A stretch of 64,000 nucleotides of DNA. Origin: Rhodobacteraceae bacterium HLUCCA12 (GTDB taxonomy: Bacteria; Pseudomonadota; Alphaproteobacteria; Rhodobacterales; Rhodobacteraceae). The notes beneath the pieces are model-generated. The model was not told where the DNA came from and did not search any database. It saw nothing but the letters and a program-made list of their open reading frames with translations. This document shows, in pieces, positions 1 to 64,000 of this stretch (the first letter of the stretch is position 1; every line of letters begins with the position of its first letter). The position numbers and the translations under genes were made by a program. The stretch covers positions 248,001-312,000 of the forward strand of contig LJSV01000003.1 in the NCBI GenBank assembly GCA_001314715.1, written 5' to 3'.

Positions 1-170
1 CCCCAGCCGTAACTGGACCCCAGCGCGCCCCTGACCATCAGGACCATGGCGCGCACCGGATCCTCGCCGATGGCCATGATCACCAGCCCCGAGAGCGCGA
101 AGGCGATCAGCAGCGAGATCAGCGGCACCAGCGTCACATCCGCCCAGCGTGGCATCGCCCGTGTGTTCAT
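1..170 (-). CDS. BMP-type ABC transporter permease (partial)
   Basis: Only the first 56 codons are inside the window; the gene runs off the left edge. The start ATG overlaps the stop of the upstream ATPase gene as ATGA, so the two are translationally coupled. The visible part has a short polar N-terminus, a hydrophobic segment (about residues 14-33) and the motif GEDPVRAMVLM, which is typical of inner-membrane permeases of the nucleoside/BMP ABC family. It would form the membrane channel for the ATPase and the binding protein encoded just upstream. The family assignment rests mainly on this operon context. Confidence 0.8.
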   Translation of the reverse strand, partial: MNTRAMPRWADVTLVPLISLLIAFALSGLVIMAIGEDPVRAMVLMVRGALGSSYGW

Positions 171-1732
171 GCCGCGTCTCCTGTCACGCCCGCCATCAAC
201 AGGCCGAGTTCGCGCGCATCGGTCTGGTCGGGCAGCCGCTCGCCCATGATCCGGCCGTCGAACATGACCAGTATCCGGTCCGAGAGCGAGAGGATCTCGT
301 CCAGCTCCACCGAGACCAGCAGGATCGCCTTGCCTCGGTCGCGCAGGTTGATCAGGCACTGATGGATGAATTCGATCGCGCCGATATCGACGCCGCGGGT
401 GGGCTGGCCGACCAGCAGCAGATCGGGATCGCGCTCGAACTCGCGGGCCAGGACGATCTTTTGCTGGTTGCCGCCGGAAAAGCTGTCGGCTGTCAGCATC
501 GGATTCGGCGGGCGCACATCGAAGCGTTCCAGCTTGCCGCGCGAATCCTCGATCATCGCGGCATTGTCCATCCAGAACCGGTTGCGGTTGTATTCGGGCG
601 CGTGGTGGTGGCCAAAGGCGGTGTTTTCCCAGGCCATGAAATCCAGGATCAGGCCACACCGCTGGCGATCCTCATGAACATGGCCGATGCCCGACAGCCG
701 GCGGGTATGGGCATCGCCCTGGCGCCCGCTCAGATCCAGCGCCTGGCCGTTCAGCACAAGGCTGCCCGTGCCGGGGATCATCCCGGCGATCACCTCAAGC
801 AGTTCGGACTGTCCGTTCCCCGCCACCCCGGCGATGCCCAGGATCTCGCCCGCGCGGATCCCGAAATCGATGCCGCGCAACCGGTCCACGCCGTGGCTGT
901 CGGTGACGCGCAACCCCTGCGCGCGCAAGACCTCGTCACCGGGTTTCGCTGGCGTCTTTTCGACGCGCAGCAAGACCTTGCGGCCGACCATCAGTTCGGC
1001 CAGGTCGGTGGGCGTGGTCTCGGCGGTTGTCAGCGTTGCCACCATCTCGCCACGGCGCATGACCGACACCTCGTCGGTGACATCCATGATCTCGCGCAGC
1101 TTGTGGGTGATCAGGATGATCGTCTTGCCCTCATCCTTGAGGCCCCTGAGAATGCGAAACAGATGATCGGCCTCGGACGGGGTCAGGACGCCCGTGGGCT
1201 CGTCAAGGATCAGGATATTGGCCTCGCGGTATAGCGCCTTGAGGATCTCGACCCGCTGCTGATGCCCGACCGACAGGGTTTCGATCAGCGCATCGGGATT
1301 GACCTGCATTTCGTATTCGCGCGCCAGATCGGCCAGAAGCCTGCGCGCGCGTCCCATCGCCGAACCCAGCCGCACCGCCCCTTCCGAGCCCAGCACCACG
1401 TTTTCCAGCACGGTGAAATTCTCGACCAGCTTGAAATGCTGGAACACCATGCCGATCCCGGCGCGGATCGCGGCCAGGCTGTCAGCAATCTGCACCGGGA
1501 CGCCATCGATGAGGATTTCGCCCGCATCCGCGCGGTAGAACCCGTAGAGGATCGACATCAGCGTCGACTTGCCGGCGCCGTTTTCGCCGATGATGCCGTG
1601 AATGGTGCCCTTGCGCACCCGGATATTGATATCCTTGTTCGCCTGCACCGGGCCGAACGCCTTGGATATGCCGCGAAGTTCGATGGCTGGAGCGGCAGTT
1701 TCCTGCCGCTCCGTCTGGCTTGGGCTGTCCAT
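167..1732 (-). CDS. BMP-type ABC transporter ATP-binding protein
   Basis: 521 aa with two fused ABC ATPase domains. The first has Walker A GENGAGKST at residues 49-57 and the signature LSVGHQQ. The second has a degenerate Walker A (GVAGNGQSE) and the signature FSGGNQQ. This asymmetry is usual in the RbsA/YufO family, where the second site is weak. It energises import of probable nucleosides or similar small solutes with the BMP binding protein encoded 12 bp upstream and the permease overlapping its 3' end. The ATG is preceded by AAGGG. Substrate is inferred from the family, not shown by sequence. Confidence 0.92.
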   Translation of the reverse strand: MDSPSQTERQETAAPAIELRGISKAFGPVQANKDINIRVRKGTIHGIIGENGAGKSTLMSILYGFYRADAGEILIDGVPVQIADSLAAIRAGIGMVFQHFKLVENFTVLENVVLGSEGAVRLGSAMGRARRLLADLAREYEMQVNPDALIETLSVGHQQRVEILKALYREANILILDEPTGVLTPSEADHLFRILRGLKDEGKTIILITHKLREIMDVTDEVSVMRRGEMVATLTTAETTPTDLAELMVGRKVLLRVEKTPAKPGDEVLRAQGLRVTDSHGVDRLRGIDFGIRAGEILGIAGVAGNGQSELLEVIAGMIPGTGSLVLNGQALDLSGRQGDAHTRRLSGIGHVHEDRQRCGLILDFMAWENTAFGHHHAPEYNRNRFWMDNAAMIEDSRGKLERFDVRPPNPMLTADSFSGGNQQKIVLAREFERDPDLLLVGQPTRGVDIGAIEFIHQCLINLRDRGKAILLVSVELDEILSLSDRILVMFDGRIMGERLPDQTDARELGLLMAGVTGDAA

Positions 1733-1744
1733 GTCAGCCGACCC

Positions 1745-2740
1745 TTAATCCACCGAGATCGGGCAGGAATCGTCGTCCATGTAGTCATGAACGCTGATCT
1801 CGCCCGAGATGATGTCCTCTTCGGCCGCTTCCACGGCTTCGCGCATCTCGTCGGTGATGAGATCCTCGTTATGCTCGTCCAGTGCCCAACCGACGCCATC
1901 GGCGGCCAGATCCATCACATGGACACCGGTTTCCATGTCGGTGCCGGCAGTGAAGGCGTCAAAAACGGCGTTGTCGACGCGCTTGAGCATCGAGGTCAGC
2001 ACCTGCCCCGGATGCAGGTGGTTCTGGTTCGAATCGACGCCGATCGACAGGATATCGGCATCGGCCGCGGTTTGCAGCACGCCCACGCCCGTTCCGCCGG
2101 CCGCGGCGTAGATGACATCGGCACCCTGGCTGATCTGGGCCTCGGTGATCTCGCCGCCGCGCACGGGGTCGTTCCAGGCGGCGGGGGTCGTTCCGGTATA
2201 GTTCACGATCACCTCGGCATCGGGATTTGCGTCCATGACGCCCTGGGCATAACCGCAGGCGAAGCGGCGGATCAGCGGAATGTCCATGCCGCCGACAAAG
2301 CCGACGGTGTCGGTTTCCGACGCCATCGCTGCCAGCATCCCGACAAGGTAGGAACCCTCATGCTCGGTAAAGACGATCGAGCGGACGTTCGGTTCGTCCA
2401 CCACGCCGTCGATGATCGCAAAAGTGGTATCCGGGTAATCGCCCGCAACCTGTTCAAGCGTCGAGGCAAAGGCAAAGCCGGTCATCACGATCGGGTTCGA
2501 CCCCGACTCGGCCAGCCGCCGCAGTGCCTGTTCGCGCTGGGCTTCGGACTGCATCTCGATGTCACGATAGCTGCCGCCGGTTTCCTCGGCCCAGCGTTCG
2601 GCCCCGCCATAGGCGGCTTCGTTGAAGGATTTGTCGAACTTGCCGCCAAGGTCATAGACCATGGCCGGGTCGGCCAATGCCGCGCCGGCGAAAAGTGCCG
2701 TCATGGCAGCAGTGCCGAGAAGTATACGAGTGGATTTCAT
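1745..2740 (-). CDS. BMP family ABC transporter substrate-binding protein
   Basis: 331 aa. The start chosen (MKSTRILL) has a GGGAG Shine-Dalgarno six to seven bases upstream and opens directly with a signal peptide (hydrophobic core ending in a GAALADP cleavage region). The mature part begins MVYDLGGKFDKSFNE, the typical PnrA/Med (basic membrane protein) opening, and contains GGMDIPLIRRF and an acidic C-terminus. This is the periplasmic receptor and first gene of the importer operon. Many homologues bind purine nucleosides, but some bind other ligands, so the substrate stays open. Confidence 0.92.
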   Translation of the reverse strand: MKSTRILLGTAAMTALFAGAALADPAMVYDLGGKFDKSFNEAAYGGAERWAEETGGSYRDIEMQSEAQREQALRRLAESGSNPIVMTGFAFASTLEQVAGDYPDTTFAIIDGVVDEPNVRSIVFTEHEGSYLVGMLAAMASETDTVGFVGGMDIPLIRRFACGYAQGVMDANPDAEVIVNYTGTTPAAWNDPVRGGEITEAQISQGADVIYAAAGGTGVGVLQTAADADILSIGVDSNQNHLHPGQVLTSMLKRVDNAVFDAFTAGTDMETGVHVMDLAADGVGWALDEHNEDLITDEMREAVEAAEEDIISGEISVHDYMDDDSCPISVD

Positions 2741-2914
2741 CAATTTCTCCCTGTTGGGCTTGCGGGCCTCTTGCGCCGCGGCGCGGCGAAAAATGCGGGG
2801 CGCACACACGACGATCCGCCCATACCGATCTGAGTGCATGGCCGCAGGGGCAGTCAAGCGGTTTCTGGACCGTGTGACGAGTTTCCCGACACGTCCGCCA
2901 AAGGCCGGGCGGGT

Positions 2915-3334
2915 TCACGCAAGCGTCATGGAAAACAGCAGTGCCGATACCGGCGGGCGGCCGGTCGAACGGTAATACCCCGGCCTCTGCCCCGTCTGGA
3001 CAAAGCCGAGACTGCGATACAGGGCAATGGCGGCGGCGTTGTCCTCGGCGACTTCCAGAAACACGGTCTCGGCCCGCCGTTCGCGCGCCTCGGCCGCGAA
3101 CCGGTCCATCAGCGCGCGCGCCAGCCCCCGCCTGCGAACCTGCGGGTCGGTTGCCAGCGTCAGCAGCTCGACCTCGGGGCCGATGGCGCGCCCCAGCGCG
3201 AAGGCATCGTGATCGGGCGACACCAGCAGAAAGACATGCGGGTTTTGCAACAGCGTGGCAAAGCTGTCCGCGCTCCAGGGTGGCGGCGCGGCAAAGCAGC
3301 GCGCATGCAGCCGGGTAAGCGCGGCGGGCGTCAT
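2915..3334 (-). CDS. rimI: RimI-like GNAT N-acetyltransferase
   Basis: 139 aa GNAT-fold protein with the acetyl-CoA loop RRRGLA at mid-protein and the ALYRSLGF motif near the C-terminus. RimI acetylates the N-terminal alanine of ribosomal protein S18; many relatives have broader substrates. The start overlaps the tsaB stop as ATGA, so I took this ATG rather than longer in-frame extensions. The tsaB-rimI pairing is conserved in many bacteria and supports the name. Confidence 0.85.
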   Translation of the reverse strand: MTPAALTRLHARCFAAPPPWSADSFATLLQNPHVFLLVSPDHDAFALGRAIGPEVELLTLATDPQVRRRGLARALMDRFAAEARERRAETVFLEVAEDNAAAIALYRSLGFVQTGQRPGYYRSTGRPPVSALLFSMTLA

Positions 3335-3954
3335 GGGTCGATCAGCGCCGGCGGCGGTTGCGAGGGGGGCGCGGCATCGGCATCGCGCAGGTAAAGCGGC
3401 GCGGGGCGCGGGTTCGCCCGCCCCTGCCGCTGGGCGGCAATCCGGGCGATGGCCACGGCCAGCGGGTGCACCGGTGCCGTGGCCTTCAGGCCCGGGAACT
3501 CGGCCGGGTCGGCAATGACCGGGTCGTTCAGCGTCGCCGGGTCGATCAGCGCGGGCGCGTGGCCGGGGTGGCACAGCCAGCCCTGCCCGCGCGGGGCGGC
3601 AACCAGTGTGGGCAGCTCTGGCCCGTCCAGTGCCAGCGCATCAAAGCGCGACACGCCGATCGAAGGCACCGCAAGCCCAAGCGCCAGACCCCGTGCCGCC
3701 GCGACCGCAATGCGTATGCCCGTGAAATTGCCCGGACCGATCCCCACGCCCAGCGCAGACAACGCGCCCCAGCTTTGCCCGCCCTGCGCCAGCACGTCCT
3801 CAAGGGCAGGCATCAGGCGCTCGCCCTGCCCGCGTGCCAATGCGATGTCGCAAGCCGCAATGACGGTGCCACCGCGCAGCAAGGCTGCACGGCACCACGC
3901 ACCGGATGTATCGAAGCCCAGAACCAGCGGGCCGGATGCCGTGTCAGACGGCAA
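3331..3954 (-). CDS. tsaB: tRNA threonylcarbamoyladenosine biosynthesis protein TsaB
   Basis: 207 aa. The N-terminus carries the ASKHA-like motif LGFDTSG, followed by ALGVGIGPGNFTGIRIA, diagnostic of TsaB (YeaZ). TsaB dimerises with TsaD in the t6A37 tRNA modification complex. No ATG is available at the right place: the best start is a TTG at 3954 overlapping the end of nfuA, with a GAGG nine bases upstream, so expression is probably coupled to nfuA. A CTG further in is an alternative. The gene is followed by rimI with an ATGA overlap. Confidence 0.88.
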   Translation of the reverse strand: MPSDTASGPLVLGFDTSGAWCRAALLRGGTVIAACDIALARGQGERLMPALEDVLAQGGQSWGALSALGVGIGPGNFTGIRIAVAAARGLALGLAVPSIGVSRFDALALDGPELPTLVAAPRGQGWLCHPGHAPALIDPATLNDPVIADPAEFPGLKATAPVHPLAVAIARIAAQRQGRANPRPAPLYLRDADAAPPSQPPPALIDP

Positions 3955-4501
3955 CCGGGCGCACCTCGGTCACTTCGGGGATGTAATGGCGCAACAGGTT
4001 CTCGATCCCCATTTTCAGGGTCAAGGTGGACGACGGGCAACCCGCGCACGCGCCCTTCATGTGCAGATAGACCACGCCGCGTTCGAACCCGTGAAAGGTG
4101 ATGTCGCCCCCGTCCTGCGCGACGGCAGGACGCACGCGGGTATCCAGCAACTCCTTGATCTGGTCCACGATCTCGGAATCGGGGCCGTCCTGCACGGCAT
4201 GGGCCTCGGCGGCTTCGCCCTCGATCGCGGGGCGGCCGGACTGGAAATGCTCCATGATCGCGCCCAGGATCGCGGGTTTGACATGCGCCCAGTCAACCGC
4301 ATCATCCTTGGTCACGGTGATGAAGTCAGCCCCCAGAAACACGCCGGTCACCCCGTCATGCGCAAAGATCGCCCGCGCGAGCGGCGATTTGCCGGCCGTG
4401 TCGGCGCTGGGAAAATCGGCGGTCCCCTGCCCGAGAACCGTCTGGCCGGGAAGAAATTTCAGCGTGGCGGGATTGGGGGTGGATTCTGTCTGGATGAACA
4501 T
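3944..4501 (-). CDS. nfuA: NfuA-type Fe-S scaffold/carrier (NifU family)
   Basis: 185 aa with an N-terminal Nfu domain (starts MFIQTESTPNPATLKFLPG) and a C-terminal NifU-like domain with the CxxC cluster ligand motif in GACAGCPSS. It resembles mitochondrial NFU1 in domain order. It receives and delivers 4Fe-4S clusters to apo-enzymes. First gene of nfuA-tsaB-rimI; its 3' end overlaps tsaB by 11 bp. Confidence 0.93.
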   Translation of the reverse strand: MFIQTESTPNPATLKFLPGQTVLGQGTADFPSADTAGKSPLARAIFAHDGVTGVFLGADFITVTKDDAVDWAHVKPAILGAIMEHFQSGRPAIEGEAAEAHAVQDGPDSEIVDQIKELLDTRVRPAVAQDGGDITFHGFERGVVYLHMKGACAGCPSSTLTLKMGIENLLRHYIPEVTEVRPVAV

Positions 4502-4627
4502 GTGCGGCCTCCGTTTGAAAGGGATATGCGACTGCCATCACACTGAGTCAAGGCGCAGGCCCGGCACTGGTGCCCAATGGACAGGACACGGGTGCTGCAA
4601 AGGTGTTGCAAAAATCACGCAAACGCC

Positions 4628-4657
4628 CTTGTAGCCCCCCACACGGCCTCCCAAATA
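4628..4657 (+). promoter_or_regulatory. Candidate sigma-32 heat-shock promoter of clpB
   Basis: CTTG at 4628-4631 is followed at suitable distance by CCCAAATA at 4650-4657. This resembles RpoH promoters (CTTG ... CCCCATNT-like -10). It lies about 75 bp upstream of the clpB ATG and fits heat-shock control of a disaggregase. Inferred by eye only. Confidence 0.45.
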
Positions 4658-4733
4658 GAGTGAGAGGCCCGCAAGCGGAATGCGCTGATGATCAGGCATC
4701 CCCGACATAGGGCGCTTGTGATGGAGAGTAGTC

Positions 4734-7349
<2,616 letters not shown>

Positions 7350-7401
7350 TCCGGCGACCCGGCCCGGTTGATCGAGCCTGGCACGGGCCCTGGCCTTATT
7401 T

Positions 7402-7438
7402 GGGGCGGGCGGGACATCCCGCCCGCCCCCTGTCCTTT
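7402..7438 (+). terminator. Rho-independent terminator of clpB
   Basis: A GC-rich inverted repeat (GGGGCGGGCGGG paired with CCCGCCCGCCCC around an ACAT loop) ends at 7429 and is followed by CTGTCCTTTTC. It lies about 50 bp after the clpB stop. Confidence 0.75.
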
Positions 7439-7511
7439 TCCGACCCATCCTTTGGTAGAGATCGCCCGGACCGCAGGACGCCGGGCCGCCGTCCCTGGCC
7501 CGGCGCAGGGA

Positions 7512-7691
7512 TCAGTCGAACAGCGCCAGATCGCCCTCGCCCGGATCGCCGGCGTCGTCGGGCAGGCTGGCGGATTCGGTGAAGGCCAGCAGCAACGCCT
7601 GATCCAGGTGTTCGGCCAGCGCGATCATCTCATGCGCGATCGCGTAGCGTTGCAGGTCTTCCAGAACGCGGATCATCCAGTCGTGTTTCAC
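7512..7691 (-). CDS. Small conserved-type hypothetical protein
   Basis: 59 aa, mostly helical (MKHDWMIRVLEDLQRYA... then AEHLDQALLLA), acidic C-terminus. I chose the GTG at 7691 because GGAGGG sits six bases before it; an in-frame ATG pair further upstream overlaps that Shine-Dalgarno. As I recall, small proteins opening KHDWxxxVLxDL and containing ALAEHLDD are common in Rhodobacterales, usually unannotated. No function can be assigned. It stands alone between the converging clpB and the ccr gene. Confidence 0.7.
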   Translation of the reverse strand: MKHDWMIRVLEDLQRYAIAHEMIALAEHLDQALLLAFTESASLPDDAGDPGEGDLALFD

Positions 7692-7812
7692 TGTGCCCTC
7701 CATCAATCAAGTCAGCCTAGCCGCAGCATGATTGACAAAGGATTGACGCAGGACCGAAACAGGAACGAAAAGGGATCGCCCCATGGACGACCCCTTGAAT
7801 GACCCGGTGGGA

Positions 7813-7832
7813 GCGCCGGCTGGCACCGGCGC
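7813..7832 (-). terminator. Stem-loop downstream of ccr
   Basis: GCGCCGG and CCGGCGC form a perfect 7-bp stem just after the ccr stop codon. There is no T-run on the minus strand, so it may be a Rho-type end or an mRNA 3' stabiliser rather than a classic terminator. Confidence 0.35.
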
Positions 7833-7838
7833 CCGAAA

Positions 7839-9131
7839 TCAGCCCTTGCGGCCAGCCTCCAGCGCGTCCTCGAAGGTTCGCAGCCCGGTCCGTGGCGCCT
7901 GAACCAGCACCGCCATGTTGCCCGGCTTGTGCTCATTGCGGCGCATCTTCATATGCGCGGCGGGGATATCCTGCCACAGGAACACCTCGGACATGCACGG
8001 GTCGAGACGGCGTTCCAGCATCAGCTTGTTGGCGGCCGAGGCCTGTTTCAGATGCGCGAAATGCGAGCCCTGCAAGCGCTTTTGATGCATCCACATGTAG
8101 CGCACGTCGAACGTGCAGTTATAGCCTGTGGTGCCGGCACAGATCACCACCATACCACCCTTTTTCACCACCAGGGCCGAGACCGGGAACGTCGCCTCGC
8201 CGGGGTGTTCGAACACCATGTCGACCGACACGCCCTTGCCGGTGACTTCCCAGATCGCCTTGCCGAAGCGGCGCGCCTCTTTCAGCCATTCGGCATATTC
8301 GGGGGTGTTCACGGTGGGCAACTGGCCCCAGCACTTGAAATCCTTGCGGTTGATGACGCCCTTGGCACCCAGCCCCATGACGAATTCGCGCTTGTCCTCT
8401 TCGGAGATGACGCCGATCGCATTGGCCCCGGCGGTGTTGATCAACTGGATCGCATACGACCCCAGCCCGCCCGAGGCGCCCCAGACCAGCACGTTCTGGC
8501 CGGGCTTCAGATCATGGGGCTCATGGCCGAACAGCATCCGGTAGGCGGTGGCCAGCGTCAGGGTATAGCAGGCCGATTCTTCCCATGTCAGGTGCTTTGG
8601 GCGCGGCATCAGTTGCTGCGACTGGACGCGCGCGAACTGGGCAAAGCTGCCGTCGTGGGTCTCATAGCCCCAGATGCGCTGGCTGGGCGAGTACATCGGG
8701 TCGCCGCCGTTGCATTCCTCGTCGTCGCCGTCGTCCTGGTTGCAGTGGATCACGACCTCGTCGCCGACCTTCCACCGCTTGACCTTGTCGCCCACCGCCC
8801 AGACGATGCCCGAGGCATCGGACCCGGCGATGTGATAGGGCTGCTTGTGCCCGTCGAAGGGGCTGATCGGCACGCCCAGGCTGGCCCAGACGCCGTTGTA
8901 GTTGACGCCCGCCGCCATCACCAGAACCAGCACCTCGTTCGAATCGATCTGCCAGGTATCGACCACTTCGACCTGCATGGCGGTATCGGGCTCGCCGTGG
9001 CGTTCGCGGCGAATGGCCCACGCATACATCTTTTCGGGCACATAGCCGAGCGGCGGCATCTCGCCGATCTCGTAAAGGTCCTTCTGGGGCGCGTCGTAGG
9101 GGGCGATCCCGGTGTTCTGGTCGAGGGCCAT
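7839..9131 (-). CDS. ccr: Crotonyl-CoA carboxylase/reductase
   Basis: 430 aa medium-chain dehydrogenase/reductase. It has the NADPH-binding WGASGGLGSYA motif near residues 218-228 and the long acidic insertion DDGDDEEC typical of Ccr. The enzyme reductively carboxylates crotonyl-CoA to ethylmalonyl-CoA, the defining step of the ethylmalonyl-CoA pathway for acetyl-CoA assimilation. I took the ATG at 9131, preceded by AGGAGA, over a longer in-frame extension. The pathway mutase ecm lies 1.7 kb away on the other strand, separated by an acyltransferase. Confidence 0.96.
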   Translation of the reverse strand: MALDQNTGIAPYDAPQKDLYEIGEMPPLGYVPEKMYAWAIRRERHGEPDTAMQVEVVDTWQIDSNEVLVLVMAAGVNYNGVWASLGVPISPFDGHKQPYHIAGSDASGIVWAVGDKVKRWKVGDEVVIHCNQDDGDDEECNGGDPMYSPSQRIWGYETHDGSFAQFARVQSQQLMPRPKHLTWEESACYTLTLATAYRMLFGHEPHDLKPGQNVLVWGASGGLGSYAIQLINTAGANAIGVISEEDKREFVMGLGAKGVINRKDFKCWGQLPTVNTPEYAEWLKEARRFGKAIWEVTGKGVSVDMVFEHPGEATFPVSALVVKKGGMVVICAGTTGYNCTFDVRYMWMHQKRLQGSHFAHLKQASAANKLMLERRLDPCMSEVFLWQDIPAAHMKMRRNEHKPGNMAVLVQAPRTGLRTFEDALEAGRKG

Positions 9132-9242
9132 GTGTCTCTCCTGCGTCTGGTTCTGCCGCAACGCAGAATCGATGCGGCAGTTGCAGCACCAATAAAATCC
9201 GACACGCAACAATGCAACCCTGTTATTGCCCGTTTTGTAATT

Positions 9243-10673
9243 TTATGTCTCGCCCGCCTTGGGCAGTTGCAGCGTGGCCGCGGCCGGGCGGGCCGGATCG
9301 TCGTCCTCGGCCAGACGCTGCAGAACCGAGGCCGCATAGTAGCCCAGCGTGGCCCCCTGCCCCGGCGCGATGCGAATGCGGCCATCGTTTTCAGTGACGA
9401 TGGCACGCAGCAACAGCGCGTCGAGCCCGGCGCGCATCGCGGCCGCGGCATCGGTGCCGGGCAGGTGCAGATAGGCGCCCTTGCGCTGCAACGCCAGCGC
9501 CAAATCGACACCTTGGGCGATCAGGGCATCGCGCGTGGTGTTACCCTCGCACCGCACCAGGGCCGCCGCCGCCAGCGGGACCGGCAACATCGGCACGGCG
9601 GCGCGGATGCGCTGCATCAGCACATCGGCCAGGGCCTCGGTGCTGGCGCCGGGCTCGTTTTCAAGGAAGGCGCGCAGCGACACCGGCGTGCCATAGCACA
9701 CCGCCGCATAGCCGAACTGGCGAAACCGGCCGCGCGCCTTTTGCCACAGAACCCGCGCAACGAACCCCAGCACCGCCCCCATGCTGACGCGAAACCGCCG
9801 CGTGCCATCCTCGGCGGCTTTCAACAGCACCCGGTCCTCCAGCACGCGGTCATAGTTCAGCGCCACCGGCACAAAGACCACGTCGCGGCCCGATCCCATG
9901 CTGAAATCGCGCACGATGTAATGCAGCAACCCCTTGCGGGCCCGGCCGACCGCGCCGTTCAGGCTCAGACCGCCCTCGGGGAACATGGCCTGGGTCACGC
10001 CCTCGGCGATCGACATCTGGACATAGCGCGCCAGAACCGCGCGATAGAGCGTGCTGGAATAGCGCCGGCGAATGAAATAAGCCCCCGTCGCGCGGATCAA
10101 CGCCTTGAGCGGCCAGACCCGCGCCCATTCCCCCACCGCATAGGACAACGCCGAACGATCGGCCGCCAGCCATGTGACAAGCACGTAATCCATGTTCGAC
10201 CGGTGGTTCATGACGAACACCACCGCCGAACGCGGGTCGATCGCGCGCAGGGTCTGGTCGTCGCCCCGGCCCAGCCGCACCTTGTAAAGCCCCTGGCTCA
10301 GCCGCCGTGCCACGCGAATGGCGAAGCCGAAATAGGTGGCGGTGGAAAAGCCCGGAACGATCTCGCGGGCGTAAGACCGGGCACGGTCAAAGGCCACGTT
10401 GTGCGGCACGCCTTCGGTGCGGGCATATTCGTCGACCGCCTCCATCACATGCGGGTCGTGGATCAGCCGGATCACCTGATCCTGGCGCCGCATCAGCTTG
10501 AACGGGCGGATCGGGCGCTCCAGCCGCTTGTTCAACTCTTCGACGGCGCGTTCCATGCGGCGGCGCAGGAACCAGCGCAGGCCGGGGCCGATGATGCGAT
10601 CAAGCGTGGCGATCGCCGCAAGGCTCAGCAACAGGACCAACAGCCAGAGCGGCATTTCCACAACGCTTGTCAT
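9243..10673 (-). CDS. PlsB-like glycerol-3-phosphate/lysophosphatidate acyltransferase
   Basis: 476 aa. A transmembrane segment at residues 8-26 is followed by the PlsC-type acyltransferase domain. This has the catalytic HX4D box NHRSNMD (His157, Asp162), a second block FIRRRYSS and the phosphate-binding MFPEGGLS. This domain order with a long C-terminal extension matches glycerol-3-phosphate acyltransferases of alphaproteobacteria rather than short PlsC. It would transfer an acyl chain in membrane lipid synthesis. The exact acceptor is not decidable from sequence. Same strand as ccr, 111 bp upstream of it. Confidence 0.82.
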   Translation of the reverse strand: MTSVVEMPLWLLVLLLSLAAIATLDRIIGPGLRWFLRRRMERAVEELNKRLERPIRPFKLMRRQDQVIRLIHDPHVMEAVDEYARTEGVPHNVAFDRARSYAREIVPGFSTATYFGFAIRVARRLSQGLYKVRLGRGDDQTLRAIDPRSAVVFVMNHRSNMDYVLVTWLAADRSALSYAVGEWARVWPLKALIRATGAYFIRRRYSSTLYRAVLARYVQMSIAEGVTQAMFPEGGLSLNGAVGRARKGLLHYIVRDFSMGSGRDVVFVPVALNYDRVLEDRVLLKAAEDGTRRFRVSMGAVLGFVARVLWQKARGRFRQFGYAAVCYGTPVSLRAFLENEPGASTEALADVLMQRIRAAVPMLPVPLAAAALVRCEGNTTRDALIAQGVDLALALQRKGAYLHLPGTDAAAAMRAGLDALLLRAIVTENDGRIRIAPGQGATLGYYAASVLQRLAEDDDPARPAAATLQLPKAGET

Positions 10674-10756
10674 GTCCAATGGCTTAGTTTCAGCCGCTGG
10701 GTTCCACAATGCGCAATCGTTGCCGCAGACGCAAATCCACTGCTGCACCGCGGCGA

Positions 10757-10786
10757 TTGACAGGGACACATTCTTTCCCATATCAC
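10757..10786 (+). promoter_or_regulatory. Candidate sigma-70 promoter of ecm
   Basis: TTGACA at 10757-10762 and TATCAC at 10781-10786 with an 18-bp spacer, about 45 bp upstream of the ecm start in the divergent region shared with the acyltransferase. Confidence 0.45.
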
Positions 10787-10832
10787 CGCTGCAACGGCAA
10801 GAATGTTGCCCTTGCGTGATTCAGGAGGCCCC

Positions 10833-12800
10833 ATGACCCAGGCAGACCGCGACAAACCCTGGCTTTTTCGCACCTATGCGGGGCATTCGACGGCCGCGGC
10901 CTCGAACGCGCTTTACCGCAACAACCTGTCCAAGGGACAAACCGGCCTGTCGGTCGCCTTCGATCTGCCGACCCAGACCGGCTATGACAGTGACCACGAA
11001 CTGGCGCGCGGCGAGGTCGGCAAGGTGGGCGTGCCGGTGGCGCATCTGGGTGACATGCGCATGCTGTTCGACCAGATCCCTCTGGAACAGATGAACACCT
11101 CGATGACGATCAACGCCACCGCGCCGTGGCTGCTGGCGCTGTACATAGCCGTGGCCGAGGAACAGGGCGCGGATGTGGCCAGGCTTCAGGGCACGGTACA
11201 AAACGACATCATCAAGGAATACCTCAGCCGCGGCACCTATATTTGCCCGCCCAAACCCAGCCTGCGCATGATCACCGATGTCGCCGCCTATACCCGGCAG
11301 CATCTGCCGAAATGGAACCCGATGAACGTGTGTTCCTATCACCTGCAAGAGGCCGGCGCGACGCCCGAGCAGGAACTGGCCTTTGCACTGGCCACGGCCT
11401 GCGCGGTGCTGGACGATCTCAACACCAAGGTTCCGGCCGAACACTTCGCGCAAATGGTCGGCCGGATCAGCTTTTTCGTGAATGCCGGCATCCGCTTCGT
11501 GACCGAGATGTGCAAGATGCGCGCTTTCGTCGAACTGTGGGACGAGATCTGCCGCGACCGTTACGGCGTCGAAGATGCGCGCTATCGCCGGTTTCGGTAT
11601 GGCGTGCAGGTCAATTCGCTGGGCCTGACCGAGCAGCAGCCGGAAAACAACGTCTATCGCATCCTGATCGAGGCACTGGCGGTCACGCTGTCGAAACACG
11701 CGCGCGCCCGCGCGGTGCAATTGCCGGCCTGGAACGAGGCCCTGGGCCTGCCGCGCCCCTGGGATCAGCAATGGTCGCTGAGAATGCAGCAGATCCTGGC
11801 CTATGAAACCGACCTGCTGGAATACGACGACCTGTTCGACGGCAACCCGGCGGTCGAACGCAAGGTCGATGCGCTGAAAGAGGGGGCGCGCGCGGAACTC
11901 GCGCAGATCGACGGAATGGGCGGTGCCGTACAGGCCATCGAATACATGAAATCGCGACTGGTCGAGGCCAATGCCGAACGCATCGGCCGGATCGAGGCCG
12001 GGGAAACCGTGGTGGTCGGGGTCAACCGCTTCACCACGACCGAGCCGTCGCCCCTGACCACCGGCGAAGGCGCGATCATGGTGGTGGACGCGGCCGCCGA
12101 GCGCGACCAGATCGAACGCCTGAACGCCTGGCGCTCCGCACGCGACGAGGGGGCGGTGGCCGACGCGCTGGCCGAGTTGCGCGCGGCCGCGGCCAATGGC
12201 GACAATGTCATGCCGGCGTCGATCCGAGCCGCCAAGGCCGGCGCCACGACCGGCGAATGGGGCCTGGTGGTGCGCCAGGCCTTTGGCGAATACCGCGCGC
12301 CCACCGGGGTTTCGCGCAACCCGTCCAACCGGACCGAGGGACTGGACGAGATCCGCGCGGCGGTCGATGGCGCCAGCACCCGGCTGGGTCGGCGCCTGAA
12401 GTTCGTGGTCGGGAAACCGGGGCTCGACGGCCATTCAAACGGCGCCGAACAGATTGCGGCGCGCGCGCGCGATTGCGGCATGGATATCCACTACGAAGGC
12501 ATCCGGCTGACCCCGGCCGAGATCGTGCGCGCCGCGCAGGACGAGGCGGCGCATGTCGTCGGCCTGTCGATCCTGTCGGGCAGTCATATCCCGCTGATGG
12601 ACGAGCTGATGCGGCGGATGCGCGAGGCGGGCCTGGGGCATGTTCCGGTCATCGTGGGCGGGATCATCCCCGAGGATGACGCCGCACGGCTGCGCGCCAT
12701 CGGCGTGGCCGCCGTCTACACGCCCAAAGACTTCGAGCTGAACCGGATCATGATGGACATCGTCGCCCTGGCCGAACCCAGCCCGGCCGTGGCGCAATAG
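10833..12800 (+). CDS. ecm: Ethylmalonyl-CoA mutase
   Basis: 655 aa, single-chain B12-dependent acyl-CoA mutase. The N-terminal TIM-barrel substrate domain opens with DKPWLFRTYAGHSTA. The C-terminal cobalamin domain carries DGHSNG (DxHxxG, lower-axial histidine) near residue 530 followed by GLSILSGSH. Length and sequence style fit the Ecm/MeaA clade rather than two-subunit methylmalonyl-CoA mutase. It converts (2R)-ethylmalonyl-CoA to methylsuccinyl-CoA, downstream of Ccr. The ATG follows an ideal AGGAGG. Intergenic repeat copy A lies downstream. Confidence 0.93.
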   Translation: MTQADRDKPWLFRTYAGHSTAAASNALYRNNLSKGQTGLSVAFDLPTQTGYDSDHELARGEVGKVGVPVAHLGDMRMLFDQIPLEQMNTSMTINATAPWLLALYIAVAEEQGADVARLQGTVQNDIIKEYLSRGTYICPPKPSLRMITDVAAYTRQHLPKWNPMNVCSYHLQEAGATPEQELAFALATACAVLDDLNTKVPAEHFAQMVGRISFFVNAGIRFVTEMCKMRAFVELWDEICRDRYGVEDARYRRFRYGVQVNSLGLTEQQPENNVYRILIEALAVTLSKHARARAVQLPAWNEALGLPRPWDQQWSLRMQQILAYETDLLEYDDLFDGNPAVERKVDALKEGARAELAQIDGMGGAVQAIEYMKSRLVEANAERIGRIEAGETVVVGVNRFTTTEPSPLTTGEGAIMVVDAAAERDQIERLNAWRSARDEGAVADALAELRAAAANGDNVMPASIRAAKAGATTGEWGLVVRQAFGEYRAPTGVSRNPSNRTEGLDEIRAAVDGASTRLGRRLKFVVGKPGLDGHSNGAEQIAARARDCGMDIHYEGIRLTPAEIVRAAQDEAAHVVGLSILSGSHIPLMDELMRRMREAGLGHVPVIVGGIIPEDDAARLRAIGVAAVYTPKDFELNRIMMDIVALAEPSPAVAQ

Positions 12801-12830
12801 GCCTGCCCGCGCGCGGGCCGGACATCCGGG

Positions 12831-12896
12831 CAGGGGGCGCTGCCCCCTCTTGGCCTGCGGCCAATTCACCCCCGGCGTATTTTGGGCAAGATGAAG
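12831..12896 (+). repeat. Intergenic hairpin repeat, copy A
   Basis: Two adjacent hairpins (GGGGGC-GCT-GCCCCC, then TTGGCC-TGC-GGCCAA), the spacer TTCACCCCC and the tail GCGTATTTTGGGCAAGATGA. It lies 30 bp after the ecm stop, in the same orientation as ecm. Confidence 0.85.
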
Positions 12897-12958
12897 CCCG
12901 ACGAAGAGGCATAGTGTCGTTCGGCACGAGGTGCACGAGGGCGGCCCGGCGCGTCCCG

Positions 12959-13330
12959 TCAGCCGATGTGATCCCACAAAAGGATCGCCCAGGCGACGCC
13001 GGCGGCCAGCGCGGTCAGCGCGACCCCGGCGCTGGCGCAATCCTTGGCCTTGGCGGCCAGCGGGTGTTCGTCGGTGGACACAAGGTTCACCGTTTCCTCG
13101 ATCGCGGTGTTGAGCAGTTCGGCGGCCAGCACCAGAAGGCCCAGCGCCAGGATCAGCGCTCGTTCGGTGCCGCCCAGCGGCAGGGCGAAGGCCAGCGCCG
13201 CCGACACGATGTTGGCCAGGCTCCATTGCCTGAGGGTTCGTTCGCTGGCCCAGGCCGCGCGCCAGCCGCGCCACGACCAGATCAGGGTCCAGCCGAACCT
13301 GCGGCACTGCTCCGCCAAGAATGCCCGCAT
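12959..13330 (-). CDS. dgkA: Diacylglycerol kinase
   Basis: 123 aa integral membrane protein with three hydrophobic segments. The diagnostic motif ELLNTAIEETVN is followed by AKAKDCASAGV. DgkA phosphorylates diacylglycerol to phosphatidate in the inner membrane, recycling lipid used for envelope glycan modification. The ATG at 13330 has GGAGG at five bases and gives the normal family length. Confidence 0.93.
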   Translation of the reverse strand: MRAFLAEQCRRFGWTLIWSWRGWRAAWASERTLRQWSLANIVSAALAFALPLGGTERALILALGLLVLAAELLNTAIEETVNLVSTDEHPLAAKAKDCASAGVALTALAAGVAWAILLWDHIG

Positions 13331-13407
13331 AAGATCCTCCCGACGGCGCGAGGCCGCGCAGGCAGGATAGTCGCACCCGGCGCGTTGCGCCAAGGGATTT
13401 GCGACGC

Positions 13408-13656
13408 TCAGCCCTTGGTCTTTTCCTCGAGTGCGACGATGCGCGCTTTCAGCGCCTCGTTCTCTTCGCGGGCCTTCTGGGCCATGGCGCGCACCGCGTC
13501 GAATTCCTCGCGGGTGACGAAGTCGCGGTCGGCCAACCAGCGGTCCATCAGGCTTTTCATCGCCGTTTCGGCCTCGGCCCGTGCGCCCTGGGCCACGCCC
13601 ATGGCGTTGGTCATCAGCTTCGAAAGATCGTCGAAAAAGCGGTTCGTGGGCTGCAT
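13408..13656 (-). CDS. ubiK: UbiK-family ubiquinone biosynthesis accessory factor
   Basis: 82 aa. An N-terminal amphipathic region (FFDDLSKLMTNAMGVAQGA) leads to a C-terminal coiled coil (REENEALKARIVALEEKTKG): the BMFP/UbiK architecture. UbiK assists aerobic ubiquinone synthesis with UbiJ in enterobacteria. The start has AAGGAG upstream. The divergent neighbour is lgt. Confidence 0.85.
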   Translation of the reverse strand: MQPTNRFFDDLSKLMTNAMGVAQGARAEAETAMKSLMDRWLADRDFVTREEFDAVRAMAQKAREENEALKARIVALEEKTKG

Positions 13657-13769
13657 GGGGCACTCCTTGCTGGGTCCACGCCTATATGTGACCACGCGCG
13701 CCGAATCACAAGGTTGACTTCGCCCGCCCGCCACGGGAAGACGGGCGCCGCAGCCAGCGGAGAGCGAAC

Positions 13770-14657
13770 ATGCAGGCCCTGATCCCCTTCCCGCCCCTTT
13801 CGCCCGAGATCTTTTCGATCGAGCTGGGCGGGTTCACCCTTGCGCTGCGCTGGTATGCGCTGGCCTATATCGCCGGGTTCCTGATCGGCTGGCGGCTGAT
13901 CGTGGCGGCGATGCGCCGCCCGGCCCTGTGGCCGGGCCAGCGCGCGCCGATGGCGCCCGACGCGGTGGAATCGCTGCTGACCTGGATCATCATCGGCGTG
14001 ATCCTTGGCGGGCGGCTGGGGTTCGTGCTGTTCTATCAGCCCGGTTTCTACCTGGCCAATCCGGGCCAGATCCTGCGGGTGTGGGAAGGGGGCATGTCGT
14101 TTCACGGCGGGCTTTTGGGCGCGGCGGTGGCGGGATTCGTCTTTGCCCGCCGCAACGGGATCACCCCGTCGGCGATCGCCGATTCCATGGCCATGGTGAT
14201 CCCGGTGGGCCTGTTTCTGGGACGCATTGCGAATTTCATCAATGCCGAACTCTGGGGACAGCCCACGACCCTGCCCTGGGGCGTTCTGTTCCCCGGCCCG
14301 GGCAGCCTGTGCCCGATCGACTGGGAACACCCCTGCGCGCGGCATCCGACCCAGCTTTACGAGGCCGGGCTGGAGGGGCTCTTGCTGGGGCTGGTGATCC
14401 TGTGGCTGGTGCGGCGCCGGCTTGCGCTGCAGTTTCCCTGGGCGATCACCGGCACGTTCTTTGCCGTCTACGGGCTGGCGCGGTTCCTGGTCGAGTTCTG
14501 GCGCATGCCCGATGAGCAGTTCCTGATGCAGCACCCTGAAGGGCATGTGCTGACCTTTGGCGACGCCGGGGTGACGATGGGCCAGCTTTTGAGCCTGCCG
14601 ATGGTCGCCGCGGGGCTGGCGCTGATCGCGCTGGCGCTCAGGCGCGGGCGGCAATGA
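13770..14657 (+). CDS. lgt: Prolipoprotein diacylglyceryl transferase
   Basis: 295 aa polytopic inner-membrane protein. It has the signature GMSFHGGLLGA and the GRIANFINAELWG block of Lgt. It transfers diacylglycerol from phosphatidylglycerol to the lipobox cysteine of prolipoproteins. First gene of lgt-midA-pgeF; the stop overlaps the midA start as ATGA. Confidence 0.95.
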   Translation: MQALIPFPPLSPEIFSIELGGFTLALRWYALAYIAGFLIGWRLIVAAMRRPALWPGQRAPMAPDAVESLLTWIIIGVILGGRLGFVLFYQPGFYLANPGQILRVWEGGMSFHGGLLGAAVAGFVFARRNGITPSAIADSMAMVIPVGLFLGRIANFINAELWGQPTTLPWGVLFPGPGSLCPIDWEHPCARHPTQLYEAGLEGLLLGLVILWLVRRRLALQFPWAITGTFFAVYGLARFLVEFWRMPDEQFLMQHPEGHVLTFGDAGVTMGQLLSLPMVAAGLALIALALRRGRQ

Positions 14658-15721
14658 GCGCCCTTGCCGGGCATCTGATCGCGCGGATCGCCGCAACCGG
14701 GCCAATGACGCTGGCCGACTACATGCGCGCCTGCCTGCTGGACCCGCGCTACGGCTATTATGCCACGCGCGATCCGTTCGGGGCAGCGGGCGATTTCACC
14801 ACCGCGCCCGAGATCAGCCAGATGTACGGCGAATTGATCGGCCTGTGCCTGGCGCAGAACTGGCTGGACCAGGGCGCGCCGGCGCCGTTCGCACTGGCCG
14901 AACCCGGCCCCGGTCGGGGCACGCTGATGGCCGATATCTGGCGCGCCACGCGCGCCGTGCCCGGCTTTCACGCCGCAGCGCAGATCCACCTGATCGAGGC
15001 CTCGCCCACCTTGCGCGATGCGCAGGCCCGGCGTCTGGCCGATGTGCCGGTGTCGTGGCACGAAAGCCTCGATACCCTGCCCGACACCCCTTTGTGGCTG
15101 GTTGCCAACGAATTCTTCGATGCCCTTCCGGTGCGCCAGTTTCAGCGCAGCGGCGATGCCTGGCGCGAGCGTGTCATCGGGCTGCGCGACGGCCGGCTGA
15201 CACTGGGTCTGACCGACCCCGCGCCCCGTGTTGAACTGGCCCATAGGCTGGCCGATACCCGCGACAGCGACATCGTCGAGATCTGCCCGGATGCACCCCG
15301 CATCATGGCCGCGATCGAGGCGCGGATCACGCGCCATGGCGGTGCCGCGCTGATCGTCGATTATGGCGGCTGGCGTAGCCTTGGCGACACGTTCCAGGCG
15401 GTACGCGCCCATCGCTTTGCCGATCCGCTGGCGGCGCCGGGCACGGCCGATCTGACCGCGCATGTCGATTTCGAGGCCATCGCCGGCGCCGCCCCGCGGC
15501 TGGCGCACAGCGCGCTGACCCCGCAGGAACTGTTGCTGAAACGGCTGGGCATCGACGCGCGGGCCGCGCACCTTGCCCAAAACCTGAGCGGGGCAGCCCT
15601 TGAACAGCACCGCGCCGCGTTTCATCGCTTGACCGACGCCGCGGAAATGGGAACGCTGTTCAAGGCGCTCGCCCTGGTTGCACCGGGCGCGCCGCTTCCC
15701 CCCGGGTTCGACCCGGTGTAA
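14654..15721 (+). CDS. MidA/NDUFAF7-type SAM-dependent methyltransferase
   Basis: 355 aa class I methyltransferase. The SAM loop EPGPGRGTL is followed by the NEFFDALPVRQF block diagnostic of the MidA/NDUFAF7 (DUF185) family. The mitochondrial homologue methylates an arginine of a complex I subunit during assembly, so a complex I role is plausible here but inferred. It is coupled to lgt by an ATGA overlap and followed 10 bp later by pgeF. Confidence 0.9.
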   Translation: MSALAGHLIARIAATGPMTLADYMRACLLDPRYGYYATRDPFGAAGDFTTAPEISQMYGELIGLCLAQNWLDQGAPAPFALAEPGPGRGTLMADIWRATRAVPGFHAAAQIHLIEASPTLRDAQARRLADVPVSWHESLDTLPDTPLWLVANEFFDALPVRQFQRSGDAWRERVIGLRDGRLTLGLTDPAPRVELAHRLADTRDSDIVEICPDAPRIMAAIEARITRHGGAALIVDYGGWRSLGDTFQAVRAHRFADPLAAPGTADLTAHVDFEAIAGAAPRLAHSALTPQELLLKRLGIDARAAHLAQNLSGAALEQHRAAFHRLTDAAEMGTLFKALALVAPGAPLPPGFDPV

Positions 15722-15731
15722 GGCTGGGTCC

Positions 15732-16493
15732 ATGACGCTTGAGATACTGACATCCGACTCGCTTTCACCGCTGCGCCACGGTTTCTTCACCCGGCGCGGG
15801 GGCGCGTCGTCGGGGATCTATCGCGGGCTCAATTGCGGCGGCGGTTCAGGCGATCAGTCCGAGATCGTGGCGATCAACCGTTCCCGCGTGGCAAAGGCGA
15901 TGGAGGTTGCGCCGCAGGCCCTGGTCGGTGTGCACCAGGTGCATTCGGCCGAGGTCGTGCAGGTTGGGGCGTCCGACGACGGCACAGACCGGGAACGCGC
16001 CGATGCGCTGGTGACCAACCGCGCGGGCATCGCGCTCAGTGTCCTGAGCGCCGATTGCATGCCGGTCCTGCTGGCCGATGCCGACGCCGGGGTGATCGGC
16101 GCTGTGCATGCGGGCTGGCGCGGTGCCCTTGACGGCGTGCTTGAGGCAACGCTGGACGCCATGGAGGGGCTCGGCGCCGACCGGGCGGAGACAACGGCTG
16201 TGATCGGCCCCTGCATCAGCCAGCGCGCCTATGAGGTCGGACCCGAATTCCTGGATACCTTCCTGGCCGAGGATCCGGGCTATCAGTGGTTCTTCGCCAA
16301 CGGAGAGGGCGATCGCTACCTGTTCGACCTGCCCGGCTTCGGCCTGCACCGGCTGCGCGAGGCCGGGGTGGGACACGCCGAATGGACCCGCCATTGCACC
16401 TATGCGCAGCCCGAGCAATTCTATTCCTATCGCCGCGCGGTTCACGCCGGCGAGGACGATTACGGCCGTCTGATCTCAGCGATCCGGCTGTAG
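15732..16493 (+). CDS. pgeF: PgeF-type laccase-domain protein
   Basis: 253 aa protein of the YfiH/PgeF (DUF152) family. It opens with HGFFTRRGGASSG and contains VHQVHSAEV, the metal-site block SADCMPVLLAD, VHAGWRGAL and IGPCISQRAYEV. Homologues are called polyphenol oxidase, peptidoglycan editing factor or purine nucleoside phosphorylase; the fold and metal ligands are clear, the physiological role less so. Third gene of the lgt operon. Confidence 0.92.
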   Translation: MTLEILTSDSLSPLRHGFFTRRGGASSGIYRGLNCGGGSGDQSEIVAINRSRVAKAMEVAPQALVGVHQVHSAEVVQVGASDDGTDRERADALVTNRAGIALSVLSADCMPVLLADADAGVIGAVHAGWRGALDGVLEATLDAMEGLGADRAETTAVIGPCISQRAYEVGPEFLDTFLAEDPGYQWFFANGEGDRYLFDLPGFGLHRLREAGVGHAEWTRHCTYAQPEQFYSYRRAVHAGEDDYGRLISAIRL

Positions 16494-16603
16494 ACCGGGC
16501 ACCGTCGAAAACCGCCCCAACCGCGCCCAAGTCGTGCCGAATTCGCGCGTCACGCAAGGGGGCGTGGCCACCGATCCGGCCGCATGACACCGAAGGAGAC
16601 GCC

Positions 16604-16819
16604 ATGACACCAGGTTCTCGCTGGATCAACCGGGTTCTTGCCGACAGCGCGGACGCCGGGTTCGACCTGCCGTGGCGCAGCCGCGCGGGGGCCAGCACCG
16701 GCCCGGCGCATCGGCTGCGCGTCACAGACGCCGCCGCGCCGCCAGCGCCGCAGAGATCGTTCCGTCATCCAGGTAATCCAGCTCGCCCCCCATCGGCACC
16801 CCCTGCGCGAGTGCGCTGA
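16604..16819 (+). CDS. Small hypothetical protein overlapping recR 3' end
   Basis: 71 aa. The ATG has a good GGAG seven bases upstream. The first half ([16 protein letters not shown], then LPWRSRAGA) resembles, as I recall, small Rhodobacterales proteins that open with xRWIxxVxxxA and carry a PW-R motif, typically 60-75 aa. The last 33 codons run antisense over the end of recR and are proline/arginine-rich, so either the genes truly overlap tail to tail or this copy has lost its original stop. Function unknown. Confidence 0.5.
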
Positions 16820-17324
16820 TCCCCACACCGCTGGGCGCCAGCGCCTCGGCGATGTAATGGGCGGTGGTTTGCCCCTCGACCGTGACGTTCAGCGCCAGGA
16901 TCACCTCCTGCACAGCTTCATCGGCAATGCGCGCGACAAGGTGCGGAATGCGCAGATCATCCGGCCCGATGGCGTCGATGGCCGAAAGCGTTCCGCCCAG
17001 CACATGGTAACGGCCCTTGAACCCGCCCGCGCGCTCCATCGCCCACAGGTCCGACAGATCCTCGACCACGCAGATCTGGTCCGAACTGCGGGCGGGATCG
17101 GCGCAGATGGCACACAGGTCATCGGTGCCGATATTGCCGCAGACCCGGCATTCGCGAGCACGCTCGGCAACCTGTTGCATGGTCTGCGCCAGGGGCTCCA
17201 TGACCTGCACGCGCTTGCGCAGCAGATGCAGCACCGCCCGTCGCGCCGACCGCGGCCCCAGACCCGGCAGCCGTGCCATCAGCGCGATCAGCCCCTCGAT
17301 GTCGGCGGGCCGCTGATCCATCAC
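16722..17324 (-). CDS. recR: Recombination protein RecR
   Basis: 200 aa. Helix-hairpin-helix ([17 protein letters not shown]), a C4 zinc finger ([16 protein letters not shown]) and a Toprim domain ([15 protein letters not shown]). RecR loads RecA at gaps with RecF/RecO. The start overlaps the ybaB stop as ATGA. It ends the dnaX-ybaB-recR operon. Confidence 0.96.
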
Positions 17325-17668
17325 ATGTTCGGCAAGGTCATGTCGCGCGGCAGGCCCATGCTTTCGGCAAGCTTGCCCATTTCGTCCTTGCTGCGTTCGG
17401 CGGCACGCGCCTGCACCTCCTTGATCGCGGCCAGGATCAGATCCTCGACCACCTCCTTGTCCTCGGCCGAAAAGATCGACGGATCGATCTCCAGCCCGGT
17501 CAGGGTGCCCTTGGCGGTGGCCGTGGCCTTGACCAGGCCCGCGCCGCTTTCGCCGGTGACGGTGATCGTGTTCAGCTCTTCCTGAAGCGCGGCCATCTTG
17601 CCCTGCATCTCCTGGGCGGCCTTCATCATCTTGCCCATGTCGCCCAGTCCGCCCATGCCCTTGATCAT
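17321..17668 (-). CDS. YbaB/EbfC nucleoid-associated protein
   Basis: 115 aa. Starts [22 protein letters not shown], with helical ends around a central beta section, as in YbaB/EbfC DNA-binding dimers. It sits between dnaX (12-bp gap) and recR (overlap), the arrangement found across most bacteria. Confidence 0.95.
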
Positions 17669-17680
17669 GGTTTCATCCTC

Positions 17681-19429
17681 TCAGTTGTCTTCAAATGGAT
17701 CCCATTCGTCCTCGACCTCTGGCAAGGCCTCGGCCGCGGCCTCTTGCGCGGCGATCTGAGGGTCGCGGATGCCGGTGATCCGCGCCTCGGGGAATGTCTC
17801 GAAAATGGCCTTCACCAGCGGGTTTTCAAGAGCCTGTGCCTCGCGCGCGCTGCGTTCGGCGTCGCGGGTTTCGGCAATCGTCGGCGCGCCGCCGGTGCCG
17901 GTGACGGACACGCCCCAGCGCGCCCCGGTCCAGGATTGCAACCGCCCCGCCAGGCGTGCGGCCAGGTCGGCGGGCGCATCCCCGGTCGGCTGAAACTCGA
18001 TCCGGCCGGGGGTATAGCGCACCAGCCGCAGGCAAGTCTCGACCTCCATCAGCAGGCGCATGTCGCGCTGCGCGCGGATCAGCGCCACGACGCTGTCAAA
18101 CGTCGCATAGTGCGCCAATGCCGACGGCGCGCCGGCAAGCGCCGCCTGGGCACCGCCGCCCGGCCCACCCCCGGTGCCGCGCACGGGCGATGCGCTACCC
18201 CCCGATACGGCGGGCGCCCCGCCCCCCGCCGAAGGGGCGGCAGGGCCGGGTCCACCGCCCGGCGGCGGCGGCGTGTCCTGCAAGCGCCGCAACAGGTCTT
18301 CGGGCGCAGGCAGGTCGGCAACATGCGTCAGGCGGATCACCGCCATTTCGGCCGCCATCATCGCGTTCGGCGCGATCGCCAGCTCCTCCAGCGCCTTGAG
18401 CAGCATCTGCCACATGCGCGCCAGAACCCGCATCGACAGGCGCGCGGCCAGATCCTGCCCGCGCCGCCGCTCGTCCGGGCCCACCGTCGGGTCGTTCGCG
18501 GCATCGGGGGTGATCTTGATCACGCTGATCCAATGCGCGATCTCGGCCAGATCGCGCAAGACTGCGGCCGGGTCGGCGCCATCGGCATACTGCGCCGCCA
18601 GTTCCGACAATGCGCCGGGCGCGTCGCCCCGCAAGATCGCCTCGAACAGGTCCAGCACCCGGCCGCGGTCGGCCAGACCCAGCATGGTGCGCACCTGTGC
18701 GGCGCCGGTTTCGCCCGCCCCGTGACTGATTGCCTGATCCATCAGGCTCAGCGCGTCGCGCACCGACCCCTCGGCGGCACGCGTGATCAGGGCCAGTGCA
18801 TCGCGGTTGATCGCGGCCCCCTCGCGGTCGGCCACGCGCTCCAGATGCGCGATCATGACCTCGGGTTCGATGCGGCGCAGATCGAAACGCTGACACCGGC
18901 TCAAGACCGTGACCGGCACCTTGCGAATCTCGGTGGTGGCAAAGATGAACTTCACATGCGCCGGCGGCTCCTCCAACGTCTTGAGCAGCGCGTTGAACGC
19001 CGAATTCGACAACATGTGAACTTCGTCGATGATGTAGATCTTGTAGCGCGCGCTGGCGGCGCGATAGGCGACGCTGTCGATGATCTCGCGGATGTCGCCG
19101 ACGCCGGTGCGGCTGGCCGCATCCATCTCCAGCACATCGACGTGCCGCCCCTCGGCGATGGCGCGGCAATGCTCGCAGCGCCCGCAGGGGTCGGTCGTGG
19201 GCCCGCCCTGCCCGTCGGCGCCGATGCAGTTCAGCCCCTTGGCGATGATCCGCGCGGTGGTGGTCTTGCCGGTGCCGCGGATGCCCGTCATGACAAAGGC
19301 ATGGTGAATGCGATCGGCCGCGAAGGCATTCTTCAGCGTGCGCACCATCGCCTCTTGCCCGATCAGGTCGGCAAAGGTCTCGGGGCGGTATTTCCGGGCC
19401 AGAACCTGATAGGCGTGCGTCTTGGACAT
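17681..19429 (-). CDS. dnaX: DNA polymerase III subunit gamma/tau
   Basis: 582 aa clamp-loader ATPase. Walker A GIRGTGKTTTA lies near residue 50, a zinc module includes CGRCEHC, IIDEVHMLS is the Walker B and the sensor region reads FATTEIRKVPVTVLSRCQRF. A proline/glycine-rich linker (about 390-430) leads to the tau-type C-terminal part. First gene of the dnaX-ybaB-recR operon; AAGAGG precedes the ATG. I did not identify a convincing slippage site for a short gamma form. Confidence 0.96.
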   Translation of the reverse strand: MSKTHAYQVLARKYRPETFADLIGQEAMVRTLKNAFAADRIHHAFVMTGIRGTGKTTTARIIAKGLNCIGADGQGGPTTDPCGRCEHCRAIAEGRHVDVLEMDAASRTGVGDIREIIDSVAYRAASARYKIYIIDEVHMLSNSAFNALLKTLEEPPAHVKFIFATTEIRKVPVTVLSRCQRFDLRRIEPEVMIAHLERVADREGAAINRDALALITRAAEGSVRDALSLMDQAISHGAGETGAAQVRTMLGLADRGRVLDLFEAILRGDAPGALSELAAQYADGADPAAVLRDLAEIAHWISVIKITPDAANDPTVGPDERRRGQDLAARLSMRVLARMWQMLLKALEELAIAPNAMMAAEMAVIRLTHVADLPAPEDLLRRLQDTPPPPGGGPGPAAPSAGGGAPAVSGGSASPVRGTGGGPGGGAQAALAGAPSALAHYATFDSVVALIRAQRDMRLLMEVETCLRLVRYTPGRIEFQPTGDAPADLAARLAGRLQSWTGARWGVSVTGTGGAPTIAETRDAERSAREAQALENPLVKAIFETFPEARITGIRDPQIAAQEAAAEALPEVEDEWDPFEDN

Positions 19430-19489
19430 CGGTGCCTCTTCTCGTGGTGCACACTAGGCGCGCGGCCCGTCAGCGTCCAGCCCCGCCCC

Positions 19490-19553
19490 CTTCATCTTGC
19501 CGAAAATACGCGCGGGGGTGAATGGCCGCAGGCCAGAGGGGGCGGCAGCCCCC
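19490..19553 (-). repeat. Intergenic hairpin repeat, copy B
   Basis: On the minus strand it reads GGGGGCTGCCGCCCCC, then TGGCCTGCGGCCA, TTCACCCCC and a GCGTATTTTCGGCAAGATGA-type tail. The first hairpin abuts the stop codon of the quinone oxidoreductase gene and the repeat is co-oriented with it. Confidence 0.85.
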
Positions 19554-20530
19554 TAGCCCCCGGCGACTTTCAGCACGATCTTGCCGATATGGGCCGAGCT
19601 TTCCATTCGCGCATGTGCCCCTGAGGCCTCGTCCAGCGGGAATTCGGCATCGATGACCGGCGCGACCCGGCCCGAGGCCAGAAGCGGCCAAACCTCGGCC
19701 TCGAGCGCCGCCGCGATGCGGGCCTTGGCGGCGACCGATTGCGGGCGCAGGGTCGAGCCGGTGATCGTCAGCCGTCGCACCATGACCTGGGCGAAATTCA
19801 GGTCGACCTTGGTGCCTTGCAGGAACGCGATCTGCACCAGCCGGCCGTCATCGGCCAGCGCCTTGACGTTGCGCGGCAGATAATCGCCGCCAACCATGTC
19901 CAGGATCAGGTCGGCCCCGCCTTCGGCGCGCACGACCTCCACGAAATCCTCGTCACGGTAGTTGATCGCGCGCTCGGCGCCCAGCCGCAGGCAGGCGGCG
20001 CATTTCTCGTCGCTGCCGGCGGTGGCGAAGACCCGCGCGCCGCGGGCGCTGGCCAGCTGGATCGCCGTGGTGCCGATCCCCGACGAGCCGCCATGCACCA
20101 GAAACCGCTCGCCCGCGCCCAGGCGGCCGCGGTCGAACACGTTGGTCCAGACCGTGAAAAAGGTCTCGGGCAGGCAGGCCGCGGCGCGCAGGTCCAACCC
20201 CTCGGGCACCGGGAGGGCATGGTCGGCCGTGGTCACGACCTGTTCGGCATAACCGCCGCCGGGCAACAGGGCGCAGACCGCATCGCCCACCTGCCAGCGG
20301 GTCACGCCGGGGCCCACCGCGGCGACATGGCCCGATGCCTCGAGCCCCGGCAGGTCGGACGCGCCCGGCGGCGGCGCATAGGCGCCTGCCCGTTGCAGCG
20401 CGTCGGGCCGGTTCACGCCCGCCCAGGCCACCCGGATCACGATCTCGCCCGCCCCCGGAACGGGTTCGGGCCGCGTGGCGGGAACCAGCACATCCGGGCC
20501 ACCGGGCTGCGAAATCTCGATCACGCGCAT
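19553..20530 (-). CDS. NAD(P)H:quinone oxidoreductase (zeta-crystallin type)
   Basis: 325 aa zinc-free medium-chain reductase of the QOR family. It opens MRVIEISQPGGPDVL, has VNRPDALQRAG, the nucleotide-binding VHGGSSGIGTTAIQLA and a FATAGSDEKCAAC segment. Such enzymes reduce quinones or enones with NADPH. The start is preceded by AAGGTGAG. The stop codon abuts repeat copy B. Substrate not predictable. Confidence 0.88.
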   Translation of the reverse strand: MRVIEISQPGGPDVLVPATRPEPVPGAGEIVIRVAWAGVNRPDALQRAGAYAPPPGASDLPGLEASGHVAAVGPGVTRWQVGDAVCALLPGGGYAEQVVTTADHALPVPEGLDLRAAACLPETFFTVWTNVFDRGRLGAGERFLVHGGSSGIGTTAIQLASARGARVFATAGSDEKCAACLRLGAERAINYRDEDFVEVVRAEGGADLILDMVGGDYLPRNVKALADDGRLVQIAFLQGTKVDLNFAQVMVRRLTITGSTLRPQSVAAKARIAAALEAEVWPLLASGRVAPVIDAEFPLDEASGAHARMESSAHIGKIVLKVAGG

Positions 20531-20612
20531 GGGCTCACCTTCTTCTGTTGTTCGGGGGCAGGATAACGCCCGGCCCGGCGGGTGCAAGGCCGCCGGCCCT
20601 GCGGATCGCGCG

Positions 20613-21479
20613 TCAGCCCTTGCCGGCCGAAAGCGCCCAGTCCCAGTAGAGGCTGCGCGCGCGCGTTCCCATCGGCGTTTGCGCGAACACCCGGTCCTCG
20701 AACCGCGCGACGGGCATGACCTTGGCGATGTTGCCGGTGACAAAGATCTCGTCGGCCTGGTGAAAGTCCTCGATCGTCAGCGTAAGCTCGCGCACCTCGA
20801 CCCCGTCGGCGCGCAAGAGCCCGATCACCCGCTGCCGGGTCAGTCCGTTCAGGAACGTGCCATTGGGCACCGGCGTCAGCACAACGCCATTGCGCACCAT
20901 GAACACGTTGGTCGACGCGGTTTCGGCGACATTGCCGTCCGGGTCGCGCGACAGGGCGTTGGAAAACCCGCGTGCGCGCGCCTCGGCCATGATCCGGCCG
21001 TTGTTGGCGTAAAGCGAGGCCGCCTTGGCCTCGGTCAGGGCCATGTCGGGCCGCGGGCGGAAATAGGGCGAGACCGTCAGCGAGAACGACCCCGGCTGCG
21101 GCATCGGCAGGGCCTCGATGCAGATGGAAAAGCCAGTGCTTTCGGGCACCAGGTCGATGATGCCGGGCGTGGAATCGCAGGCCCACATCATCGGCCGCAA
21201 GTATAGCGCGGCATCGCGCGGGAACCGGGCGCAGCCGTCCTCCAGCAGGGTCTGGACAATTGCAGCGTCCACCGGCGGCACCATGCCCATGACCTGCGCC
21301 GAGCGGATGATGCGCGCGGCGTGCAGGTCCAGATCCGGGCGCACGCCGTCGAACTGGCGCGCCCCATCGAACACCGCCGAACCCAGCCAGGCGGCGTGAT
21401 CGGCGGCGCGGATGATCGGCGCGTTGCCCTGATGCCAGCGTCCTTCGAACCAGGTAACGATCTCGGTGCCCACGGCCAT
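20613..21479 (-). CDS. Class IV branched-chain amino acid aminotransferase
   Basis: 288 aa fold-type IV PLP enzyme. It has WFEGRWHQGNAPI at the N-terminus, a lysine in EAKAASLYANNG as probable PLP ligand, and the cofactor-binding ETASTNVFMVRNG and GTFLNGLTRQRVI blocks, all typical of the IlvE-related Rhodobacterales branch. It probably interconverts branched-chain amino acids and 2-oxo acids; a D-amino-acid role cannot be excluded. AAGGGG precedes the ATG. Confidence 0.85.
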   Translation of the reverse strand: MAVGTEIVTWFEGRWHQGNAPIIRAADHAAWLGSAVFDGARQFDGVRPDLDLHAARIIRSAQVMGMVPPVDAAIVQTLLEDGCARFPRDAALYLRPMMWACDSTPGIIDLVPESTGFSICIEALPMPQPGSFSLTVSPYFRPRPDMALTEAKAASLYANNGRIMAEARARGFSNALSRDPDGNVAETASTNVFMVRNGVVLTPVPNGTFLNGLTRQRVIGLLRADGVEVRELTLTIEDFHQADEIFVTGNIAKVMPVARFEDRVFAQTPMGTRARSLYWDWALSAGKG

Positions 21480-21572
21480 GGCCTGCCCCTTTCTGCAGCG
21501 ATCGATCCGGCCATAGCGCCGGGGCTGCATCGGGTCAAGGAATGTGGACCTTCGCCGCCGGGGCGACGCGAT

Positions 21573-22277
21573 TCAACGCCGTGCCGCCGGCGGGTCCCAA
21601 CGCCCCGGAAGCGGGGTCTCGGCCCCTTCGGGCTTGCGCAGCCCGTCCAGAACCGCCAGTGGCAGGGCCAGAACCTTGCTCAGGACCGGGCTCTTGCGTA
21701 CCTCGGCCTTGGCCTTTTCGATCCGCATGACATCCTCGATGCGCCGATCGAGAAAGGCCCATGTTTCTTCGAAATCGGGGGACGAATCGCCCAGCCAGTA
21801 CAACACCGTCGACGAATAGACCGCCGACAGGGTCGCGCGCTTGGTGTACCAGTTCCCGTCTTCCGAGCTGTCGCCCAGCGCGTTCCAGATCGTATCGGCC
21901 GTGTTCCACAGCGCACGCGCGGCCTCGGGCGCATGATGGGGCAGCGACAACAGGGTGACACCCCGGCGCACGGCTTCGCGATCTGCCCCCTCAAGCCGCA
22001 GCCGGACCGCCAGCGCCACGCGATCGCGAAACCGCATCGTGGAAAGATCGCGCGCGGCCAGTTCGGCCTGCATCGCCGCGTCGCCCCGGCGATGATAGGC
22101 CAGCGCCAGGTCAAGACCGCCACGCGGGAAAAGCGCGCGCGCCTCGGCCGGGTCGAGGCCGCAATCGGCGGCGGCGGCCTCCAGCGTGGCCTGCGACCAG
22201 CCGTCGAAGGCCACATGCGTGAGGGCCGCATCCAGCAGCGCATCGGCGGCGGGGCGCGCGGGTGTTTCTCGGGTCAT
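21573..22277 (-). CDS. COQ9-family ubiquinone biosynthesis protein
   Basis: 234 aa. A TetR-like N-terminal helical region (LLDAALTHVAFDGWSQATLEAAA) is followed by the COQ9 core with WNTADTIWNALGD, NWYTKRATLSAVYSSTVLYWLGD and FLDRRIEDVMRIEK. COQ9 binds lipids and presents ubiquinone intermediates to COQ7; bacterial copies are found mainly in alphaproteobacteria. I chose the ATG with GGAG at a proper distance. Divergent from rpsU. Confidence 0.92.
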   Translation of the reverse strand: MTRETPARPAADALLDAALTHVAFDGWSQATLEAAAADCGLDPAEARALFPRGGLDLALAYHRRGDAAMQAELAARDLSTMRFRDRVALAVRLRLEGADREAVRRGVTLLSLPHHAPEAARALWNTADTIWNALGDSSEDGNWYTKRATLSAVYSSTVLYWLGDSSPDFEETWAFLDRRIEDVMRIEKAKAEVRKSPVLSKVLALPLAVLDGLRKPEGAETPLPGRWDPPAARR

Positions 22278-22374
22278 GGCCGTCTCCATGGCTGGACAAG
22301 GGGCGCCGCGTTTGCTATGCGAACGCCTCCTGCAATTTGACGTCACTCTAGCTTAGAAAGGTGGTGAAAACCAC

Positions 22375-22581
22375 ATGCAGGTAAGTGTTCGCGACAACAA
22401 TGTCGAACAGGCGCTCCGGGCCCTGAAGAAGAAACTTCAGCGCGAAGGTGTGTTTCGCGAAATGAAGCTCAAGCAGCATTTCGAGAAACCCTCGGTCAAG
22501 AAAGCCCGTGAACAGGCCGAAGCGATCCGCCGTGCGCGCAAGCTGGCGCGCAAGAAGGCGCAACGCGAAGGTCTGCTCTGA
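22375..22581 (+). CDS. rpsU: 30S ribosomal protein S21
   Basis: 68 aa, strongly basic, starting [20 protein letters not shown] and ending in a lysine/arginine-rich helix. S21 joins late to the 30S platform near the anti-Shine-Dalgarno and aids initiation. AAAGGTGG lies upstream. It is monocistronic with a clear terminator 45 bp after the stop. Confidence 0.98.
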
Positions 22582-22624
22582 CCGGCAGCGACACGATATG
22601 CGCCTTGCGGCGCAATCTGATCAA

Positions 22625-22653
22625 CCCCCGAGGCCTGGCCTGCGGGGGTTTTT
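22625..22653 (+). terminator. Rho-independent terminator of rpsU
   Basis: CCCCCG and CGGGGG form a stem around a short loop and are followed directly by five T residues. Confidence 0.88.
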
Positions 22654-22682
22654 CATGCGTGGTGTCGCGCCGGGCGGTCAGG

Positions 22683-22750
22683 CAGGGGGCATTCTGCCCC
22701 CTCTGGCCTGCGGCCATTCACCCCCTGAGCGTATTTCGGGCAAGATGAAG
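22683..22750 (+). repeat. Intergenic hairpin repeat, copy C
   Basis: GGGGGC-ATTCT-GCCCCC, then TGGCC-TGC-GGCCA, TTCACCCCC and tail GCGTATTTCGGGCAAGATGA. It lies after the rpsU terminator, co-oriented with rpsU, so it is not needed as that gene's only terminator. Confidence 0.85.
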
Positions 22751-22758
22751 CGCGCGGG

Positions 22759-23217
22759 CTAAAGTTGGACCGCCGTGGTCTTTTGCACGGTGCGCAGGGC
22801 AAAGGAGGACTGCATCTGCGCCACGCCCGGCAGACGTGCCAGATACTGCCGGTGAATTCGCGCGAAATCGTCGGTATCCTCGACCACGAGTTTGAGCAGG
22901 TAATCGGCCTCGCCGGCCATCAGGTGGCATTCCAGCAGACCGGGAATGCGGGTCACGCCGCGCTCGAAGCTTTCCAGCGTCTCGTCGCTTTGGCCATTGA
23001 GCTTGATCTCGACAAAGACCGTGGTCGGCTTACCGATCCGGCGCAGGTCCAGCAGGCCGACATAGCCCTTGATATAGCCGTCGTTTTCCAGCCGGTGGAC
23101 CCGCCGGTGGCAGGCCGAGGGCGACAGGTTGATGCGTTCGGCCAGCTCCGCGTTGGATATCCGCCCCTCGCGCTGCAAGACATTGAGAATTCGCCGGTCT
23201 ATATGGTCAAGCTGCAT
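22759..23217 (-). CDS. Lrp/AsnC family regulator (probable ald regulator)
   Basis: 152 aa. N-terminal winged helix (LDHIDRRILNVLQREGRISNAELAERI, recognition helix SPSACHRRVHRLE) and C-terminal RAM effector domain (VFVEIKLN, CHLMAGEADYLLKLV). It is divergent from ald with a 139-bp shared region that contains an 8-bp inverted repeat. This is the common layout for an alanine-responsive activator of alanine dehydrogenase. I took the internal ATG because longer forms only add unrelated residues. Confidence 0.9.
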   Translation of the reverse strand: MQLDHIDRRILNVLQREGRISNAELAERINLSPSACHRRVHRLENDGYIKGYVGLLDLRRIGKPTTVFVEIKLNGQSDETLESFERGVTRIPGLLECHLMAGEADYLLKLVVEDTDDFARIHRQYLARLPGVAQMQSSFALRTVQKTTAVQL

Positions 23218-23231
23218 CGCAGCGCAATTTC

Positions 23232-23271
23232 CTTCGCATATCCGGCCCTGATCGCCGCAGAACATGCGAAG
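23232..23271. promoter_or_regulatory. Inverted repeat between lrp-type gene and ald
   Basis: CTTCGCAT at 23232-23239 and ATGCGAAG at 23264-23271 are a perfect inverted repeat. Their centres are 32 bp apart, about three helical turns, which suits a multimeric Lrp-type regulator. Confidence 0.5.
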
Positions 23272-23356
23272 AATCTGCCATGATCGGGCACATTTTCCAA
23301 GCACCATCGGCGAAAAACCCGCAGACTTGCCCTATCTGCAAGAAAGGGAGGTTGCC

Positions 23357-24475
23357 ATGCTCATCGGGTGTCCGAAAGAGATCAAGGCACAGGAATTTCG
23401 CGTCGGGATCACCCCGTCGGCGGCACAGGAGGTTGTCGGCGCCGGCCATTCGGTGATCATCGAGACCGGGGCCGGCCTGGGCGCCGGGTTCGAGGACGAC
23501 GCCTATCGCCACGCCGGCGCCGAGATCGTCGATACCGCCGAAGAGATCTTTGCCCGCGCCGACATGGTCGTGAAGGTCAAGGAACCGCAGGCCGTCGAAC
23601 GCAGGCAACTGCGCGAGGGGCAGGTGCTGTTCACCTACCTGCACCTGGCCCCCGACCCCGCGCAGACCCACGATCTGCTGGACAGCGGCGTCACCGCGAT
23701 CGCCTATGAAACGGTGACCGACAGCAAGGGCGGCCTGCCGCTTCTGGCCCCGATGTCCGAGGTCGCCGGTCGCCTGGCGCCGCAGGTCGGCGCCTGGACG
23801 CTGCAAAAAGCCAATGGCGGGCGCGGTGTGCTGATGGGCGGCGTTCCCGGCGTGCGGCCGGCCGATGTGGTGATCATCGGCGGCGGCGTGGTCGGCACCG
23901 CTGCAGCGCGCGTGGCCGTGGGCATGGGGGCGAATGTCACGGTGCTGGACCGCTCGATGCCGCGCATGTCCTATCTTGACGACATCTTCCAGGGTCGCTT
24001 GACCACGCAATACTCGGATGCCGCCGCGATCGAGGATCTGGCCATGCGCGCCGACATGGTGGTCGGCGCGGTGCTGATACCGGGCGCGGCGGCGCCAAAG
24101 CTGATCCGGCGCGACCAGTTGGCACAGATGCGTCCGGGCGCTGCGCTGGTGGATGTCGCGATCGACCAGGGCGGCTGTTTCGAAACCTCGCACCCGACCA
24201 CCCACCAGGATCCGATCTACGACGTGGACGGCGTGATGCATTACTGCGTCGCAAACATGCCCGGCGCCGTGGCCCGCACATCGACCCAGGCGCTGGGCAA
24301 TGCGACCCTTCCCTTCCTGCTGGCGCTTGCGAACAAGGGCTGGCGCCTGGCCTGTTCTGAGGACGAAAACCTGCTCAACGGGCTCAACGTGCATGCCGGG
24401 CGCGTGACCTATGACGCGGTGGGCCGGGCGCTGAATTTGCCCTTCACCGCCGCGCGCGAAGCGCTGCGCCTGTGA
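23357..24475 (+). CDS. ald: Alanine dehydrogenase
   Basis: 372 aa NAD-dependent L-alanine dehydrogenase. It opens MLIGCPKEIKAQEFRVG (substrate arginine and lysine region), with LPLLAPMSEVAGRLA and the Rossmann motif IIGGGVVGTAAA. It deaminates alanine to pyruvate and ammonia or runs in reverse. AAGGGAGG precedes the ATG. Divergent from an Lrp-family gene that probably controls it. Confidence 0.96.
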   Translation: MLIGCPKEIKAQEFRVGITPSAAQEVVGAGHSVIIETGAGLGAGFEDDAYRHAGAEIVDTAEEIFARADMVVKVKEPQAVERRQLREGQVLFTYLHLAPDPAQTHDLLDSGVTAIAYETVTDSKGGLPLLAPMSEVAGRLAPQVGAWTLQKANGGRGVLMGGVPGVRPADVVIIGGGVVGTAAARVAVGMGANVTVLDRSMPRMSYLDDIFQGRLTTQYSDAAAIEDLAMRADMVVGAVLIPGAAAPKLIRRDQLAQMRPGAALVDVAIDQGGCFETSHPTTHQDPIYDVDGVMHYCVANMPGAVARTSTQALGNATLPFLLALANKGWRLACSEDENLLNGLNVHAGRVTYDAVGRALNLPFTAAREALRL

Positions 24476-24514
24476 CCCCCCGTGGCGCGGTGCCTTGCGC
24501 GCGCCGCGCCCGGT

Positions 24515-25015
24515 TCAGGCTTCGGCGCCGTAGCGGCGTTCGAGCACGTCGAACGGCACGCCCGGCTCTTCCTTGGCACAGCGGATCACGAGCGAGGTCT
24601 TCACGCTGGCCACGTTCTCGGCGGCCAGCAGGGATTCGGTCAGAAAGCTCTGGAAACTGGACAGGTCGGGCGCCACGCATTTCAGGATGAAATCGATCTC
24701 GCCGTTGAGCATGTGGCATTCGCGGACCAGCGACCAGTCACGGCAGCGCTGTTCGAATGCCTTCAAATCGGCTTCGGCCTGGCGATGCAGGCGCACCATG
24801 GCAAAGACCTGCACCTCGAACCCCAGTTCGCGCACGTCCACACGGGCGTGGTAGCCGCGAATGTATCCAGCCTCTTCCAGCGTGCGCACCCGGCGCAGGC
24901 AGGGCGGGGCCGAAATGCCGACCCGGCGCGCCAGTTCGACATTCGTCATGCGCCCATCGGCCTGGAGTTCGGCCAGAATCATCCGGTCGATCGGATCAAG
25001 TTTCGCGCCGGGCAT
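24515..25015 (-). CDS. Lrp/AsnC family regulator
   Basis: 166 aa with winged helix ([27 protein letters not shown], recognition helix [14 protein letters not shown]) and RAM domain ([29 protein letters not shown]). This form is close to the Lrp branch that often sits beside trxB in Rhodobacterales. AGGAG precedes the start. Convergent with ald, divergent from trxB; three TGCGCAAC-type repeats lie upstream. Confidence 0.9.
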
Positions 25016-25065
25016 GCCGCAAGGCTCCTGTGCTTTTTTCGCTTATGTATGCGTGAACGCGCCTG

Positions 25066-25107
25066 TGCGCAACATTCTTTCGTCGTTGCGCAACACTTGT
25101 TCGCAAC
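25066..25107. promoter_or_regulatory. Three direct repeats (T/G)CGCAAC in the lrp-trxB intergenic region
   Basis: TGCGCAAC at 25066 and 25087 and TTCGCAAC at 25100 lie in the same direction, spaced 21 and 13 bp, within 100 bp of the regulator start. They may be a binding array for the Lrp-type protein. Confidence 0.4.
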
Positions 25108-25241
25108 TGGTGCCAGCCAATGCCCTGTGCCACCTTGCCCTCGCCGCTGACAAGAGGTTAAGGCCCATTCGACATGCCACTGGTCTTGCACCGCCCGATG
25201 TCGCCATTATATGCATGAAAACGAATTTGATGGAGCCTCTC

Positions 25242-26183
25242 ATGCCCGACACCCGCCACACCCGCCTTCTGATCATCGGCTCAGGGCCGGCCGGGTATAC
25301 CGCCGCGGTCTATGGCGCGCGCGCCATGCTAGAGCCGATCCTCGTTCAAGGCATCCAGCCCGGCGGGCAGTTGACCACCACCACCGATGTCGAGAACTGG
25401 CCCGGCGACAGCTCGGTCATGGGTCCCGACCTGATGGCACGCATGGAAAGCCACGCCCGCGAGATGGGAACCGACATCATCACCGACATGATCACCGCGC
25501 TCGACCTCTCCAGTCGGCCATTCACCGCCACCGGCGACAGCGGCACCGTCTATACCGCCGATGCCGTCGTGCTGGCGACGGGCGCGCAGGCCAAGTGGCT
25601 TGGGCTGCCCTCGGAAGAAAAGTTCAAGGGGTTCGGGGTTTCCGCTTGCGCAACCTGCGACGGATTCTTCTATCGGGGCAAGGAGATCGTGGTCGTGGGC
25701 GGGGGCAACACGGCGGTCGAGGAAGCCCTGTTCCTGACGAATTTCGCCTCCAAGGTGACACTGGTGCATCGTCGTGACAGCCTGCGCGCCGAGAAGATCA
25801 TGCAGGACCGGCTGTTTCGCAATCCCAAGATCGAGGTCTTGTGGAACCACACCCCGATCGAGATTCAGGGCGACGACACCCCTCCGGGCGTCACCGGCGT
25901 CAAGGTCCGCCACGTCGAAACCGCAGAAGAGCAGGTCATCCCCTGCGCGGGTTTCTTCGTGGCAATCGGTCACGCCCCGGCATCGGAACTCGTCAAGGAC
26001 CAGCTCACGCTGCACAACGGCGGCTATGTCTGGGTCGAGCCGGGCACCACGCGGACCTCGGTTCCCGGCGTCTTCGCGGCGGGGGATCTGACCGACCATG
26101 TCTATCGTCAGGCCGTGACCAGCGCCGGCATGGGCTGCATGGCCGCCCTCGATGCCGAAGCCTTCCTTTCGGCGCAGGAATAA
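25242..26183 (+). CDS. trxB: Thioredoxin-disulfide reductase
   Basis: 313 aa. FAD site [16 protein letters not shown], the redox-active CATC in [11 protein letters not shown], the NADPH motif [12 protein letters not shown] and the C-terminal FAD block [10 protein letters not shown]. It reduces thioredoxin with NADPH. The ATG at 25242 has GGAG at six bases. Monocistronic. Confidence 0.96.
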
Positions 26184-26212
26184 AGCCGGGCCGGGAGCCG
26201 CGCCGCGCCCCC

Positions 26213-26276
26213 CTTGATCTTGCCGAAAATACGCGCGGGGTTGAATGGCCGCAGGCCAGAGGGGGCGGCAGCCCCC
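26213..26276 (-). repeat. Intergenic hairpin repeat, copy D
   Basis: On the minus strand: GGGGGCTGCCGCCCCC, TGGCCTGCGGCCA, TTCAACCCC and GCGTATTTTCGGCAAGAT-type tail. It directly abuts the stop codon of the Nudix gene and is co-oriented with it. The tail varies slightly (AAGATCAAG). Confidence 0.85.
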
Positions 26277-26735
26277 TTACCGCACGATTTCTTCCAGCGG
26301 ATCGTAAAGGATATGCCCCCTTCCCCCGAAGGCGACCTGGGGCAGGCTGTCGGGCTTGAAGCGCAGGGCGCGCAACGCGGCCTCGGTCACGAATCGGTGG
26401 CGATTGACCACCCCGGCCGCGTCGACCCAGCCGGGCTGGGGGCTGCCGGCGACGATCTGTGCGCGAAAATAGACATCGACCTGATGAAACCCGGTTCCCG
26501 GATCCTGGAACTCGTTGACCAGGCACGGCTCGGCAACGGCGATTGTCAGGTCCAGCTCCTCGCGGATTTCGCGCATCAGGTTGTCATGCAGCGATTGCCC
26601 GCGTTCGACGCCGCCACCGGGGGCGCACCACAGATCGCTTTCCTCGCCGGGATAGGCATTGACGATCAGAAGCCGCCCGCCTTGGACGATAACGGCGCGC
26701 ACGGCCAGGCGCGGGGATGGCGCGACAGCAGTCAT
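26277..26735 (-). CDS. Nudix hydrolase
   Basis: 152 aa. The Nudix box appears as GGGVERGQSLHDNLMREIREEL, with the G-x5-E-x7-REUXEEXGU pattern intact except for the terminal region. The substrate is unknown; the family hydrolyses nucleoside diphosphates linked to other groups. The ATG at 26735 lacks a strong Shine-Dalgarno and a GTG at 26768 is an alternative. Divergent from the secreted hydrolase. Confidence 0.87.
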   Translation of the reverse strand: MTAVAPSPRLAVRAVIVQGGRLLIVNAYPGEESDLWCAPGGGVERGQSLHDNLMREIREELDLTIAVAEPCLVNEFQDPGTGFHQVDVYFRAQIVAGSPQPGWVDAAGVVNRHRFVTEAALRALRFKPDSLPQVAFGGRGHILYDPLEEIVR

Positions 26736-26818
26736 TGCCGCCGCACGTTCTGATGACAACCACGACACATGCCCATCCCCTGCTTCTGTCCGGTCCCTTC
26801 TGCCCCTATACTGCCACC

Positions 26819-27574
26819 ATGCGATGGCTTGCGACCCTCATTTTCCTGACGGCGACACCGGCCAGCGCCGATTGCGTGGTGCTGTTGCATGGGCTGTCGC
26901 GCACCGAGGCCTCGATGTGGATGATCGAGGAAGTGCTGGAATTCCACGGCTATTCCATCGTCAACGAGGGGTATCCCTCGAACGAGGCGCCGATCGCGGA
27001 TCTGGTCGAACACGTCGGCCAGGCCGTCGCGCAATGCGGATCGCAGCGCACGCATTTCGTAACCCATTCGATGGGCGGCATTCTGACGCGCGCCTGGCTG
27101 CGCGACAACCGGCCGCCACAGATGGGGCGGGTGGTGATGATGGCGCCGCCCAACCACGGCACCGAGATCGTGGACGACCTGCGCGAGATGGAGGTGTTGC
27201 CTGACCTCTTGCCCGACCTGATGCCCGAGGTTCTTGAATTCCTGCACGGGCCGGCGGTGGGCGAGCTGGGCACGGGGGCAAGTTCGATCCCGAATCAGCT
27301 CCCTCCGGTCGATTACGATCTTGGGGTGATTGCCGGCAACCGCGCGATCAGCCCGCTGGGGCCGATGATGATCGACGGTCAGAATGACGGCACGGTTTCG
27401 GTGGAAAGCACGCGCATCGAGGGGATGGCCGACCATATCGTGCTGCCGACGACGCATTCCCTGATGATGATGAATCCGCTGGTCATCGCCGAGATTCTGG
27501 AATTCCTGCGCAATGGCGCCTTCGATCACGGCATCACGCTGCCCAATGCCCTGCGCAAGCTTGCCAATCCCTGA
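26819..27574 (+). CDS. Secreted alpha/beta-hydrolase (lipase-like)
   Basis: 251 aa. A signal peptide (MRWLATLIFLTATPASA) precedes the oxyanion-loop region VVLLHGLSRTE and the nucleophile elbow THSMGG. An aspartate in DGQNDGTV and a histidine near the C-terminus (PTTHSLMM) can complete the triad. The nearest broad group is the triacylglycerol lipase/PGAP1-like hydrolases. Probably periplasmic or secreted esterase; substrate unknown. It converges on ccoS. Confidence 0.85.
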   Translation: MRWLATLIFLTATPASADCVVLLHGLSRTEASMWMIEEVLEFHGYSIVNEGYPSNEAPIADLVEHVGQAVAQCGSQRTHFVTHSMGGILTRAWLRDNRPPQMGRVVMMAPPNHGTEIVDDLREMEVLPDLLPDLMPEVLEFLHGPAVGELGTGASSIPNQLPPVDYDLGVIAGNRAISPLGPMMIDGQNDGTVSVESTRIEGMADHIVLPTTHSLMMMNPLVIAEILEFLRNGAFDHGITLPNALRKLANP

Positions 27575-27598
27575 CGTGGCCGCGCATGGGGGGCGCGA

Positions 27599-27757
27599 TC
27601 ACTGTTTGGGATTGTCGTCGTAATCGCCGCGCAGGATGCGTCGGCTGTCGCCCTCGGGGTCGTCATACATGCCCTTCTTCAGCGTCCAGTAGAACCCCGC
27701 CAGACCCAGCAGGCCAAGCACAAGGGAAATCGGGATCAGGATCGCCAGCACATCCAA
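27599..27757 (-). CDS. ccoS: Cytochrome oxidase cbb3 maturation protein CcoS
   Basis: 52 aa. A single N-terminal membrane helix (IPISLVLGLLGLAGFYW) is followed by KKGMYDDPEGDSRRIL, the conserved CcoS pattern. The start is a TTG with AAAGGAG seven bases upstream, so a simple ATG search misses it. CcoS is needed for cofactor insertion into cbb3 oxidase. It lies 13 bp after ccoI as last gene of ccoGHIS. Confidence 0.88.
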   Translation of the reverse strand: MDVLAILIPISLVLGLLGLAGFYWTLKKGMYDDPEGDSRRILRGDYDDNPKQ

Positions 27758-27770
27758 GGGTGCGCTCCTT

Positions 27771-29975
27771 TCATTTCAGGCGCAATGCGTTCAGCGCCAC
27801 GGTAATCGACGACAGCGACATCGCCAATGCCGCCCAAAGCGGTGTCGCGAACCCCAGAAGCGCGATCGGAACCGCGACCACGTTATAGCCGAACGAGACG
27901 GCGAAATTCTCGCGGATGCGGCGCACCGATGTCACCGCGATGGATTGCGCCCGTGCAATCGGCGCCAGATCGGTGCCCAGCAGCACGATATCCGACGCCA
28001 CCCGCGCGGCATCCAGCGCCGAGGCGGGCGAGATCGAGACATGCGCGGCCGCCAGCGCCACGGTATCGTTGAGCCCGTCGCCCACCATCAGCACGCGCCG
28101 CCCCTCGGCCTGCATGGATTGTATGGCATCGGCCTTGTCCTCGGGCAGGGCCTCGGCCCGCCAGCGGTCGATGCCCAACCGTTCGGCCAGCACCCTGACC
28201 GCGCCGGGGACATCGCCCGAAATCAGCCAGACCGCCTTGCCCTGGGCCTGAAAGATCCGCACCGCGTCCTCGGCGCCGGGGCGCAGCCGGTCGGCAAAGG
28301 TGACGGGCCGGGCCGGTGAATCGCCGATGGCCAGATAGGCGGCGGTGACATCCAGCGGGGCGGCGCCCACCCAGTTCGCACGCCCCAGTCGCACGCGCAG
28401 ACCGCGCCAGCATGCCTGGACGCCGTGGCCCGGCACTTCGGACACATCATCCAGGATCGCCGGAATCACCCCGGCGCGTTGCGTCGCGCCGGCCAGCGCC
28501 CGTGCCAGCGGGTGTGATGACCCCGCTGCCATTGCCGCGGCGACCGACAGCGCCTGCACGTCAAACTGGTCAAGGTTGGTCGGTTCGGGCGTGCCAAGCG
28601 TCAGGGTTCCGGTCTTGTCGAACACCACGGTATCGACCTCGGCCAGACGTTCCAGCGCGGTGCCGTCCTTGATCAGCATCCCCGCGCGGAAAAGCTTGCC
28701 GGATGCGGCGGTGACGACTGCCGGAACGGCAAGACCCAGCGCGCAGGGGCACGTGATGATCAGCGTGGCGGCGGCGATGTTGATTGCCAGGCGCGCATCC
28801 CCGCCCGAGATCCACAGCCAGACCAGAAACGCCCCCAGCGCCAGCAGGTGCACGGCCGGCGAATACCCGCGCGAGGCGCGCTCGGCCAGCGTGGTATAGC
28901 GGTTGCGCGCCGATTCCGCGACTGCCACAAGATCGGCCATGCGGTGCAGCGAGCTGTCCCTGCCCGCCGCCGTAACCCGCACGACCAGCGGCCCCGTCAG
29001 GTTCACGGCACCCGCCGTGACAACCGTGTCAGGCCCCGCAAACGCCGGCATGGTCTCGCCCGTCAGGATCGAGCGATCGAGTTCCGATGTGCCGCTCTCG
29101 ATCACGCCGTCCACCGGGATGCGGCCGCCGGGACGCACCAGAACCCGCTCGCCGGGTTTCAGATCTGCGACAGAGACCGTCTCTTCGTGCGCGGCGCCGT
29201 CACCCGCCACCAGGCGAATGGCGCGCGGCACTTCCAGGGCCGCCAGTTCCTGCGCTGCCGAGCGCGCGGCCGCGCGCGTGCGAAAGTCCAAATAGCGCCC
29301 CGCAAGCAGGAAGAAGGTCAGCATCACCGCCGCGTCGAAATAGGCATGGTGGCCCGACTGGAAGGTTTCATAGACCGAAATCGCGCTGGCCAGCAGGATC
29401 GCCAGCGAGATCGGAACATCCATGCCCAGCCGCCCCGCGCGCAGGCTGGCGAACGCGCTCTTGAAGAACGGCTGCCCCGAAAAGGCCACGGTCGGCAGGG
29501 CGATCGCCGCCGAAATCAGGTGGAACAGGTCGCGCGTGGCATCGGTCGCACCGGACCAGACGGCAACCGACAACAGCATGATGTTCATCATGCTGAACCC
29601 GGCGACGCCCAGCCGCATCAGAAGATCGCGGCCCTGGCGGTCGGTTTCGGTCATCGACAGCGTGCCGGGGTCCAGTTCGAACGCCTCATAGCCCAGACGC
29701 TTGAGCCGGTCGGCCAGCGCCGGGGCATCCACATCGGCCTCGGCCTGGACCGAGACGCGTTTGAGCGTCAGGTTCAGCCGCGCCGATTGTACGCCCGGCA
29801 TCGCCTCCAGGTCACGCTCGATCGCCGATATGCAGGCCGCGCAATGCGCCCCCGGCACCGACATCACGATCCGCGCATCGCCCTGTGGGGCACTGCCCGC
29901 GCGCTCAAGCGCGGCGGGTGCCGCCACGCAGGCCGGGCAGGCCGAGATGGAAGGGGCGTGGAGCGTGTCACTCAT
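27771..29975 (-). CDS. ccoI: Copper-translocating P-type ATPase CcoI/FixI
   Basis: 734 aa. An N-terminal CPAC motif and a heavy-metal domain with GAHCAACI are followed by membrane helices, the ion-site CPCALGLA, the phosphatase loop LTGE, the phosphorylation site DKTGTLT and the hinge GDGLNDTVAL. It exports Cu to the periplasmic side for the CcoN binuclear centre. Position between ccoH (2-bp gap) and ccoS supports CcoI rather than a general CopA. Confidence 0.95.
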   Translation of the reverse strand: MSDTLHAPSISACPACVAAPAALERAGSAPQGDARIVMSVPGAHCAACISAIERDLEAMPGVQSARLNLTLKRVSVQAEADVDAPALADRLKRLGYEAFELDPGTLSMTETDRQGRDLLMRLGVAGFSMMNIMLLSVAVWSGATDATRDLFHLISAAIALPTVAFSGQPFFKSAFASLRAGRLGMDVPISLAILLASAISVYETFQSGHHAYFDAAVMLTFFLLAGRYLDFRTRAAARSAAQELAALEVPRAIRLVAGDGAAHEETVSVADLKPGERVLVRPGGRIPVDGVIESGTSELDRSILTGETMPAFAGPDTVVTAGAVNLTGPLVVRVTAAGRDSSLHRMADLVAVAESARNRYTTLAERASRGYSPAVHLLALGAFLVWLWISGGDARLAINIAAATLIITCPCALGLAVPAVVTAASGKLFRAGMLIKDGTALERLAEVDTVVFDKTGTLTLGTPEPTNLDQFDVQALSVAAAMAAGSSHPLARALAGATQRAGVIPAILDDVSEVPGHGVQACWRGLRVRLGRANWVGAAPLDVTAAYLAIGDSPARPVTFADRLRPGAEDAVRIFQAQGKAVWLISGDVPGAVRVLAERLGIDRWRAEALPEDKADAIQSMQAEGRRVLMVGDGLNDTVALAAAHVSISPASALDAARVASDIVLLGTDLAPIARAQSIAVTSVRRIRENFAVSFGYNVVAVPIALLGFATPLWAALAMSLSSITVALNALRLK

Positions 29976-29977
29976 GC

Positions 29978-30472
29978 CTAACCCCGATGGCGAAACGAGA
30001 CGCGTTGCTGAAATTCGGTCCCGTCGGGCGCGGTGGCCACGATCCGCAGGTTCCAGTTGCCCGGCGCAATCGTCACGGGCGCGGCAAAGGCCCCGGCACG
30101 ATACCTGAAATCTGGCCGAAGGTCGTCGCGGGTATGGGTGGCGCGGCCCAGCGTCGCGTCCAGCGCCGCCACGCGCACCGGCTGGCCGTCATCATCGGTG
30201 AACGCGACCACCAATTCGCCGTCATCCACCGCCACGTCCACGTTCCAGCCCAGCGCGCGCTGCGCTTCGAGCCGGTCATTAAACCCTTGGCTGGCGACAT
30301 AGCTGTTGCCCACCTCAAGGCCCGGAAAGGTGCGGACCGCGCTGTAGGCCAGCGCCAGGTTGACCAGGATGATGATGCCGAACGCCCCGATGAACAGCGC
30401 CGCGACCTTGCCCCCCGTCAACTTGCCGCGCGTATCCCCGGCGGTGTCATTTTGCGATGTGGACCGGGTCAT
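29978..30472 (-). CDS. ccoH: CcoH/FixH family protein
   Basis: 164 aa with one N-terminal membrane helix (VAALFIGAFGIIILVNLALAY) and a periplasmic FixH domain (VGNSYVASQGFND, GWNVDV, GNWNLRI). It stabilises or assembles cbb3 oxidase subunits. The start overlaps the ccoG stop as ATGA. Confidence 0.93.
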   Translation of the reverse strand: MTRSTSQNDTAGDTRGKLTGGKVAALFIGAFGIIILVNLALAYSAVRTFPGLEVGNSYVASQGFNDRLEAQRALGWNVDVAVDDGELVVAFTDDDGQPVRVAALDATLGRATHTRDDLRPDFRYRAGAFAAPVTIAPGNWNLRIVATAPDGTEFQQRVSFRHRG

Positions 30473-31902
30473 TGCCCCCTCCCGTTGAAGACCGTCTCGC
30501 CGAAGATGCGGGTCGTGCCATCAATGACCGAGGCCCAGATCTGCACCGGCGTCTGTTCGCCGCGCGCCGCCGGTGTTCCAGCCGCCGCGGTCAGATAGAC
30601 CCGCTGGTTGAGCTGCTGATCCGGGTCCACGCTGACCAGTTGTCCCGGCGCCCCCTCGATCGTCAGGCGGATCGACGGGTTGTCGGCGACCGTCAGAAAG
30701 AACTGGCGCGGTTCATTATGCATGTTGCGCAAGCGAATGTCATAGGCATTGCGCACCGACCCGTCGGACAGCACCACGAAGGTGGGGTTGCGGATCGGCG
30801 CGATCGACATGTCGATGTCGGTGCGCAGGAACAACGCAACCACCAGCGCTACGCCGATCCCGGCCCACAGCACCGTATAGATCATGGTGCGCAGCCGGAA
30901 CACGTGCTTCCAGGGCGATATCGGTTCCTTGCCGTCGCGCTCGCGCACTTCGTCGGACAATGCCAGATATCCGATCAACCCGCGCGGCTTGCCGATCCGG
31001 TCCATCACGTCGTTGCACGCATCGATACAGAGCCCGCAGGTGATGCAGGCAAGCTGCTGGCCGTCGCGGATGTCGATCCCCATCGGGCAGACGTTCACAC
31101 AGGCCATGCAGTCGATGCAATCGCCCTGCGAACCCTCGGGCGCGGCCTGCCCTTTCTTCAGCTTGCCGCGCGGCTCGCCCCGCCATTCGCGATAGGCGAC
31201 GGTGATCGTATCCTCGTCCATCATCGCCGCCTGGATGCGCGGCCATGGGCAGGCATAGATGCAAACCTGCTCGCGGAAGAATCCGCCGAACAGAAAGGTC
31301 GTGCCGGTCAGAACCGCGATGGTCGTATAGGCGACGGGATGTGCCGAAAAGGTCACCAGATCGCGCAACAGCGTGGGCGCATCGGTGAAATAGAAGACCC
31401 AGGCGCCGCCCGTGGCCACGGCGATCAACAGCCAGACCAGCCATTTCAGCCCGTATTTGCGCGTCTTTTCGACGTTCCATTTCTGCCGGTACAGGCGCAG
31501 GCGCGCGTTTCGATCCCCTTCGATCCAGCGTTCGACAAGGATGAACAGATCGGTCCAGACCGTTTGCGGACAGGCATAGCCGCACCAGACCCGCCCCAGC
31601 GCCGATGTGAACAGAAACAACCCGATCCCCGCCATGATCAGAAGTCCGGCCACGAAATAGAATTCGTGCGGCCAGATCTCGATCATGAAGAAGAAGAAGC
31701 GGCGATTGGCCAGATCGACCAGCACCGCCTGGTCGGGCATCTCGGGGCCGCGATCCCAGCGAATCCACGGGGTGACGTAGTAGATCCCCAGCATCACGGC
31801 CAGAAGCCACCATTTCAGGGTGCGAAACGCCCCTGAGACGCGGCGCGGAAAGATCGGCTCGCGGGCGGCATACAGTTGCGGGGTGTCGTCGGAAGTGCTC
31901 AT
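30469..31902 (-). CDS. ccoG: Cytochrome c oxidase accessory protein CcoG (RdxA/FixG)
   Basis: 477 aa. Several membrane helices, a GYACPQTVW motif, and two ferredoxin-type clusters with CIDCMACVNVCP and CITCGLCIDAC, then a C-terminal periplasmic domain. CcoG is a cupric reductase aiding cbb3 assembly. The ATG has GGAGAAGGG nearby. An FNR-type box lies 60 bp upstream. It heads ccoGHIS. Confidence 0.95.
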   Translation of the reverse strand: MSTSDDTPQLYAAREPIFPRRVSGAFRTLKWWLLAVMLGIYYVTPWIRWDRGPEMPDQAVLVDLANRRFFFFMIEIWPHEFYFVAGLLIMAGIGLFLFTSALGRVWCGYACPQTVWTDLFILVERWIEGDRNARLRLYRQKWNVEKTRKYGLKWLVWLLIAVATGGAWVFYFTDAPTLLRDLVTFSAHPVAYTTIAVLTGTTFLFGGFFREQVCIYACPWPRIQAAMMDEDTITVAYREWRGEPRGKLKKGQAAPEGSQGDCIDCMACVNVCPMGIDIRDGQQLACITCGLCIDACNDVMDRIGKPRGLIGYLALSDEVRERDGKEPISPWKHVFRLRTMIYTVLWAGIGVALVVALFLRTDIDMSIAPIRNPTFVVLSDGSVRNAYDIRLRNMHNEPRQFFLTVADNPSIRLTIEGAPGQLVSVDPDQQLNQRVYLTAAAGTPAARGEQTPVQIWASVIDGTTRIFGETVFNGRGQ

Positions 31903-31960
31903 TGCCCTTCTCCGTGTTTCGCGTGCCCCTTCTGGATCTGCCGATGGGGCCTGGCTTTCC

Positions 31961-31974
31961 TTGACATGGGTCAA
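31961..31974 (-). promoter_or_regulatory. FNR-type box upstream of ccoG
   Basis: TTGAC-ATGG-GTCAA, a two-sided match to the Rhodobacter FnrL consensus (TTGAT-N4-ATCAA with C/G variants). Centre about 66 bp upstream of the ccoG start, compatible with activation at about -41.5 of a transcript starting near 31926. Confidence 0.7.
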
Positions 31975-32104
31975 AAGGCGAGTAACGAACACATCTTAAG
32001 CTGCGACAAAGGCGCGCACGGCGGTTTCACCTTGCGCGCCCGTCACATCAACGGCTGCACCAATCCCCGGAAACGCGCGAACAGGAACGAGGTCTGATGC
32101 AGCC

Positions 32105-32132
32105 CCGCCGACCCGGCTGACCGGGCCGGCGG
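32105..32132 (-). terminator. Stem-loop downstream of ccoP
   Basis: A 12-bp GC-rich stem with one mismatch and a CTGA loop just after the ccoP stop. No T-run, so its role as terminator is uncertain. The rest of the 242-bp ccoP-ccoG gap holds only the FNR box. Confidence 0.35.
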
Positions 32133-32144
32133 ATTCGCACAAGG

Positions 32145-33077
32145 CTACTGGCCGCCACCGAGCTGATGGACATAGGCCGCCACCGCCCGGATCTCGGCGT
32201 CGCGCAGTCGGCCGTCGAAACCGGGCATGATGCCGAAACGCGCGTTGACGACGGTTTCGCGGATGTCCTCGTAGCTGCCGCCATAGAGCCAGACCGCGGT
32301 ATTCAGCGGCGGTGCGCCGACGAACGTGTCGCCGTCACCATTGTCGCCGTGACACGAGGCACAATTGTCCATGTAGATGCCCTCGCCGGCCTCGGCCAGT
32401 TCGCCATCTGCCTCCTGCCCCGAAAGTTGCAGGACATAATGCACCACCTGGTCGATCTGCTCGTCGTTCAGGATTTCGTCGCGGCCAAAGGCGGGCATTT
32501 CGGACCAGCGGGCATCTGGGTAATCCTCGTTGCGGATTCCATACCGCACGGTCTGGTGGATGTCCTCGATCCCGCCGCCCCAGATCCATTCGTCGTCCAG
32601 CAGGTTGGGAAAGCCCGAAGCCTGCACACCCGCGCCGCCGGTGCCGTGACATTGCGAGCACTGCGCCCGGAACACCGCCGCGCCGGCATTCACCGCGAAG
32701 CTTTGCAGGTCGCGATCGTCGTTGATCTCTGCCAAGTCGGCTTCGACCAGGCGATCGAACCAGACCTCGTTGCGCTCGTTGAAACGGTCGATGTCCTCGG
32801 CGACCTCGGCGCGGGTGGAATAGCCCAGAATACCCGATGTCGCCCGCGTCACCAGAGGCCAGGCGGGATAGAAGATCATGTAGATCAATGCCCAGATGAT
32901 GGTCAGGTAGAACAGCCAGAGCCACCAGCGCGGCATCGGGTTGTCGTATTCCTCGATCCCGTCCCAGGAATGGCCGGTTGTCGGCGGTTCCTGCTTCAGC
33001 TTGGCCTTGGGATCGGGATACTGCCGTTCGGGCGGTCTGACCTTGTTTTCGGGGGTTTTCTTGGTTGGATCGACCAT
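32145..33077 (-). CDS. ccoP: cbb3-type cytochrome c oxidase subunit III (diheme CcoP)
   Basis: 310 aa. A soluble N-terminus with GIEEYDNPMPRWW, a membrane helix, then two cytochrome c domains with CSQCH and CASCH heme-binding motifs. It takes electrons from cytochrome c and passes them to CcoO/CcoN. Overlaps the ccoQ stop by one base (TGATG). Confidence 0.97.
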   Translation of the reverse strand: MVDPTKKTPENKVRPPERQYPDPKAKLKQEPPTTGHSWDGIEEYDNPMPRWWLWLFYLTIIWALIYMIFYPAWPLVTRATSGILGYSTRAEVAEDIDRFNERNEVWFDRLVEADLAEINDDRDLQSFAVNAGAAVFRAQCSQCHGTGGAGVQASGFPNLLDDEWIWGGGIEDIHQTVRYGIRNEDYPDARWSEMPAFGRDEILNDEQIDQVVHYVLQLSGQEADGELAEAGEGIYMDNCASCHGDNGDGDTFVGAPPLNTAVWLYGGSYEDIRETVVNARFGIMPGFDGRLRDAEIRAVAAYVHQLGGGQ

Positions 33078-33295
33078 CAGCGTGCCTCTTTGGGTTCGCG
33101 GTTGCCCGAGGGCGATTCCGGTGCATCGTCGGCAGCCGGCTTGTCGTCATTGCGAAAGATCATCGACGCGGTCTCTTCGTGGACTTTCCTGCTGCCCGGT
33201 CGGAATGCCCAGAAGATGACCCCCAGGAAGAACAGCGCCATGAACAGCAGATGCCAGCTGTCGGCGAATGTGCGCAGAAGCGTATAGGTTTCCAT
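33077..33295 (-). CDS. ccoQ: cbb3-type oxidase subunit CcoQ
   Basis: 72 aa single-helix protein (HLLFMALFFLGVIFWAFRPGS) with a charged C-terminal tail. CcoQ stabilises the oxidase under oxygen in Rhodobacter. Its place between ccoO and ccoP fixes the identity. Confidence 0.95.
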   Translation of the reverse strand: METYTLLRTFADSWHLLFMALFFLGVIFWAFRPGSRKVHEETASMIFRNDDKPAADDAPESPSGNREPKEAR

Positions 33296-33309
33296 GCGTC
33301 CCTCCCTTG

Positions 33310-34035
33310 TCAGCGGCTGTCGTCGGGCACGAAAGTGCTGAAATCGACCAGCGTTCCCAGCATCTGCATGTAAGCGATGATCGCATCCATCTCGGTCAGT
33401 TCGGGCTGGCCGTCGAAGTTGCGGGTCTGGGCGGAATGATACCGCTCCAGCAGGCCGGAATGATCAGCCTCGGGGTCGGCCTGCGCCAGGAAGTCGGCGC
33501 GGGCGTTTTCCATCATCTCGTCGGTATAGGGATCGCCGATCAGGCGGTGCGTGCCCAGCAGATCCTCGATATGGTCGGCGTCGATCTCGCGATCCATCAG
33601 GAAGGCATAGCTGGGCATGATCGATTCGGGCACCACCGCGCGCGGGTCGATCATGTGCTGCACATGCCAGTCATCCGAATAGCGCCCGCCGATGCGCGCC
33701 AGATCCGGCCCGGTGCGCTTGGACCCCCATTGGAACGGGTGATCGTACATCGATTCGGCGGCGAGGCTGTAATGGCCATAGCGTTCGACCTCGTCGCGCA
33801 TCGGCCGGATCATCTGGCTGTGACAGACGTAGCAGCCTTCGCGCACATAGACCTCGCGCCCGACCAGTTCGAGCGGCGAATAGGGTCGCACGCCCTCGAC
33901 CTCTTCGATCGTGTTTTCCAGATAGAACAGGGGCACGATCTGCACGATCCCGCCGATCGTCACGACCAGGAAGCTGAGAACCAGAAGCAGGGTCGCATGC
34001 TTCTCGATCTTCTTGTGATGGTTGAGAATGCTCAT
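33310..34035 (-). CDS. ccoO: cbb3-type oxidase subunit II (monoheme CcoO)
   Basis: 241 aa. N-terminal membrane anchor ([22 protein letters not shown]), then a monoheme cytochrome c domain with CYVCHSQ and a later methionine ligand region. Transfers electrons from CcoP to CcoN. It lies 12 bp after ccoN. Confidence 0.97.
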
Positions 34036-34047
34036 GACGCCCTCCGG

Positions 34048-35649
34048 TTACTCGGCCGGAACCGCGGCGGCGGCAGGCTTTTTCTCGCCCACGCTCGTCA
34101 CGGTTTTCCAAAGGTTGTAGCACATGATCACGGCGCCCAGCAGGAACATCGTCCCGCCCAGACCACGCACCACATACATCGGGAACTTGGCGGCAACGGT
34201 GTCGGCGAAGCTGTTGACCAGGAAGCCCTGGGCATCGACCTGACGCCACATCAGCCCTTCCATGATGCCGGTCACCCACATCGACGCGGCGTAAAGCACG
34301 ATCCCGATGGTGGCGAGCCAGAAGTGCCAGCTGACAAGCGACAGGCTGTAAAGCCGCTCGCGCTTCCACAGGCGGGGCACAAGGTAATAGAGCATCCCGA
34401 AGGTGATCATGCCGTTCCAGCCCAGCGCGCCCGAATGCACATGGCCGATGGTCCAGTCGGTGTAATGCGACAGGCTGTTCACGGCGCGGATCGACATCAT
34501 CGGACCCTCGAACGTGGCCATGCCGTAAAAGCCCACGGCGACCACCATCATGCGGATGACCGGGTCGGTGCGCAGCTTGTCCCAGGCGCCCGACAGCGTC
34601 ATCAGGCCGTTGATCATGCCACCCCAGGACGGCATCCAGAGCATGATCGAAAAGGTCATGCCCAGCGTCTGCGCCCAGTCCGGCAACGCCGTGTAGTGCA
34701 GGTGGTGCGGACCGGCCCAGATATACAGGAAGATCAGCGCCCAGAAGTGGATGATCGACAGCTTGTAGCTGTAGACCGGGCGTTCGGCCTGTTTGGGGAT
34801 GAAGTAATACATCATCCCCAAAAAGCCCGCGGTCAGGAAGAAGCCCACGGCATTGTGGCCATACCACCACTGCACCATCGCCGATTGCACACCCGACCAG
34901 ACCGGGATCGAGGCCGAACCGAAGATCGACACCGGGATCTGCACGTTATTGACGACATGCAGCATCGCCACGGTGACGATGAATGACAGGTAGAACCAAT
35001 TGGCGACGTAGATATGCGGCTCTCGGCGCTTGATCAGCGTGCCCATGTACACGGCCAGAAGCGCGACCCAGACGATGGTCAGCCACAGGTCGGCCAGCCA
35101 CTCGGGCTCGGCGTATTCCTGGCTCTGGGTCGAGCCCAGCACATAGCCGGTCGCGGCCAGGACGATGAACAGCTGATAGCCCCAGAACACGAACCACGCC
35201 AGGTTTCCGCCCCAAAGGCGCGCGGCGCTGGTGCGCTGAACGACATAGAACGCGCTGGCGATCAGGGCGTTTCCGCCAAAAGCAAAGATCACCGCCGAGG
35301 TGTGTAGCGGACGCAGGCGCCCGAAATTGGCAAAGCCCATCGCGCCTTCGAGGTTCAGGGCAGGCCAGGCAAGCTGAAAGGCGATGACCACGCCCACCAG
35401 AAATCCGACGACCCCCCAGAACGCGGTGGCGATGACGCCATAGCGCACCACCCCGTCAAGATACTCGGCCTGGTTGTGGACAACCGGCGGCTCTCCGACC
35501 CGACGGATCTGCCACAGAAAAAGCCCGGATGCGGTCAGCATGATGATGATCATGTGAACCAGATGGGCGAGATCGCGCGCGTAACTCGCGACGACCGCGG
35601 CCGTGACCGCGACCGCGGCAAGCACGATCAGCTTGACGTAATCCCACAT
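34048..35649 (-). CDS. ccoN: cbb3-type oxidase catalytic subunit CcoN
   Basis: 533 aa heme-copper oxidase subunit I with about 12 membrane helices. Histidine-rich helices include [17 protein letters not shown] and the adjacent Cu(B)/heme histidines in [16 protein letters not shown], without the canonical subunit-I tyrosine of aa3 enzymes. It reduces O2 with high affinity and pumps protons. Head of ccoNOQP, with an FNR box about 113 bp upstream. Confidence 0.98.
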
Positions 35650-35755
35650 GTCTTGCGTCCCTTTGTTCCCTTTGCGGCGTTCCCCGGCCCCCGGTATGCG
35701 GAATGCCGGACCTGCTGCGCCTTCGTCCTTATCCTCAGCGCAGCCTCAGGATACA

Positions 35756-35769
35756 TTGATTCATGTCAA
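35756..35769 (-). promoter_or_regulatory. FNR-type box 1 (ccoN side)
   Basis: TTGAT-TCAT-GTCAA in the 252-bp divergent region between ccoN and the universal stress gene. A ccoN transcript would start near 35721, giving about 70 nt of leader. Confidence 0.75.
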
Positions 35770-35786
35770 GTTGGGAAATTCGGAGC

Positions 35787-35800
35787 TTGATTGAAATCAA
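35787..35800 (+). promoter_or_regulatory. FNR-type box 2 (universal stress protein side)
   Basis: TTGAT-TGAA-ATCAA, a perfect FNR palindrome. A plus-strand transcript would start near 35835, about 67 nt before the universal stress gene. Centre 31 bp from box 1, so the two may also cooperate. Confidence 0.75.
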
Positions 35801-35901
35801 GGACATGGTGATTGTGATGTCGCAGGCTCGGGCTTTGTCAGACATCGTGCCGAACTGCCGCAAGAGCGGCGCAAGCCCCTGAAGCAAAACGAGGAACGAC
35901 C

Positions 35902-36741
35902 ATGGCCTTCAAATCCGTCACCACCTTTCTGAGCAGCGCGGCGGAACTGGACGCCACGATGCCCAGCGCGATCGACTTCGCGCGCAGCATGGACGCCCAT
36001 CTGACCGCCTGTCTTCTGGGCGTCGACATGACACCGGCGGGCGGGTTCTACATGGGAGCATCGCCGCTGTTGCTGCAAGAAACACTTGAACGCGCGCAGA
36101 CCGATGCCGAGGCGCTGGAGGCGCGCGCGCGCAAACGCCTTGACGGCAGCGATTTGCGCTGGGGCACCGAATCGGCGGTCGTTCAGTTCGGCGGGCTGCC
36201 CGGCCTGGTGGGGTTGCGGTCGCGCTTCAGCGACCTGGTGTTGCAGGTCGCCCCCTATGGACGCGATGCGCTGCCGACGCAGGAAGCCGTGATCGAGGCG
36301 GCGCTGTTCGAAGGGCAGTCGGCCACGCTGGTCCTGCCCGAAACGGGGCTGGGCGCGGATTTCGGCAAGCGCGTGGTGGTGGCCTGGAACCAGTCGAACG
36401 AGGCGTTGAATGCGGTGCGCCGCGCGCTGCCCCTGCTGAAACAGGCCGAACTGGTGAATATCGTGGTGGTCAACCCGCCGGTGCACAGCCCCGAACGCTC
36501 GGACCCCGGCGGCCTGCTGACGCAGATGCTGGCGCGCCACGGCGTGCGGGCCGAGGTGTCGGTCCTGGCCAAGACCCTGCCAAGGGTCTCGGACGTGCTG
36601 ATGCGCCATATCGAGGATACGGATGCGGGGCTTCTGGTGATGGGCGCCTATGGCCATTCGAGGCTGCGCGAGGCGATCCTGGGCGGCGCGACACGAAACG
36701 TGCTGGAAAACGCGCAGACCCCGGTGTTCCTGGCGCATTGA
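35902..36741 (+). CDS. Universal stress protein (tandem UspA-like)
   Basis: 279 aa. The C-terminal UspA domain ends LLVMGAYGHSRLREAILGGATRNVLENA, carrying the ATP-binding G-x2-G-x9-G-(S/T)-like motif. The N-terminal half looks like a second, degenerate Usp unit. Many such genes are induced by oxygen limitation; the perfect FNR box upstream supports that here. GAGGAA precedes the ATG. Confidence 0.85.
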   Translation: MAFKSVTTFLSSAAELDATMPSAIDFARSMDAHLTACLLGVDMTPAGGFYMGASPLLLQETLERAQTDAEALEARARKRLDGSDLRWGTESAVVQFGGLPGLVGLRSRFSDLVLQVAPYGRDALPTQEAVIEAALFEGQSATLVLPETGLGADFGKRVVVAWNQSNEALNAVRRALPLLKQAELVNIVVVNPPVHSPERSDPGGLLTQMLARHGVRAEVSVLAKTLPRVSDVLMRHIEDTDAGLLVMGAYGHSRLREAILGGATRNVLENAQTPVFLAH

Positions 36742-36766
36742 CCGGGCGGCGCGGTCGGCCACGGCG

Positions 36767-36838
36767 CAGGGGGGCTTTCCGCCCCCCTCTTCGGCTGCGC
36801 CGAATTCACCCCCCGAGCGTATTTTCGGCAAGATGAAG
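36767..36838 (+). repeat. Intergenic hairpin repeat, copy E
   Basis: GGGGGGC-TTTCC-GCCCCCC, then TTCGGC-TGC-GCCGAA (a different but still self-complementary second hairpin), TTCACCCCCC and tail GCGTATTTTCGGCAAGATGA. Between the convergent usp and fnrL, co-oriented with usp. Confidence 0.85.
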
Positions 36839-36866
36839 GAGCGACGGAGCGCCGCAAAATCGCCTG

Positions 36867-37622
36867 TCAGACAAGGAACCCGCCATCGGCATCGTCGCCG
36901 GCCTCTTCGACCAGGCGATCGAAATCGGGGATGGTGATGTGGCGCTTGCCTTCGATCTCGATGATCCCGTCGCGGCGCAGGGCCGAGATCTGACGGCTCA
37001 CGGTTTCGAGGGTCAGGCCCAGGTATTCCGACATCGCCTCGCGCGTCAGGGGCAGATCGACGACGACCGCGCCGGCTTCGCGCTGATTGTTGAGCGAGGC
37101 ATCGCGCCGGGCAATGATGGCGATCAGGCTGGCGATCTTTTCGCGCGCGGTCTTGCGGCCCAAAAGCAGCATCCATTCGCGTGCCGCATCCAGTTCGTCG
37201 AGCGTCATTTCCAGAAGCCGCTGGCCCACATGCGGGGTGGTCAGCATGACATCCTCGAACGGTTTCTTGCGAAAGCAGCACATCACCAGGTCCGAGGTCG
37301 CGGTGACGTCATAGGCCGCCGTTTCGCGCCCCGGCCGGCCCACGAAATCCGAGGGCAGCAAAAGGCCGACCATCTGGCGGCGCCCGTCCTCCATCGTCTG
37401 GGTCAGGGTTGCGATGCCCGACACGACCGATGCGACGAAATCCATACGGTCGCCCGACCAGACCACGGTCTGACCGGCCTCGAAGCTGCGATAATACTTG
37501 ATCTCTTCGAGGCGGCGAAGCTCGTCATCCTCGCATCGTGCGCAGACGGCACGATGGCGGATCGGGCAATCGCCGCAGTTCAAATGGACCGTTTTGGCCG
37601 GGGCAGCAGAAGTTTTGTACAT
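36867..37622 (-). CDS. fnrL: Crp/Fnr family regulator FnrL
   Basis: 251 aa. Four N-terminal cysteines (16, 19, 27, 30 in NCGDCPIRHRAVCARC) plus a central CC (115-116) can bind the O2-sensing 4Fe-4S cluster. The C-terminal HTH has the FNR-type recognition helix ETVSRQISAL. It is the expected anaerobic/microaerobic activator of cco and hem genes. There is no Shine-Dalgarno: an FNR box lies four bases before the ATG, so FnrL binding there should block, not activate, its own gene. Confidence 0.94.
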   Translation of the reverse strand: MYKTSAAPAKTVHLNCGDCPIRHRAVCARCEDDELRRLEEIKYYRSFEAGQTVVWSGDRMDFVASVVSGIATLTQTMEDGRRQMVGLLLPSDFVGRPGRETAAYDVTATSDLVMCCFRKKPFEDVMLTTPHVGQRLLEMTLDELDAAREWMLLLGRKTAREKIASLIAIIARRDASLNNQREAGAVVVDLPLTREAMSEYLGLTLETVSRQISALRRDGIIEIEGKRHITIPDFDRLVEEAGDDADGGFLV

Positions 37623-37625
37623 GGT

Positions 37626-37639
37626 TTGATCTATATCAA
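37626..37639. promoter_or_regulatory. FNR box shared by fnrL and hemN
   Basis: TTGAT-CTAT-ATCAA, perfect palindrome in the 51-bp gap between the divergent fnrL and hemN. Its centre is 41.5 bp from the A of the hemN ATG. Confidence 0.8.
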
Positions 37640-37673
37640 GGCTCGCAACGGCGCGAGGGCTGATCCTAACGAA

Positions 37674-39029
37674 ATGAACACTGACTCGCAACTCGCCGGG
37701 CTAGGCCTTTTTGACGCGCGCGTGCCGCGATACACGAGCTATCCCACCGCGCCGCAATTCTCCGCCGCGGTGGGGGAATCGCAATTCGTGGACTGGCTGC
37801 GTGCCATCGCACCAGATAGCCGGATCTCGCTCTATATCCATGTGCCGTTCTGCCGCAGGCTGTGCTGGTTTTGCGCCTGCCGCACGCAGGGCACCAGCAC
37901 CGACGCCCCCGTCGTCGCCTATGTCGAGCATCTCAAGGCCGAGCTTGCGCTGCTTGGCCGGATCCTGCCCGAGGGCGTTACGCTGTCACGCCTGCACTGG
38001 GGCGGCGGAACGCCGACGCTGCTGCCGCCCGAGCAGATGCGCGATCTGTCGCGTGCGATCTTCGACATCGCCCCCCTGGGCACGGCGGCCGAATTCTCGG
38101 TCGAGATCGACCCCAACGAGATCGACGCGGCACGGCTGGACGCGCTGGCCGAGGCGGGGATGAACCGCGCCTCGATCGGGGTGCAGGATTTCGATGCCGA
38201 GATTCAGAAGACGATCGGGCGCGACCAGAGCTATGAGATCACCCGCGATGCGGTCGAGGCGATCCGCGCCCGCGGGGTGACGAGCCTGAATGCCGATATC
38301 CTGTATGGATTGCCGCACCAGACCCGCTCACGGGTGTCGGATTCGGTTCAGAAACTGCTCTCGCTCGCGCCCGACCGGGTGGCGCTTTATGGCTATGCCC
38401 ATGTGCCCTGGATGGCCCGGCGGCAACAACTGATCCCGTCGGACACGCTGCCGCGCCCCGAAGAACGGCTTGAGCTGTTCGAAACCGCGCGCCAGCTTTT
38501 TGCCTGGGACGGCTATCGCGAGATCGGCATCGACCATTTCGCCCGCCCCACGGACGGGCTTGCGATTGCGGCCGATCAGGGCACCTTGCGGCGCAACTTT
38601 CAGGGGTACACCGATGACACGGCGCCGGTTCTGGTCGGGCTTGGCGCCTCGTCGATCTCGCGCTTTCCGCAGGGCTATGCGCAGATGAACCCATCGACAT
38701 CGGGTTGGGTCAAGGCCGTGCAGGCGGGCCATTTCGCCACGACGCGCGGACACGCCTTTCAAGGCGACGACCTGTTGCGCGGACGGATCATCGAGGCGCT
38801 GATGTGCGACTTCACGGTCGACAAGACCGCCCTGATCGCGGATTTCGGCGCCTCTCCGGCCCAGCTGGACGATCTGTTCAGGCCCGTGGCGGAAAAATTC
38901 GGCGACTTTGTCACCGATGATGCGCAGCACTTTACCATACCGGCGCGCGGCCGACCGCTGGCGCGCATGATCGCCGCCGGGTTCGACGGGTATGCGATGG
39001 CGCGCACCGGGCATTCGACGGCCGTCTGA
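37674..39029 (+). CDS. hemN: Oxygen-independent coproporphyrinogen III oxidase
   Basis: 451 aa radical-SAM enzyme. The CxxxCxxC motif is Cys60, Cys64 and Cys67 in FCRRLCWFCACR. GGGTPTLL and the HemN C-terminal domain follow. It oxidatively decarboxylates coproporphyrinogen III without O2, supplying heme for the cbb3 oxidase. The MNTDS start has only a distant AGGG; the FNR box geometry places the transcript start at or next to the ATG, so the message may be leaderless. Confidence 0.95.
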   Translation: MNTDSQLAGLGLFDARVPRYTSYPTAPQFSAAVGESQFVDWLRAIAPDSRISLYIHVPFCRRLCWFCACRTQGTSTDAPVVAYVEHLKAELALLGRILPEGVTLSRLHWGGGTPTLLPPEQMRDLSRAIFDIAPLGTAAEFSVEIDPNEIDAARLDALAEAGMNRASIGVQDFDAEIQKTIGRDQSYEITRDAVEAIRARGVTSLNADILYGLPHQTRSRVSDSVQKLLSLAPDRVALYGYAHVPWMARRQQLIPSDTLPRPEERLELFETARQLFAWDGYREIGIDHFARPTDGLAIAADQGTLRRNFQGYTDDTAPVLVGLGASSISRFPQGYAQMNPSTSGWVKAVQAGHFATTRGHAFQGDDLLRGRIIEALMCDFTVDKTALIADFGASPAQLDDLFRPVAEKFGDFVTDDAQHFTIPARGRPLARMIAAGFDGYAMARTGHSTAV

Positions 39030-39060
39030 TCGGCCCCGCCGGCGCGCGTGGGAGGCGCGA

Positions 39061-39843
39061 TCACTGACCGGCGGGGCGCGGGGCGAACGGAAGGCTGCTG
39101 GACAGCCCGCCGTCGATCACCAGAACCTGGCCGTTGATATAGGACGCTGCATCGGACGCCAGAAAGGCCACGGCCTCGGCGACCTCGTCCGCTTCGCCTC
39201 CGCGCTGCAAGGGGTTGAGCTGGCCGATCCTGTCGCCGCGACCGCGTCGGCGCGCGGCGTCGTAGAGCGGGGCGGTCATCGGCGTCTCGATCAGACCGGG
39301 GGCGACGGCATTGATGCGAATGCCGCGCCCCGTCAATGCCGCCGCGACCGTCTGGACCATGTTGATGACGCCGGCCTTGGACGCGGAATAGGGGATGCCC
39401 CCCGCGCCCGCCCGCAACCCGGCCGCCGAGGCGGTGCAGACGATCGAGGCGCCCGCCTGCATATGCGGCAGCGCCGTCGTGATCGCGAGCCAGGGGCCGA
39501 TCAGGTTGATGCGCAGGATCTCGGCGAAGTCCTTTGAATCGGTGGCAAGGTCGGGGATCAGGGGCCCGGAGACACCGGCATTGGCATGCAGGATGTCGAG
39601 CCGGCCGAAAGCGGCGATCGCCTGATCGGTGATGCGCTGCGCGCCGTCGTCACTGGCGCAGTCGGCCACAACCGCCTCGACCCGGCCACCGGCCTGGCGG
39701 ATCAGTTCGGCGGTCTCCGCGACCGACGGATTGCGGTCGGCCGCGACCACGGCCGCGCCACGCTCGGCCAGAAGGCGCGCCGTCGCGCGGCCGATACCAC
39801 CGGCGGCGCCGGTGACAACGGCGACCTTGCCCGAAAGGGTCAT
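39061..39843 (-). CDS. SDR family oxidoreductase (LvaD-like context)
   Basis: 260 aa classical short-chain dehydrogenase. Cofactor motif [20 protein letters not shown], the catalytic serine region CTASAAG and YSASK with Tyr/Lys. An aspartate after the second strand (AADRN) favours NAD(H). The start overlaps the acyl-CoA dehydrogenase stop as ATGA, so the two act together. With the APH kinase opposite, a 4-hydroxyacyl/4-oxoacyl-CoA role is possible. Confidence 0.88.
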
Positions 39844-41099
39844 TGCGGCAAGCCGCGCGACGTGACCATCGGCGTCCAGCCCGGATGGTTCAGACCCTTG
39901 CGCTTGCGCAACTCAAGGCGGGCGAGCTGATCGCGATGCACTTCGTCGGGGCCATCGGCAAGCCGGATCACCCGCGCAATGGCATAGGCGATCGCGGTGC
40001 CGAAATCGTTGCCGGTGCCGCCGCCGCCAAACACCTGAATGGCCCAGTCGGTGACCTTGCAGGCCATGTTCGGCACGGCGATCTTGATCATGGCGATCTC
40101 GGCGCGGGCCTCCTTGTTGCCGACGGTGTCCATCTTGTGGGCGGTGTGCAGCGTCAGCAGGCGGCATTGGTCGATCATGATGCGCGCCTCGGCGATGCGT
40201 TCGCGCGTGACCGACTGGTCGGCGACCGGCTTGCCAAAGGCCACGCGCTGCATGGCGCGGTCGATCATGTTTTCCAGCGTGCGTTCGGCCAGGCCGATCA
40301 GACGCATGCAATGGTGAATGCGGCCCGGCCCCAGTCGGCCCTGCGCGATCTCGAAACCGCGGCCCTCGCCCAGCAGCATGTTGCTGGCCGGGACGCGAAC
40401 ATTCTCGAACACCACTTCCGAGGCGCGGTCAGGCACGCCGTAATACCCGAATACGGGCAACGACCGGACGACGCGCACGCCGGGGGCGTCCATCGGCACA
40501 AGGATCATGCTTTGCTGCTTGTGCCGGTCGGGGTTGTCGGGGTCGGTCTTGCCCATGAAGATGCAGATCTTGCAGGCCGGGTTCGACGCGCCGGTCGTGT
40601 ACCATTTTCGGGCATTGATGACGTAGTCATCGCCGTCGCGGCGGATCTCGGCCTGGATATTGGTGGCATCGGATGAGGCGACATCGGGTTCGGTCATCGC
40701 AAAGCAAGAGCGGATCTTGCCGTCGAGCAAGGGCGCCAGCCATTGCTGTTTCTGCGCCTCGGTGCCGTAGCGTTCCAGCACTTCCATGTTGCCGGTGTCA
40801 GGCGCATTGCAGTTGAACACCTCGGGCGCCAGCAGGGAACGGCCCATGATCTCGCACAGGCGGCCGTATTCGACATTGCTCAGCCCCGCGCCGCGTTCGC
40901 TGTCGGGCAGGAACAGGTTCCAGAGCCCGGCTTCGCGCGCCAGCGGTTTCAGTTCCTCGATGACCGGATAGACACGAAACGGTCCCAGCTCCTCGGCCTC
41001 GCGGAAATAGCGCGCTTCGTTGGGATAGATGTGGCGGTCCATGAAGTCGGCGAGCCGGGTTTCCAGCTCAAGGACGCGGGCAGTCTTGTCAGGGATCAT
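39840..41099 (-). CDS. ACAD10/11-like acyl-CoA dehydrogenase
   Basis: 419 aa FAD acyl-CoA dehydrogenase. [40 protein letters not shown], the block [16 protein letters not shown] and the end [17 protein letters not shown] follow the ACAD10/ACAD11 branch rather than fatty-acid dehydrogenases of ordinary beta-oxidation. In animals these domains act with an APH kinase on 4-hydroxyacyl-CoAs. Its 3' end is coupled to the SDR, and an APH gene diverges 122 bp upstream. Confidence 0.9.
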
Positions 41100-41221
41100 G
41101 GCGGGCTCCTCTTTGCGGGCAGCGTAGCGCCTGGCATAACATCTGACAAGATCGTCTGACGATTAAACTTGCCACCGCGCCCACGCACCGGCATTCTGGA
41201 CGCAACGGGCAGGAGGACGAA

Positions 41222-42244
41222 ATGGCCGAAGCGGAACTCGATGCGTGGATGGCGCAGAATGTGGCCGGGTATCGCGGGCCCTTGACGCTGCACCGGCTGT
41301 CGGGCGGGCAGTCGAACCCGACCTGGCGGATCGAGGCGGCCAGCGGGCGCTACGTGTTGCGCCAGAAACCGGTGGGCAACGTGCTGCCCTCGGCACATCA
41401 GGTGGACCGTGAGTATCGCGTGATGAAGGCGCTGGCACCGACGCCGGTGCCGGTGCCCCGTGTCCTGGCCCTGTGCGAGGATACGGCCGTCATGGGGTCG
41501 ATGTTCTTTGTCATGGACCATATCGAAGGCCGGACCCTGTTCGACCCGCGCCTGCCCGGACTTGCGGCATCGGAACGCGCGGCGATCTTCGATCAGATGA
41601 ACCAGGCGATCGCCGCGATCAGCTTGGTGGACCCGGTCGCGGTGGGGCTGGACGATTACGGGCGCCACGGCGGCTATGTGCAGCGCCAGATCAGTCGTTG
41701 GACAAAGCAGTATCGCGCCAGCGAAACGCAGCCGATCCTGTCGATGGATGCCCTGATCGACTGGCTGCCGCAGAACATGCCCGACACGCCCGAAGAGGTC
41801 CGCCTGGCGCATGGCGATTTCCGGCTGGACAACCTGATCCTGCATCCCAACGAACCCCGCGTGCTGGCGGTGGTGGACTGGGAGCTGTCGACACTGGGCT
41901 GCCCCTTTGCCGATTTTGCCTATAACGTGATGGCCTGGCGGATCGCGCCGGGGCTCTTCCGCGGGCTGGGCGGCGTCGATCTGGCCGGCACGGGAATACC
42001 GAGCGAAGATGCCTATATCGACCTCTGGTGCCAGAGAACCGGGCGCAGACGGCCCGAGAATTTCGACTTCTACATCATCCTCAGCATGTTTCGGATCGCC
42101 GCGATCCTGCAAGGAATCGCGCGGCGCGCGCTGGATGGCACCGCCGCCGACCCCAAGGCGGCCGAGATGGGGGCCAAGGCCGCCCCGCTTGCCGATATCG
42201 CTTGGGATATGGCACGGCGTCTGAACGGGTCGGCGTCGTCGTGA
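41222..42244 (+). CDS. APH-family kinase, ACAD10/11 N-domain/LvaA type
   Basis: 340 aa aminoglycoside-phosphotransferase fold. RLSGGQSNPTWRI nucleotide loop, the invariant lysine in LRQKPVG, the Brenner motif AHGDFRLDNLI and the metal aspartate in VDWELSTLG. As a stand-alone protein beside an ACAD10/11-like dehydrogenase it probably phosphorylates the hydroxyl of a hydroxyacyl-CoA rather than an antibiotic. AGGAGG precedes the ATG. Its stop overlaps the GTG start of the GntR gene. Confidence 0.88.
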   Translation: MAEAELDAWMAQNVAGYRGPLTLHRLSGGQSNPTWRIEAASGRYVLRQKPVGNVLPSAHQVDREYRVMKALAPTPVPVPRVLALCEDTAVMGSMFFVMDHIEGRTLFDPRLPGLAASERAAIFDQMNQAIAAISLVDPVAVGLDDYGRHGGYVQRQISRWTKQYRASETQPILSMDALIDWLPQNMPDTPEEVRLAHGDFRLDNLILHPNEPRVLAVVDWELSTLGCPFADFAYNVMAWRIAPGLFRGLGGVDLAGTGIPSEDAYIDLWCQRTGRRRPENFDFYIILSMFRIAAILQGIARRALDGTAADPKAAEMGAKAAPLADIAWDMARRLNGSASS

Positions 42245-42900
42245 ACTCGCATCCCGGCAAGCCCCACCCATCCGGTCCCGAGACCCTGGTGCGCGATATC
42301 CTGCACGGCCTGTCCGAGGGCCGCTTTGCGCCCGGCCAGCGGTTGGCGGAACCCGACCTGATGGCGCGATACGGTGTCGGGCGCTCGACCGTGCGTGAGG
42401 CATTGGGCCGGCTTGCGGCGGGTGGCGTGGTGACGCTGGCCCCGCATCGGGGCGCGCATATCCGGCTGCTGACCCGGCGGGAAACGGCCGATGTGCTGCG
42501 CGTGTCCGAATATCTGTTGGGTCTGGCGGCACGGCAGGCGGCCGAGGCGGTGCTGGCAGGTGGCGATCCGTCGCGACTGGTCGCCGCCGCCGACGCCTAT
42601 ACCCATGCGGATGCCGCAACCGAATCGCGTGCGCGCGCCCGCTATTACCGGGCGCTGATCGAACTCGGCGGCAACAGTGAGCTGGAGCGTCTGTTGCCCG
42701 CATTGCAAGTGCATCTGATCCGCGCGCAATTGCGGTCATCGCGCCACGCCAGCGCCGAAAACGAGCGCGCGGCCCTGGTGGCCGCGATCCGCGCGGGACA
42801 GCCCGGCACGGCGGAACGCACCGCGCGCATCCCGATTGCCACACTCATCGCGCGGCTGGACGATTTGCCCGACAGCGCCTTTGCCGCCGAGGGCGGATGA
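42241..42900 (+). CDS. GntR family regulator (FCD type)
   Basis: 219 aa. Winged helix LVRDILHGLSEGRFAPGQRL with recognition helix GVGRSTVREALGRLAAGG, then an all-helical FCD effector domain. It starts with GTG overlapping the kinase stop (GTGA), so it is made together with the kinase and probably controls this island. The ligand is likely an organic acid or acyl-CoA (inference). Confidence 0.88.
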   Translation: MNSHPGKPHPSGPETLVRDILHGLSEGRFAPGQRLAEPDLMARYGVGRSTVREALGRLAAGGVVTLAPHRGAHIRLLTRRETADVLRVSEYLLGLAARQAAEAVLAGGDPSRLVAAADAYTHADAATESRARARYYRALIELGGNSELERLLPALQVHLIRAQLRSSRHASAENERAALVAAIRAGQPGTAERTARIPIATLIARLDDLPDSAFAAEGG

Positions 42901-42967
42901 AAAGCGACCCGAGCCAGGGATTTGGACGCGGCCTCTAGGCAGCGCGGGGCGAAAAGGCTATCCCTGA

Positions 42968-43660
42968 ATGAGATTTGATCAATTTCAGGCGCCGGGGATG
43001 CACAGCTCCGACAACCCACCGTTTCTTGCCAAGCTGCCCGAGCACGAATCGACCTATCGCCGGCTGCGCGACATGGTTTTGTTCGGCGACATGGCGCCTG
43101 GCCAGAAGGTCACGATCCAGGGGATCACGCGCGCACTTGAGGCGGGCATGACCCCCGTGCGCGAGGCGATCCGGCGGCTGACCGCCGAAGGCGCACTGGA
43201 GTTGCATGAGAACCGCCGCGTTTCGGTGCCACGGCTGACCCCGTCGCAACTTGAGGAAATCGCCTTTGCGCGCCTTGCGCTTGAACCCCGGCTGGCGCGG
43301 GGCGCAGTGGCGCGCATGCAGCCCGCCGATATCGACCGCCTGGCGCAAATCGACCGCGAGATCGACGCGGCCATCGCCGATGTCGATGTCCACCGGTATC
43401 TGGCCGGAAACTTCCGGTTTCACTTTGCCCTGTACGAGCTTGCCGATGCGCCGATCCTGTTGTCGCTGACGCAATCGCTTTGGCTTCGGTTCGGGCCGTC
43501 GCTTCGCGTGGTGATCGAAAGCGAGGCCAGCATCGGCCCCGACCGCCACCGCGACGCCGTCGCCGCGATGCGGCAAAACGATGCCCGCGCCCTGTCCGAG
43601 GCGATCGAAGCCGACATTGCCCAAGGGATGGAGCGCGTGCGCGCCGAATTGGGTGCGTAA
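42968..43660 (+). CDS. GntR family regulator (FCD type) of the aminotransferase operon
   Basis: 230 aa. HTH (YRRLRDMVLFGDMAPGQKVTIQGI, recognition helix GMTPVREAIRRLTAEGALEL) and FCD domain with histidines DVHRYLAGNFRFHFALY. A TTTGATCAATTT half-palindrome lies inside the first codons; if the ATG at 42998 is the true start it becomes a normal upstream operator. The same motif occurs twice before the next gene, so this protein probably binds there. Confidence 0.88.
   Translation: MRFDQFQAPGMHSSDNPPFLAKLPEHESTYRRLRDMVLFGDMAPGQKVTIQGITRALEAGMTPVREAIRRLTAEGALELHENRRVSVPRLTPSQLEEIAFARLALEPRLARGAVARMQPADIDRLAQIDREIDAAIADVDVHRYLAGNFRFHFALYELADAPILLSLTQSLWLRFGPSLRVVIESEASIGPDRHRDAVAAMRQNDARALSEAIEADIAQGMERVRAELGA
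42973..42985. promoter_or_regulatory. Putative GntR operator (TTTGATCAATTT)
   Basis: Core TTGATCAA at 42975-42982 at the start of the gntR gene, shared with the sites at 43676-43717. Suggests autoregulation. Confidence 0.55.
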
Positions 43661-43675
43661 CGAACGGGCGCAATA

Positions 43676-43717
43676 ATTTGATCAAATCCATTGCGGGCCG
43701 GCAGATTTGATCATAAT
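43676..43717. promoter_or_regulatory. Tandem GntR operators upstream of aminotransferase gene
   Basis: A perfect 12-bp palindrome ATTTGATCAAAT at 43676-43687 and a second site ATTTGATCATAAT at 43705-43717, centres 29 bp apart, 55-95 bp before the aminotransferase ATG. Confidence 0.6.
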
Positions 43718-43770
43718 CTGGCGCGAACCGAATCTGCCCGGCCAACGCCGGGCCAGCAGAGGATGCCGCC

Positions 43771-45165
43771 ATGCCCACAATCACCAACCACATGCCCACG
43801 GCCGAACTTCAGGCGCTGGATGCCGCGCATCACATGCACCCGTTCACCCAGAACGCGGGGCTGGCCAAGAAAGGCGCGCGGATCATCACGCGGGCCAGCG
43901 GCGTGACCCTGACCGACAGCGAAGGCCACGAGATCATCGACGCCATGGCCGGCCTTTGGTGCGTGAACATCGGCTATGGCCGCAAGGAAATGGCCGCCGT
44001 CGCCGCGCGCCAGATGGAAGAGCTGCCCTATTACAACACCTTCTTTCAGACCTCGCATGTGCCCGCGATCGCGCTGGCCAACCGGATCGCCGAGCTGGCG
44101 CCGGGTGATCTGAATCACGTGTTCTTCGCCGGCTCCGGCTCTGAGGCAAACGACACCAATATCCGCATGGTCCGCCACTACTGGGCGCTCAAGGGGAAGC
44201 CCGAAAAGTCGGTCATCATCAGCCGCAAGAATGCCTATCACGGCTCTTCCATGGGCAGCGGCAGCCTTGGGGGCATGGCGGCGATGCATGCGCAGGGCGG
44301 CATGCCGATCCCCGACATCGTTCATATCGACCAGCCGAACTGGTATTCTGAAGGCGGCGATCAGACGCCCGAGGACTTCGGGCTTGAACGCGCGCGGCAA
44401 CTGGAGGCCAAGATCAAGGAGCTGGGCGCCGACCGGGTGGCCGCCTTCATCGGAGAGCCGGTGCAGGGGGCGGGCGGCGTGATCGTGCCGCCTGCGACCT
44501 ATTGGCCCGAGATCCAGCGCATCTGCGACAAATACGGCATCCTGCTGATCGCCGATGAGGTGATCTGCGGATTCGGCCGCACCGGCAACTGGTTCGGCAG
44601 CCAGACGATGGGCATTCGCCCCCATATCATGACCATCGCCAAGGGCCTGTCGTCGGGCTATGCGCCGATCGGCGGGTCCATCGTCTGTGACGAGGTTGCG
44701 AATACCATCGCGCAGGACGAATTCAATCACGGCTACACCTATTCCGGCCACCCGGTCTGCGCCGCCGTCGCGCTGGAGAATTTGCGCATCATCGAGGAAG
44801 AGGGGATCATCGACCATGTCCGCGACGTGGCCCATCCCTATCTTGCCGAAAGCTGGCATGCGCTGGGCGACCATCCCCTGGTCGGCGAAACCAAGCTGGT
44901 CGGGTTGATGGGATCGCTGGCGCTGTCGCCCGACAAGGCGCGCCGCGCGCCCTTCGCGGCCGAGGCCGGCACCGTCGGCTATATCGTGCGCGAGCGGTGC
45001 TTTGCCAACAACCTGGTCATGCGCCATGTCGGCGACCGGATGATCATTTCGCCGCCGCTGGTCATCACCCCCGCCCAGATCGACACGTTGATCGAACGCG
45101 CGACCCGCGCCTTTGACGAGGCCTATGCACAGGTCAAGGCCGAAGGCTTGATGAAAGCGGCCTGA
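43771..45165 (+). CDS. Class III aminotransferase (putrescine/omega-amino acid:pyruvate type)
   Basis: 464 aa PLP enzyme. HPFTQNAGLAKKGARIITRASG at the N-terminus, FAGSGSEANDTNIRM, NAYHGSSMGSGSLGG, DEVICGFGRTG and the PLP lysine Lys291 in TIAKGLSSGYAPIGG. This is the SpuC/beta-alanine-pyruvate branch. With the FAD oxidase that follows it probably degrades a polyamine or omega-amine; the exact substrate is not settled. The stop overlaps the oxidase ATG (TGATG). Confidence 0.88.
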   Translation: MPTITNHMPTAELQALDAAHHMHPFTQNAGLAKKGARIITRASGVTLTDSEGHEIIDAMAGLWCVNIGYGRKEMAAVAARQMEELPYYNTFFQTSHVPAIALANRIAELAPGDLNHVFFAGSGSEANDTNIRMVRHYWALKGKPEKSVIISRKNAYHGSSMGSGSLGGMAAMHAQGGMPIPDIVHIDQPNWYSEGGDQTPEDFGLERARQLEAKIKELGADRVAAFIGEPVQGAGGVIVPPATYWPEIQRICDKYGILLIADEVICGFGRTGNWFGSQTMGIRPHIMTIAKGLSSGYAPIGGSIVCDEVANTIAQDEFNHGYTYSGHPVCAAVALENLRIIEEEGIIDHVRDVAHPYLAESWHALGDHPLVGETKLVGLMGSLALSPDKARRAPFAAEAGTVGYIVRERCFANNLVMRHVGDRMIISPPLVITPAQIDTLIERATRAFDEAYAQVKAEGLMKAA

Positions 45166-46466
45166 TGGACCTGTTGACCGCCAACGACCGGCCGGGGGAA
45201 TACCCGCGTTCCTGGTATGCCGAGACCGCGGAACCCCTGGCGCCTCAACCCGCCGCCGAAGGGGCGCTGAGCTGCGATGTCTGCGTGATTGGCGGCGGGT
45301 TCACCGGTTTGTCGGCTGCGCTGCATCTGGCCGAGCGCGGCTATGACGTCATCTTGCTGGAAGGGCAACGGCTGGGCTTTGGTGCGTCGGGGCGCAACGG
45401 CGGCCAGGTCGGCACCGGCCAGCGGCTGGACCAGGACGCGCTGGAATCCATGGTCGGCAAGACCGCGGCGCGCGCGCTGTGGGATCTGTCGCTGGAATCG
45501 GTCGCACTGGTGCGCGACCTGGCCGCGCGCCATGCCCCCGATGCAGGCTATGCCGCTGGCATCATCCATGCCGCGCACAAGCCCGGCCACGTGCGCGACA
45601 GCCACGCCTATGCCGAAAAGATGGCGCGCGATTATGGCTATGACCTGATCCGCCCGCTGTCGCGCGACGAGATGCGCGCCATGGTCGGCTCGCCTGCCTA
45701 TCACGGCGGCGATATCGACATGGGCGGCGGGCATCTGCATCCGCTGCGCCTTGCGCTGGGCATGGCGCGCGCGGCGCAGTCCGCCGGGGTGCGCCTGTTC
45801 GAGCAATCACGCGTGACCGCGCTGACCAAGGGCGATCCGGCCCTGATCGAAACCGACCGCGCGCGGATCACCGCGCGGTTCGTGGCGATGGGCTGCAACG
45901 GCTATCTGGGGCGGCTTGATCCGGGTGTCGCGGCGCGGGTGATGCCGATCAACAATTTCATCGCCGCAACCCGGCCGATGCGCGACGACGAACGGCGCGC
46001 GGTGATCCGCGACAACCACGCGGTGGCCGATACCAAGTTCGTCATCAACTACTTCCGCTTTTCCGAGGACAATCGCCTGCTGTTCGGCGGCGGCGAAAGC
46101 TATGGCTACCGGTTTCCGGCCGACATCGCCGCCAAGGTTCGCAAACCGATGGAGGCGATCTTTCCACAGCTTGCGGGCATCGAGATCACGCATGCCTGGG
46201 GCGGAACGCTGGGCATCACCTTCAACCGCATGCCGCATTTCGAGCGGCTGGCCGGCAATGTGCTGTCGGCCTCGGGCTATTCCGGCCACGGTGTCGCCAT
46301 GGCAACGCTGGGCGGCAAGCTGCTGGCCGAGGCGCTGAGCGGTCAGGCGGAGCGCTTTGACATCATGGCATCGGTGCCCAGCCCCCGGTTTCCGGGCGGC
46401 GCATCGTTGCGCTGGCCGCTGCTGGTGGCGGCGATGGTCTGGTTCTCGCTGCGCGACCGGCTCTGA
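45165..46466 (+). CDS. FAD-dependent amine/amino-acid oxidase (PuuB/DAO type)
   Basis: 433 aa. Rossmann GGGFTG at 43-48 with LLEGQRLGFGASGRNGGQVG, the DadA/PuuB flavin-binding opening, then a DAO-type substrate domain with RMPHFERLAGNVLSASGYSGHGV near the C-terminus. Oxidises a primary or secondary amine. Homologues include gamma-glutamylputrescine oxidase and glycine oxidases. Coupled to the aminotransferase. Confidence 0.87.
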   Translation: MDLLTANDRPGEYPRSWYAETAEPLAPQPAAEGALSCDVCVIGGGFTGLSAALHLAERGYDVILLEGQRLGFGASGRNGGQVGTGQRLDQDALESMVGKTAARALWDLSLESVALVRDLAARHAPDAGYAAGIIHAAHKPGHVRDSHAYAEKMARDYGYDLIRPLSRDEMRAMVGSPAYHGGDIDMGGGHLHPLRLALGMARAAQSAGVRLFEQSRVTALTKGDPALIETDRARITARFVAMGCNGYLGRLDPGVAARVMPINNFIAATRPMRDDERRAVIRDNHAVADTKFVINYFRFSEDNRLLFGGGESYGYRFPADIAAKVRKPMEAIFPQLAGIEITHAWGGTLGITFNRMPHFERLAGNVLSASGYSGHGVAMATLGGKLLAEALSGQAERFDIMASVPSPRFPGGASLRWPLLVAAMVWFSLRDRL

Positions 46467-46661
46467 GCACGCGATTCGCCTGCAATGCGGCGCAGGCATC
46501 GAATGTGCCGGGGGCCAGGCCAATGGCCGTGGCCGAAATACAACGGCCATCGACGGTGCCACCACCGAAACCACAAGAGATAGTGTGCCTGCGCCCACTT
46601 GGCCCAAGTCGCGGCAAGCCATTGGAATGAATCGGCTTTTCGCCTGCGACCGATGAACCTA

Positions 46662-46693
46662 ACACTTTCGGGGCTGCCAACACACTTTCGGGG
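46662..46693 (+). repeat. Direct repeat ACACTTTCGGGG x2
   Basis: Two copies 20 bp apart just before the GTG of the deacetylase gene; the second overlaps its Shine-Dalgarno region. Similar ACTTTCG arms occur upstream of ugpB. The rest of the 233-bp gap from 46467 holds nothing I recognise. Confidence 0.5.
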
Positions 46694-46699
46694 GACGGT

Positions 46700-47503
46700 G
46701 TGACAGATACAAGACGCCGGGCCTTGATGCTCGGCCTGGGATCATGGTGCCTGGCCAATGCCGGGGTGTCGCTGGCAACACCGGCGCAGGGGCGAACGGC
46801 GACGCCCGCGGCCATGCCGCGGCTGACGCGGGCACATGGTGTCATCAACCTGAGCCGTGTCGAGACCGATCGCCCGCAGGTGGCGTTGACCTTCGATGAC
46901 GGCCCCCATCCGCAACACACGCCGCGTCTGCTGGACATTCTGGCCGAACACCGGGTGCGGGCCACGTTCTATGTGATCGGATCGCTTGTGCACCGCTATC
47001 CCGCGATTGTGCAGCGAATCGTTGCCGAAGGGCATGAGCTGGGTAACCACACATGGGCCCATCCGACGCTGAGCCGACATGGCGATCACCGCATCCTGTC
47101 CGAGATCGACCGCACGCAGGAAATCATCTGGCAAACCACGGGCCATCTGCCGGTCACCTTTCGCCCGCCCTATGGTGCGATCACACCCCGACAAAGCCGG
47201 ATGCTGCATGCAAGCCGCAATCTGCCGACCGTGGTCTGGTCCGTCGATCCGCAGGACTGGCGGCGCCCCGGCCCGGCGGTGGTCGCGCAGCGCATGCTCC
47301 AGGGCGCAGGGCCCGGCGCGATCATCCTGGCGCATGACATCCACGCCGCCACGGTCGCGGCCGTCCCCGAAGCGCTGAACGGACTGTATCGGCGTGGGCT
47401 GGACTGCGTTACACTGTCCGAACTGATCGGCTGGGGGCGCTGGGGGCCAGAGGCCCCGTATCGCCACCGGATCGCCGGCGCGGGAAGCCGCCGGACCGGC
47501 TGA
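46700..47503 (+). CDS. Polysaccharide deacetylase (NodB domain), exported
   Basis: 267 aa. Starts with GTG after CGGGGGACG. A basic N-terminus (TDTRRRALMLGLGSW) and hydrophobic stretch look like a signal peptide, possibly Tat-like. The NodB domain has TFDDGPH (metal Asp), HTWAHPT (metal His pair), RPPYGA and a late LAHDIH. It would remove N- or O-acetyl groups from a cell-wall or exopolysaccharide. No lipobox seen. Confidence 0.87.
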   Translation: MTDTRRRALMLGLGSWCLANAGVSLATPAQGRTATPAAMPRLTRAHGVINLSRVETDRPQVALTFDDGPHPQHTPRLLDILAEHRVRATFYVIGSLVHRYPAIVQRIVAEGHELGNHTWAHPTLSRHGDHRILSEIDRTQEIIWQTTGHLPVTFRPPYGAITPRQSRMLHASRNLPTVVWSVDPQDWRRPGPAVVAQRMLQGAGPGAIILAHDIHAATVAAVPEALNGLYRRGLDCVTLSELIGWGRWGPEAPYRHRIAGAGSRRTG

Positions 47504-47597
47504 ACCGGCGCCGTGCACCGGAGGCTGCATCGCAGGCGAAAATTCGCGCGCATTAGGGTATAGTGAAATCAGGCAGGCGAAGGCGGTTTGATAAAAA

Positions 47598-47638
47598 AAC
47601 TTTCGGAAACTGACATACAGGCTTCACAAACGAAAGTT
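47598..47638. promoter_or_regulatory. Inverted repeat AACTTTCG/CGAAAGTT upstream of ugpB
   Basis: Eight-base perfect inverted repeat with a 25-bp spacer in an AT-rich region 76-117 bp before ugpB. DeoR/GlpR-type operators in related bacteria contain TTTCG/CGAAA halves, so a carbon-source repressor is a possibility (inference). Confidence 0.4.
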
Positions 47639-47714
47639 ATCGCAGCAAAGTGCACAAATTCGCGCACGTCGCGACAATGAACGCACAAGGATTTTGCAAC
47701 AGAAGGGGTCTTCA

Positions 47715-49034
47715 ATGATCATCCGTAGTCTTCTTGCCGGAACGGCGCTGTCGCTGAGCTTCGCGGCTTCCGCGAATGCCCAGGTGACGATCAACTGGTG
47801 GCACGCCATGGGTGGCGAGCTGGGTGAGCTGCTTGAGGAAGTGGCCGAAGGCTTCAACGAATCGCAATCCGATTACGAGGTCGTGCCCAACTTCCGCGGC
47901 ACCTATGCCGAAACCATGACCGGTGCCATCGCCGCGTTTCGCGCCAATGAACAGCCGCACGTCCTTCAGGTTTTCGAAGTCGGCACCGGCACCATGATGG
48001 CCGCCGAAGGGGCGATCTATCCGATCTATCAGTTGATGGAAGATTTCGACGTGCCCTTCGACCCCGAGGCATATCTGCCCGCCGTGGTCGGCTATTACAC
48101 CGATCCGGACGGCAACATGCTGTCGTTCCCGTTCAACTCGTCCACGCCGATCATGTACTACAACAAGGACATGTTCGAAGAGGCCGGACTTGACCCGGAA
48201 AGCCCGCCCGAAACCTGGGCCGAAATGGAAGAATACTCGCGCGAGATCGTCGAATCGGGTGCGGCGCCCTGTGGGTTCACCACCTCCTGGCCAAGCTGGG
48301 TCATGCTTGAGAACTTCTCGGCCTGGCACAACCTTCCGCTGGGGACGCAGGCCAACGGCTTTGGCGGCTTCGACACCGAATTCACCTTCAACAACGAGCA
48401 TGTCGCGCGCCACTGGGACAACCTGGCGGACTGGCAGGAAGACGACATCTTCCGCTGGGGCGGCCCGAACACCGGCGCCGATGCGTTCCCGGCGTTCTAT
48501 GCGGGCGAATGCGCGATGGTCTTCGGCTCGTCGGCCAGCCGCGCCGGCGTTCTGTCCAATACCGATTTCAGTGTCGGCTACGGCTTCCAGCCCTATTACG
48601 ACGACATCGAGGGCGCGCCGCAGAACTCGATCATCGGTGGTGCCACGCTCTGGGTTCTGACCGGCCATTCGGATGAGGAATATGCGGGCATCGCGCGCTT
48701 CTTCGAATACCTGTCCGAGCCCGAGGTTCAGGCCTTCTGGCACCAGGAAACCGGCTATCTGCCGATCACCCAAGCCTCGTACGAGTTGAGCGCCGAAGAA
48801 GGGTACTATGACGAAAACCCGGGCGCCGACACCTCGATCAAACAGATGACGCTGAATGAGCCGACCGAGAATTCGCGCGGCCTGCGTTTCGGCAACTTCG
48901 TCCAGATCCGCGACATCATTTCCGAAGAGATGGAAGCGGTGATGTCCGGTTCGAAATCGGGCGAGGAAGCCACCGAGGATGCGGTCAGCCGCGGCAACGC
49001 CCTGCTGCGTGAGTTCGAAGCCTCGATGAACTGA
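47715..49034 (+). CDS. ugpB: sn-Glycerol-3-phosphate-type ABC substrate-binding protein UgpB
   Basis: 439 aa. Signal peptide [22 protein letters not shown], then [36 protein letters not shown] and [14 protein letters not shown], all diagnostic of UgpB. Periplasmic receptor for glycerol-3-phosphate and glycerophosphodiesters. AAGGGG precedes the ATG. Followed by a strong intercistronic hairpin and then ugpAEC, so the binding protein is probably made in excess. Confidence 0.93.
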
Positions 49035-49047
49035 TCCAGTCAGTCCC

Positions 49048-49077
49048 GGCCCGCCCCCGCTTCGCCGGGGGCGGGCC
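49048..49077 (+). terminator. Strong intercistronic hairpin between ugpB and ugpA
   Basis: GGCCCGCCCCCG and CGGGGGCGGGCC form a perfect 12-bp stem with a CTTCGC loop 14 bp after the ugpB stop. No long T-run; probably a partial terminator or 3' stabiliser. Confidence 0.6.
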
Positions 49078-49116
49078 ATCTTCTGTCGGACCGCCGAAAG
49101 CCCGGACACAGACCCG

Positions 49117-50007
49117 ATGCAGACCAAACGCACGACCTTTTCCAATCGGTGGCTGCCCTACGCGCTTTTGGCGCCGCAGGTGATCGTCACGCTCGTCTTC
49201 TTTATCTGGCCCGCAAGCCAGGCGCTGATCCAGTCGGTCTATCGGCAGGGCGATGCCTTCGGCGTCAGGCCCCCCACATTCGTCGGCTGGCGAAACTTCG
49301 AGACCCTCCTGGCCGAACCGCAATACCTGGGCTCGCTGAAGGCGACATTCATCTTTGCCCTCGGCACGACGATCCTGTCGATGGGCGTGGCCCTGCTGTT
49401 CGCGGTCATGGTCAACCGAATGATCCGCTCGCGCGATGCCTACACGACATTCATGGTCTGGCCCTATGCCGTAGCCCCGGCGATTGCCGGCGTCCTGTGG
49501 TGGTTCATCTTCAACCCCAATATCGGCATCCTGCCCTATGTCCTGGAAGGAATCGGGTACGACTGGAACCACCGCGCCAGTTCGACCGACGCGATGCTGC
49601 TGATCATCATTGCCGCGGCGTGGAAACAAATCTCGTACAACTTCCTGTTCTTTCTTGCGGGCCTCCAGTCCATTCCGCATTCGCTGATCGAGGCGGCAGC
49701 GATCGATGGAGCCGGCAGGATGAAACGGTTCTGGACCATCGTCTTTCCGCTTCTGTCGCCTGTGACCTTCTTTCTGATGGTGGTGAATATCGTCTATGCC
49801 ATGTTCGACACGTTCGGCGTGATCCACGCAACGACCGAAGGCGGGCCGTCGCAGGCCACCAACATTCTGGTCTACAAGGTGTTCCGCGACGGTTTCGTCA
49901 ATCTCAACACCGGCTCGTCGGCGGCGCAATCGGTCATCCTGATGGCCATCGTCATCGTGCTGACCGTCATCCAGTTCCGCTATATCGAGCGGCGCGTGAA
50001 CTACTGA
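49117..50007 (+). CDS. ugpA: Glycerol-3-phosphate ABC transporter permease UgpA
   Basis: 296 aa MalF-type permease with six membrane helices. The cytoplasmic EAA loop appears as [22 protein letters not shown]. Forms the channel with UgpE. Second gene of ugpBAEC. Confidence 0.93.
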
Positions 50008-50019
50008 GAGGGCAGGCGC

Positions 50020-50868
50020 ATGGTAGAGAACAATCGTTGGGGCAACCTGTTTGCCCATCTTGTGCTGATCCTGGGCGTGGCGATCGTGGTCTTTCCGGTC
50101 TATGTGGCGGTGATCGCATCGACGCATCCGTCGGGCACCTTCTTGCGGGGCGTCATGCCGCTGCTGCCGGGGCCGAACGCGCTGGAAAACTATCGCACCG
50201 TGATCTTTGAAGGGCGCTCGCGGGCGGGAACGCCGCCGATCGGCGGGATGTTGTGGAACAGTTTCGTCATGGCCATGGCGATCACCATCGGCAAGTTGTC
50301 GATCTCGATCCTGTCGGCCTTCGCGATCGTCTATTTCCGCTTTCCCTTCCGCATCTTCTTTTTCTGGGTGATCTTCCTGACGCTGATGCTGCCGGTCGAG
50401 GTGCGCATCGTGCCGACATTCGAGGTGGTCGCCAATCTCGGCATGCTGAACTCGTTCGCCGGGCTGTCGATCCCGCTCATCGCATCGGCCACGGCGACGT
50501 TCCTGTTCCGACAGTTCTTCATGACCGTGCCCGAAGAGTTGATGGAGGCCGCCCGCGTCGATGGCGCCGGGCCGATGAAATTCTTCAAAGACATCCTGCT
50601 GCCGCTGTCGATCACCAATATCGCGGCGCTGTTCGTGATCATGTTCATCTATGGCTGGAACCAGTATCTCTGGCCGCTTCTGATCACGACCGAGCAGGAA
50701 TACTACACCATCGTCATGGGCATCCAGCGCATGGTCACCGGCGGCGACAGCGAACCGCTGTGGCACCTGGTCATGGCGACCGTGACACTGGCCGCGCTGC
50801 CACCGATCCTGGTGATCCTGTTCATGCAGCGGCTGTTCGTCAAAGGCCTGACAGAGACGGAGAAATAA
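50020..50868 (+). CDS. ugpE: Glycerol-3-phosphate ABC transporter permease UgpE
   Basis: 282 aa MalG-type permease, six helices, EAA loop [21 protein letters not shown]. Partner of UgpA. It starts 12 bp after ugpA. Confidence 0.93.
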
Positions 50869-50870
50869 CA

Positions 50871-51920
50871 ATGGCCTCTATTCATTTGGACAACCTGCAC
50901 AAGGTCTATGCCGGTGGCGTCCAGGCCGTCACGGGTGTCAGCCTCGATATCAAGGACGGCGAGATGATCGTGCTCGTCGGGCCGTCAGGCTGCGGAAAAT
51001 CGACGCTGTTGCGCATGGTGGCCGGGTTGGAAACCATCACCTCGGGGACGCTCAAGATCGGCGACCGGGTGGTCAACAACCTGGAACCCGCCGAACGCGA
51101 TATCGCCATGGTGTTCCAGAACTATGCGCTTTATCCGCATATGACGGTGTTCAACAACCTCGCCTATGGGCTGAAGAACCGCAAGTTCCCCTCGAACGAG
51201 ATCACGCGCCGCGTGACCGAAGCGGCGAAGATGCTGGAGATCGACGCCTTCCTTGACCGCAAGCCCCGGCAGCTTTCGGGTGGGCAGCGTCAGCGCGTGG
51301 CAATGGGCCGCGCGCTGGTGCGCGAGCCGGCCGCGTTCCTGTTCGATGAGCCGCTATCGAACCTCGATGCCAAGCTCAGGGTGCAGATGCGCGTCGAGAT
51401 CAAGCAATTGCAGCGGCGGCTGGGTACGACCTCGCTTTACGTCACGCACGACCAGCTTGAGGCCCTGACCCTGGCGGATCGTCTGGTGGTTCTCAACGGC
51501 GGCGTGATCGAGCAGGTCGGCACGCCGATGGAGGTCTATAACAAGCCCGCATCGCTGTTCGTGGCCGGGTTCATCGGCTCTCCGGCGATGAACATGATCC
51601 CGGTCGAATACTTGCAGGCGCAAGGCGCCACCCTGCCCGAGATCCTTCCGGACGAAACCGATCTGGTCGGCATCCGGCCCGACGAATTGTCCCTGAATCC
51701 GCCGTCGGACGCCAGCCTGTCGGTCAAGGGCACATTGATGCTGCTGGAACCGGCCGGGGCGGAAAGCCATCTCTACATCCATCTGGAAGGCAGCGATCAG
51801 CCGATCGTCATGCGCGTCTCGGGCGTTCCGCAGATGCAGGAGGGGCAAGCAATCCAGATGTATACATCGGTGGCCGCCCTGCATCCGTTCAACAAGGCCA
51901 GCGGGCGCAGAACCGGCTGA
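50871..51920 (+). CDS. ugpC: Glycerol-3-phosphate ABC transporter ATPase UgpC
   Basis: 349 aa. Walker [11 protein letters not shown]-loop [10 protein letters not shown], signature LSGGQRQR, Walker [13 protein letters not shown]-loop VTHDQ and a C-terminal TOBE domain that can bind a regulator. Energises UgpAE. No ugpQ phosphodiesterase follows; a minus-strand terminator lies next. Confidence 0.94.
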
Positions 51921-51940
51921 CAGACCCGTGACGGGTCGAT

Positions 51941-51974
51941 GAAAAGGGCGGGCAACCCGGTTGCCTGCCCGCCC
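51941..51974 (-). terminator. Terminator of dctM (possibly bidirectional)
   Basis: GGGCGGGCA and TGCCCGCCC form a 9-bp stem. On the minus strand it is followed by TTTTC, as for a rho-independent terminator of the TRAP operon; it may also end ugp transcripts. Confidence 0.65.
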
Positions 51975-52061
51975 GGTCCCGTATCGCGTCAGCCCGCGGG
52001 GGGTCGTCTGCGAGCCACTGGGCGCGCGCCTACGGGCCGGCAAACATCAAGCCCGCACGAT

Positions 52062-53576
52062 TCAGAACAAGAGCCAGACAAGCCCAAGCGTGATCGGTGG
52101 CGCGGCCACCAGGATCGCGGTGCGGATCATGTCCGACGCCACGAAGGGGATCACCCCGCGATAAGTTTCCATCATGCTGACCCCGCGGGCCATCGAATTG
52201 ATGATGAACAGGTTCATCCCCACCGGCGGCGTTATCAGCCCCACCTCGACCACGATCAGCACCAGGACGCCAAACCAGATTGCGGTCTCTTCGGGCGTCA
52301 GCCCGAAATCCAGTCGCATGATGATCGGAAAGAAGATCGGGACCGTCAGCAGGATCATCGACAGCGAGTCCATCACGCAACCGAAGACCAGATAGATCAG
52401 CAGAATCGCCACCAGCACCAGAATCGGCGAAGTGCTGAGCCCTTCGACCCAGTCGGCCGCGAAATAGGGTAACCGCGTGAACCCCAGGAACGAGTTGAAC
52501 ACGGCCGCCCCCAGCACGATGAAAAAGATCATCCCCGTTGAAACCGCGGTCGAGCGAAAACAATCCAGCAATTCGCGCCAACCCAGTTTGCCGCGCAGCA
52601 ATGCCACCAGGCCGGTTCCGGCCGCGCCCACGGCCGCGCCTTCGGTCGGCGTGAAGATGCCGGTATTCATCCCGCCGATCATCACCACGAAGATCACGAC
52701 CACCGGCCAGACCTCACGCAAGGCGCGGATTCTGTCCAGCAGGCTCAGTCGCGGCGATTGCACGGCATCGCGGGGATTGAGCCGCACCATCAGCGACACC
52801 GTCAGCATGTAGCCAAGTGCGGCCAGCAGCCCCGGCACCATTGCTGCAACGAAAAGCTTGGCAATGTTCTGTTCGGCCAGGATCGCATAGATCACCAGCA
52901 CGATCGATGGCGGGATCAGGATGCCCAGCGTTCCACCCGCCGCAAGCGACGCCGTCGACAGCCCGCCGGAATAGCCGTGCCGGCGCAGTTCCGGCAAGGC
53001 CACGCGCCCCATCGTCGCCGCCGTGGCCAGCGACGAGCCGCAGATCGCGCCGAACCCGGCCGATGCGCCGACGCCGGCCATGGCGACCCCGCCGCGCAGA
53101 TGCCCCAGCCAGGCCGCGGCGGCGCGGAACAGGGCTTCCGACAGGCCCCCCTTCATGGCAAAGGCACCCATCAGCAAAAACAGCGGCACGACCGAAAGCG
53201 AATAGCTTGCAAAGGTTTCGACCGCCACATGCTTGAGCTGGTTCAGCACCGGCGGCCAGCGCCCGCGCACCACAAAGAGGCCCAGGATACCGCACAGCAG
53301 CATGGCCAGACCGATCGGCATGCGCAGGGCAATCAAGGCCAGCAGCGCCGCAAAGAAGATCGTCGCGATCGTCAGGCCCGAATTGCCCGCGAACACCGCC
53401 AGCAAACCGGCAGACATCGGCCCAAGCCCTGCGACGATAGCAAACCAGACCAGCGTCGGCACCACCACGATGGCCACCGACGCAAAGGCCGCCCGCACCG
53501 TCGGCATACCCTGGATGAACCGCAACAGCGCGAACAGAACCACTGCCACGCACGCAAGTGTCAGCGCCCAGATCAT
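52062..53576 (-). CDS. TRAP transporter large permease (DctM)
   Basis: 504 aa, about 13-14 membrane segments, with the DctM pattern (GASAGFGAICGSSLATAATMGRVALPEL, GTLGILIPPSIVLVIYAI, TPTEGAAVGAAGTG). It imports an organic acid with Na+ coupling. The start overlaps the small permease stop as ATGA. Longer than many DctM proteins (about 430 aa) through N-terminal helices. Confidence 0.92.
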   Translation of the reverse strand: MIWALTLACVAVVLFALLRFIQGMPTVRAAFASVAIVVVPTLVWFAIVAGLGPMSAGLLAVFAGNSGLTIATIFFAALLALIALRMPIGLAMLLCGILGLFVVRGRWPPVLNQLKHVAVETFASYSLSVVPLFLLMGAFAMKGGLSEALFRAAAAWLGHLRGGVAMAGVGASAGFGAICGSSLATAATMGRVALPELRRHGYSGGLSTASLAAGGTLGILIPPSIVLVIYAILAEQNIAKLFVAAMVPGLLAALGYMLTVSLMVRLNPRDAVQSPRLSLLDRIRALREVWPVVVIFVVMIGGMNTGIFTPTEGAAVGAAGTGLVALLRGKLGWRELLDCFRSTAVSTGMIFFIVLGAAVFNSFLGFTRLPYFAADWVEGLSTSPILVLVAILLIYLVFGCVMDSLSMILLTVPIFFPIIMRLDFGLTPEETAIWFGVLVLIVVEVGLITPPVGMNLFIINSMARGVSMMETYRGVIPFVASDMIRTAILVAAPPITLGLVWLLF

Positions 53577-54172
53577 GCTCCGTCCCCTTGCGGTTCGCCC
53601 GCGCCCAGCGCCTCGTTCAGGCTGCGCCAGACCGTATAGGCACTGACCAGCGCGAAGCTGTAAAGTCCAATCATGCCGCCGACATAGCTGTACCAGAGCG
53701 GAATCTGCAGGATCAGCGAGGTTTCACCATAGCGGCGCTTGTCCTCAAGCCCGTTGCCCAGTTGCTGTGCCAGGACGATCACCGCAATCGTCAGCACCAG
53801 ATTCATGAGGGCGGAAATCGCCGCCATGCCACGCTCGCCCAGAACCGACACGAAGATGTCGACCGTGACATGCCCACGGTTGAACTGCGCCCAGGCCATG
53901 AAGAAGAAGATCGACACACCCGCGCCGATGGACACGATCTCGAAATCGCCGGGGATCGGACCCAGCTGTTCCAGCAGCGCCATGTCAATGCGTGACAGCG
54001 CCCGCCCGATGATCGAAGCCACGGCCGTCAGCGTGACGCCGGTCAGCACGATACCGCCGACGATGGCCAAAAAGTCGGCAAATCGGCCGATCCAGAGCCC
54101 GAAGAATGCCTCGGCCTCGGGCAGGATCGCCCAGCTCGGGGCCGCATGGCTTTGATCACCATCGCCCTTCAT
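53573..54172 (-). CDS. TRAP transporter small permease (DctQ)
   Basis: 199 aa, four membrane helices (ADFLAIVGGIVLTGVTLTA, then IFFFMAWAQFNRGHVTVDIF and others), the DctQ family pattern. It pairs with DctM. GAGGACGAGAGA precedes the ATG at 54172. Confidence 0.9.
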   Translation of the reverse strand: MKGDGDQSHAAPSWAILPEAEAFFGLWIGRFADFLAIVGGIVLTGVTLTAVASIIGRALSRIDMALLEQLGPIPGDFEIVSIGAGVSIFFFMAWAQFNRGHVTVDIFVSVLGERGMAAISALMNLVLTIAVIVLAQQLGNGLEDKRRYGETSLILQIPLWYSYVGGMIGLYSFALVSAYTVWRSLNEALGAGEPQGDGA

Positions 54173-54253
54173 TCTCTCGTCCTCATGTCGGGATAATCCC
54201 TTGTTCGCCTGCCCCGGTATGCAACAGGCGGGCATGCGCCCGCCTGCCTGCGA

Positions 54254-54284
54254 CCGGACCGGGGGCAACAGCGCCCCGGTCCGG
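54254..54284 (-). terminator. Intercistronic hairpin between dctP and dctQ
   Basis: CCGGACCGGGG and CCCCGGTCCGG form an 11-bp perfect stem in the 123-bp gap, again after the binding-protein gene as in ugp. Confidence 0.6.
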
Positions 54285-54295
54285 GCCCACGCGCC

Positions 54296-55327
54296 TCAGC
54301 GTGCGAGTTCCTCTTCCAGAAGGGCCTCGAAATCGGCGATCAGCTGGGCGCCGTCGATATCGCGCTCTTCCATTTCGGCGATCCAGTCTTCGCGCACCGG
54401 TGCCGCCGCCTCGCGCCAGGCTTCCAGGGCGTCGCCCTCGATCGTGATGATCTCGTTGCCCTCGTCGACGGCGATCTCGCGCGCCGGGGCATCGGCCTCA
54501 TGCATCACGCGGCCGACCCAGCCCGAGGTTTCAATACCGGAATTATCGTCGATCACCGCGCGCAGGTCTTCGGGCAGGGCCTCATAGGCGTCGGGGTTCA
54601 TGCCGAAGATGAACATGGTCGTGTATAGTGACCGGTCACCGCCGAATTCGGTGTGCGTATCGACCAGTTCCGGCACCCGCAGCGAGGCCGTGACCTCCCA
54701 CGGGACAACCGTTCCCTCGATGACGTTGCGCGACAACGCCTCGGGCACCTGCGGCACCGGCATGCCGACCGCGGTGCCGCCCAGCGCTTCGATCAGCCGG
54801 GTGATCAGGCGGGTCGGTCCGCGCACGGTGCGCCCGTCCAGATCATCGGGCGTTTCCACGGCGGGCGCGCGCATGTGGATCTGGCCCGATCCGTGCACAT
54901 GGATCGCCAGCGGCCGCACGCCTTCGAATTCGTCCTGCAAGTGCATCTCGTAGAACCGCCATGCCGCCCGCGATGTTGCCTCGGCCTGGCCGCCGATGAA
55001 CGGCAGGTCCACCACCTCGGCCCGCAGGAAGCGTCCGGGGGTGTAGCCCGTCAGGGTCCAGACGATATCGACCACGCCATCGCGCGCCTGGTCGAACAGC
55101 GCCGGAGGGCCGCCACCCAGCGACATGGCCGGATAAACCTCGACGGCGATGCGGCCATCCGATTCTTCCATCACCTTCTCGGCCCATGGCTCGATGAACT
55201 GCGACGGAACCGGCGCCTGTTCGGGCAGGAAGTGATGCACCCGCAGGGTCACCTCCTGGGCCATTGCGCCCGACACCGCCAGTGTGGCGGTCATCAACCC
55301 GGCTGCAAACAGTGATTTTCCCAACAA
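54296..55327 (-). CDS. TRAP transporter substrate-binding protein (DctP)
   Basis: 343 aa. Signal peptide GKSLFAAGLMTATLAVSGAMA, then VTLRVHHFLPEQAP, AVEVYPAMSLGGGPP and the conserved arginine region GRTVRGPTRLITRL. Periplasmic carboxylate receptor. The likely start is TTG (55327 or 55324) because GGGAGGG lies just before it and no ATG fits; the nearest upstream ATG would place that Shine-Dalgarno inside the reading frame. Ligand unknown. Confidence 0.9.
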   Translation of the reverse strand: MLGKSLFAAGLMTATLAVSGAMAQEVTLRVHHFLPEQAPVPSQFIEPWAEKVMEESDGRIAVEVYPAMSLGGGPPALFDQARDGVVDIVWTLTGYTPGRFLRAEVVDLPFIGGQAEATSRAAWRFYEMHLQDEFEGVRPLAIHVHGSGQIHMRAPAVETPDDLDGRTVRGPTRLITRLIEALGGTAVGMPVPQVPEALSRNVIEGTVVPWEVTASLRVPELVDTHTEFGGDRSLYTTMFIFGMNPDAYEALPEDLRAVIDDNSGIETSGWVGRVMHEADAPAREIAVDEGNEIITIEGDALEAWREAAAPVREDWIAEMEERDIDGAQLIADFEALLEEELAR

Positions 55328-55380
55328 TTTTCCCTCCCATTGGTCGTTGATGTCGGCGCGTCTCCCTGGCGGCGACTTCA

Positions 55381-55392
55381 TTGCAAACGCAA
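55381..55392. promoter_or_regulatory. Palindrome TTGCAAACGCAA near the dctP start site
   Basis: TTGC-AAAC-GCAA overlaps the predicted transcription start of dctP. A repressor site is possible. Confidence 0.35.
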
Positions 55393-55419
55393 CAATATTC
55401 CGCCCCGATTTCGAGTCAA
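55392..55419 (-). promoter_or_regulatory. Candidate sigma-70 promoter of the TRAP operon
   Basis: On the minus strand TTGACT and TATTGT with a 16-bp spacer, about 60 bp before the dctP TTG start. Confidence 0.45.
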
Positions 55420-55451
55420 GTCTTCATATTTCCGGCTCCGATCCCGCCAAT

Positions 55452-56057
55452 CTAACGCAAAGACGGCACGAAGGTCTTCAAGATTATTGCCAGATCGAAA
55501 CAAAAACCCTGGTTCGCCAGATAGATCAGATCCAGCCGGGCCTTGCGCGGTATGCAGGCCCGGCAATAGATCTCATCGGTCTGCGCGGGTGTGCGCGAGC
55601 GGGCCAGAAGCCGGCGCTCGTGCCGGTTGAAATAGATCGTGGCAAGCCCGGTAATACCCGGACGGGCCTGCAAGACCTGCTCATAGACATCGGGAAAACG
55701 CTCGACATACTGGCGCAGGGGCGGGCGCGGCCCGACCACCGAGATATCGCCACGAAACAGGTTGAACAATTGCGGCAGCTCGTCCAGCCGCGTTCGGCGC
55801 AGAAAGGCGCCCAGCGGGGTGATCCGGTCGGTCTTGTCGCCGCCCGACACGCCGGTGTCGTCAGGATCCGGGCGCATGGTTCGAAACTTGTAGAAGCGAA
55901 ATCCCTGCCGCGGCGTTTTCATGCGCTCGGCAGAATGAAAGACCGGGCCGCCCTCGATCAACACGATGACCACCGCGATCACGGCGATCGCGGGCACGAC
56001 GAAGACCGACAGGACGGTCGCGGTAAACAGATCGAACAGGCGTTTTGTCGGCGTCAT
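55452..56057 (-). CDS. Priming sugar transferase (bacterial sugar transferase family)
   Basis: 201 aa. A single N-terminal membrane/re-entrant helix, then FYKFRTM, LRRTRLDELPQLFNLFRGDISVVGPRPP and ARPGITG, the minimal PglC-like catalytic core without the extra helices of WbaP. It would transfer a sugar phosphate to undecaprenyl phosphate at the inner membrane. The ATG overlaps the epimerase stop as ATGA. Confidence 0.9.
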   Translation of the reverse strand: MTPTKRLFDLFTATVLSVFVVPAIAVIAVVIVLIEGGPVFHSAERMKTPRQGFRFYKFRTMRPDPDDTGVSGGDKTDRITPLGAFLRRTRLDELPQLFNLFRGDISVVGPRPPLRQYVERFPDVYEQVLQARPGITGLATIYFNRHERRLLARSRTPAQTDEIYCRACIPRKARLDLIYLANQGFCFDLAIILKTFVPSLR

Positions 56058-56938
56058 GGTCTGGTTCGGCACTGGTTCCATTGCGCCACGAGTCCCGCGG
56101 CCGTGCTTTCGGTATCGTCAAAAGCCACGAGGCCCGCAAGGGCGGAACAGTCCAGCGTCAGGGTCTGCACCGCCGATGCCGGTGCCGTCTGCCAGCGCCA
56201 CGCCAGCCCCGCCGCCCCGGCCAGATCGCTCATGCGCACCGGCACCGGCGCCGCCACGTTCAGAACCGGCGGCAAAGGTCGCGGGGTCAGGGCCAGTGCC
56301 CGCACCACCCGCGCAAGGCTTGCCGGCCCGATATACGAACGCCGCGGCCCCTCGCCATCAGCAAAGCGGTCGATGACCAGCGGCGCATCCGACCGCGCAT
56401 TCAGCAGCAAGGCATCGGCACCGGCCACGTTGCCGATCCGCAGGCAGCACACCTCAAGTCCCCGGTCGCGCCACGGGGCGCAGGCGCCCTCCATGTCCAG
56501 CTTGGCGCGGCCATAGGGGGTCGTCGTCTGCGCGCGATCGACCTCCGACCACGGGTGCAATCGCCCGCCGCCATAGACCGCCGAGGACGATGCGACGAGA
56601 ACGCGCGAAACTCCGCCCCGGTGCGCGGCCTCAAGGCAAGCCTCGGCCAGGTGCCGGTTCAGCGCCAGATCGGGGCCCGTTCCCGGCGTGGCCCCCGCCA
56701 GCACCAGCATGGCGCGTGGCGCGCCATGCCGGGCGACCCAGTCGCAAAACGGCGCGGTCCCCTCAAGCGGCGACCAGGCGATCTGGGGCAGTACAGGCGA
56801 CAGTGGAGGTTTCCTGCGGCTTTGCAACGCGACACGAGCGTGCGACGCCGCCCAGACCGCGCTCAGCAAACGCCCGACCCGGCCACTCGCGCCGGTGACG
56901 ATCAGATCCAGGGGGGCATGCGAGGTGTCGGGTGTCAT
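56054..56938 (-). CDS. NAD-dependent sugar epimerase/dehydratase
   Basis: 294 aa extended SDR. N-terminal VTGASGRVGRLL, SSSAVYGGG with the serine, and YGRAKLDME giving the YxxxK pair. Probably makes or modifies the nucleotide sugar used by the coupled transferase. Substrate not predictable. Confidence 0.85.
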   Translation of the reverse strand: MTPDTSHAPLDLIVTGASGRVGRLLSAVWAASHARVALQSRRKPPLSPVLPQIAWSPLEGTAPFCDWVARHGAPRAMLVLAGATPGTGPDLALNRHLAEACLEAAHRGGVSRVLVASSSAVYGGGRLHPWSEVDRAQTTTPYGRAKLDMEGACAPWRDRGLEVCCLRIGNVAGADALLLNARSDAPLVIDRFADGEGPRRSYIGPASLARVVRALALTPRPLPPVLNVAAPVPVRMSDLAGAAGLAWRWQTAPASAVQTLTLDCSALAGLVAFDDTESTAAGLVAQWNQCRTRP

Positions 56939-57034
56939 GCGGTTTCACCGGCCTTTCGCCCTCATTGCCACGATGCGCAACCGGATGCCAGTATCTCACT
57001 ATCGCAGCGTCGATCGCGCGCCACCAAATCGTTG

Positions 57035-57048
57035 ACTGACCGGTCGGT
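57035..57048. promoter_or_regulatory. PaaR-like TetR operator
   Basis: ACTGACCGGTCGGT, a 12-of-14 palindrome around ACCGGT, 55 bp before paaG and overlapping a TTGACT -35-like element. Matches the ACCGACCGGTCGGT style of PaaR sites. Confidence 0.6.
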
Positions 57049-57102
57049 TTATGCAACTCATGTCGCGATGCCGCTTCAGACTGGCATAGACGGGGGAATT
57101 TC

Positions 57103-57894
57103 ATGGTCGAATCCGACACCGTGCTGACGGATCTGTCCGAAGGGCTGTTTCGGATCACGCTCAACCGCCCCGATCGGCTCAATGCCTTTACCACAGAGAT
57201 GCATGTTGCCTTGCGCGGCGCGCTTGAACGCGCCCACACCGAACCGCAGATCCGCGCGGTTCTGTTGACCGGCGCCGGTCGGGGCTTTTGCGCCGGGCAG
57301 GATCTGGGCGAACGCGATCCCAGGGCGGGCGCGCGCACCGATCTGGGCGAAACCATCGGCAATCATTACAACCCGCTGATCCGACTCATCCGCACCCTGG
57401 AAAAGCCGGTCGTCTGCGCCGTGAACGGCGTCGCGGCCGGGGCCGGGGCCAATATCGCGCTGGCCTGCGATATCGTGCTGGCGGCGCATTCGGCGCGCTT
57501 CATCCAGGCCTTTTCCAGGCTTGGCCTCGTGCCCGATGCCGGTGGAAGCTGGTCGCTGCCGCACCTGATCGGCGAGGCCCGCGCCAAGGCACTGGCGATG
57601 ACGGCCGCGCCGCTGGATGCGGAAACGGCCGCGCAATGGGGGCTGATCTGGCAGGCCCTGCCCGACGACCGGCTGATGCCCGAGGCCGAAAACCTGGCAA
57701 CGCGCCTTGCAGGCGGCGCCACGCGCGGGCTGGGCCTGACCAAACGCGCGATCCAGGCCGCGGCCACGCAATCGCTGGACGAGAGCCTCGATCTCGAACG
57801 CGATCTGCAACGCGAGGCGGGCTTTTCCGACGATTATGCCGAGGGCGTCGCCGCCTTTCTGGAAAAACGCCCACCGCAGTTCAGGGGGTGCTGA
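57103..57894 (+). CDS. paaG: 2-(1,2-epoxy-1,2-dihydrophenyl)acetyl-CoA isomerase PaaG
   Basis: 263 aa crotonase. FRITLNRPDRLNAF, the oxyanion-hole GRGFCAGQDLGERDP and ARFIQAFSRLGLVPDAGGSWSLPHLIG, which has the catalytic Asp in place of the glutamate seen in hydratases, as in PaaG. It isomerises the ring epoxide to oxepin-CoA in phenylacetate degradation. Head of paaG-paaI-paaK. Confidence 0.93.
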   Translation: MVESDTVLTDLSEGLFRITLNRPDRLNAFTTEMHVALRGALERAHTEPQIRAVLLTGAGRGFCAGQDLGERDPRAGARTDLGETIGNHYNPLIRLIRTLEKPVVCAVNGVAAGAGANIALACDIVLAAHSARFIQAFSRLGLVPDAGGSWSLPHLIGEARAKALAMTAAPLDAETAAQWGLIWQALPDDRLMPEAENLATRLAGGATRGLGLTKRAIQAAATQSLDESLDLERDLQREAGFSDDYAEGVAAFLEKRPPQFRGC

Positions 57895-57896
57895 CC

Positions 57897-58358
57897 ATGA
57901 TGACCCCGCAAGAACGCGCCGAGGCCAGCGCCCGCGCCATGTGGAGCCGCGATGCGGCCTCGCAGGGGCTGGGCATGTCGCTCGACGCCATCGCCCCCGG
58001 CGCGGCTACGCTGTCGATGACGGTGCAGGAAAACATGACCAACGGTCACAAGACCTGCCACGGCGGCTTCATCTTCACGCTTGCCGACAGCGCCTTTGCC
58101 TTTGCCTGCAACAGCTACAACCAGAATACCGTGGCACAGATGGCCGCGATCACCTTTCTCGCCCCGGCCCATGCCGGCGACCGCCTGATCGCCGAGGCGC
58201 AGGAAATCACACGGGCCGGGCGCTCGGGGATTTACGACATCCGCGTCACCAATCAGTCCGGCACCCGCATCGCCGAGTTTCGGGGACATTCGCGCACCAT
58301 CAAGGGCACCCATGTCCCCGAACCCGCCGCGCCATCGGCACCCGCGCCCAACCCTTGA
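57897..58358 (+). CDS. paaI: Hydroxyphenylacetyl-CoA thioesterase PaaI
   Basis: 153 aa hot-dog thioesterase. CHGGFIFTLADSAFAFACNSYN and FLAPAHAGDRLIAEA are PaaI signatures. It removes dead-end CoA esters to free CoA in the phenylacetate pathway. It starts 2 bp after paaG; two adjacent ATGs are possible. Confidence 0.93.
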   Translation: MMTPQERAEASARAMWSRDAASQGLGMSLDAIAPGAATLSMTVQENMTNGHKTCHGGFIFTLADSAFAFACNSYNQNTVAQMAAITFLAPAHAGDRLIAEAQEITRAGRSGIYDIRVTNQSGTRIAEFRGHSRTIKGTHVPEPAAPSAPAPNP

Positions 58359-58365
58359 GGCCATC

Positions 58366-59679
58366 ATGGAAGACCTGTCTCCCCGCCCCGGCGATCTCGA
58401 ACCCATCGAAACCGCGTCACGCGACGAGATCGCGGCCTTGCAACTGGAACGGCTGCGCTGGTCGCTGCGCCATGCCTATGACAATTCGCCGTTCTACCGG
58501 CAGCGGTTCGACAGTCATGGCGTGCACCCGGATGACCTGAAAACCCTGGCCGACCTGGCCCGGTTTCCCTTCACCCAGAAAAGCGATCTGCGCGACACCT
58601 ATCCGTTCGGCATGTTCGCCGTGCCGCAAGACAGGCTGGTCCGGCTGCATGCCTCGTCCGGCACGACGGGCAAGCCCACGGTCGTGGGATACACCCGGCG
58701 CGACATCGACACCTGGGCGCATCTTGTCGCGCGGTCGATGCGCGCCTCGGGCGCGCGGGCGGGCGACATCGTGCATGTGGCCTATGGATACGGGCTGTTC
58801 ACGGGCGGGCTAGGCGCGCATTACGGCGCCGAAAAACTGGGTTGCACCGTGGTTCCGGTCTCGGGCGGCATGACCGAACGGCAGGTCACGCTGATCACCG
58901 ATTTCCGGCCGCGCGTGATCATGGTCACACCCAGCTACATGCTGTCGATCCTCGACGCCTTTCACCAGGCCGGGCTGGACCCGCGCGACAGCTCGCTGGC
59001 GGTGGGGATCTTCGGCGCCGAACCATGGACCAACGCGATGCGCCGCGAAATCGAGGAGGCCTTCGACATGCATGCCGTCGATATCTACGGCCTGTCCGAG
59101 GTGATGGGGCCGGGGGTGGCCAATGAATGCGTCGAAACCAAGGACGGGCTGCACCTGTGGGAAGACCATTTCTACCCCGAGATCATCGACCCCGCCACGG
59201 GCGACCCGGTCCCCGACGGCGAGATCGGCGAGCTTGTCTTCACCACCCTGACCAAGGAGGGTCTGCCGATCATCCGCTACCGAACCCGCGATCTGACCCG
59301 CCTTCTGCCCGGCACCGCGCGCTCGATGCGCCGGATGGAAAAGATCACCGGGCGCTCGGACGACATGATCATCCTGCGCGGCGTCAATCTCTTTCCCACC
59401 CAGATCGAGGAACAGATCCTGAAATGTGCCGGGCTCGCCCCGCATTTCCAGATCGAATTGACACGCGACGGGCGCATGGACGCGATGATGGTCCATTGCG
59501 AGGCCACGCCGGCCACCGCCGGTGACGACGCGCGCGCGGCCTCGGCCCGCGAACTGGCGCATCACGTGAAAAGCGTGATCGGCGTCTCGGCCCGCATCAC
59601 CGTCCATCCGCCGGGCGGCGCGCCCCGTTCCGAGGGCAAGGCCCGCCGCGTGGTCGACAACCGCCCCCGGGGCGACTGA
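58366..59679 (+). CDS. paaK: Phenylacetate-CoA ligase
   Basis: 437 aa adenylate-forming enzyme. RHAYDNSPFYRQRFD at the N-terminus, the P-loop SSGTTGKPTVVGYT, DIYGLSEVMGPG, YRTRDLTRLLPG and the C-terminal FPTQIEEQIL. It activates phenylacetate to phenylacetyl-CoA. GAGG precedes the ATG. Confidence 0.96.
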   Translation: MEDLSPRPGDLEPIETASRDEIAALQLERLRWSLRHAYDNSPFYRQRFDSHGVHPDDLKTLADLARFPFTQKSDLRDTYPFGMFAVPQDRLVRLHASSGTTGKPTVVGYTRRDIDTWAHLVARSMRASGARAGDIVHVAYGYGLFTGGLGAHYGAEKLGCTVVPVSGGMTERQVTLITDFRPRVIMVTPSYMLSILDAFHQAGLDPRDSSLAVGIFGAEPWTNAMRREIEEAFDMHAVDIYGLSEVMGPGVANECVETKDGLHLWEDHFYPEIIDPATGDPVPDGEIGELVFTTLTKEGLPIIRYRTRDLTRLLPGTARSMRRMEKITGRSDDMIILRGVNLFPTQIEEQILKCAGLAPHFQIELTRDGRMDAMMVHCEATPATAGDDARAASARELAHHVKSVIGVSARITVHPPGGAPRSEGKARRVVDNRPRGD

Positions 59680-59683
59680 CCCC

Positions 59684-59749
59684 CTTCATCTTGCCTTAAA
59701 TACGCTGGGGGTGAATTCGGCGCAGCCGAAGAGGGGGCAACGCCCCCTG
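59684..59749 (-). repeat. Intergenic hairpin repeat, copy F
   Basis: On the minus strand: GGGGGCGTTGCCCCC, TTCGGCTGCGCCGAA, TTCACCCCC and GCGTATTTAAGGCAAGATGA. This is the only copy opposed to both flanking genes (paaK and paaR, both +). Confidence 0.85.
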
Positions 59750-59772
59750 CCACCGCAAAGGAAAGTGCCGCC

Positions 59773-60390
59773 ATGGCCCGCACCCGCGCCACCGATTTCA
59801 GGCAAAAGCAACAGGCGATCCTGTCCAGCGCCGCCGCGGTTCTGGCCGAACACGGCATCGACCGGGCATCCATGGCGCAGATCGCGGCGCAGGCCGGCGT
59901 CTCGAAAGCCCTGCTCTATCACTACTATCCCGGTCGGGATGCGCTGGTCTTTGCCATCATCCGTGACCACCTGCGCCGGCTCGACGCCGCCATTGCGGCG
60001 GCCCGGGCGCCGGGGCGCGACCCCGAGGCCCAACTCGGCGCCCTGATCGGCGCGGTGCTGGAGATCTACCGCGATGCCGACAACGAACACCAGGTCCAGC
60101 TGGGCGGCACCGCCGGTCTGGGTGATGACCAGCGCGCCGAGATCCAGGCCCTGGAACGCCGCATCGTGCGGCGTTTCGCGTCGGTGCTGCGCGCCGTCAA
60201 CCCGGCGCTCGACGCGGCGCCGCGCCCGCTGTTGATGCCGGTGACGATGTCGCTGTTCGGCATGATGAACTGGGCCTACATGTGGTTTCGCGACGACGGC
60301 CCGCTGTCCCGGCACGACTATGCCGCGCTGATGACGCGCCTCGTTCTCGACGGGGCGCGCACACTGCCCGCGGGCTTGCGAAGCAGTTAG
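59773..60390 (+). CDS. paaR: TetR family phenylacetate regulator PaaR
   Basis: 205 aa. N-terminal HTH AAAVLAEHGIDRASMAQIAAQAGVSKALLYHYYPGRDALV, then a C-terminal effector domain with MNWAYMWFRDDGPL. Beside paaGIK and with a matching operator at 57035, it should be the PaaR repressor responding to phenylacetyl-CoA (inference by family). Separated from paaK by repeat copy F. Confidence 0.88.
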   Translation: MARTRATDFRQKQQAILSSAAAVLAEHGIDRASMAQIAAQAGVSKALLYHYYPGRDALVFAIIRDHLRRLDAAIAAARAPGRDPEAQLGALIGAVLEIYRDADNEHQVQLGGTAGLGDDQRAEIQALERRIVRRFASVLRAVNPALDAAPRPLLMPVTMSLFGMMNWAYMWFRDDGPLSRHDYAALMTRLVLDGARTLPAGLRSS

Positions 60391-60452
60391 GACTGGTTTT
60401 GCAGGGCATTTCTTGCTAGGCCTTTTGCCAAACAAGAAAAAACGGGCAGGAC

Positions 60453-61526
60453 ATGGGCAGGATTCCGGGCTTTCGCGGCGTTTATGCCGTGGCATGGGCA
60501 CAAACCGAACTGGGTGACGAACGCGGCCTGCCGCCCGATCTGATGTCGGTTGGCCTGCCATGGTCCTGGCACGGACGCGCCTGGCGGCTGGATACCGGGC
60601 CAGAGACGCTCTGGCTCGATCGTCCGGTGCAGCCGGCCGATCCGCGCGGCCGCGCGCGCGACCGGCTTCGCCGGCTCGCATTTGCCCCCGCCGCAGCTGA
60701 ACAGGCGCTCGATCTGTCGGTATCGGTCGATGATGACCTGCCGGCGGACAGTTTCACGCTCACCGATGGCCACGCCCTGTATCACGCGCGCATCCTGCGC
60801 CAGCCGGGGCGGCTGCTGGCGGTGTTCGATCCCTTGATGCCGCCGCCGGGCCGGGTTTTATGGATCACCGCCTTGAACCTTGCGCCACGGGGGCCCAAGG
60901 CGCGCAGCGGGGTCATCTGTTTTCTGCCCGGAACACGCATCGACACTCCCGACGGGCCGCGCCCGGTCGAGCGTCTGGAGCCGGGCGATCGCGTGGTGAC
61001 CCGCGACAACGGCGACCAGCCACTGGTCTGGTGCGGGGCGACGCATCTGACGGGGGCAGAGCTGTATCTGCACCCGCATCTGCGGCCCGTGCGGATCTGC
61101 GCCGGGGCGCTGGCGGCCTATCGCGCCGGTGCCGGCGCCCTGCCCGATGCCGACCTGCTGGTCTCGCCCGAGCACAGGGTGCTGCTGCGCGGGGCCGACG
61201 ATCTGTTCGGCACGCCCGAGGTGCTGGCCTGCGCCGCCGATCTTGAGGACGGGCGCCGGATCCGGCGCGATTTCGCCCCATCCTCGGTGACCTATGTGCA
61301 TCTGATGTTTGAACGCCACCAGATCATCACGGCCAATGGCCTGCCCTGCGAAAGCTTTCACCCCGCCCTTGCCGGGGCCGAGGTTTTGAAATGGCACGCC
61401 CGCGCGCTGGAACGCGCCATGCCCGGGCTGGTCGAGGCGCCGGGCAGACTGGGTCCGCCCGCACGGCGCTGCCTGGACACGGCCGAGGCGCGCATGCTGC
61501 TGCATGGCGCCGCCCGCACGGCGTGA
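60453..61526 (+). CDS. Hint-domain (Hedgehog/intein-type) protein
   Basis: 357 aa. The Hint module starts at the nucleophile-like Cys156 in VICFLPGTRIDTPDGPRPVERLEPGD and runs to about residue 300, with VSPEHRVLL and HQIITANGLPCESFHP as later blocks. The first 150 residues have no known domain and no signal peptide. These Hint_2 proteins are common in Rhodobacterales and of unknown use; some may be autoprocessing. No type I secretion repeats are visible. Confidence 0.85.
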   Translation: MGRIPGFRGVYAVAWAQTELGDERGLPPDLMSVGLPWSWHGRAWRLDTGPETLWLDRPVQPADPRGRARDRLRRLAFAPAAAEQALDLSVSVDDDLPADSFTLTDGHALYHARILRQPGRLLAVFDPLMPPPGRVLWITALNLAPRGPKARSGVICFLPGTRIDTPDGPRPVERLEPGDRVVTRDNGDQPLVWCGATHLTGAELYLHPHLRPVRICAGALAAYRAGAGALPDADLLVSPEHRVLLRGADDLFGTPEVLACAADLEDGRRIRRDFAPSSVTYVHLMFERHQIITANGLPCESFHPALAGAEVLKWHARALERAMPGLVEAPGRLGPPARRCLDTAEARMLLHGAARTA

Positions 61527-61564
61527 CGCCCCCCACGGGCCGCTGCGCGCGCGGCGGCGGTGGA

Positions 61565-61617
61565 CGCGGGGGTTTCACACCCCCGCACCCCCGTGGCGTA
61601 TTTTCGGCAAGATGAAG
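61565..61617 (+). repeat. Intergenic hairpin repeat, copy G (shortened)
   Basis: Only one hairpin (GCGGGGG-TTTCACA-CCCCCGC) followed by ACCCCCGTGGCGTATTTTCG and GGCAAGATGAAG. Same orientation as the preceding Hint gene. Confidence 0.8.
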
Positions 61618-61639
61618 CCGGGGCGTCGGGACAAGAGCC

Positions 61640-61667
61640 ATTGACTCTGGGTCTGGCTGAAGTATAA
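61640..61667 (+). promoter_or_regulatory. Sigma-70 promoter of rpsD
   Basis: TTGACT at 61640-61645 and TATAAG at 61662-61667 with a 16-bp spacer. The transcript would start near 61674 and have a leader of about 220 nt. Confidence 0.65.
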
Positions 61668-61675
61668 GCCGCGCG

Positions 61676-61698
61676 TCCCGGGTCCGCACCCGGGGCTT
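61676..61698 (+). terminator. Leader hairpin CCCGGGT/ACCCGGG with T-tail
   Basis: A 7-bp perfect stem with a CCGC loop followed by GGCTTTT, at the very 5' end of the predicted rpsD leader. It could end Hint transcripts or act as an attenuator. Confidence 0.5.
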
Positions 61699-61702
61699 TT
61701 CA

Positions 61703-61895
61703 TTGGTGTTGGTGGACCCCGCAAGGGGAAACCTGTCGCCGGGGCAACCCGGAGGAGGACAACGCCCTTCTGTCCCGCCTTGGCCGGGACCGGAGACCAC
61801 CGGGGAACGGCGCGTCACGGGACGATCCGAGACCCGAACGGTGGGAACCGGTTTTCGGAACAGTCGAGGACGCAGACGAAAGAAGGAGATCAGCG
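61703..61895 (+). ncRNA. Structured 5' leader of rpsD (putative S4 autoregulatory RNA)
   Basis: Successive hairpins: CCCC-GCAA-GGGG (61716-61727), CCGGG-GCAA-CCCGG (61738-61751), GTCCCG/CGGGAC (61771-61789) and CGGT-GGGA-ACCG (61838-61849). Three of the four loops are GNRA tetraloops. No reading frame fits. The gap from 61527 to 61895 otherwise holds repeat copy G and the promoter. Confidence 0.55.
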
Positions 61896-62516
61896 ATGAC
61901 CAAACGCACCGCTGCCAAGTACAAGATCGACCGCCGCATGGGCGAAAACATCTGGGGCCGCGCCAAGTCGCCGGTGAACCGGCGCGAATACGGCCCCGGC
62001 CAGCACGGCCAGCGCCGCAAGCAGAAGCTGTCGGATTTCGGCACCCAGCTGCGCGCCAAGCAGAAGCTGAAGGGCTATTACGGCGATCTGACCGAAAAGC
62101 AGTTCAAGCGCATCTACGGCGACGCCACGCGCGTCAAGGGCGACACCGGTGAGAACCTGGTCGGCCTGCTGGAGCGGCGTCTGGATGCCGTCGTCTATCG
62201 CGCCAAGTTCGTGCCCACGATCTTTGCCGCCCGCCAGTTCGTGAACCACGGCCATGTCACCGTGAACGGCAAGCGCGTGAACATCGCCTCGTATCGCGTG
62301 AAGGAAGGCGATGTCGTCGCCGTGCGCGATCGTTCGAAACAGCTGGCGATCGTTCTGGAATCGGTTGCCCTGGCCGAGCGCGACGTGCCCGACTATATTG
62401 ACGCCGACCATTCCAAGATGACCGCCACGTTCGTGCGCACGCCCTCGCTGGCGGATGTGCCCTATGCGGTGCAGATGGAGCCCAACCTCGTCGTCGAATA
62501 TTACGCCAAGAACTGA
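61896..62516 (+). CDS. rpsD: 30S ribosomal protein S4
   Basis: 206 aa. Starts [16 protein letters not shown], contains [12 protein letters not shown] and the S4 RNA-binding domain [15 protein letters not shown]...[17 protein letters not shown]4 nucleates 30S assembly and is a known translational autoregulator in other bacteria. AAGGAG precedes the ATG; a strong terminator follows. Confidence 0.98.
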
Positions 62517-62552
62517 TCCGGCCCTGGCCAGACGGTTTCTTGCACGATTGCG

Positions 62553-62583
62553 GGCCGCGCCGGGGATACCGGCGCGGCCTTTT
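62553..62583 (+). terminator. Rho-independent terminator of rpsD
   Basis: GGCCGCGCCGG and CCGGCGCGGCC form an 11-bp stem with loop GGATA, followed by TTTTCC. Confidence 0.88.
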
Positions 62584-62652
62584 CCTTTGCCCGCAGCGCG
62601 GCAGGCGCGGGCAGATCGCAGGCAGCGGCCCGATCGGGGCCAAGGAGGACCC

Positions 62653-63756
62653 ATGAGCGACGCCATCCGCCCGCAGCCGGGCATCATGGAGATCGCGCTT
62701 TACGAGGGCGGCAAGGCCAAGCTGGATGGCCATGCCGAGGTGGTGAAGCTCAGCTCGAACGAGAATCCGCTGGGGCCCGGCACGGCCGCGCAGGACGCGA
62801 TGCGCGCCCTTGCCCTGGGCAACGGCGCGGCGGGGTTGCATCGCTATCCGTCGACCGACCACGCCGAACTGCGCGCCGCGATTGCCGAGGTGCACGACCT
62901 GGATCCGGCACGGGTGATCTGCGGCGTGGGGTCCGACGAAATCATCGCGTTCCTGTGCCAGGCCTATGCCGGTCCGGGCGACGAGGTGCTTTACAGCGAA
63001 TACGGCTTCCTGATGTACAAGATCTCGGCGCAGGCGGCGGGCGCGACCCCTGTCGCCGCCCCGGAAACCGAGCGCCACACCGATGTCGATGCGCTGCTGG
63101 CCGCCGCCAGCGAACGCACCCGGCTGGTCTTCGTGGCCAACCCCAACAACCCCACGGGCACGATGATACCCATGCCCGAGATCGAGCGCCTGGCCGAGGG
63201 CCTGCCGGAACAGGCGCTGCTGGTGCTGGACGGCGCCTATGCCGAGTATATCGAGGGGTTCGACGGCGGCCAGGCGCTGGTCGAGGCGCGCGCGAATGTC
63301 ATCATGACGCGCACCCTATCGAAGATCTATGGGCTGGGCGGGTTACGTGTCGGCTGGGCCTATGGGCCGCAAGCGGTGATCGATGTCCTCAACCGGGTGC
63401 GGGGGCCGTTCAACCTGTCCAGCCTGCAACTGGAGATCGGTGCGGCCGCCCTGCGCGATCAAGTCCATGTCGAGCGGTCGCGCAAGGCCAATGCCGAGGC
63501 CCGTCGCTGGCTGACCGACGCGCTGCGCGACGCCGGCACCGGGGTGGACGAAAGCCAGGGAAACTTCGTCCTGGCGCGGTTCGACGGCGCGGAAACCGCC
63601 GATGCGGTCGACGCCGCCTTGCAGCAAGAGGGGATACTGGTGCGCAAGATGGGCGGATACGGCCTGCCACAGGCCTTGCGCATCACCGTCGGCACGATGC
63701 GCGATTGCCAGCGACTTGCGGCGGTGACCGCCCGCGTGCTGGGTGAAAGGACATGA
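62653..63756 (+). CDS. hisC: Histidinol-phosphate aminotransferase
   Basis: 367 aa class II PLP enzyme. [36 protein letters not shown] and the PLP lysine in [20 protein letters not shown]. It makes histidinol phosphate and, in Rhodobacterales where it sits beside tyrC, may also transaminate aromatic precursors (arogenate route). AAGGAGG precedes the ATG. Coupled to the next gene by ATGA. Confidence 0.93.
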
Positions 63757-64000
63757 CCCGGCTATATGACAAGGTCGCCCTGATCGGGCTGGGGTTGATC
63801 GCCTCGTCCATGGCGCATGCAATGCGGCGGCACGGGCTGGCCGGAGAAATCGCGGGCCATGCCCGCACCGCCGAGACCCGCAAGGCCGCGCTGGAGATCG
63901 GGATCGTTGACAGCGTTCACGAAACCGCCGCCGATGCCGTCACGGGTGCCGACCTCGTGGTGCTGGCAGTGCCCGTCGGGGCCATGGCCGATGTCGCGCA
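63753..64000 (+). CDS. tyrC: Prephenate/arogenate dehydrogenase (partial)
   Basis: First 82 codons only. NAD-binding motif [17 protein letters not shown] and [14 protein letters not shown] are typical of TyrA/TyrC. It makes the tyrosine precursor. It starts inside the hisC stop, so the two are translated together. Confidence 0.85.

Follow-up and report, generated by a model that had tools for sequence, protein, structure and literature searches.

As the enzymes by which mammals break down 4-hydroxy acids, ACAD10 and ACAD11 were reported only in 2024–2025. In Pseudomonas putida, the lva operon (lvaABCDEFG) for levulinate is reported to encode an SDR (LvaD), a kinase (LvaA) and an acyl-CoA dehydrogenase (ACAD; LvaC) (PMC9399607, PMC6692424); its regulator, LvaR, is a sigma54-dependent protein, and loss of lvaE does not abolish growth of P. 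putida on levulinate (PMC6692424). Orthologues of LvaA (accession Q88G01 in PMC11342911) and LvaC from Burkholderia pseudomallei can replace the halves of ACAD10 in vitro, and the available part of that report describes replacement of the ACAD10 kinase by the LvaA orthologue with no mention of LvaB (PMC11342911). In the literature searched, levulinic acid, GntR and acyl-CoA dehydrogenase were nowhere treated together, and 4-hydroxyacyl-CoA was combined with kinase, acyl-CoA dehydrogenase and bacteria only in work on ACAD10/11; judged by title, the matches listed held no other work on these enzymes in bacteria.

A sequence-only reading of a 64,000-nucleotide stretch from Rhodobacteraceae bacterium HLUCCA12 (hereafter, the window) had pointed to four genes as a possible 4-hydroxyacyl-CoA catabolic module. 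Trees, kept residues and near-perfect co-occurrence across genera support that proposal, and we consider it probable that the four genes constitute one self-regulated module with the chemistry and the GntR switch described below. The locus would represent a small bacterial version of the mammalian system with separate enzymes. Its boundary and its own predicted operator are new with respect to the previous reading.

Gene organization of the locus

ORFs for the four proposed genes were found at 39061–42900, and their assignment to the SDR, ACAD, APH and GntR families was upheld by Pfam:

39061–39843, minus strand: SDR, classical oxidoreductase, 260 aa (ORF, Pfam and motifs)
39840–41099, minus strand: dehydrogenase of the ACAD10/11–LvaC type, 419 aa, predicted 4-phosphoacyl-CoA phospho-eliminating enzyme (fold, residues and tree)
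41222–42244, plus strand: APH-fold kinase of the ACAD10/11 type, 340 aa, predicted to phosphorylate 4-hydroxyacyl-CoA (Pfam, residues and tree)
42241–42900, plus strand: FadR/FCD-like GntR regulator of 219 aa, predicted to repress the divergon (Pfam; start overlapping the APH stop)

The Pfam matches were adh_short_C2 (3e-60) for the SDR, Acyl-CoA_dh_1 (3.7e-35) for the ACAD, APH (5.5e-49) for the kinase and GntR (9.6e-16) for the regulator, in which the FCD domain was weak (25.0 bits versus a cut-off of 24.3). The regulator was read from the GTG at 42241 to 42900; a longer frame with the same end was also listed, and the short form was used in Pfam and the other comparisons. Inspection of the sequence located the two couplings described previously, an ATGA overlap between the ACAD stop and the SDR start and a GTGA overlap between the APH stop and the GntR start. 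The module is a conserved, compact gene set that very probably serves to burn fatty acids with a C4 hydroxyl, and its natural substrates may include levulinate, 4-hydroxyvalerate, gamma-lactones and longer 4-hydroxy acids.

The dehydrogenase and the kinase resemble ACAD11

The closest solved relative of the ACAD was ACAD11 (8v3u, 468.9 bits; 55% identity to the mouse protein), and no match from outside the ACAD11/4hr3 group exceeded the 144.4 bits of FadE3. Residues R255, R260, H263-C-M-R266 and D382 corresponded to ACAD11 R626, R631, H634-C-M-R637 and D753, such that all five compared active-site residues were kept; in ACAD11, ACAD activity suffered most when R626, H634 or R637 was replaced by alanine or leucine (PMC12440821). 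Trees were constructed from rows chosen for spread (66 in the quick tree and 36 in the careful tree, neither with an LvaC or ACAD10 row). In the careful tree, whose outgroup ACADs were long-branched, the ACADs bearing HCMR or HAMR, including that of the window, lay on one side of a branch with 99/96 support (33/36 rows). The ACAD10/11 pattern noticed earlier is thereby borne out and, judged from these comparisons, the dehydrogenase is a member of the ACAD10/11–LvaC class.

The best solved relative of the kinase was 3dxp (407.9 bits), followed by the kinase part of ACAD11 (261.6 bits; 40% identity to mouse ACAD11), and the window genome contained no other match to this kinase at E ≤ 0.001. Removal of identical sequences and of those covering fewer than 250 profile positions from 181 kinase ORF hits left 139 rows, including four typed ones, of which 82 entered the quick tree and 44 the careful tree. 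In the latter, which had no LvaA or ACAD10 row, a clade designated type A (support 99/98, 24/44 rows) joined the window kinase to mouse ACAD11 and to Ralstonia and Burkholderia kinases, separately from the kinases adjoining DUF6285 genes. This supports the earlier view of the kinase as the stand-alone counterpart of the animal fusion partner. Trees with ACAD10, ACAD11, LvaA and LvaC had been suggested: grouping of both proteins with ACAD11 was obtained, from trees in which ACAD10 and the P. putida proteins were missing. D199 and N204 matched the catalytic Asp and Asn of ACAD11 (D220 and N225), and R155 matched its CoA-contacting Arg (R176). R63-E64 was matched to R86, the other Arg for CoA, by context alone, as an Arg beside the helix-C Glu, because the printed number misfits the chain numbering. 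We take D219 to be the second metal Asp. Both proteins thus retain residues whose importance in ACAD11 has been demonstrated or modelled.

Of the two mammalian enzymes, the locus shares with ACAD11 the kinase clade, the ACAD class and the compared active-site residues. Animals fuse these two enzyme types, whereas in the window they are separate, divergently transcribed genes accompanied by an SDR and a GntR regulator; ACAD10 has in addition a HAD domain that is missing here. B. guangdongensis (L196) is presumably a near relative of B. pseudomallei, and we take its kinase and ACAD genes to be orthologues of the pair tested in vitro. Their products share the kinase clade and the HCMR group of the window proteins; in contrast to the divergent window pair, the two genes lie on one strand with no GntR match seen.

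The automatic names of both proteins are generic, as they would be if a beta-oxidation dehydrogenase of the ordinary kind happened to adjoin an unrelated kinase for small molecules or antibiotics. We regard this explanation as extremely improbable, considering the HCMR and Asp residues, the trees and the co-occurrence described below, and the kinase scored only 38.4 against the APH(3′) NCBIfam model, the cut-off of which is 205.

Conservation and co-occurrence of the genes

Within the genus, the divergent ACAD/kinase pair was kept in 15/18 genomes, the SDR adjoined the ACAD in all 14 testable loci (the window included) and GntR was kept in 13/15 loci, indicating that the arrangement reflects more than chance. 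Among 120 genomes of the family, one per genus, 70 carried both enzymes, four the kinase only, none the ACAD only and 46 neither, when the kinase was counted at E ≤ 0.001 and the ACAD at E ≤ 1e-60 (Fisher p 6e-29, a value that ignores kinship among genomes). With both at 1e-60, 68 genomes had both, two the kinase only, two the ACAD only and 48 neither (p 2e-28, likewise ignoring kinship).

ACAD and kinase are nevertheless not always one unit. Among 80 ACAD loci, the best 80 of 593 relatives and without P. putida, 32 had no APH gene in the sequence stretch examined, several of these stretches ending at contig ends. Six genomes were searched beyond the ACAD locus, and each contained a kinase 47–61% identical somewhere; in two of them (G693 and G695) a different ACAD of the family lies close to it, which it may serve instead of the lone ACAD. 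A substitute kinase beside kinase-less ACADs was sought in ten neighbour genes of six loci, and the only kinase-like candidate, an HPr-kinase-like gene in Tistrella, fell below the Pfam cut-off (32.4 versus 33.3 bits) and was rejected.

Relationship to the levulinate pathway

LvaB probably belongs, we assume, to the DUF6285 family (PF19802). The absence of an LvaB partner and of an acyl-CoA ligase had been noted: the DUF6285 profile detected nothing in the whole window genome (2/14 control genomes were positive), and no acyl-CoA ligase such as LvaE occurs among the module's own genes. It had also been suggested that the locus is a reduced version of the pathway. This is unnecessary, since the kinase belongs to the ACAD10/11 type, grouping with ACAD11 and apart from the DUF6285-linked kinases, and a missing LvaB need not mean reduction; the in vitro replacement of the ACAD10 kinase and the growth of P. 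putida without lvaE, both cited above, point the same way. An ACAD10/11-type kinase is the likely reason why some bacteria manage without LvaB.

The locus could instead belong to a true levulinate pathway whose ligase and other steps are encoded elsewhere in the genome. Its SDR, kinase and ACAD belong to the same families as LvaD, LvaA and LvaC, as previously claimed and as taken from the publications rather than from direct sequence comparison (PMC9399607, PMC6692424), and the dispensability of lvaE in P. putida would be compatible with a ligase outside the cluster. However, the genome has no LvaB-type protein, the kinase clade differs, a GntR regulator stands beside the module genes in place of an LvaR-type activator, and levulinate is just one possible 4-oxo acid; we consider this pathway rather unlikely.

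Proposed reactions and the role of the SDR

The reactions of the kinase and the ACAD are inferred with high confidence. The kinase would phosphorylate the 4-hydroxyl of 4-hydroxyacyl-CoA with ATP, and the ACAD would eliminate the phosphate, with FAD as a transient redox partner, to give a 2-enoyl-CoA that would enter beta-oxidation. The SDR would either feed this pathway by converting 4-oxoacyl-CoA to 4-hydroxyacyl-CoA, or act downstream on 3-hydroxyacyl-CoA.

The SDR contains a TGxxxGIG motif at position 11 and Ser139/Tyr152/Lys156. By analogy with LvaD, it most likely reduces 4-oxoacyl-CoA. That it is instead a 3-hydroxyacyl-CoA dehydrogenase ending the first turn of beta-oxidation, in a module that takes ready-made 4-hydroxy acids, is a sizeable, if lesser, possibility. 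An Asp at a position such as Asp36 is a sign of NAD(H) preference, and Asp36 suggests NAD(H) use, as would suit that role; on a Sphingobium plasmid the ACAD gene is overlapped by one encoding a 3-hydroxyacyl-CoA dehydrogenase, with further such cases among the matches listed, and, of 230 NCBIfam models matched, the SDR reached the curated cut-off of none of the 25 shown. Against it stand the LvaD precedent and related loci, such as that of Marinobacter, in which one cluster contains two different SDRs; the latter arrangement suggests that both roles may be needed.

A predicted operator between the divergent operons

Comparison of the intergenic regions led us to propose the following elements:

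41121–41126, minus strand: proposed −10 box TACGCT of the ACAD–SDR promoter, 17 bp from its −35 box
41143–41150, plus strand: extra half-site CTGACAAG adjoining the palindrome and holding the proposed minus-strand −35 box TTGTCA (41144–41149)
41151–41163: predicted GntR operator ATCGTCTGACGAT, a 13-bp palindrome flanked by the −35 boxes proposed for the two divergent promoters
41169–41197, plus strand: proposed APH–GntR promoter (−35 TTGCCA, 17 bp, −10 CATTCT), from locus comparison

A strict consensus scan for sigma-70 sites found no promoter in the region. The ACAD–SDR −10 box reads TAGGCT in 9/17 loci compared, and the APH–GntR −35 box contains TTGAC in 13/15 palindrome-bearing loci.

The palindrome was present at all 13 GntR-bearing loci of the genus (11 exact, two with one mismatch) and at neither of the two loci without GntR (G126 and G129), which may be sisters and then count as one loss. 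It was the sole exact copy in 10/18 genus genomes, and the window genome has one exact copy; a larger regulon built on further copies was rejected. In one Mesorhizobium, whose 8.4 Mb contain a single exact palindrome, that copy is flanked by the gene of a GntR orthologue (49%) and the ACAD gene. Where the palindrome is missing, so is the coupled GntR, and the two recur together. At the Haematobacter pair (L154) the regulator is of the AraC type and the site merely degenerate. In G009 the module site has one mismatch, and the single exact palindrome is found inside a short open frame away from the module; G135 (70% complete) has seven exact palindromes, six away from the module, and the five loci examined, one of them the module, had no common theme.

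With its spacing of 3 nt from GT to AC, the palindrome agrees with the pattern published for the FadR subfamily, and weaker half-sites have been described 7–12 nt from the centre of GntR-family sites (PMC4494728). Like the FadR/FCD divergons described there, the locus combines this palindrome with an accessory half-site, some 11 nt away from the centre, and with divergent operons; the regulator carries GntR and FCD domains and has a TNGT-N3-ACNA-like palindrome at its own divergon, but its FCD match is weak, barely above the cut-off.

A second GntR gene (GntR2, 42968–43660) also encodes an FCD regulator, and either its product or another regulator might bind the palindrome instead of the coupled GntR. 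This is very unlikely: GntR2 had no match above 80 bits in 14 other genus loci (stretches of 3.7–20 kb), yet the palindrome stays in 12/14 of them, and the palindrome and the coupled GntR are absent jointly and recur jointly. We therefore retain the coupled GntR, which would bind ATCGTCTGACGAT between the −35 boxes, repress both operons along with its own gene, and be released when a pathway metabolite is present; repression rather than activation is what we infer.

FCD domains usually carry metal-binding histidines. These seem absent in the GntR orthologues, a difference from the usual FadR/FCD divergons. More speculatively, and with no great likelihood, the locus might be a dedicated single-operator switch for 4-hydroxy and 4-oxo acids, whose GntR, with an FCD pocket that seems to lack the usual metal ligands, senses an acyl-CoA or 4-phosphoacyl-CoA intermediate and not the free carboxylate. 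Under such a switch the kinase would be made only together with the eliminating ACAD, so that 4-phosphoacyl-CoA would never accumulate. If true, this GntR would, in the literature searched, be the first transcription factor besides LvaR tied to ACAD10/11 chemistry. The predicted operator could be used to find inducers, making the question of the natural substrate testable.

The adjoining aminotransferase, oxidase and second GntR genes (42968–46466) were rejected as module members because they were not kept at the genus loci. As for GntR2, no match above 80 bits to the aminotransferase was found in the 14 other loci (stretches of 3.7–20 kb); a distant relative of the oxidase (27–28%) lay some kb away in 5/14.

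Organization of the gene cluster

In the window, drawn from an assembly of 52 contigs (3,725,513 bases in total), an ORF listing and domain searches placed four genes in a divergent arrangement:

39061–39843, minus strand: SDR
39840–41099, minus strand: acyl-CoA dehydrogenase (ACAD), ACAD10/11-like
41222–42244, plus strand: APH-fold kinase
42241–42900, plus strand: GntR regulator, GTG start at 42241

These are the coordinates and families that the sequence-only reading had given, and the stop/start overlaps that it had proposed, ATGA for ACAD/SDR and GTGA for APH/GntR, are both present in the sequence. Its interpretation of the genes as a 4-hydroxyacyl-CoA module is likewise favored by the residues, trees and co-occurrence described below. 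The enzyme kind of the ACAD and kinase is known; what is new is an LvaB-less divergon with an SDR and a predicted GntR switch.

The dehydrogenase retains five ACAD11 active-site residues

The best solved relatives of the ACAD were ACAD11 (468.9 bits) and 4hr3 (467.9 bits), and the best match outside this group scored 144.4 bits. Identity to the dehydrogenase part of mouse ACAD11 was 55%. In ACAD11, R626, H634 and R637 are reported to lie at the 4-phosphate, R631 to orient the substrate and D753 to act as the base, and Ala or Leu at R626, H634 or R637 affected the ACAD step most severely (PMC12440821). Alignment matched these residues to R255, H263, R266, R260 and D382 of the window ACAD, all five being kept (the PDB chain numbering used equals the paper's number minus one at the compared sites), and the five positions were invariant across 13 aligned bacterial members. 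A careful tree built from 36 rows placed 33 HCMR/HAMR rows, including ACAD11 and the window ACAD, on one side of a branch (support 99/96); the outgroup was three other ACADs from the same genome, and the program warned of its long branches. This division was reproduced, as 55 versus 11, in a quick tree with 66 rows. Among the loci examined, the closest named divergent ACAD/kinase pair was that of Haematobacter massiliensis (Rhodobacterales), with 73% and 62% identity.

A second ACAD10/11-like dehydrogenase, 44% identical to the window's and carrying the motif RLGPARIHHCMR, lies on another contig of this genome (C28:70654–71814; 3570–4865 of fetched locus L070, also L002) near genes for a class III CoA-transferase, an IclR regulator and a TRAP transporter. 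Since the genome holds one kinase match of this type, either both ACADs share the kinase or the second does other work.

The kinase and the absence of LvaB

The kinase was 40% identical to the kinase part of mouse ACAD11 and contained the catalytic residues D199 and N204, as well as D219. A careful tree of 44 rows separated three types, A, B and C (supports 99/98, 99/98 and 100/100). Type A (24 rows) included the window kinase, mouse ACAD11, Ralstonia 3dxp and Burkholderia guangdongensis, which we take to be a near relative of the assayed B. pseudomallei; type B (10 rows) comprised Deinococcus, Bacillus and others with PDB 9o56; and type C (10 rows) comprised kinases adjoining DUF6285. Of the tree placement proposed earlier, grouping with the mouse ACAD11 row was obtained for both ACAD and kinase. 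P. putida LvaA is reported to be 29% identical to ACAD10/11, and other bacterial relatives 51% and 38% (PMC11342911).

A genome-wide search found no DUF6285, which we assume to be the LvaB family, in the window's genome, in agreement with the earlier remark that LvaB is absent. Across the phylum, 38 of 398 genomes contained DUF6285. At 30 short DUF6285 loci (L124–L153), an APH kinase was found by tblastn at 28 (24–33% identical to the window's) and by profile at all 30; the ten of these kinases placed in the careful tree formed a distinct clade, and an HCMR-type ACAD above 100 bits was present at one of the 30 loci only (L147). If DUF6285 is LvaB, the LvaB-needing kinases would be those of type C, and the window kinase would lie outside them. 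The sequence-only reading took the absence to mean a possibly reduced or different version of the pathway; given the separation of type A from the DUF6285-linked type C, reduction need not be invoked. The B. pseudomallei kinase substitutes for that of ACAD10 in vitro, LvaB being unmentioned in the accessible part of that report (PMC11342911), and a levulinate cluster of P. citronellolis lacks lvaB in the analysed region (PMC6692424). For these three reasons, the absence of LvaB need not mean decay.

In Deinococcus (L157, 8235–10023; histidine phosphatase) and Marinobacter (L231, 8276–10116; SurE), the gene after the kinase is of phosphatase type, and ACAD10 carries a HAD domain. A histidine phosphatase is also reported near lvaA in P. 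citronellolis (PMC6692424). A phosphatase may be a recurrent partner of this kinase type.

By comparison with ACAD10/11 and LvaA/LvaC, the kinase would phosphorylate the 4-hydroxyl of a CoA thioester and the ACAD would remove the phosphate to yield a 2-enoyl-CoA. The SDR could convert 4-oxoacyl-CoA to 4-hydroxyacyl-CoA, as LvaD does; by analogy, we give this role about even odds, the alternative being that the SDR acts later in the pathway. CoA activation would have to be supplied by a ligase from outside the module. In principle this need not stand in the way, because P. putida without lvaE is reported to grow on levulinate (PMC6692424).

Conservation of the module

A full ACAD of at least 82% identity was found in 14 of 18 genomes of the genus, the window's included; genome G135 had a cut copy, and the remaining three are 64–82% complete assemblies. 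The kinase was divergent from the ACAD at 15/15 genus loci, GntR followed the kinase at 13/15, and the SDR followed the ACAD at all 14 loci where the contig extends far enough. Within the stretches covered at the 14 other genus loci, the second GntR and the class III aminotransferase of the window had no match above 80 bits, and its downstream oxidase had only a 27–28% relative, at five; the window's downstream genes are therefore not kept with the module. The same block was present in two other genera (G250, G141). It was rearranged in genome G009, whose kinase (L082, 9789–10765) matched in two overlapping frames, either because the gene is disrupted or through misassembly. When the best eight candidates per genome were scored, 14 of 295 family genomes, including two of this genus, had an SDR match at 1e-50 or better, so the SDR looks largely specific to this module version. 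A 44% SDR relative lay near the ACAD at three Marinobacter loci and one Halopseudomonas locus.

A predicted operator between the divergent genes

ACAD and kinase are separated by 122 bp, within which lies CTGACAAG-ATCGTCTGACGAT at 41143–41163, an extra half-site (41143–41150) followed by a palindrome (41151–41163). In an alignment of the gap from 17 loci, this stretch was the best conserved among the 15 loci with GntR, with the longest run of columns (17) at 85% or more. Two promoters read in the sequence are proposed from conservation, because a strict sigma-70 consensus scan found neither:

TTGTCA–17 bp–TACGCT, minus strand: proposed ACAD-side promoter
TTGCCA–17 bp–CATTCT, plus strand: proposed kinase-side promoter

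The palindrome, flanked by the two proposed −35 boxes, directly adjoins the extra half-site, which carries the proposed ACAD −35. It was present at 13/13 genus loci with GntR (11 exact; one mismatch in G122 and G133) and missing at both loci without GntR, G126 and G129, whose whole genomes had no GntR match at E ≤ 1e-20; these losses may be a single event. Across the 18 genus genomes, the exact palindrome occurred as a single copy at the module in ten, not at all in seven and in seven copies in G135, a 70% complete assembly (loci L118, L120–L123); a reversed control pattern occurred in none. In Mesorhizobium sp. L-8-3, the ACAD gene (73%) and that of a GntR orthologue (49%) are divergently oriented without a kinase. 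The exact palindrome lies in between, its only copy in 8.4 Mb. G009 encodes a 44% identical GntR and has ATCGTTTGACGAT upstream of the ACAD, and a Haematobacter pair has an AraC-type gene in place of GntR and only a degenerate site.

Since the site stands against two −35 boxes, the simplest reading is that GntR would act as a repressor at this predicted operator. The usual FCD domains bind metal through histidines, which the GntR orthologues seem to lack. The palindrome has the GT–3 nt–AC spacing, and likewise an accessory half-site, described for sites of the FadR subfamily (PMC4494728).

Co-occurrence of dehydrogenase and kinase

Among 120 family genomes, one per genus, the kinase matched in 74 (E ≤ 0.001) and the ACAD in 70 (E ≤ 1e-60): both in 70, kinase alone in four, ACAD alone in none and neither in 46 (Fisher p = 6e-29, kinship ignored), four kinase matches being weak at the looser cut-off. 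With both at 1e-60, the counts were 68 with both, two with the kinase alone (G004, G102), two with the ACAD alone (G037, G083) and 48 with neither (p = 2e-28, kinship ignored). At 80 named ACAD loci, the best of 593 relatives, an APH gene lay within the fetched stretch at 48 (same strand in 41) and was not seen at 32, where some stretches stop at contig ends. A kinase 47–61% identical was present somewhere in all six named genomes searched, in five of which none was beside the ACAD. Of four such kinase places inspected in three genomes, three (L264, L265, L267) had a different ACAD of the family nearby and one was alone (L266), so these kinases are at most candidate partners for the lone ACADs. 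The strict count and the results from G009 and from Mesorhizobium and Camelimonas are points against the module reading and do not shift the odds that we give it.

In Mesorhizobium sp. L-8-3, the ACAD and GntR orthologue that share the predicted operator (L167, 5034–7257) have no adjacent kinase, and the two best kinases of the genome are near other ACADs.

Neighboring genes in the window

As read from translations, 32145–39029, which adjoins the module, carries cbb3-type oxidase genes together with genes for a universal stress protein, a HemN-like protein and a regulator of the FNR type. At 46700–49034, a gene for a polysaccharide deacetylase (130.5 bits in Pfam; NodB, its top NCBIfam match, stayed under the cut-off) precedes one for a UgpB-type glycerol-3-phosphate binding protein that scores over its NCBIfam cut-off.
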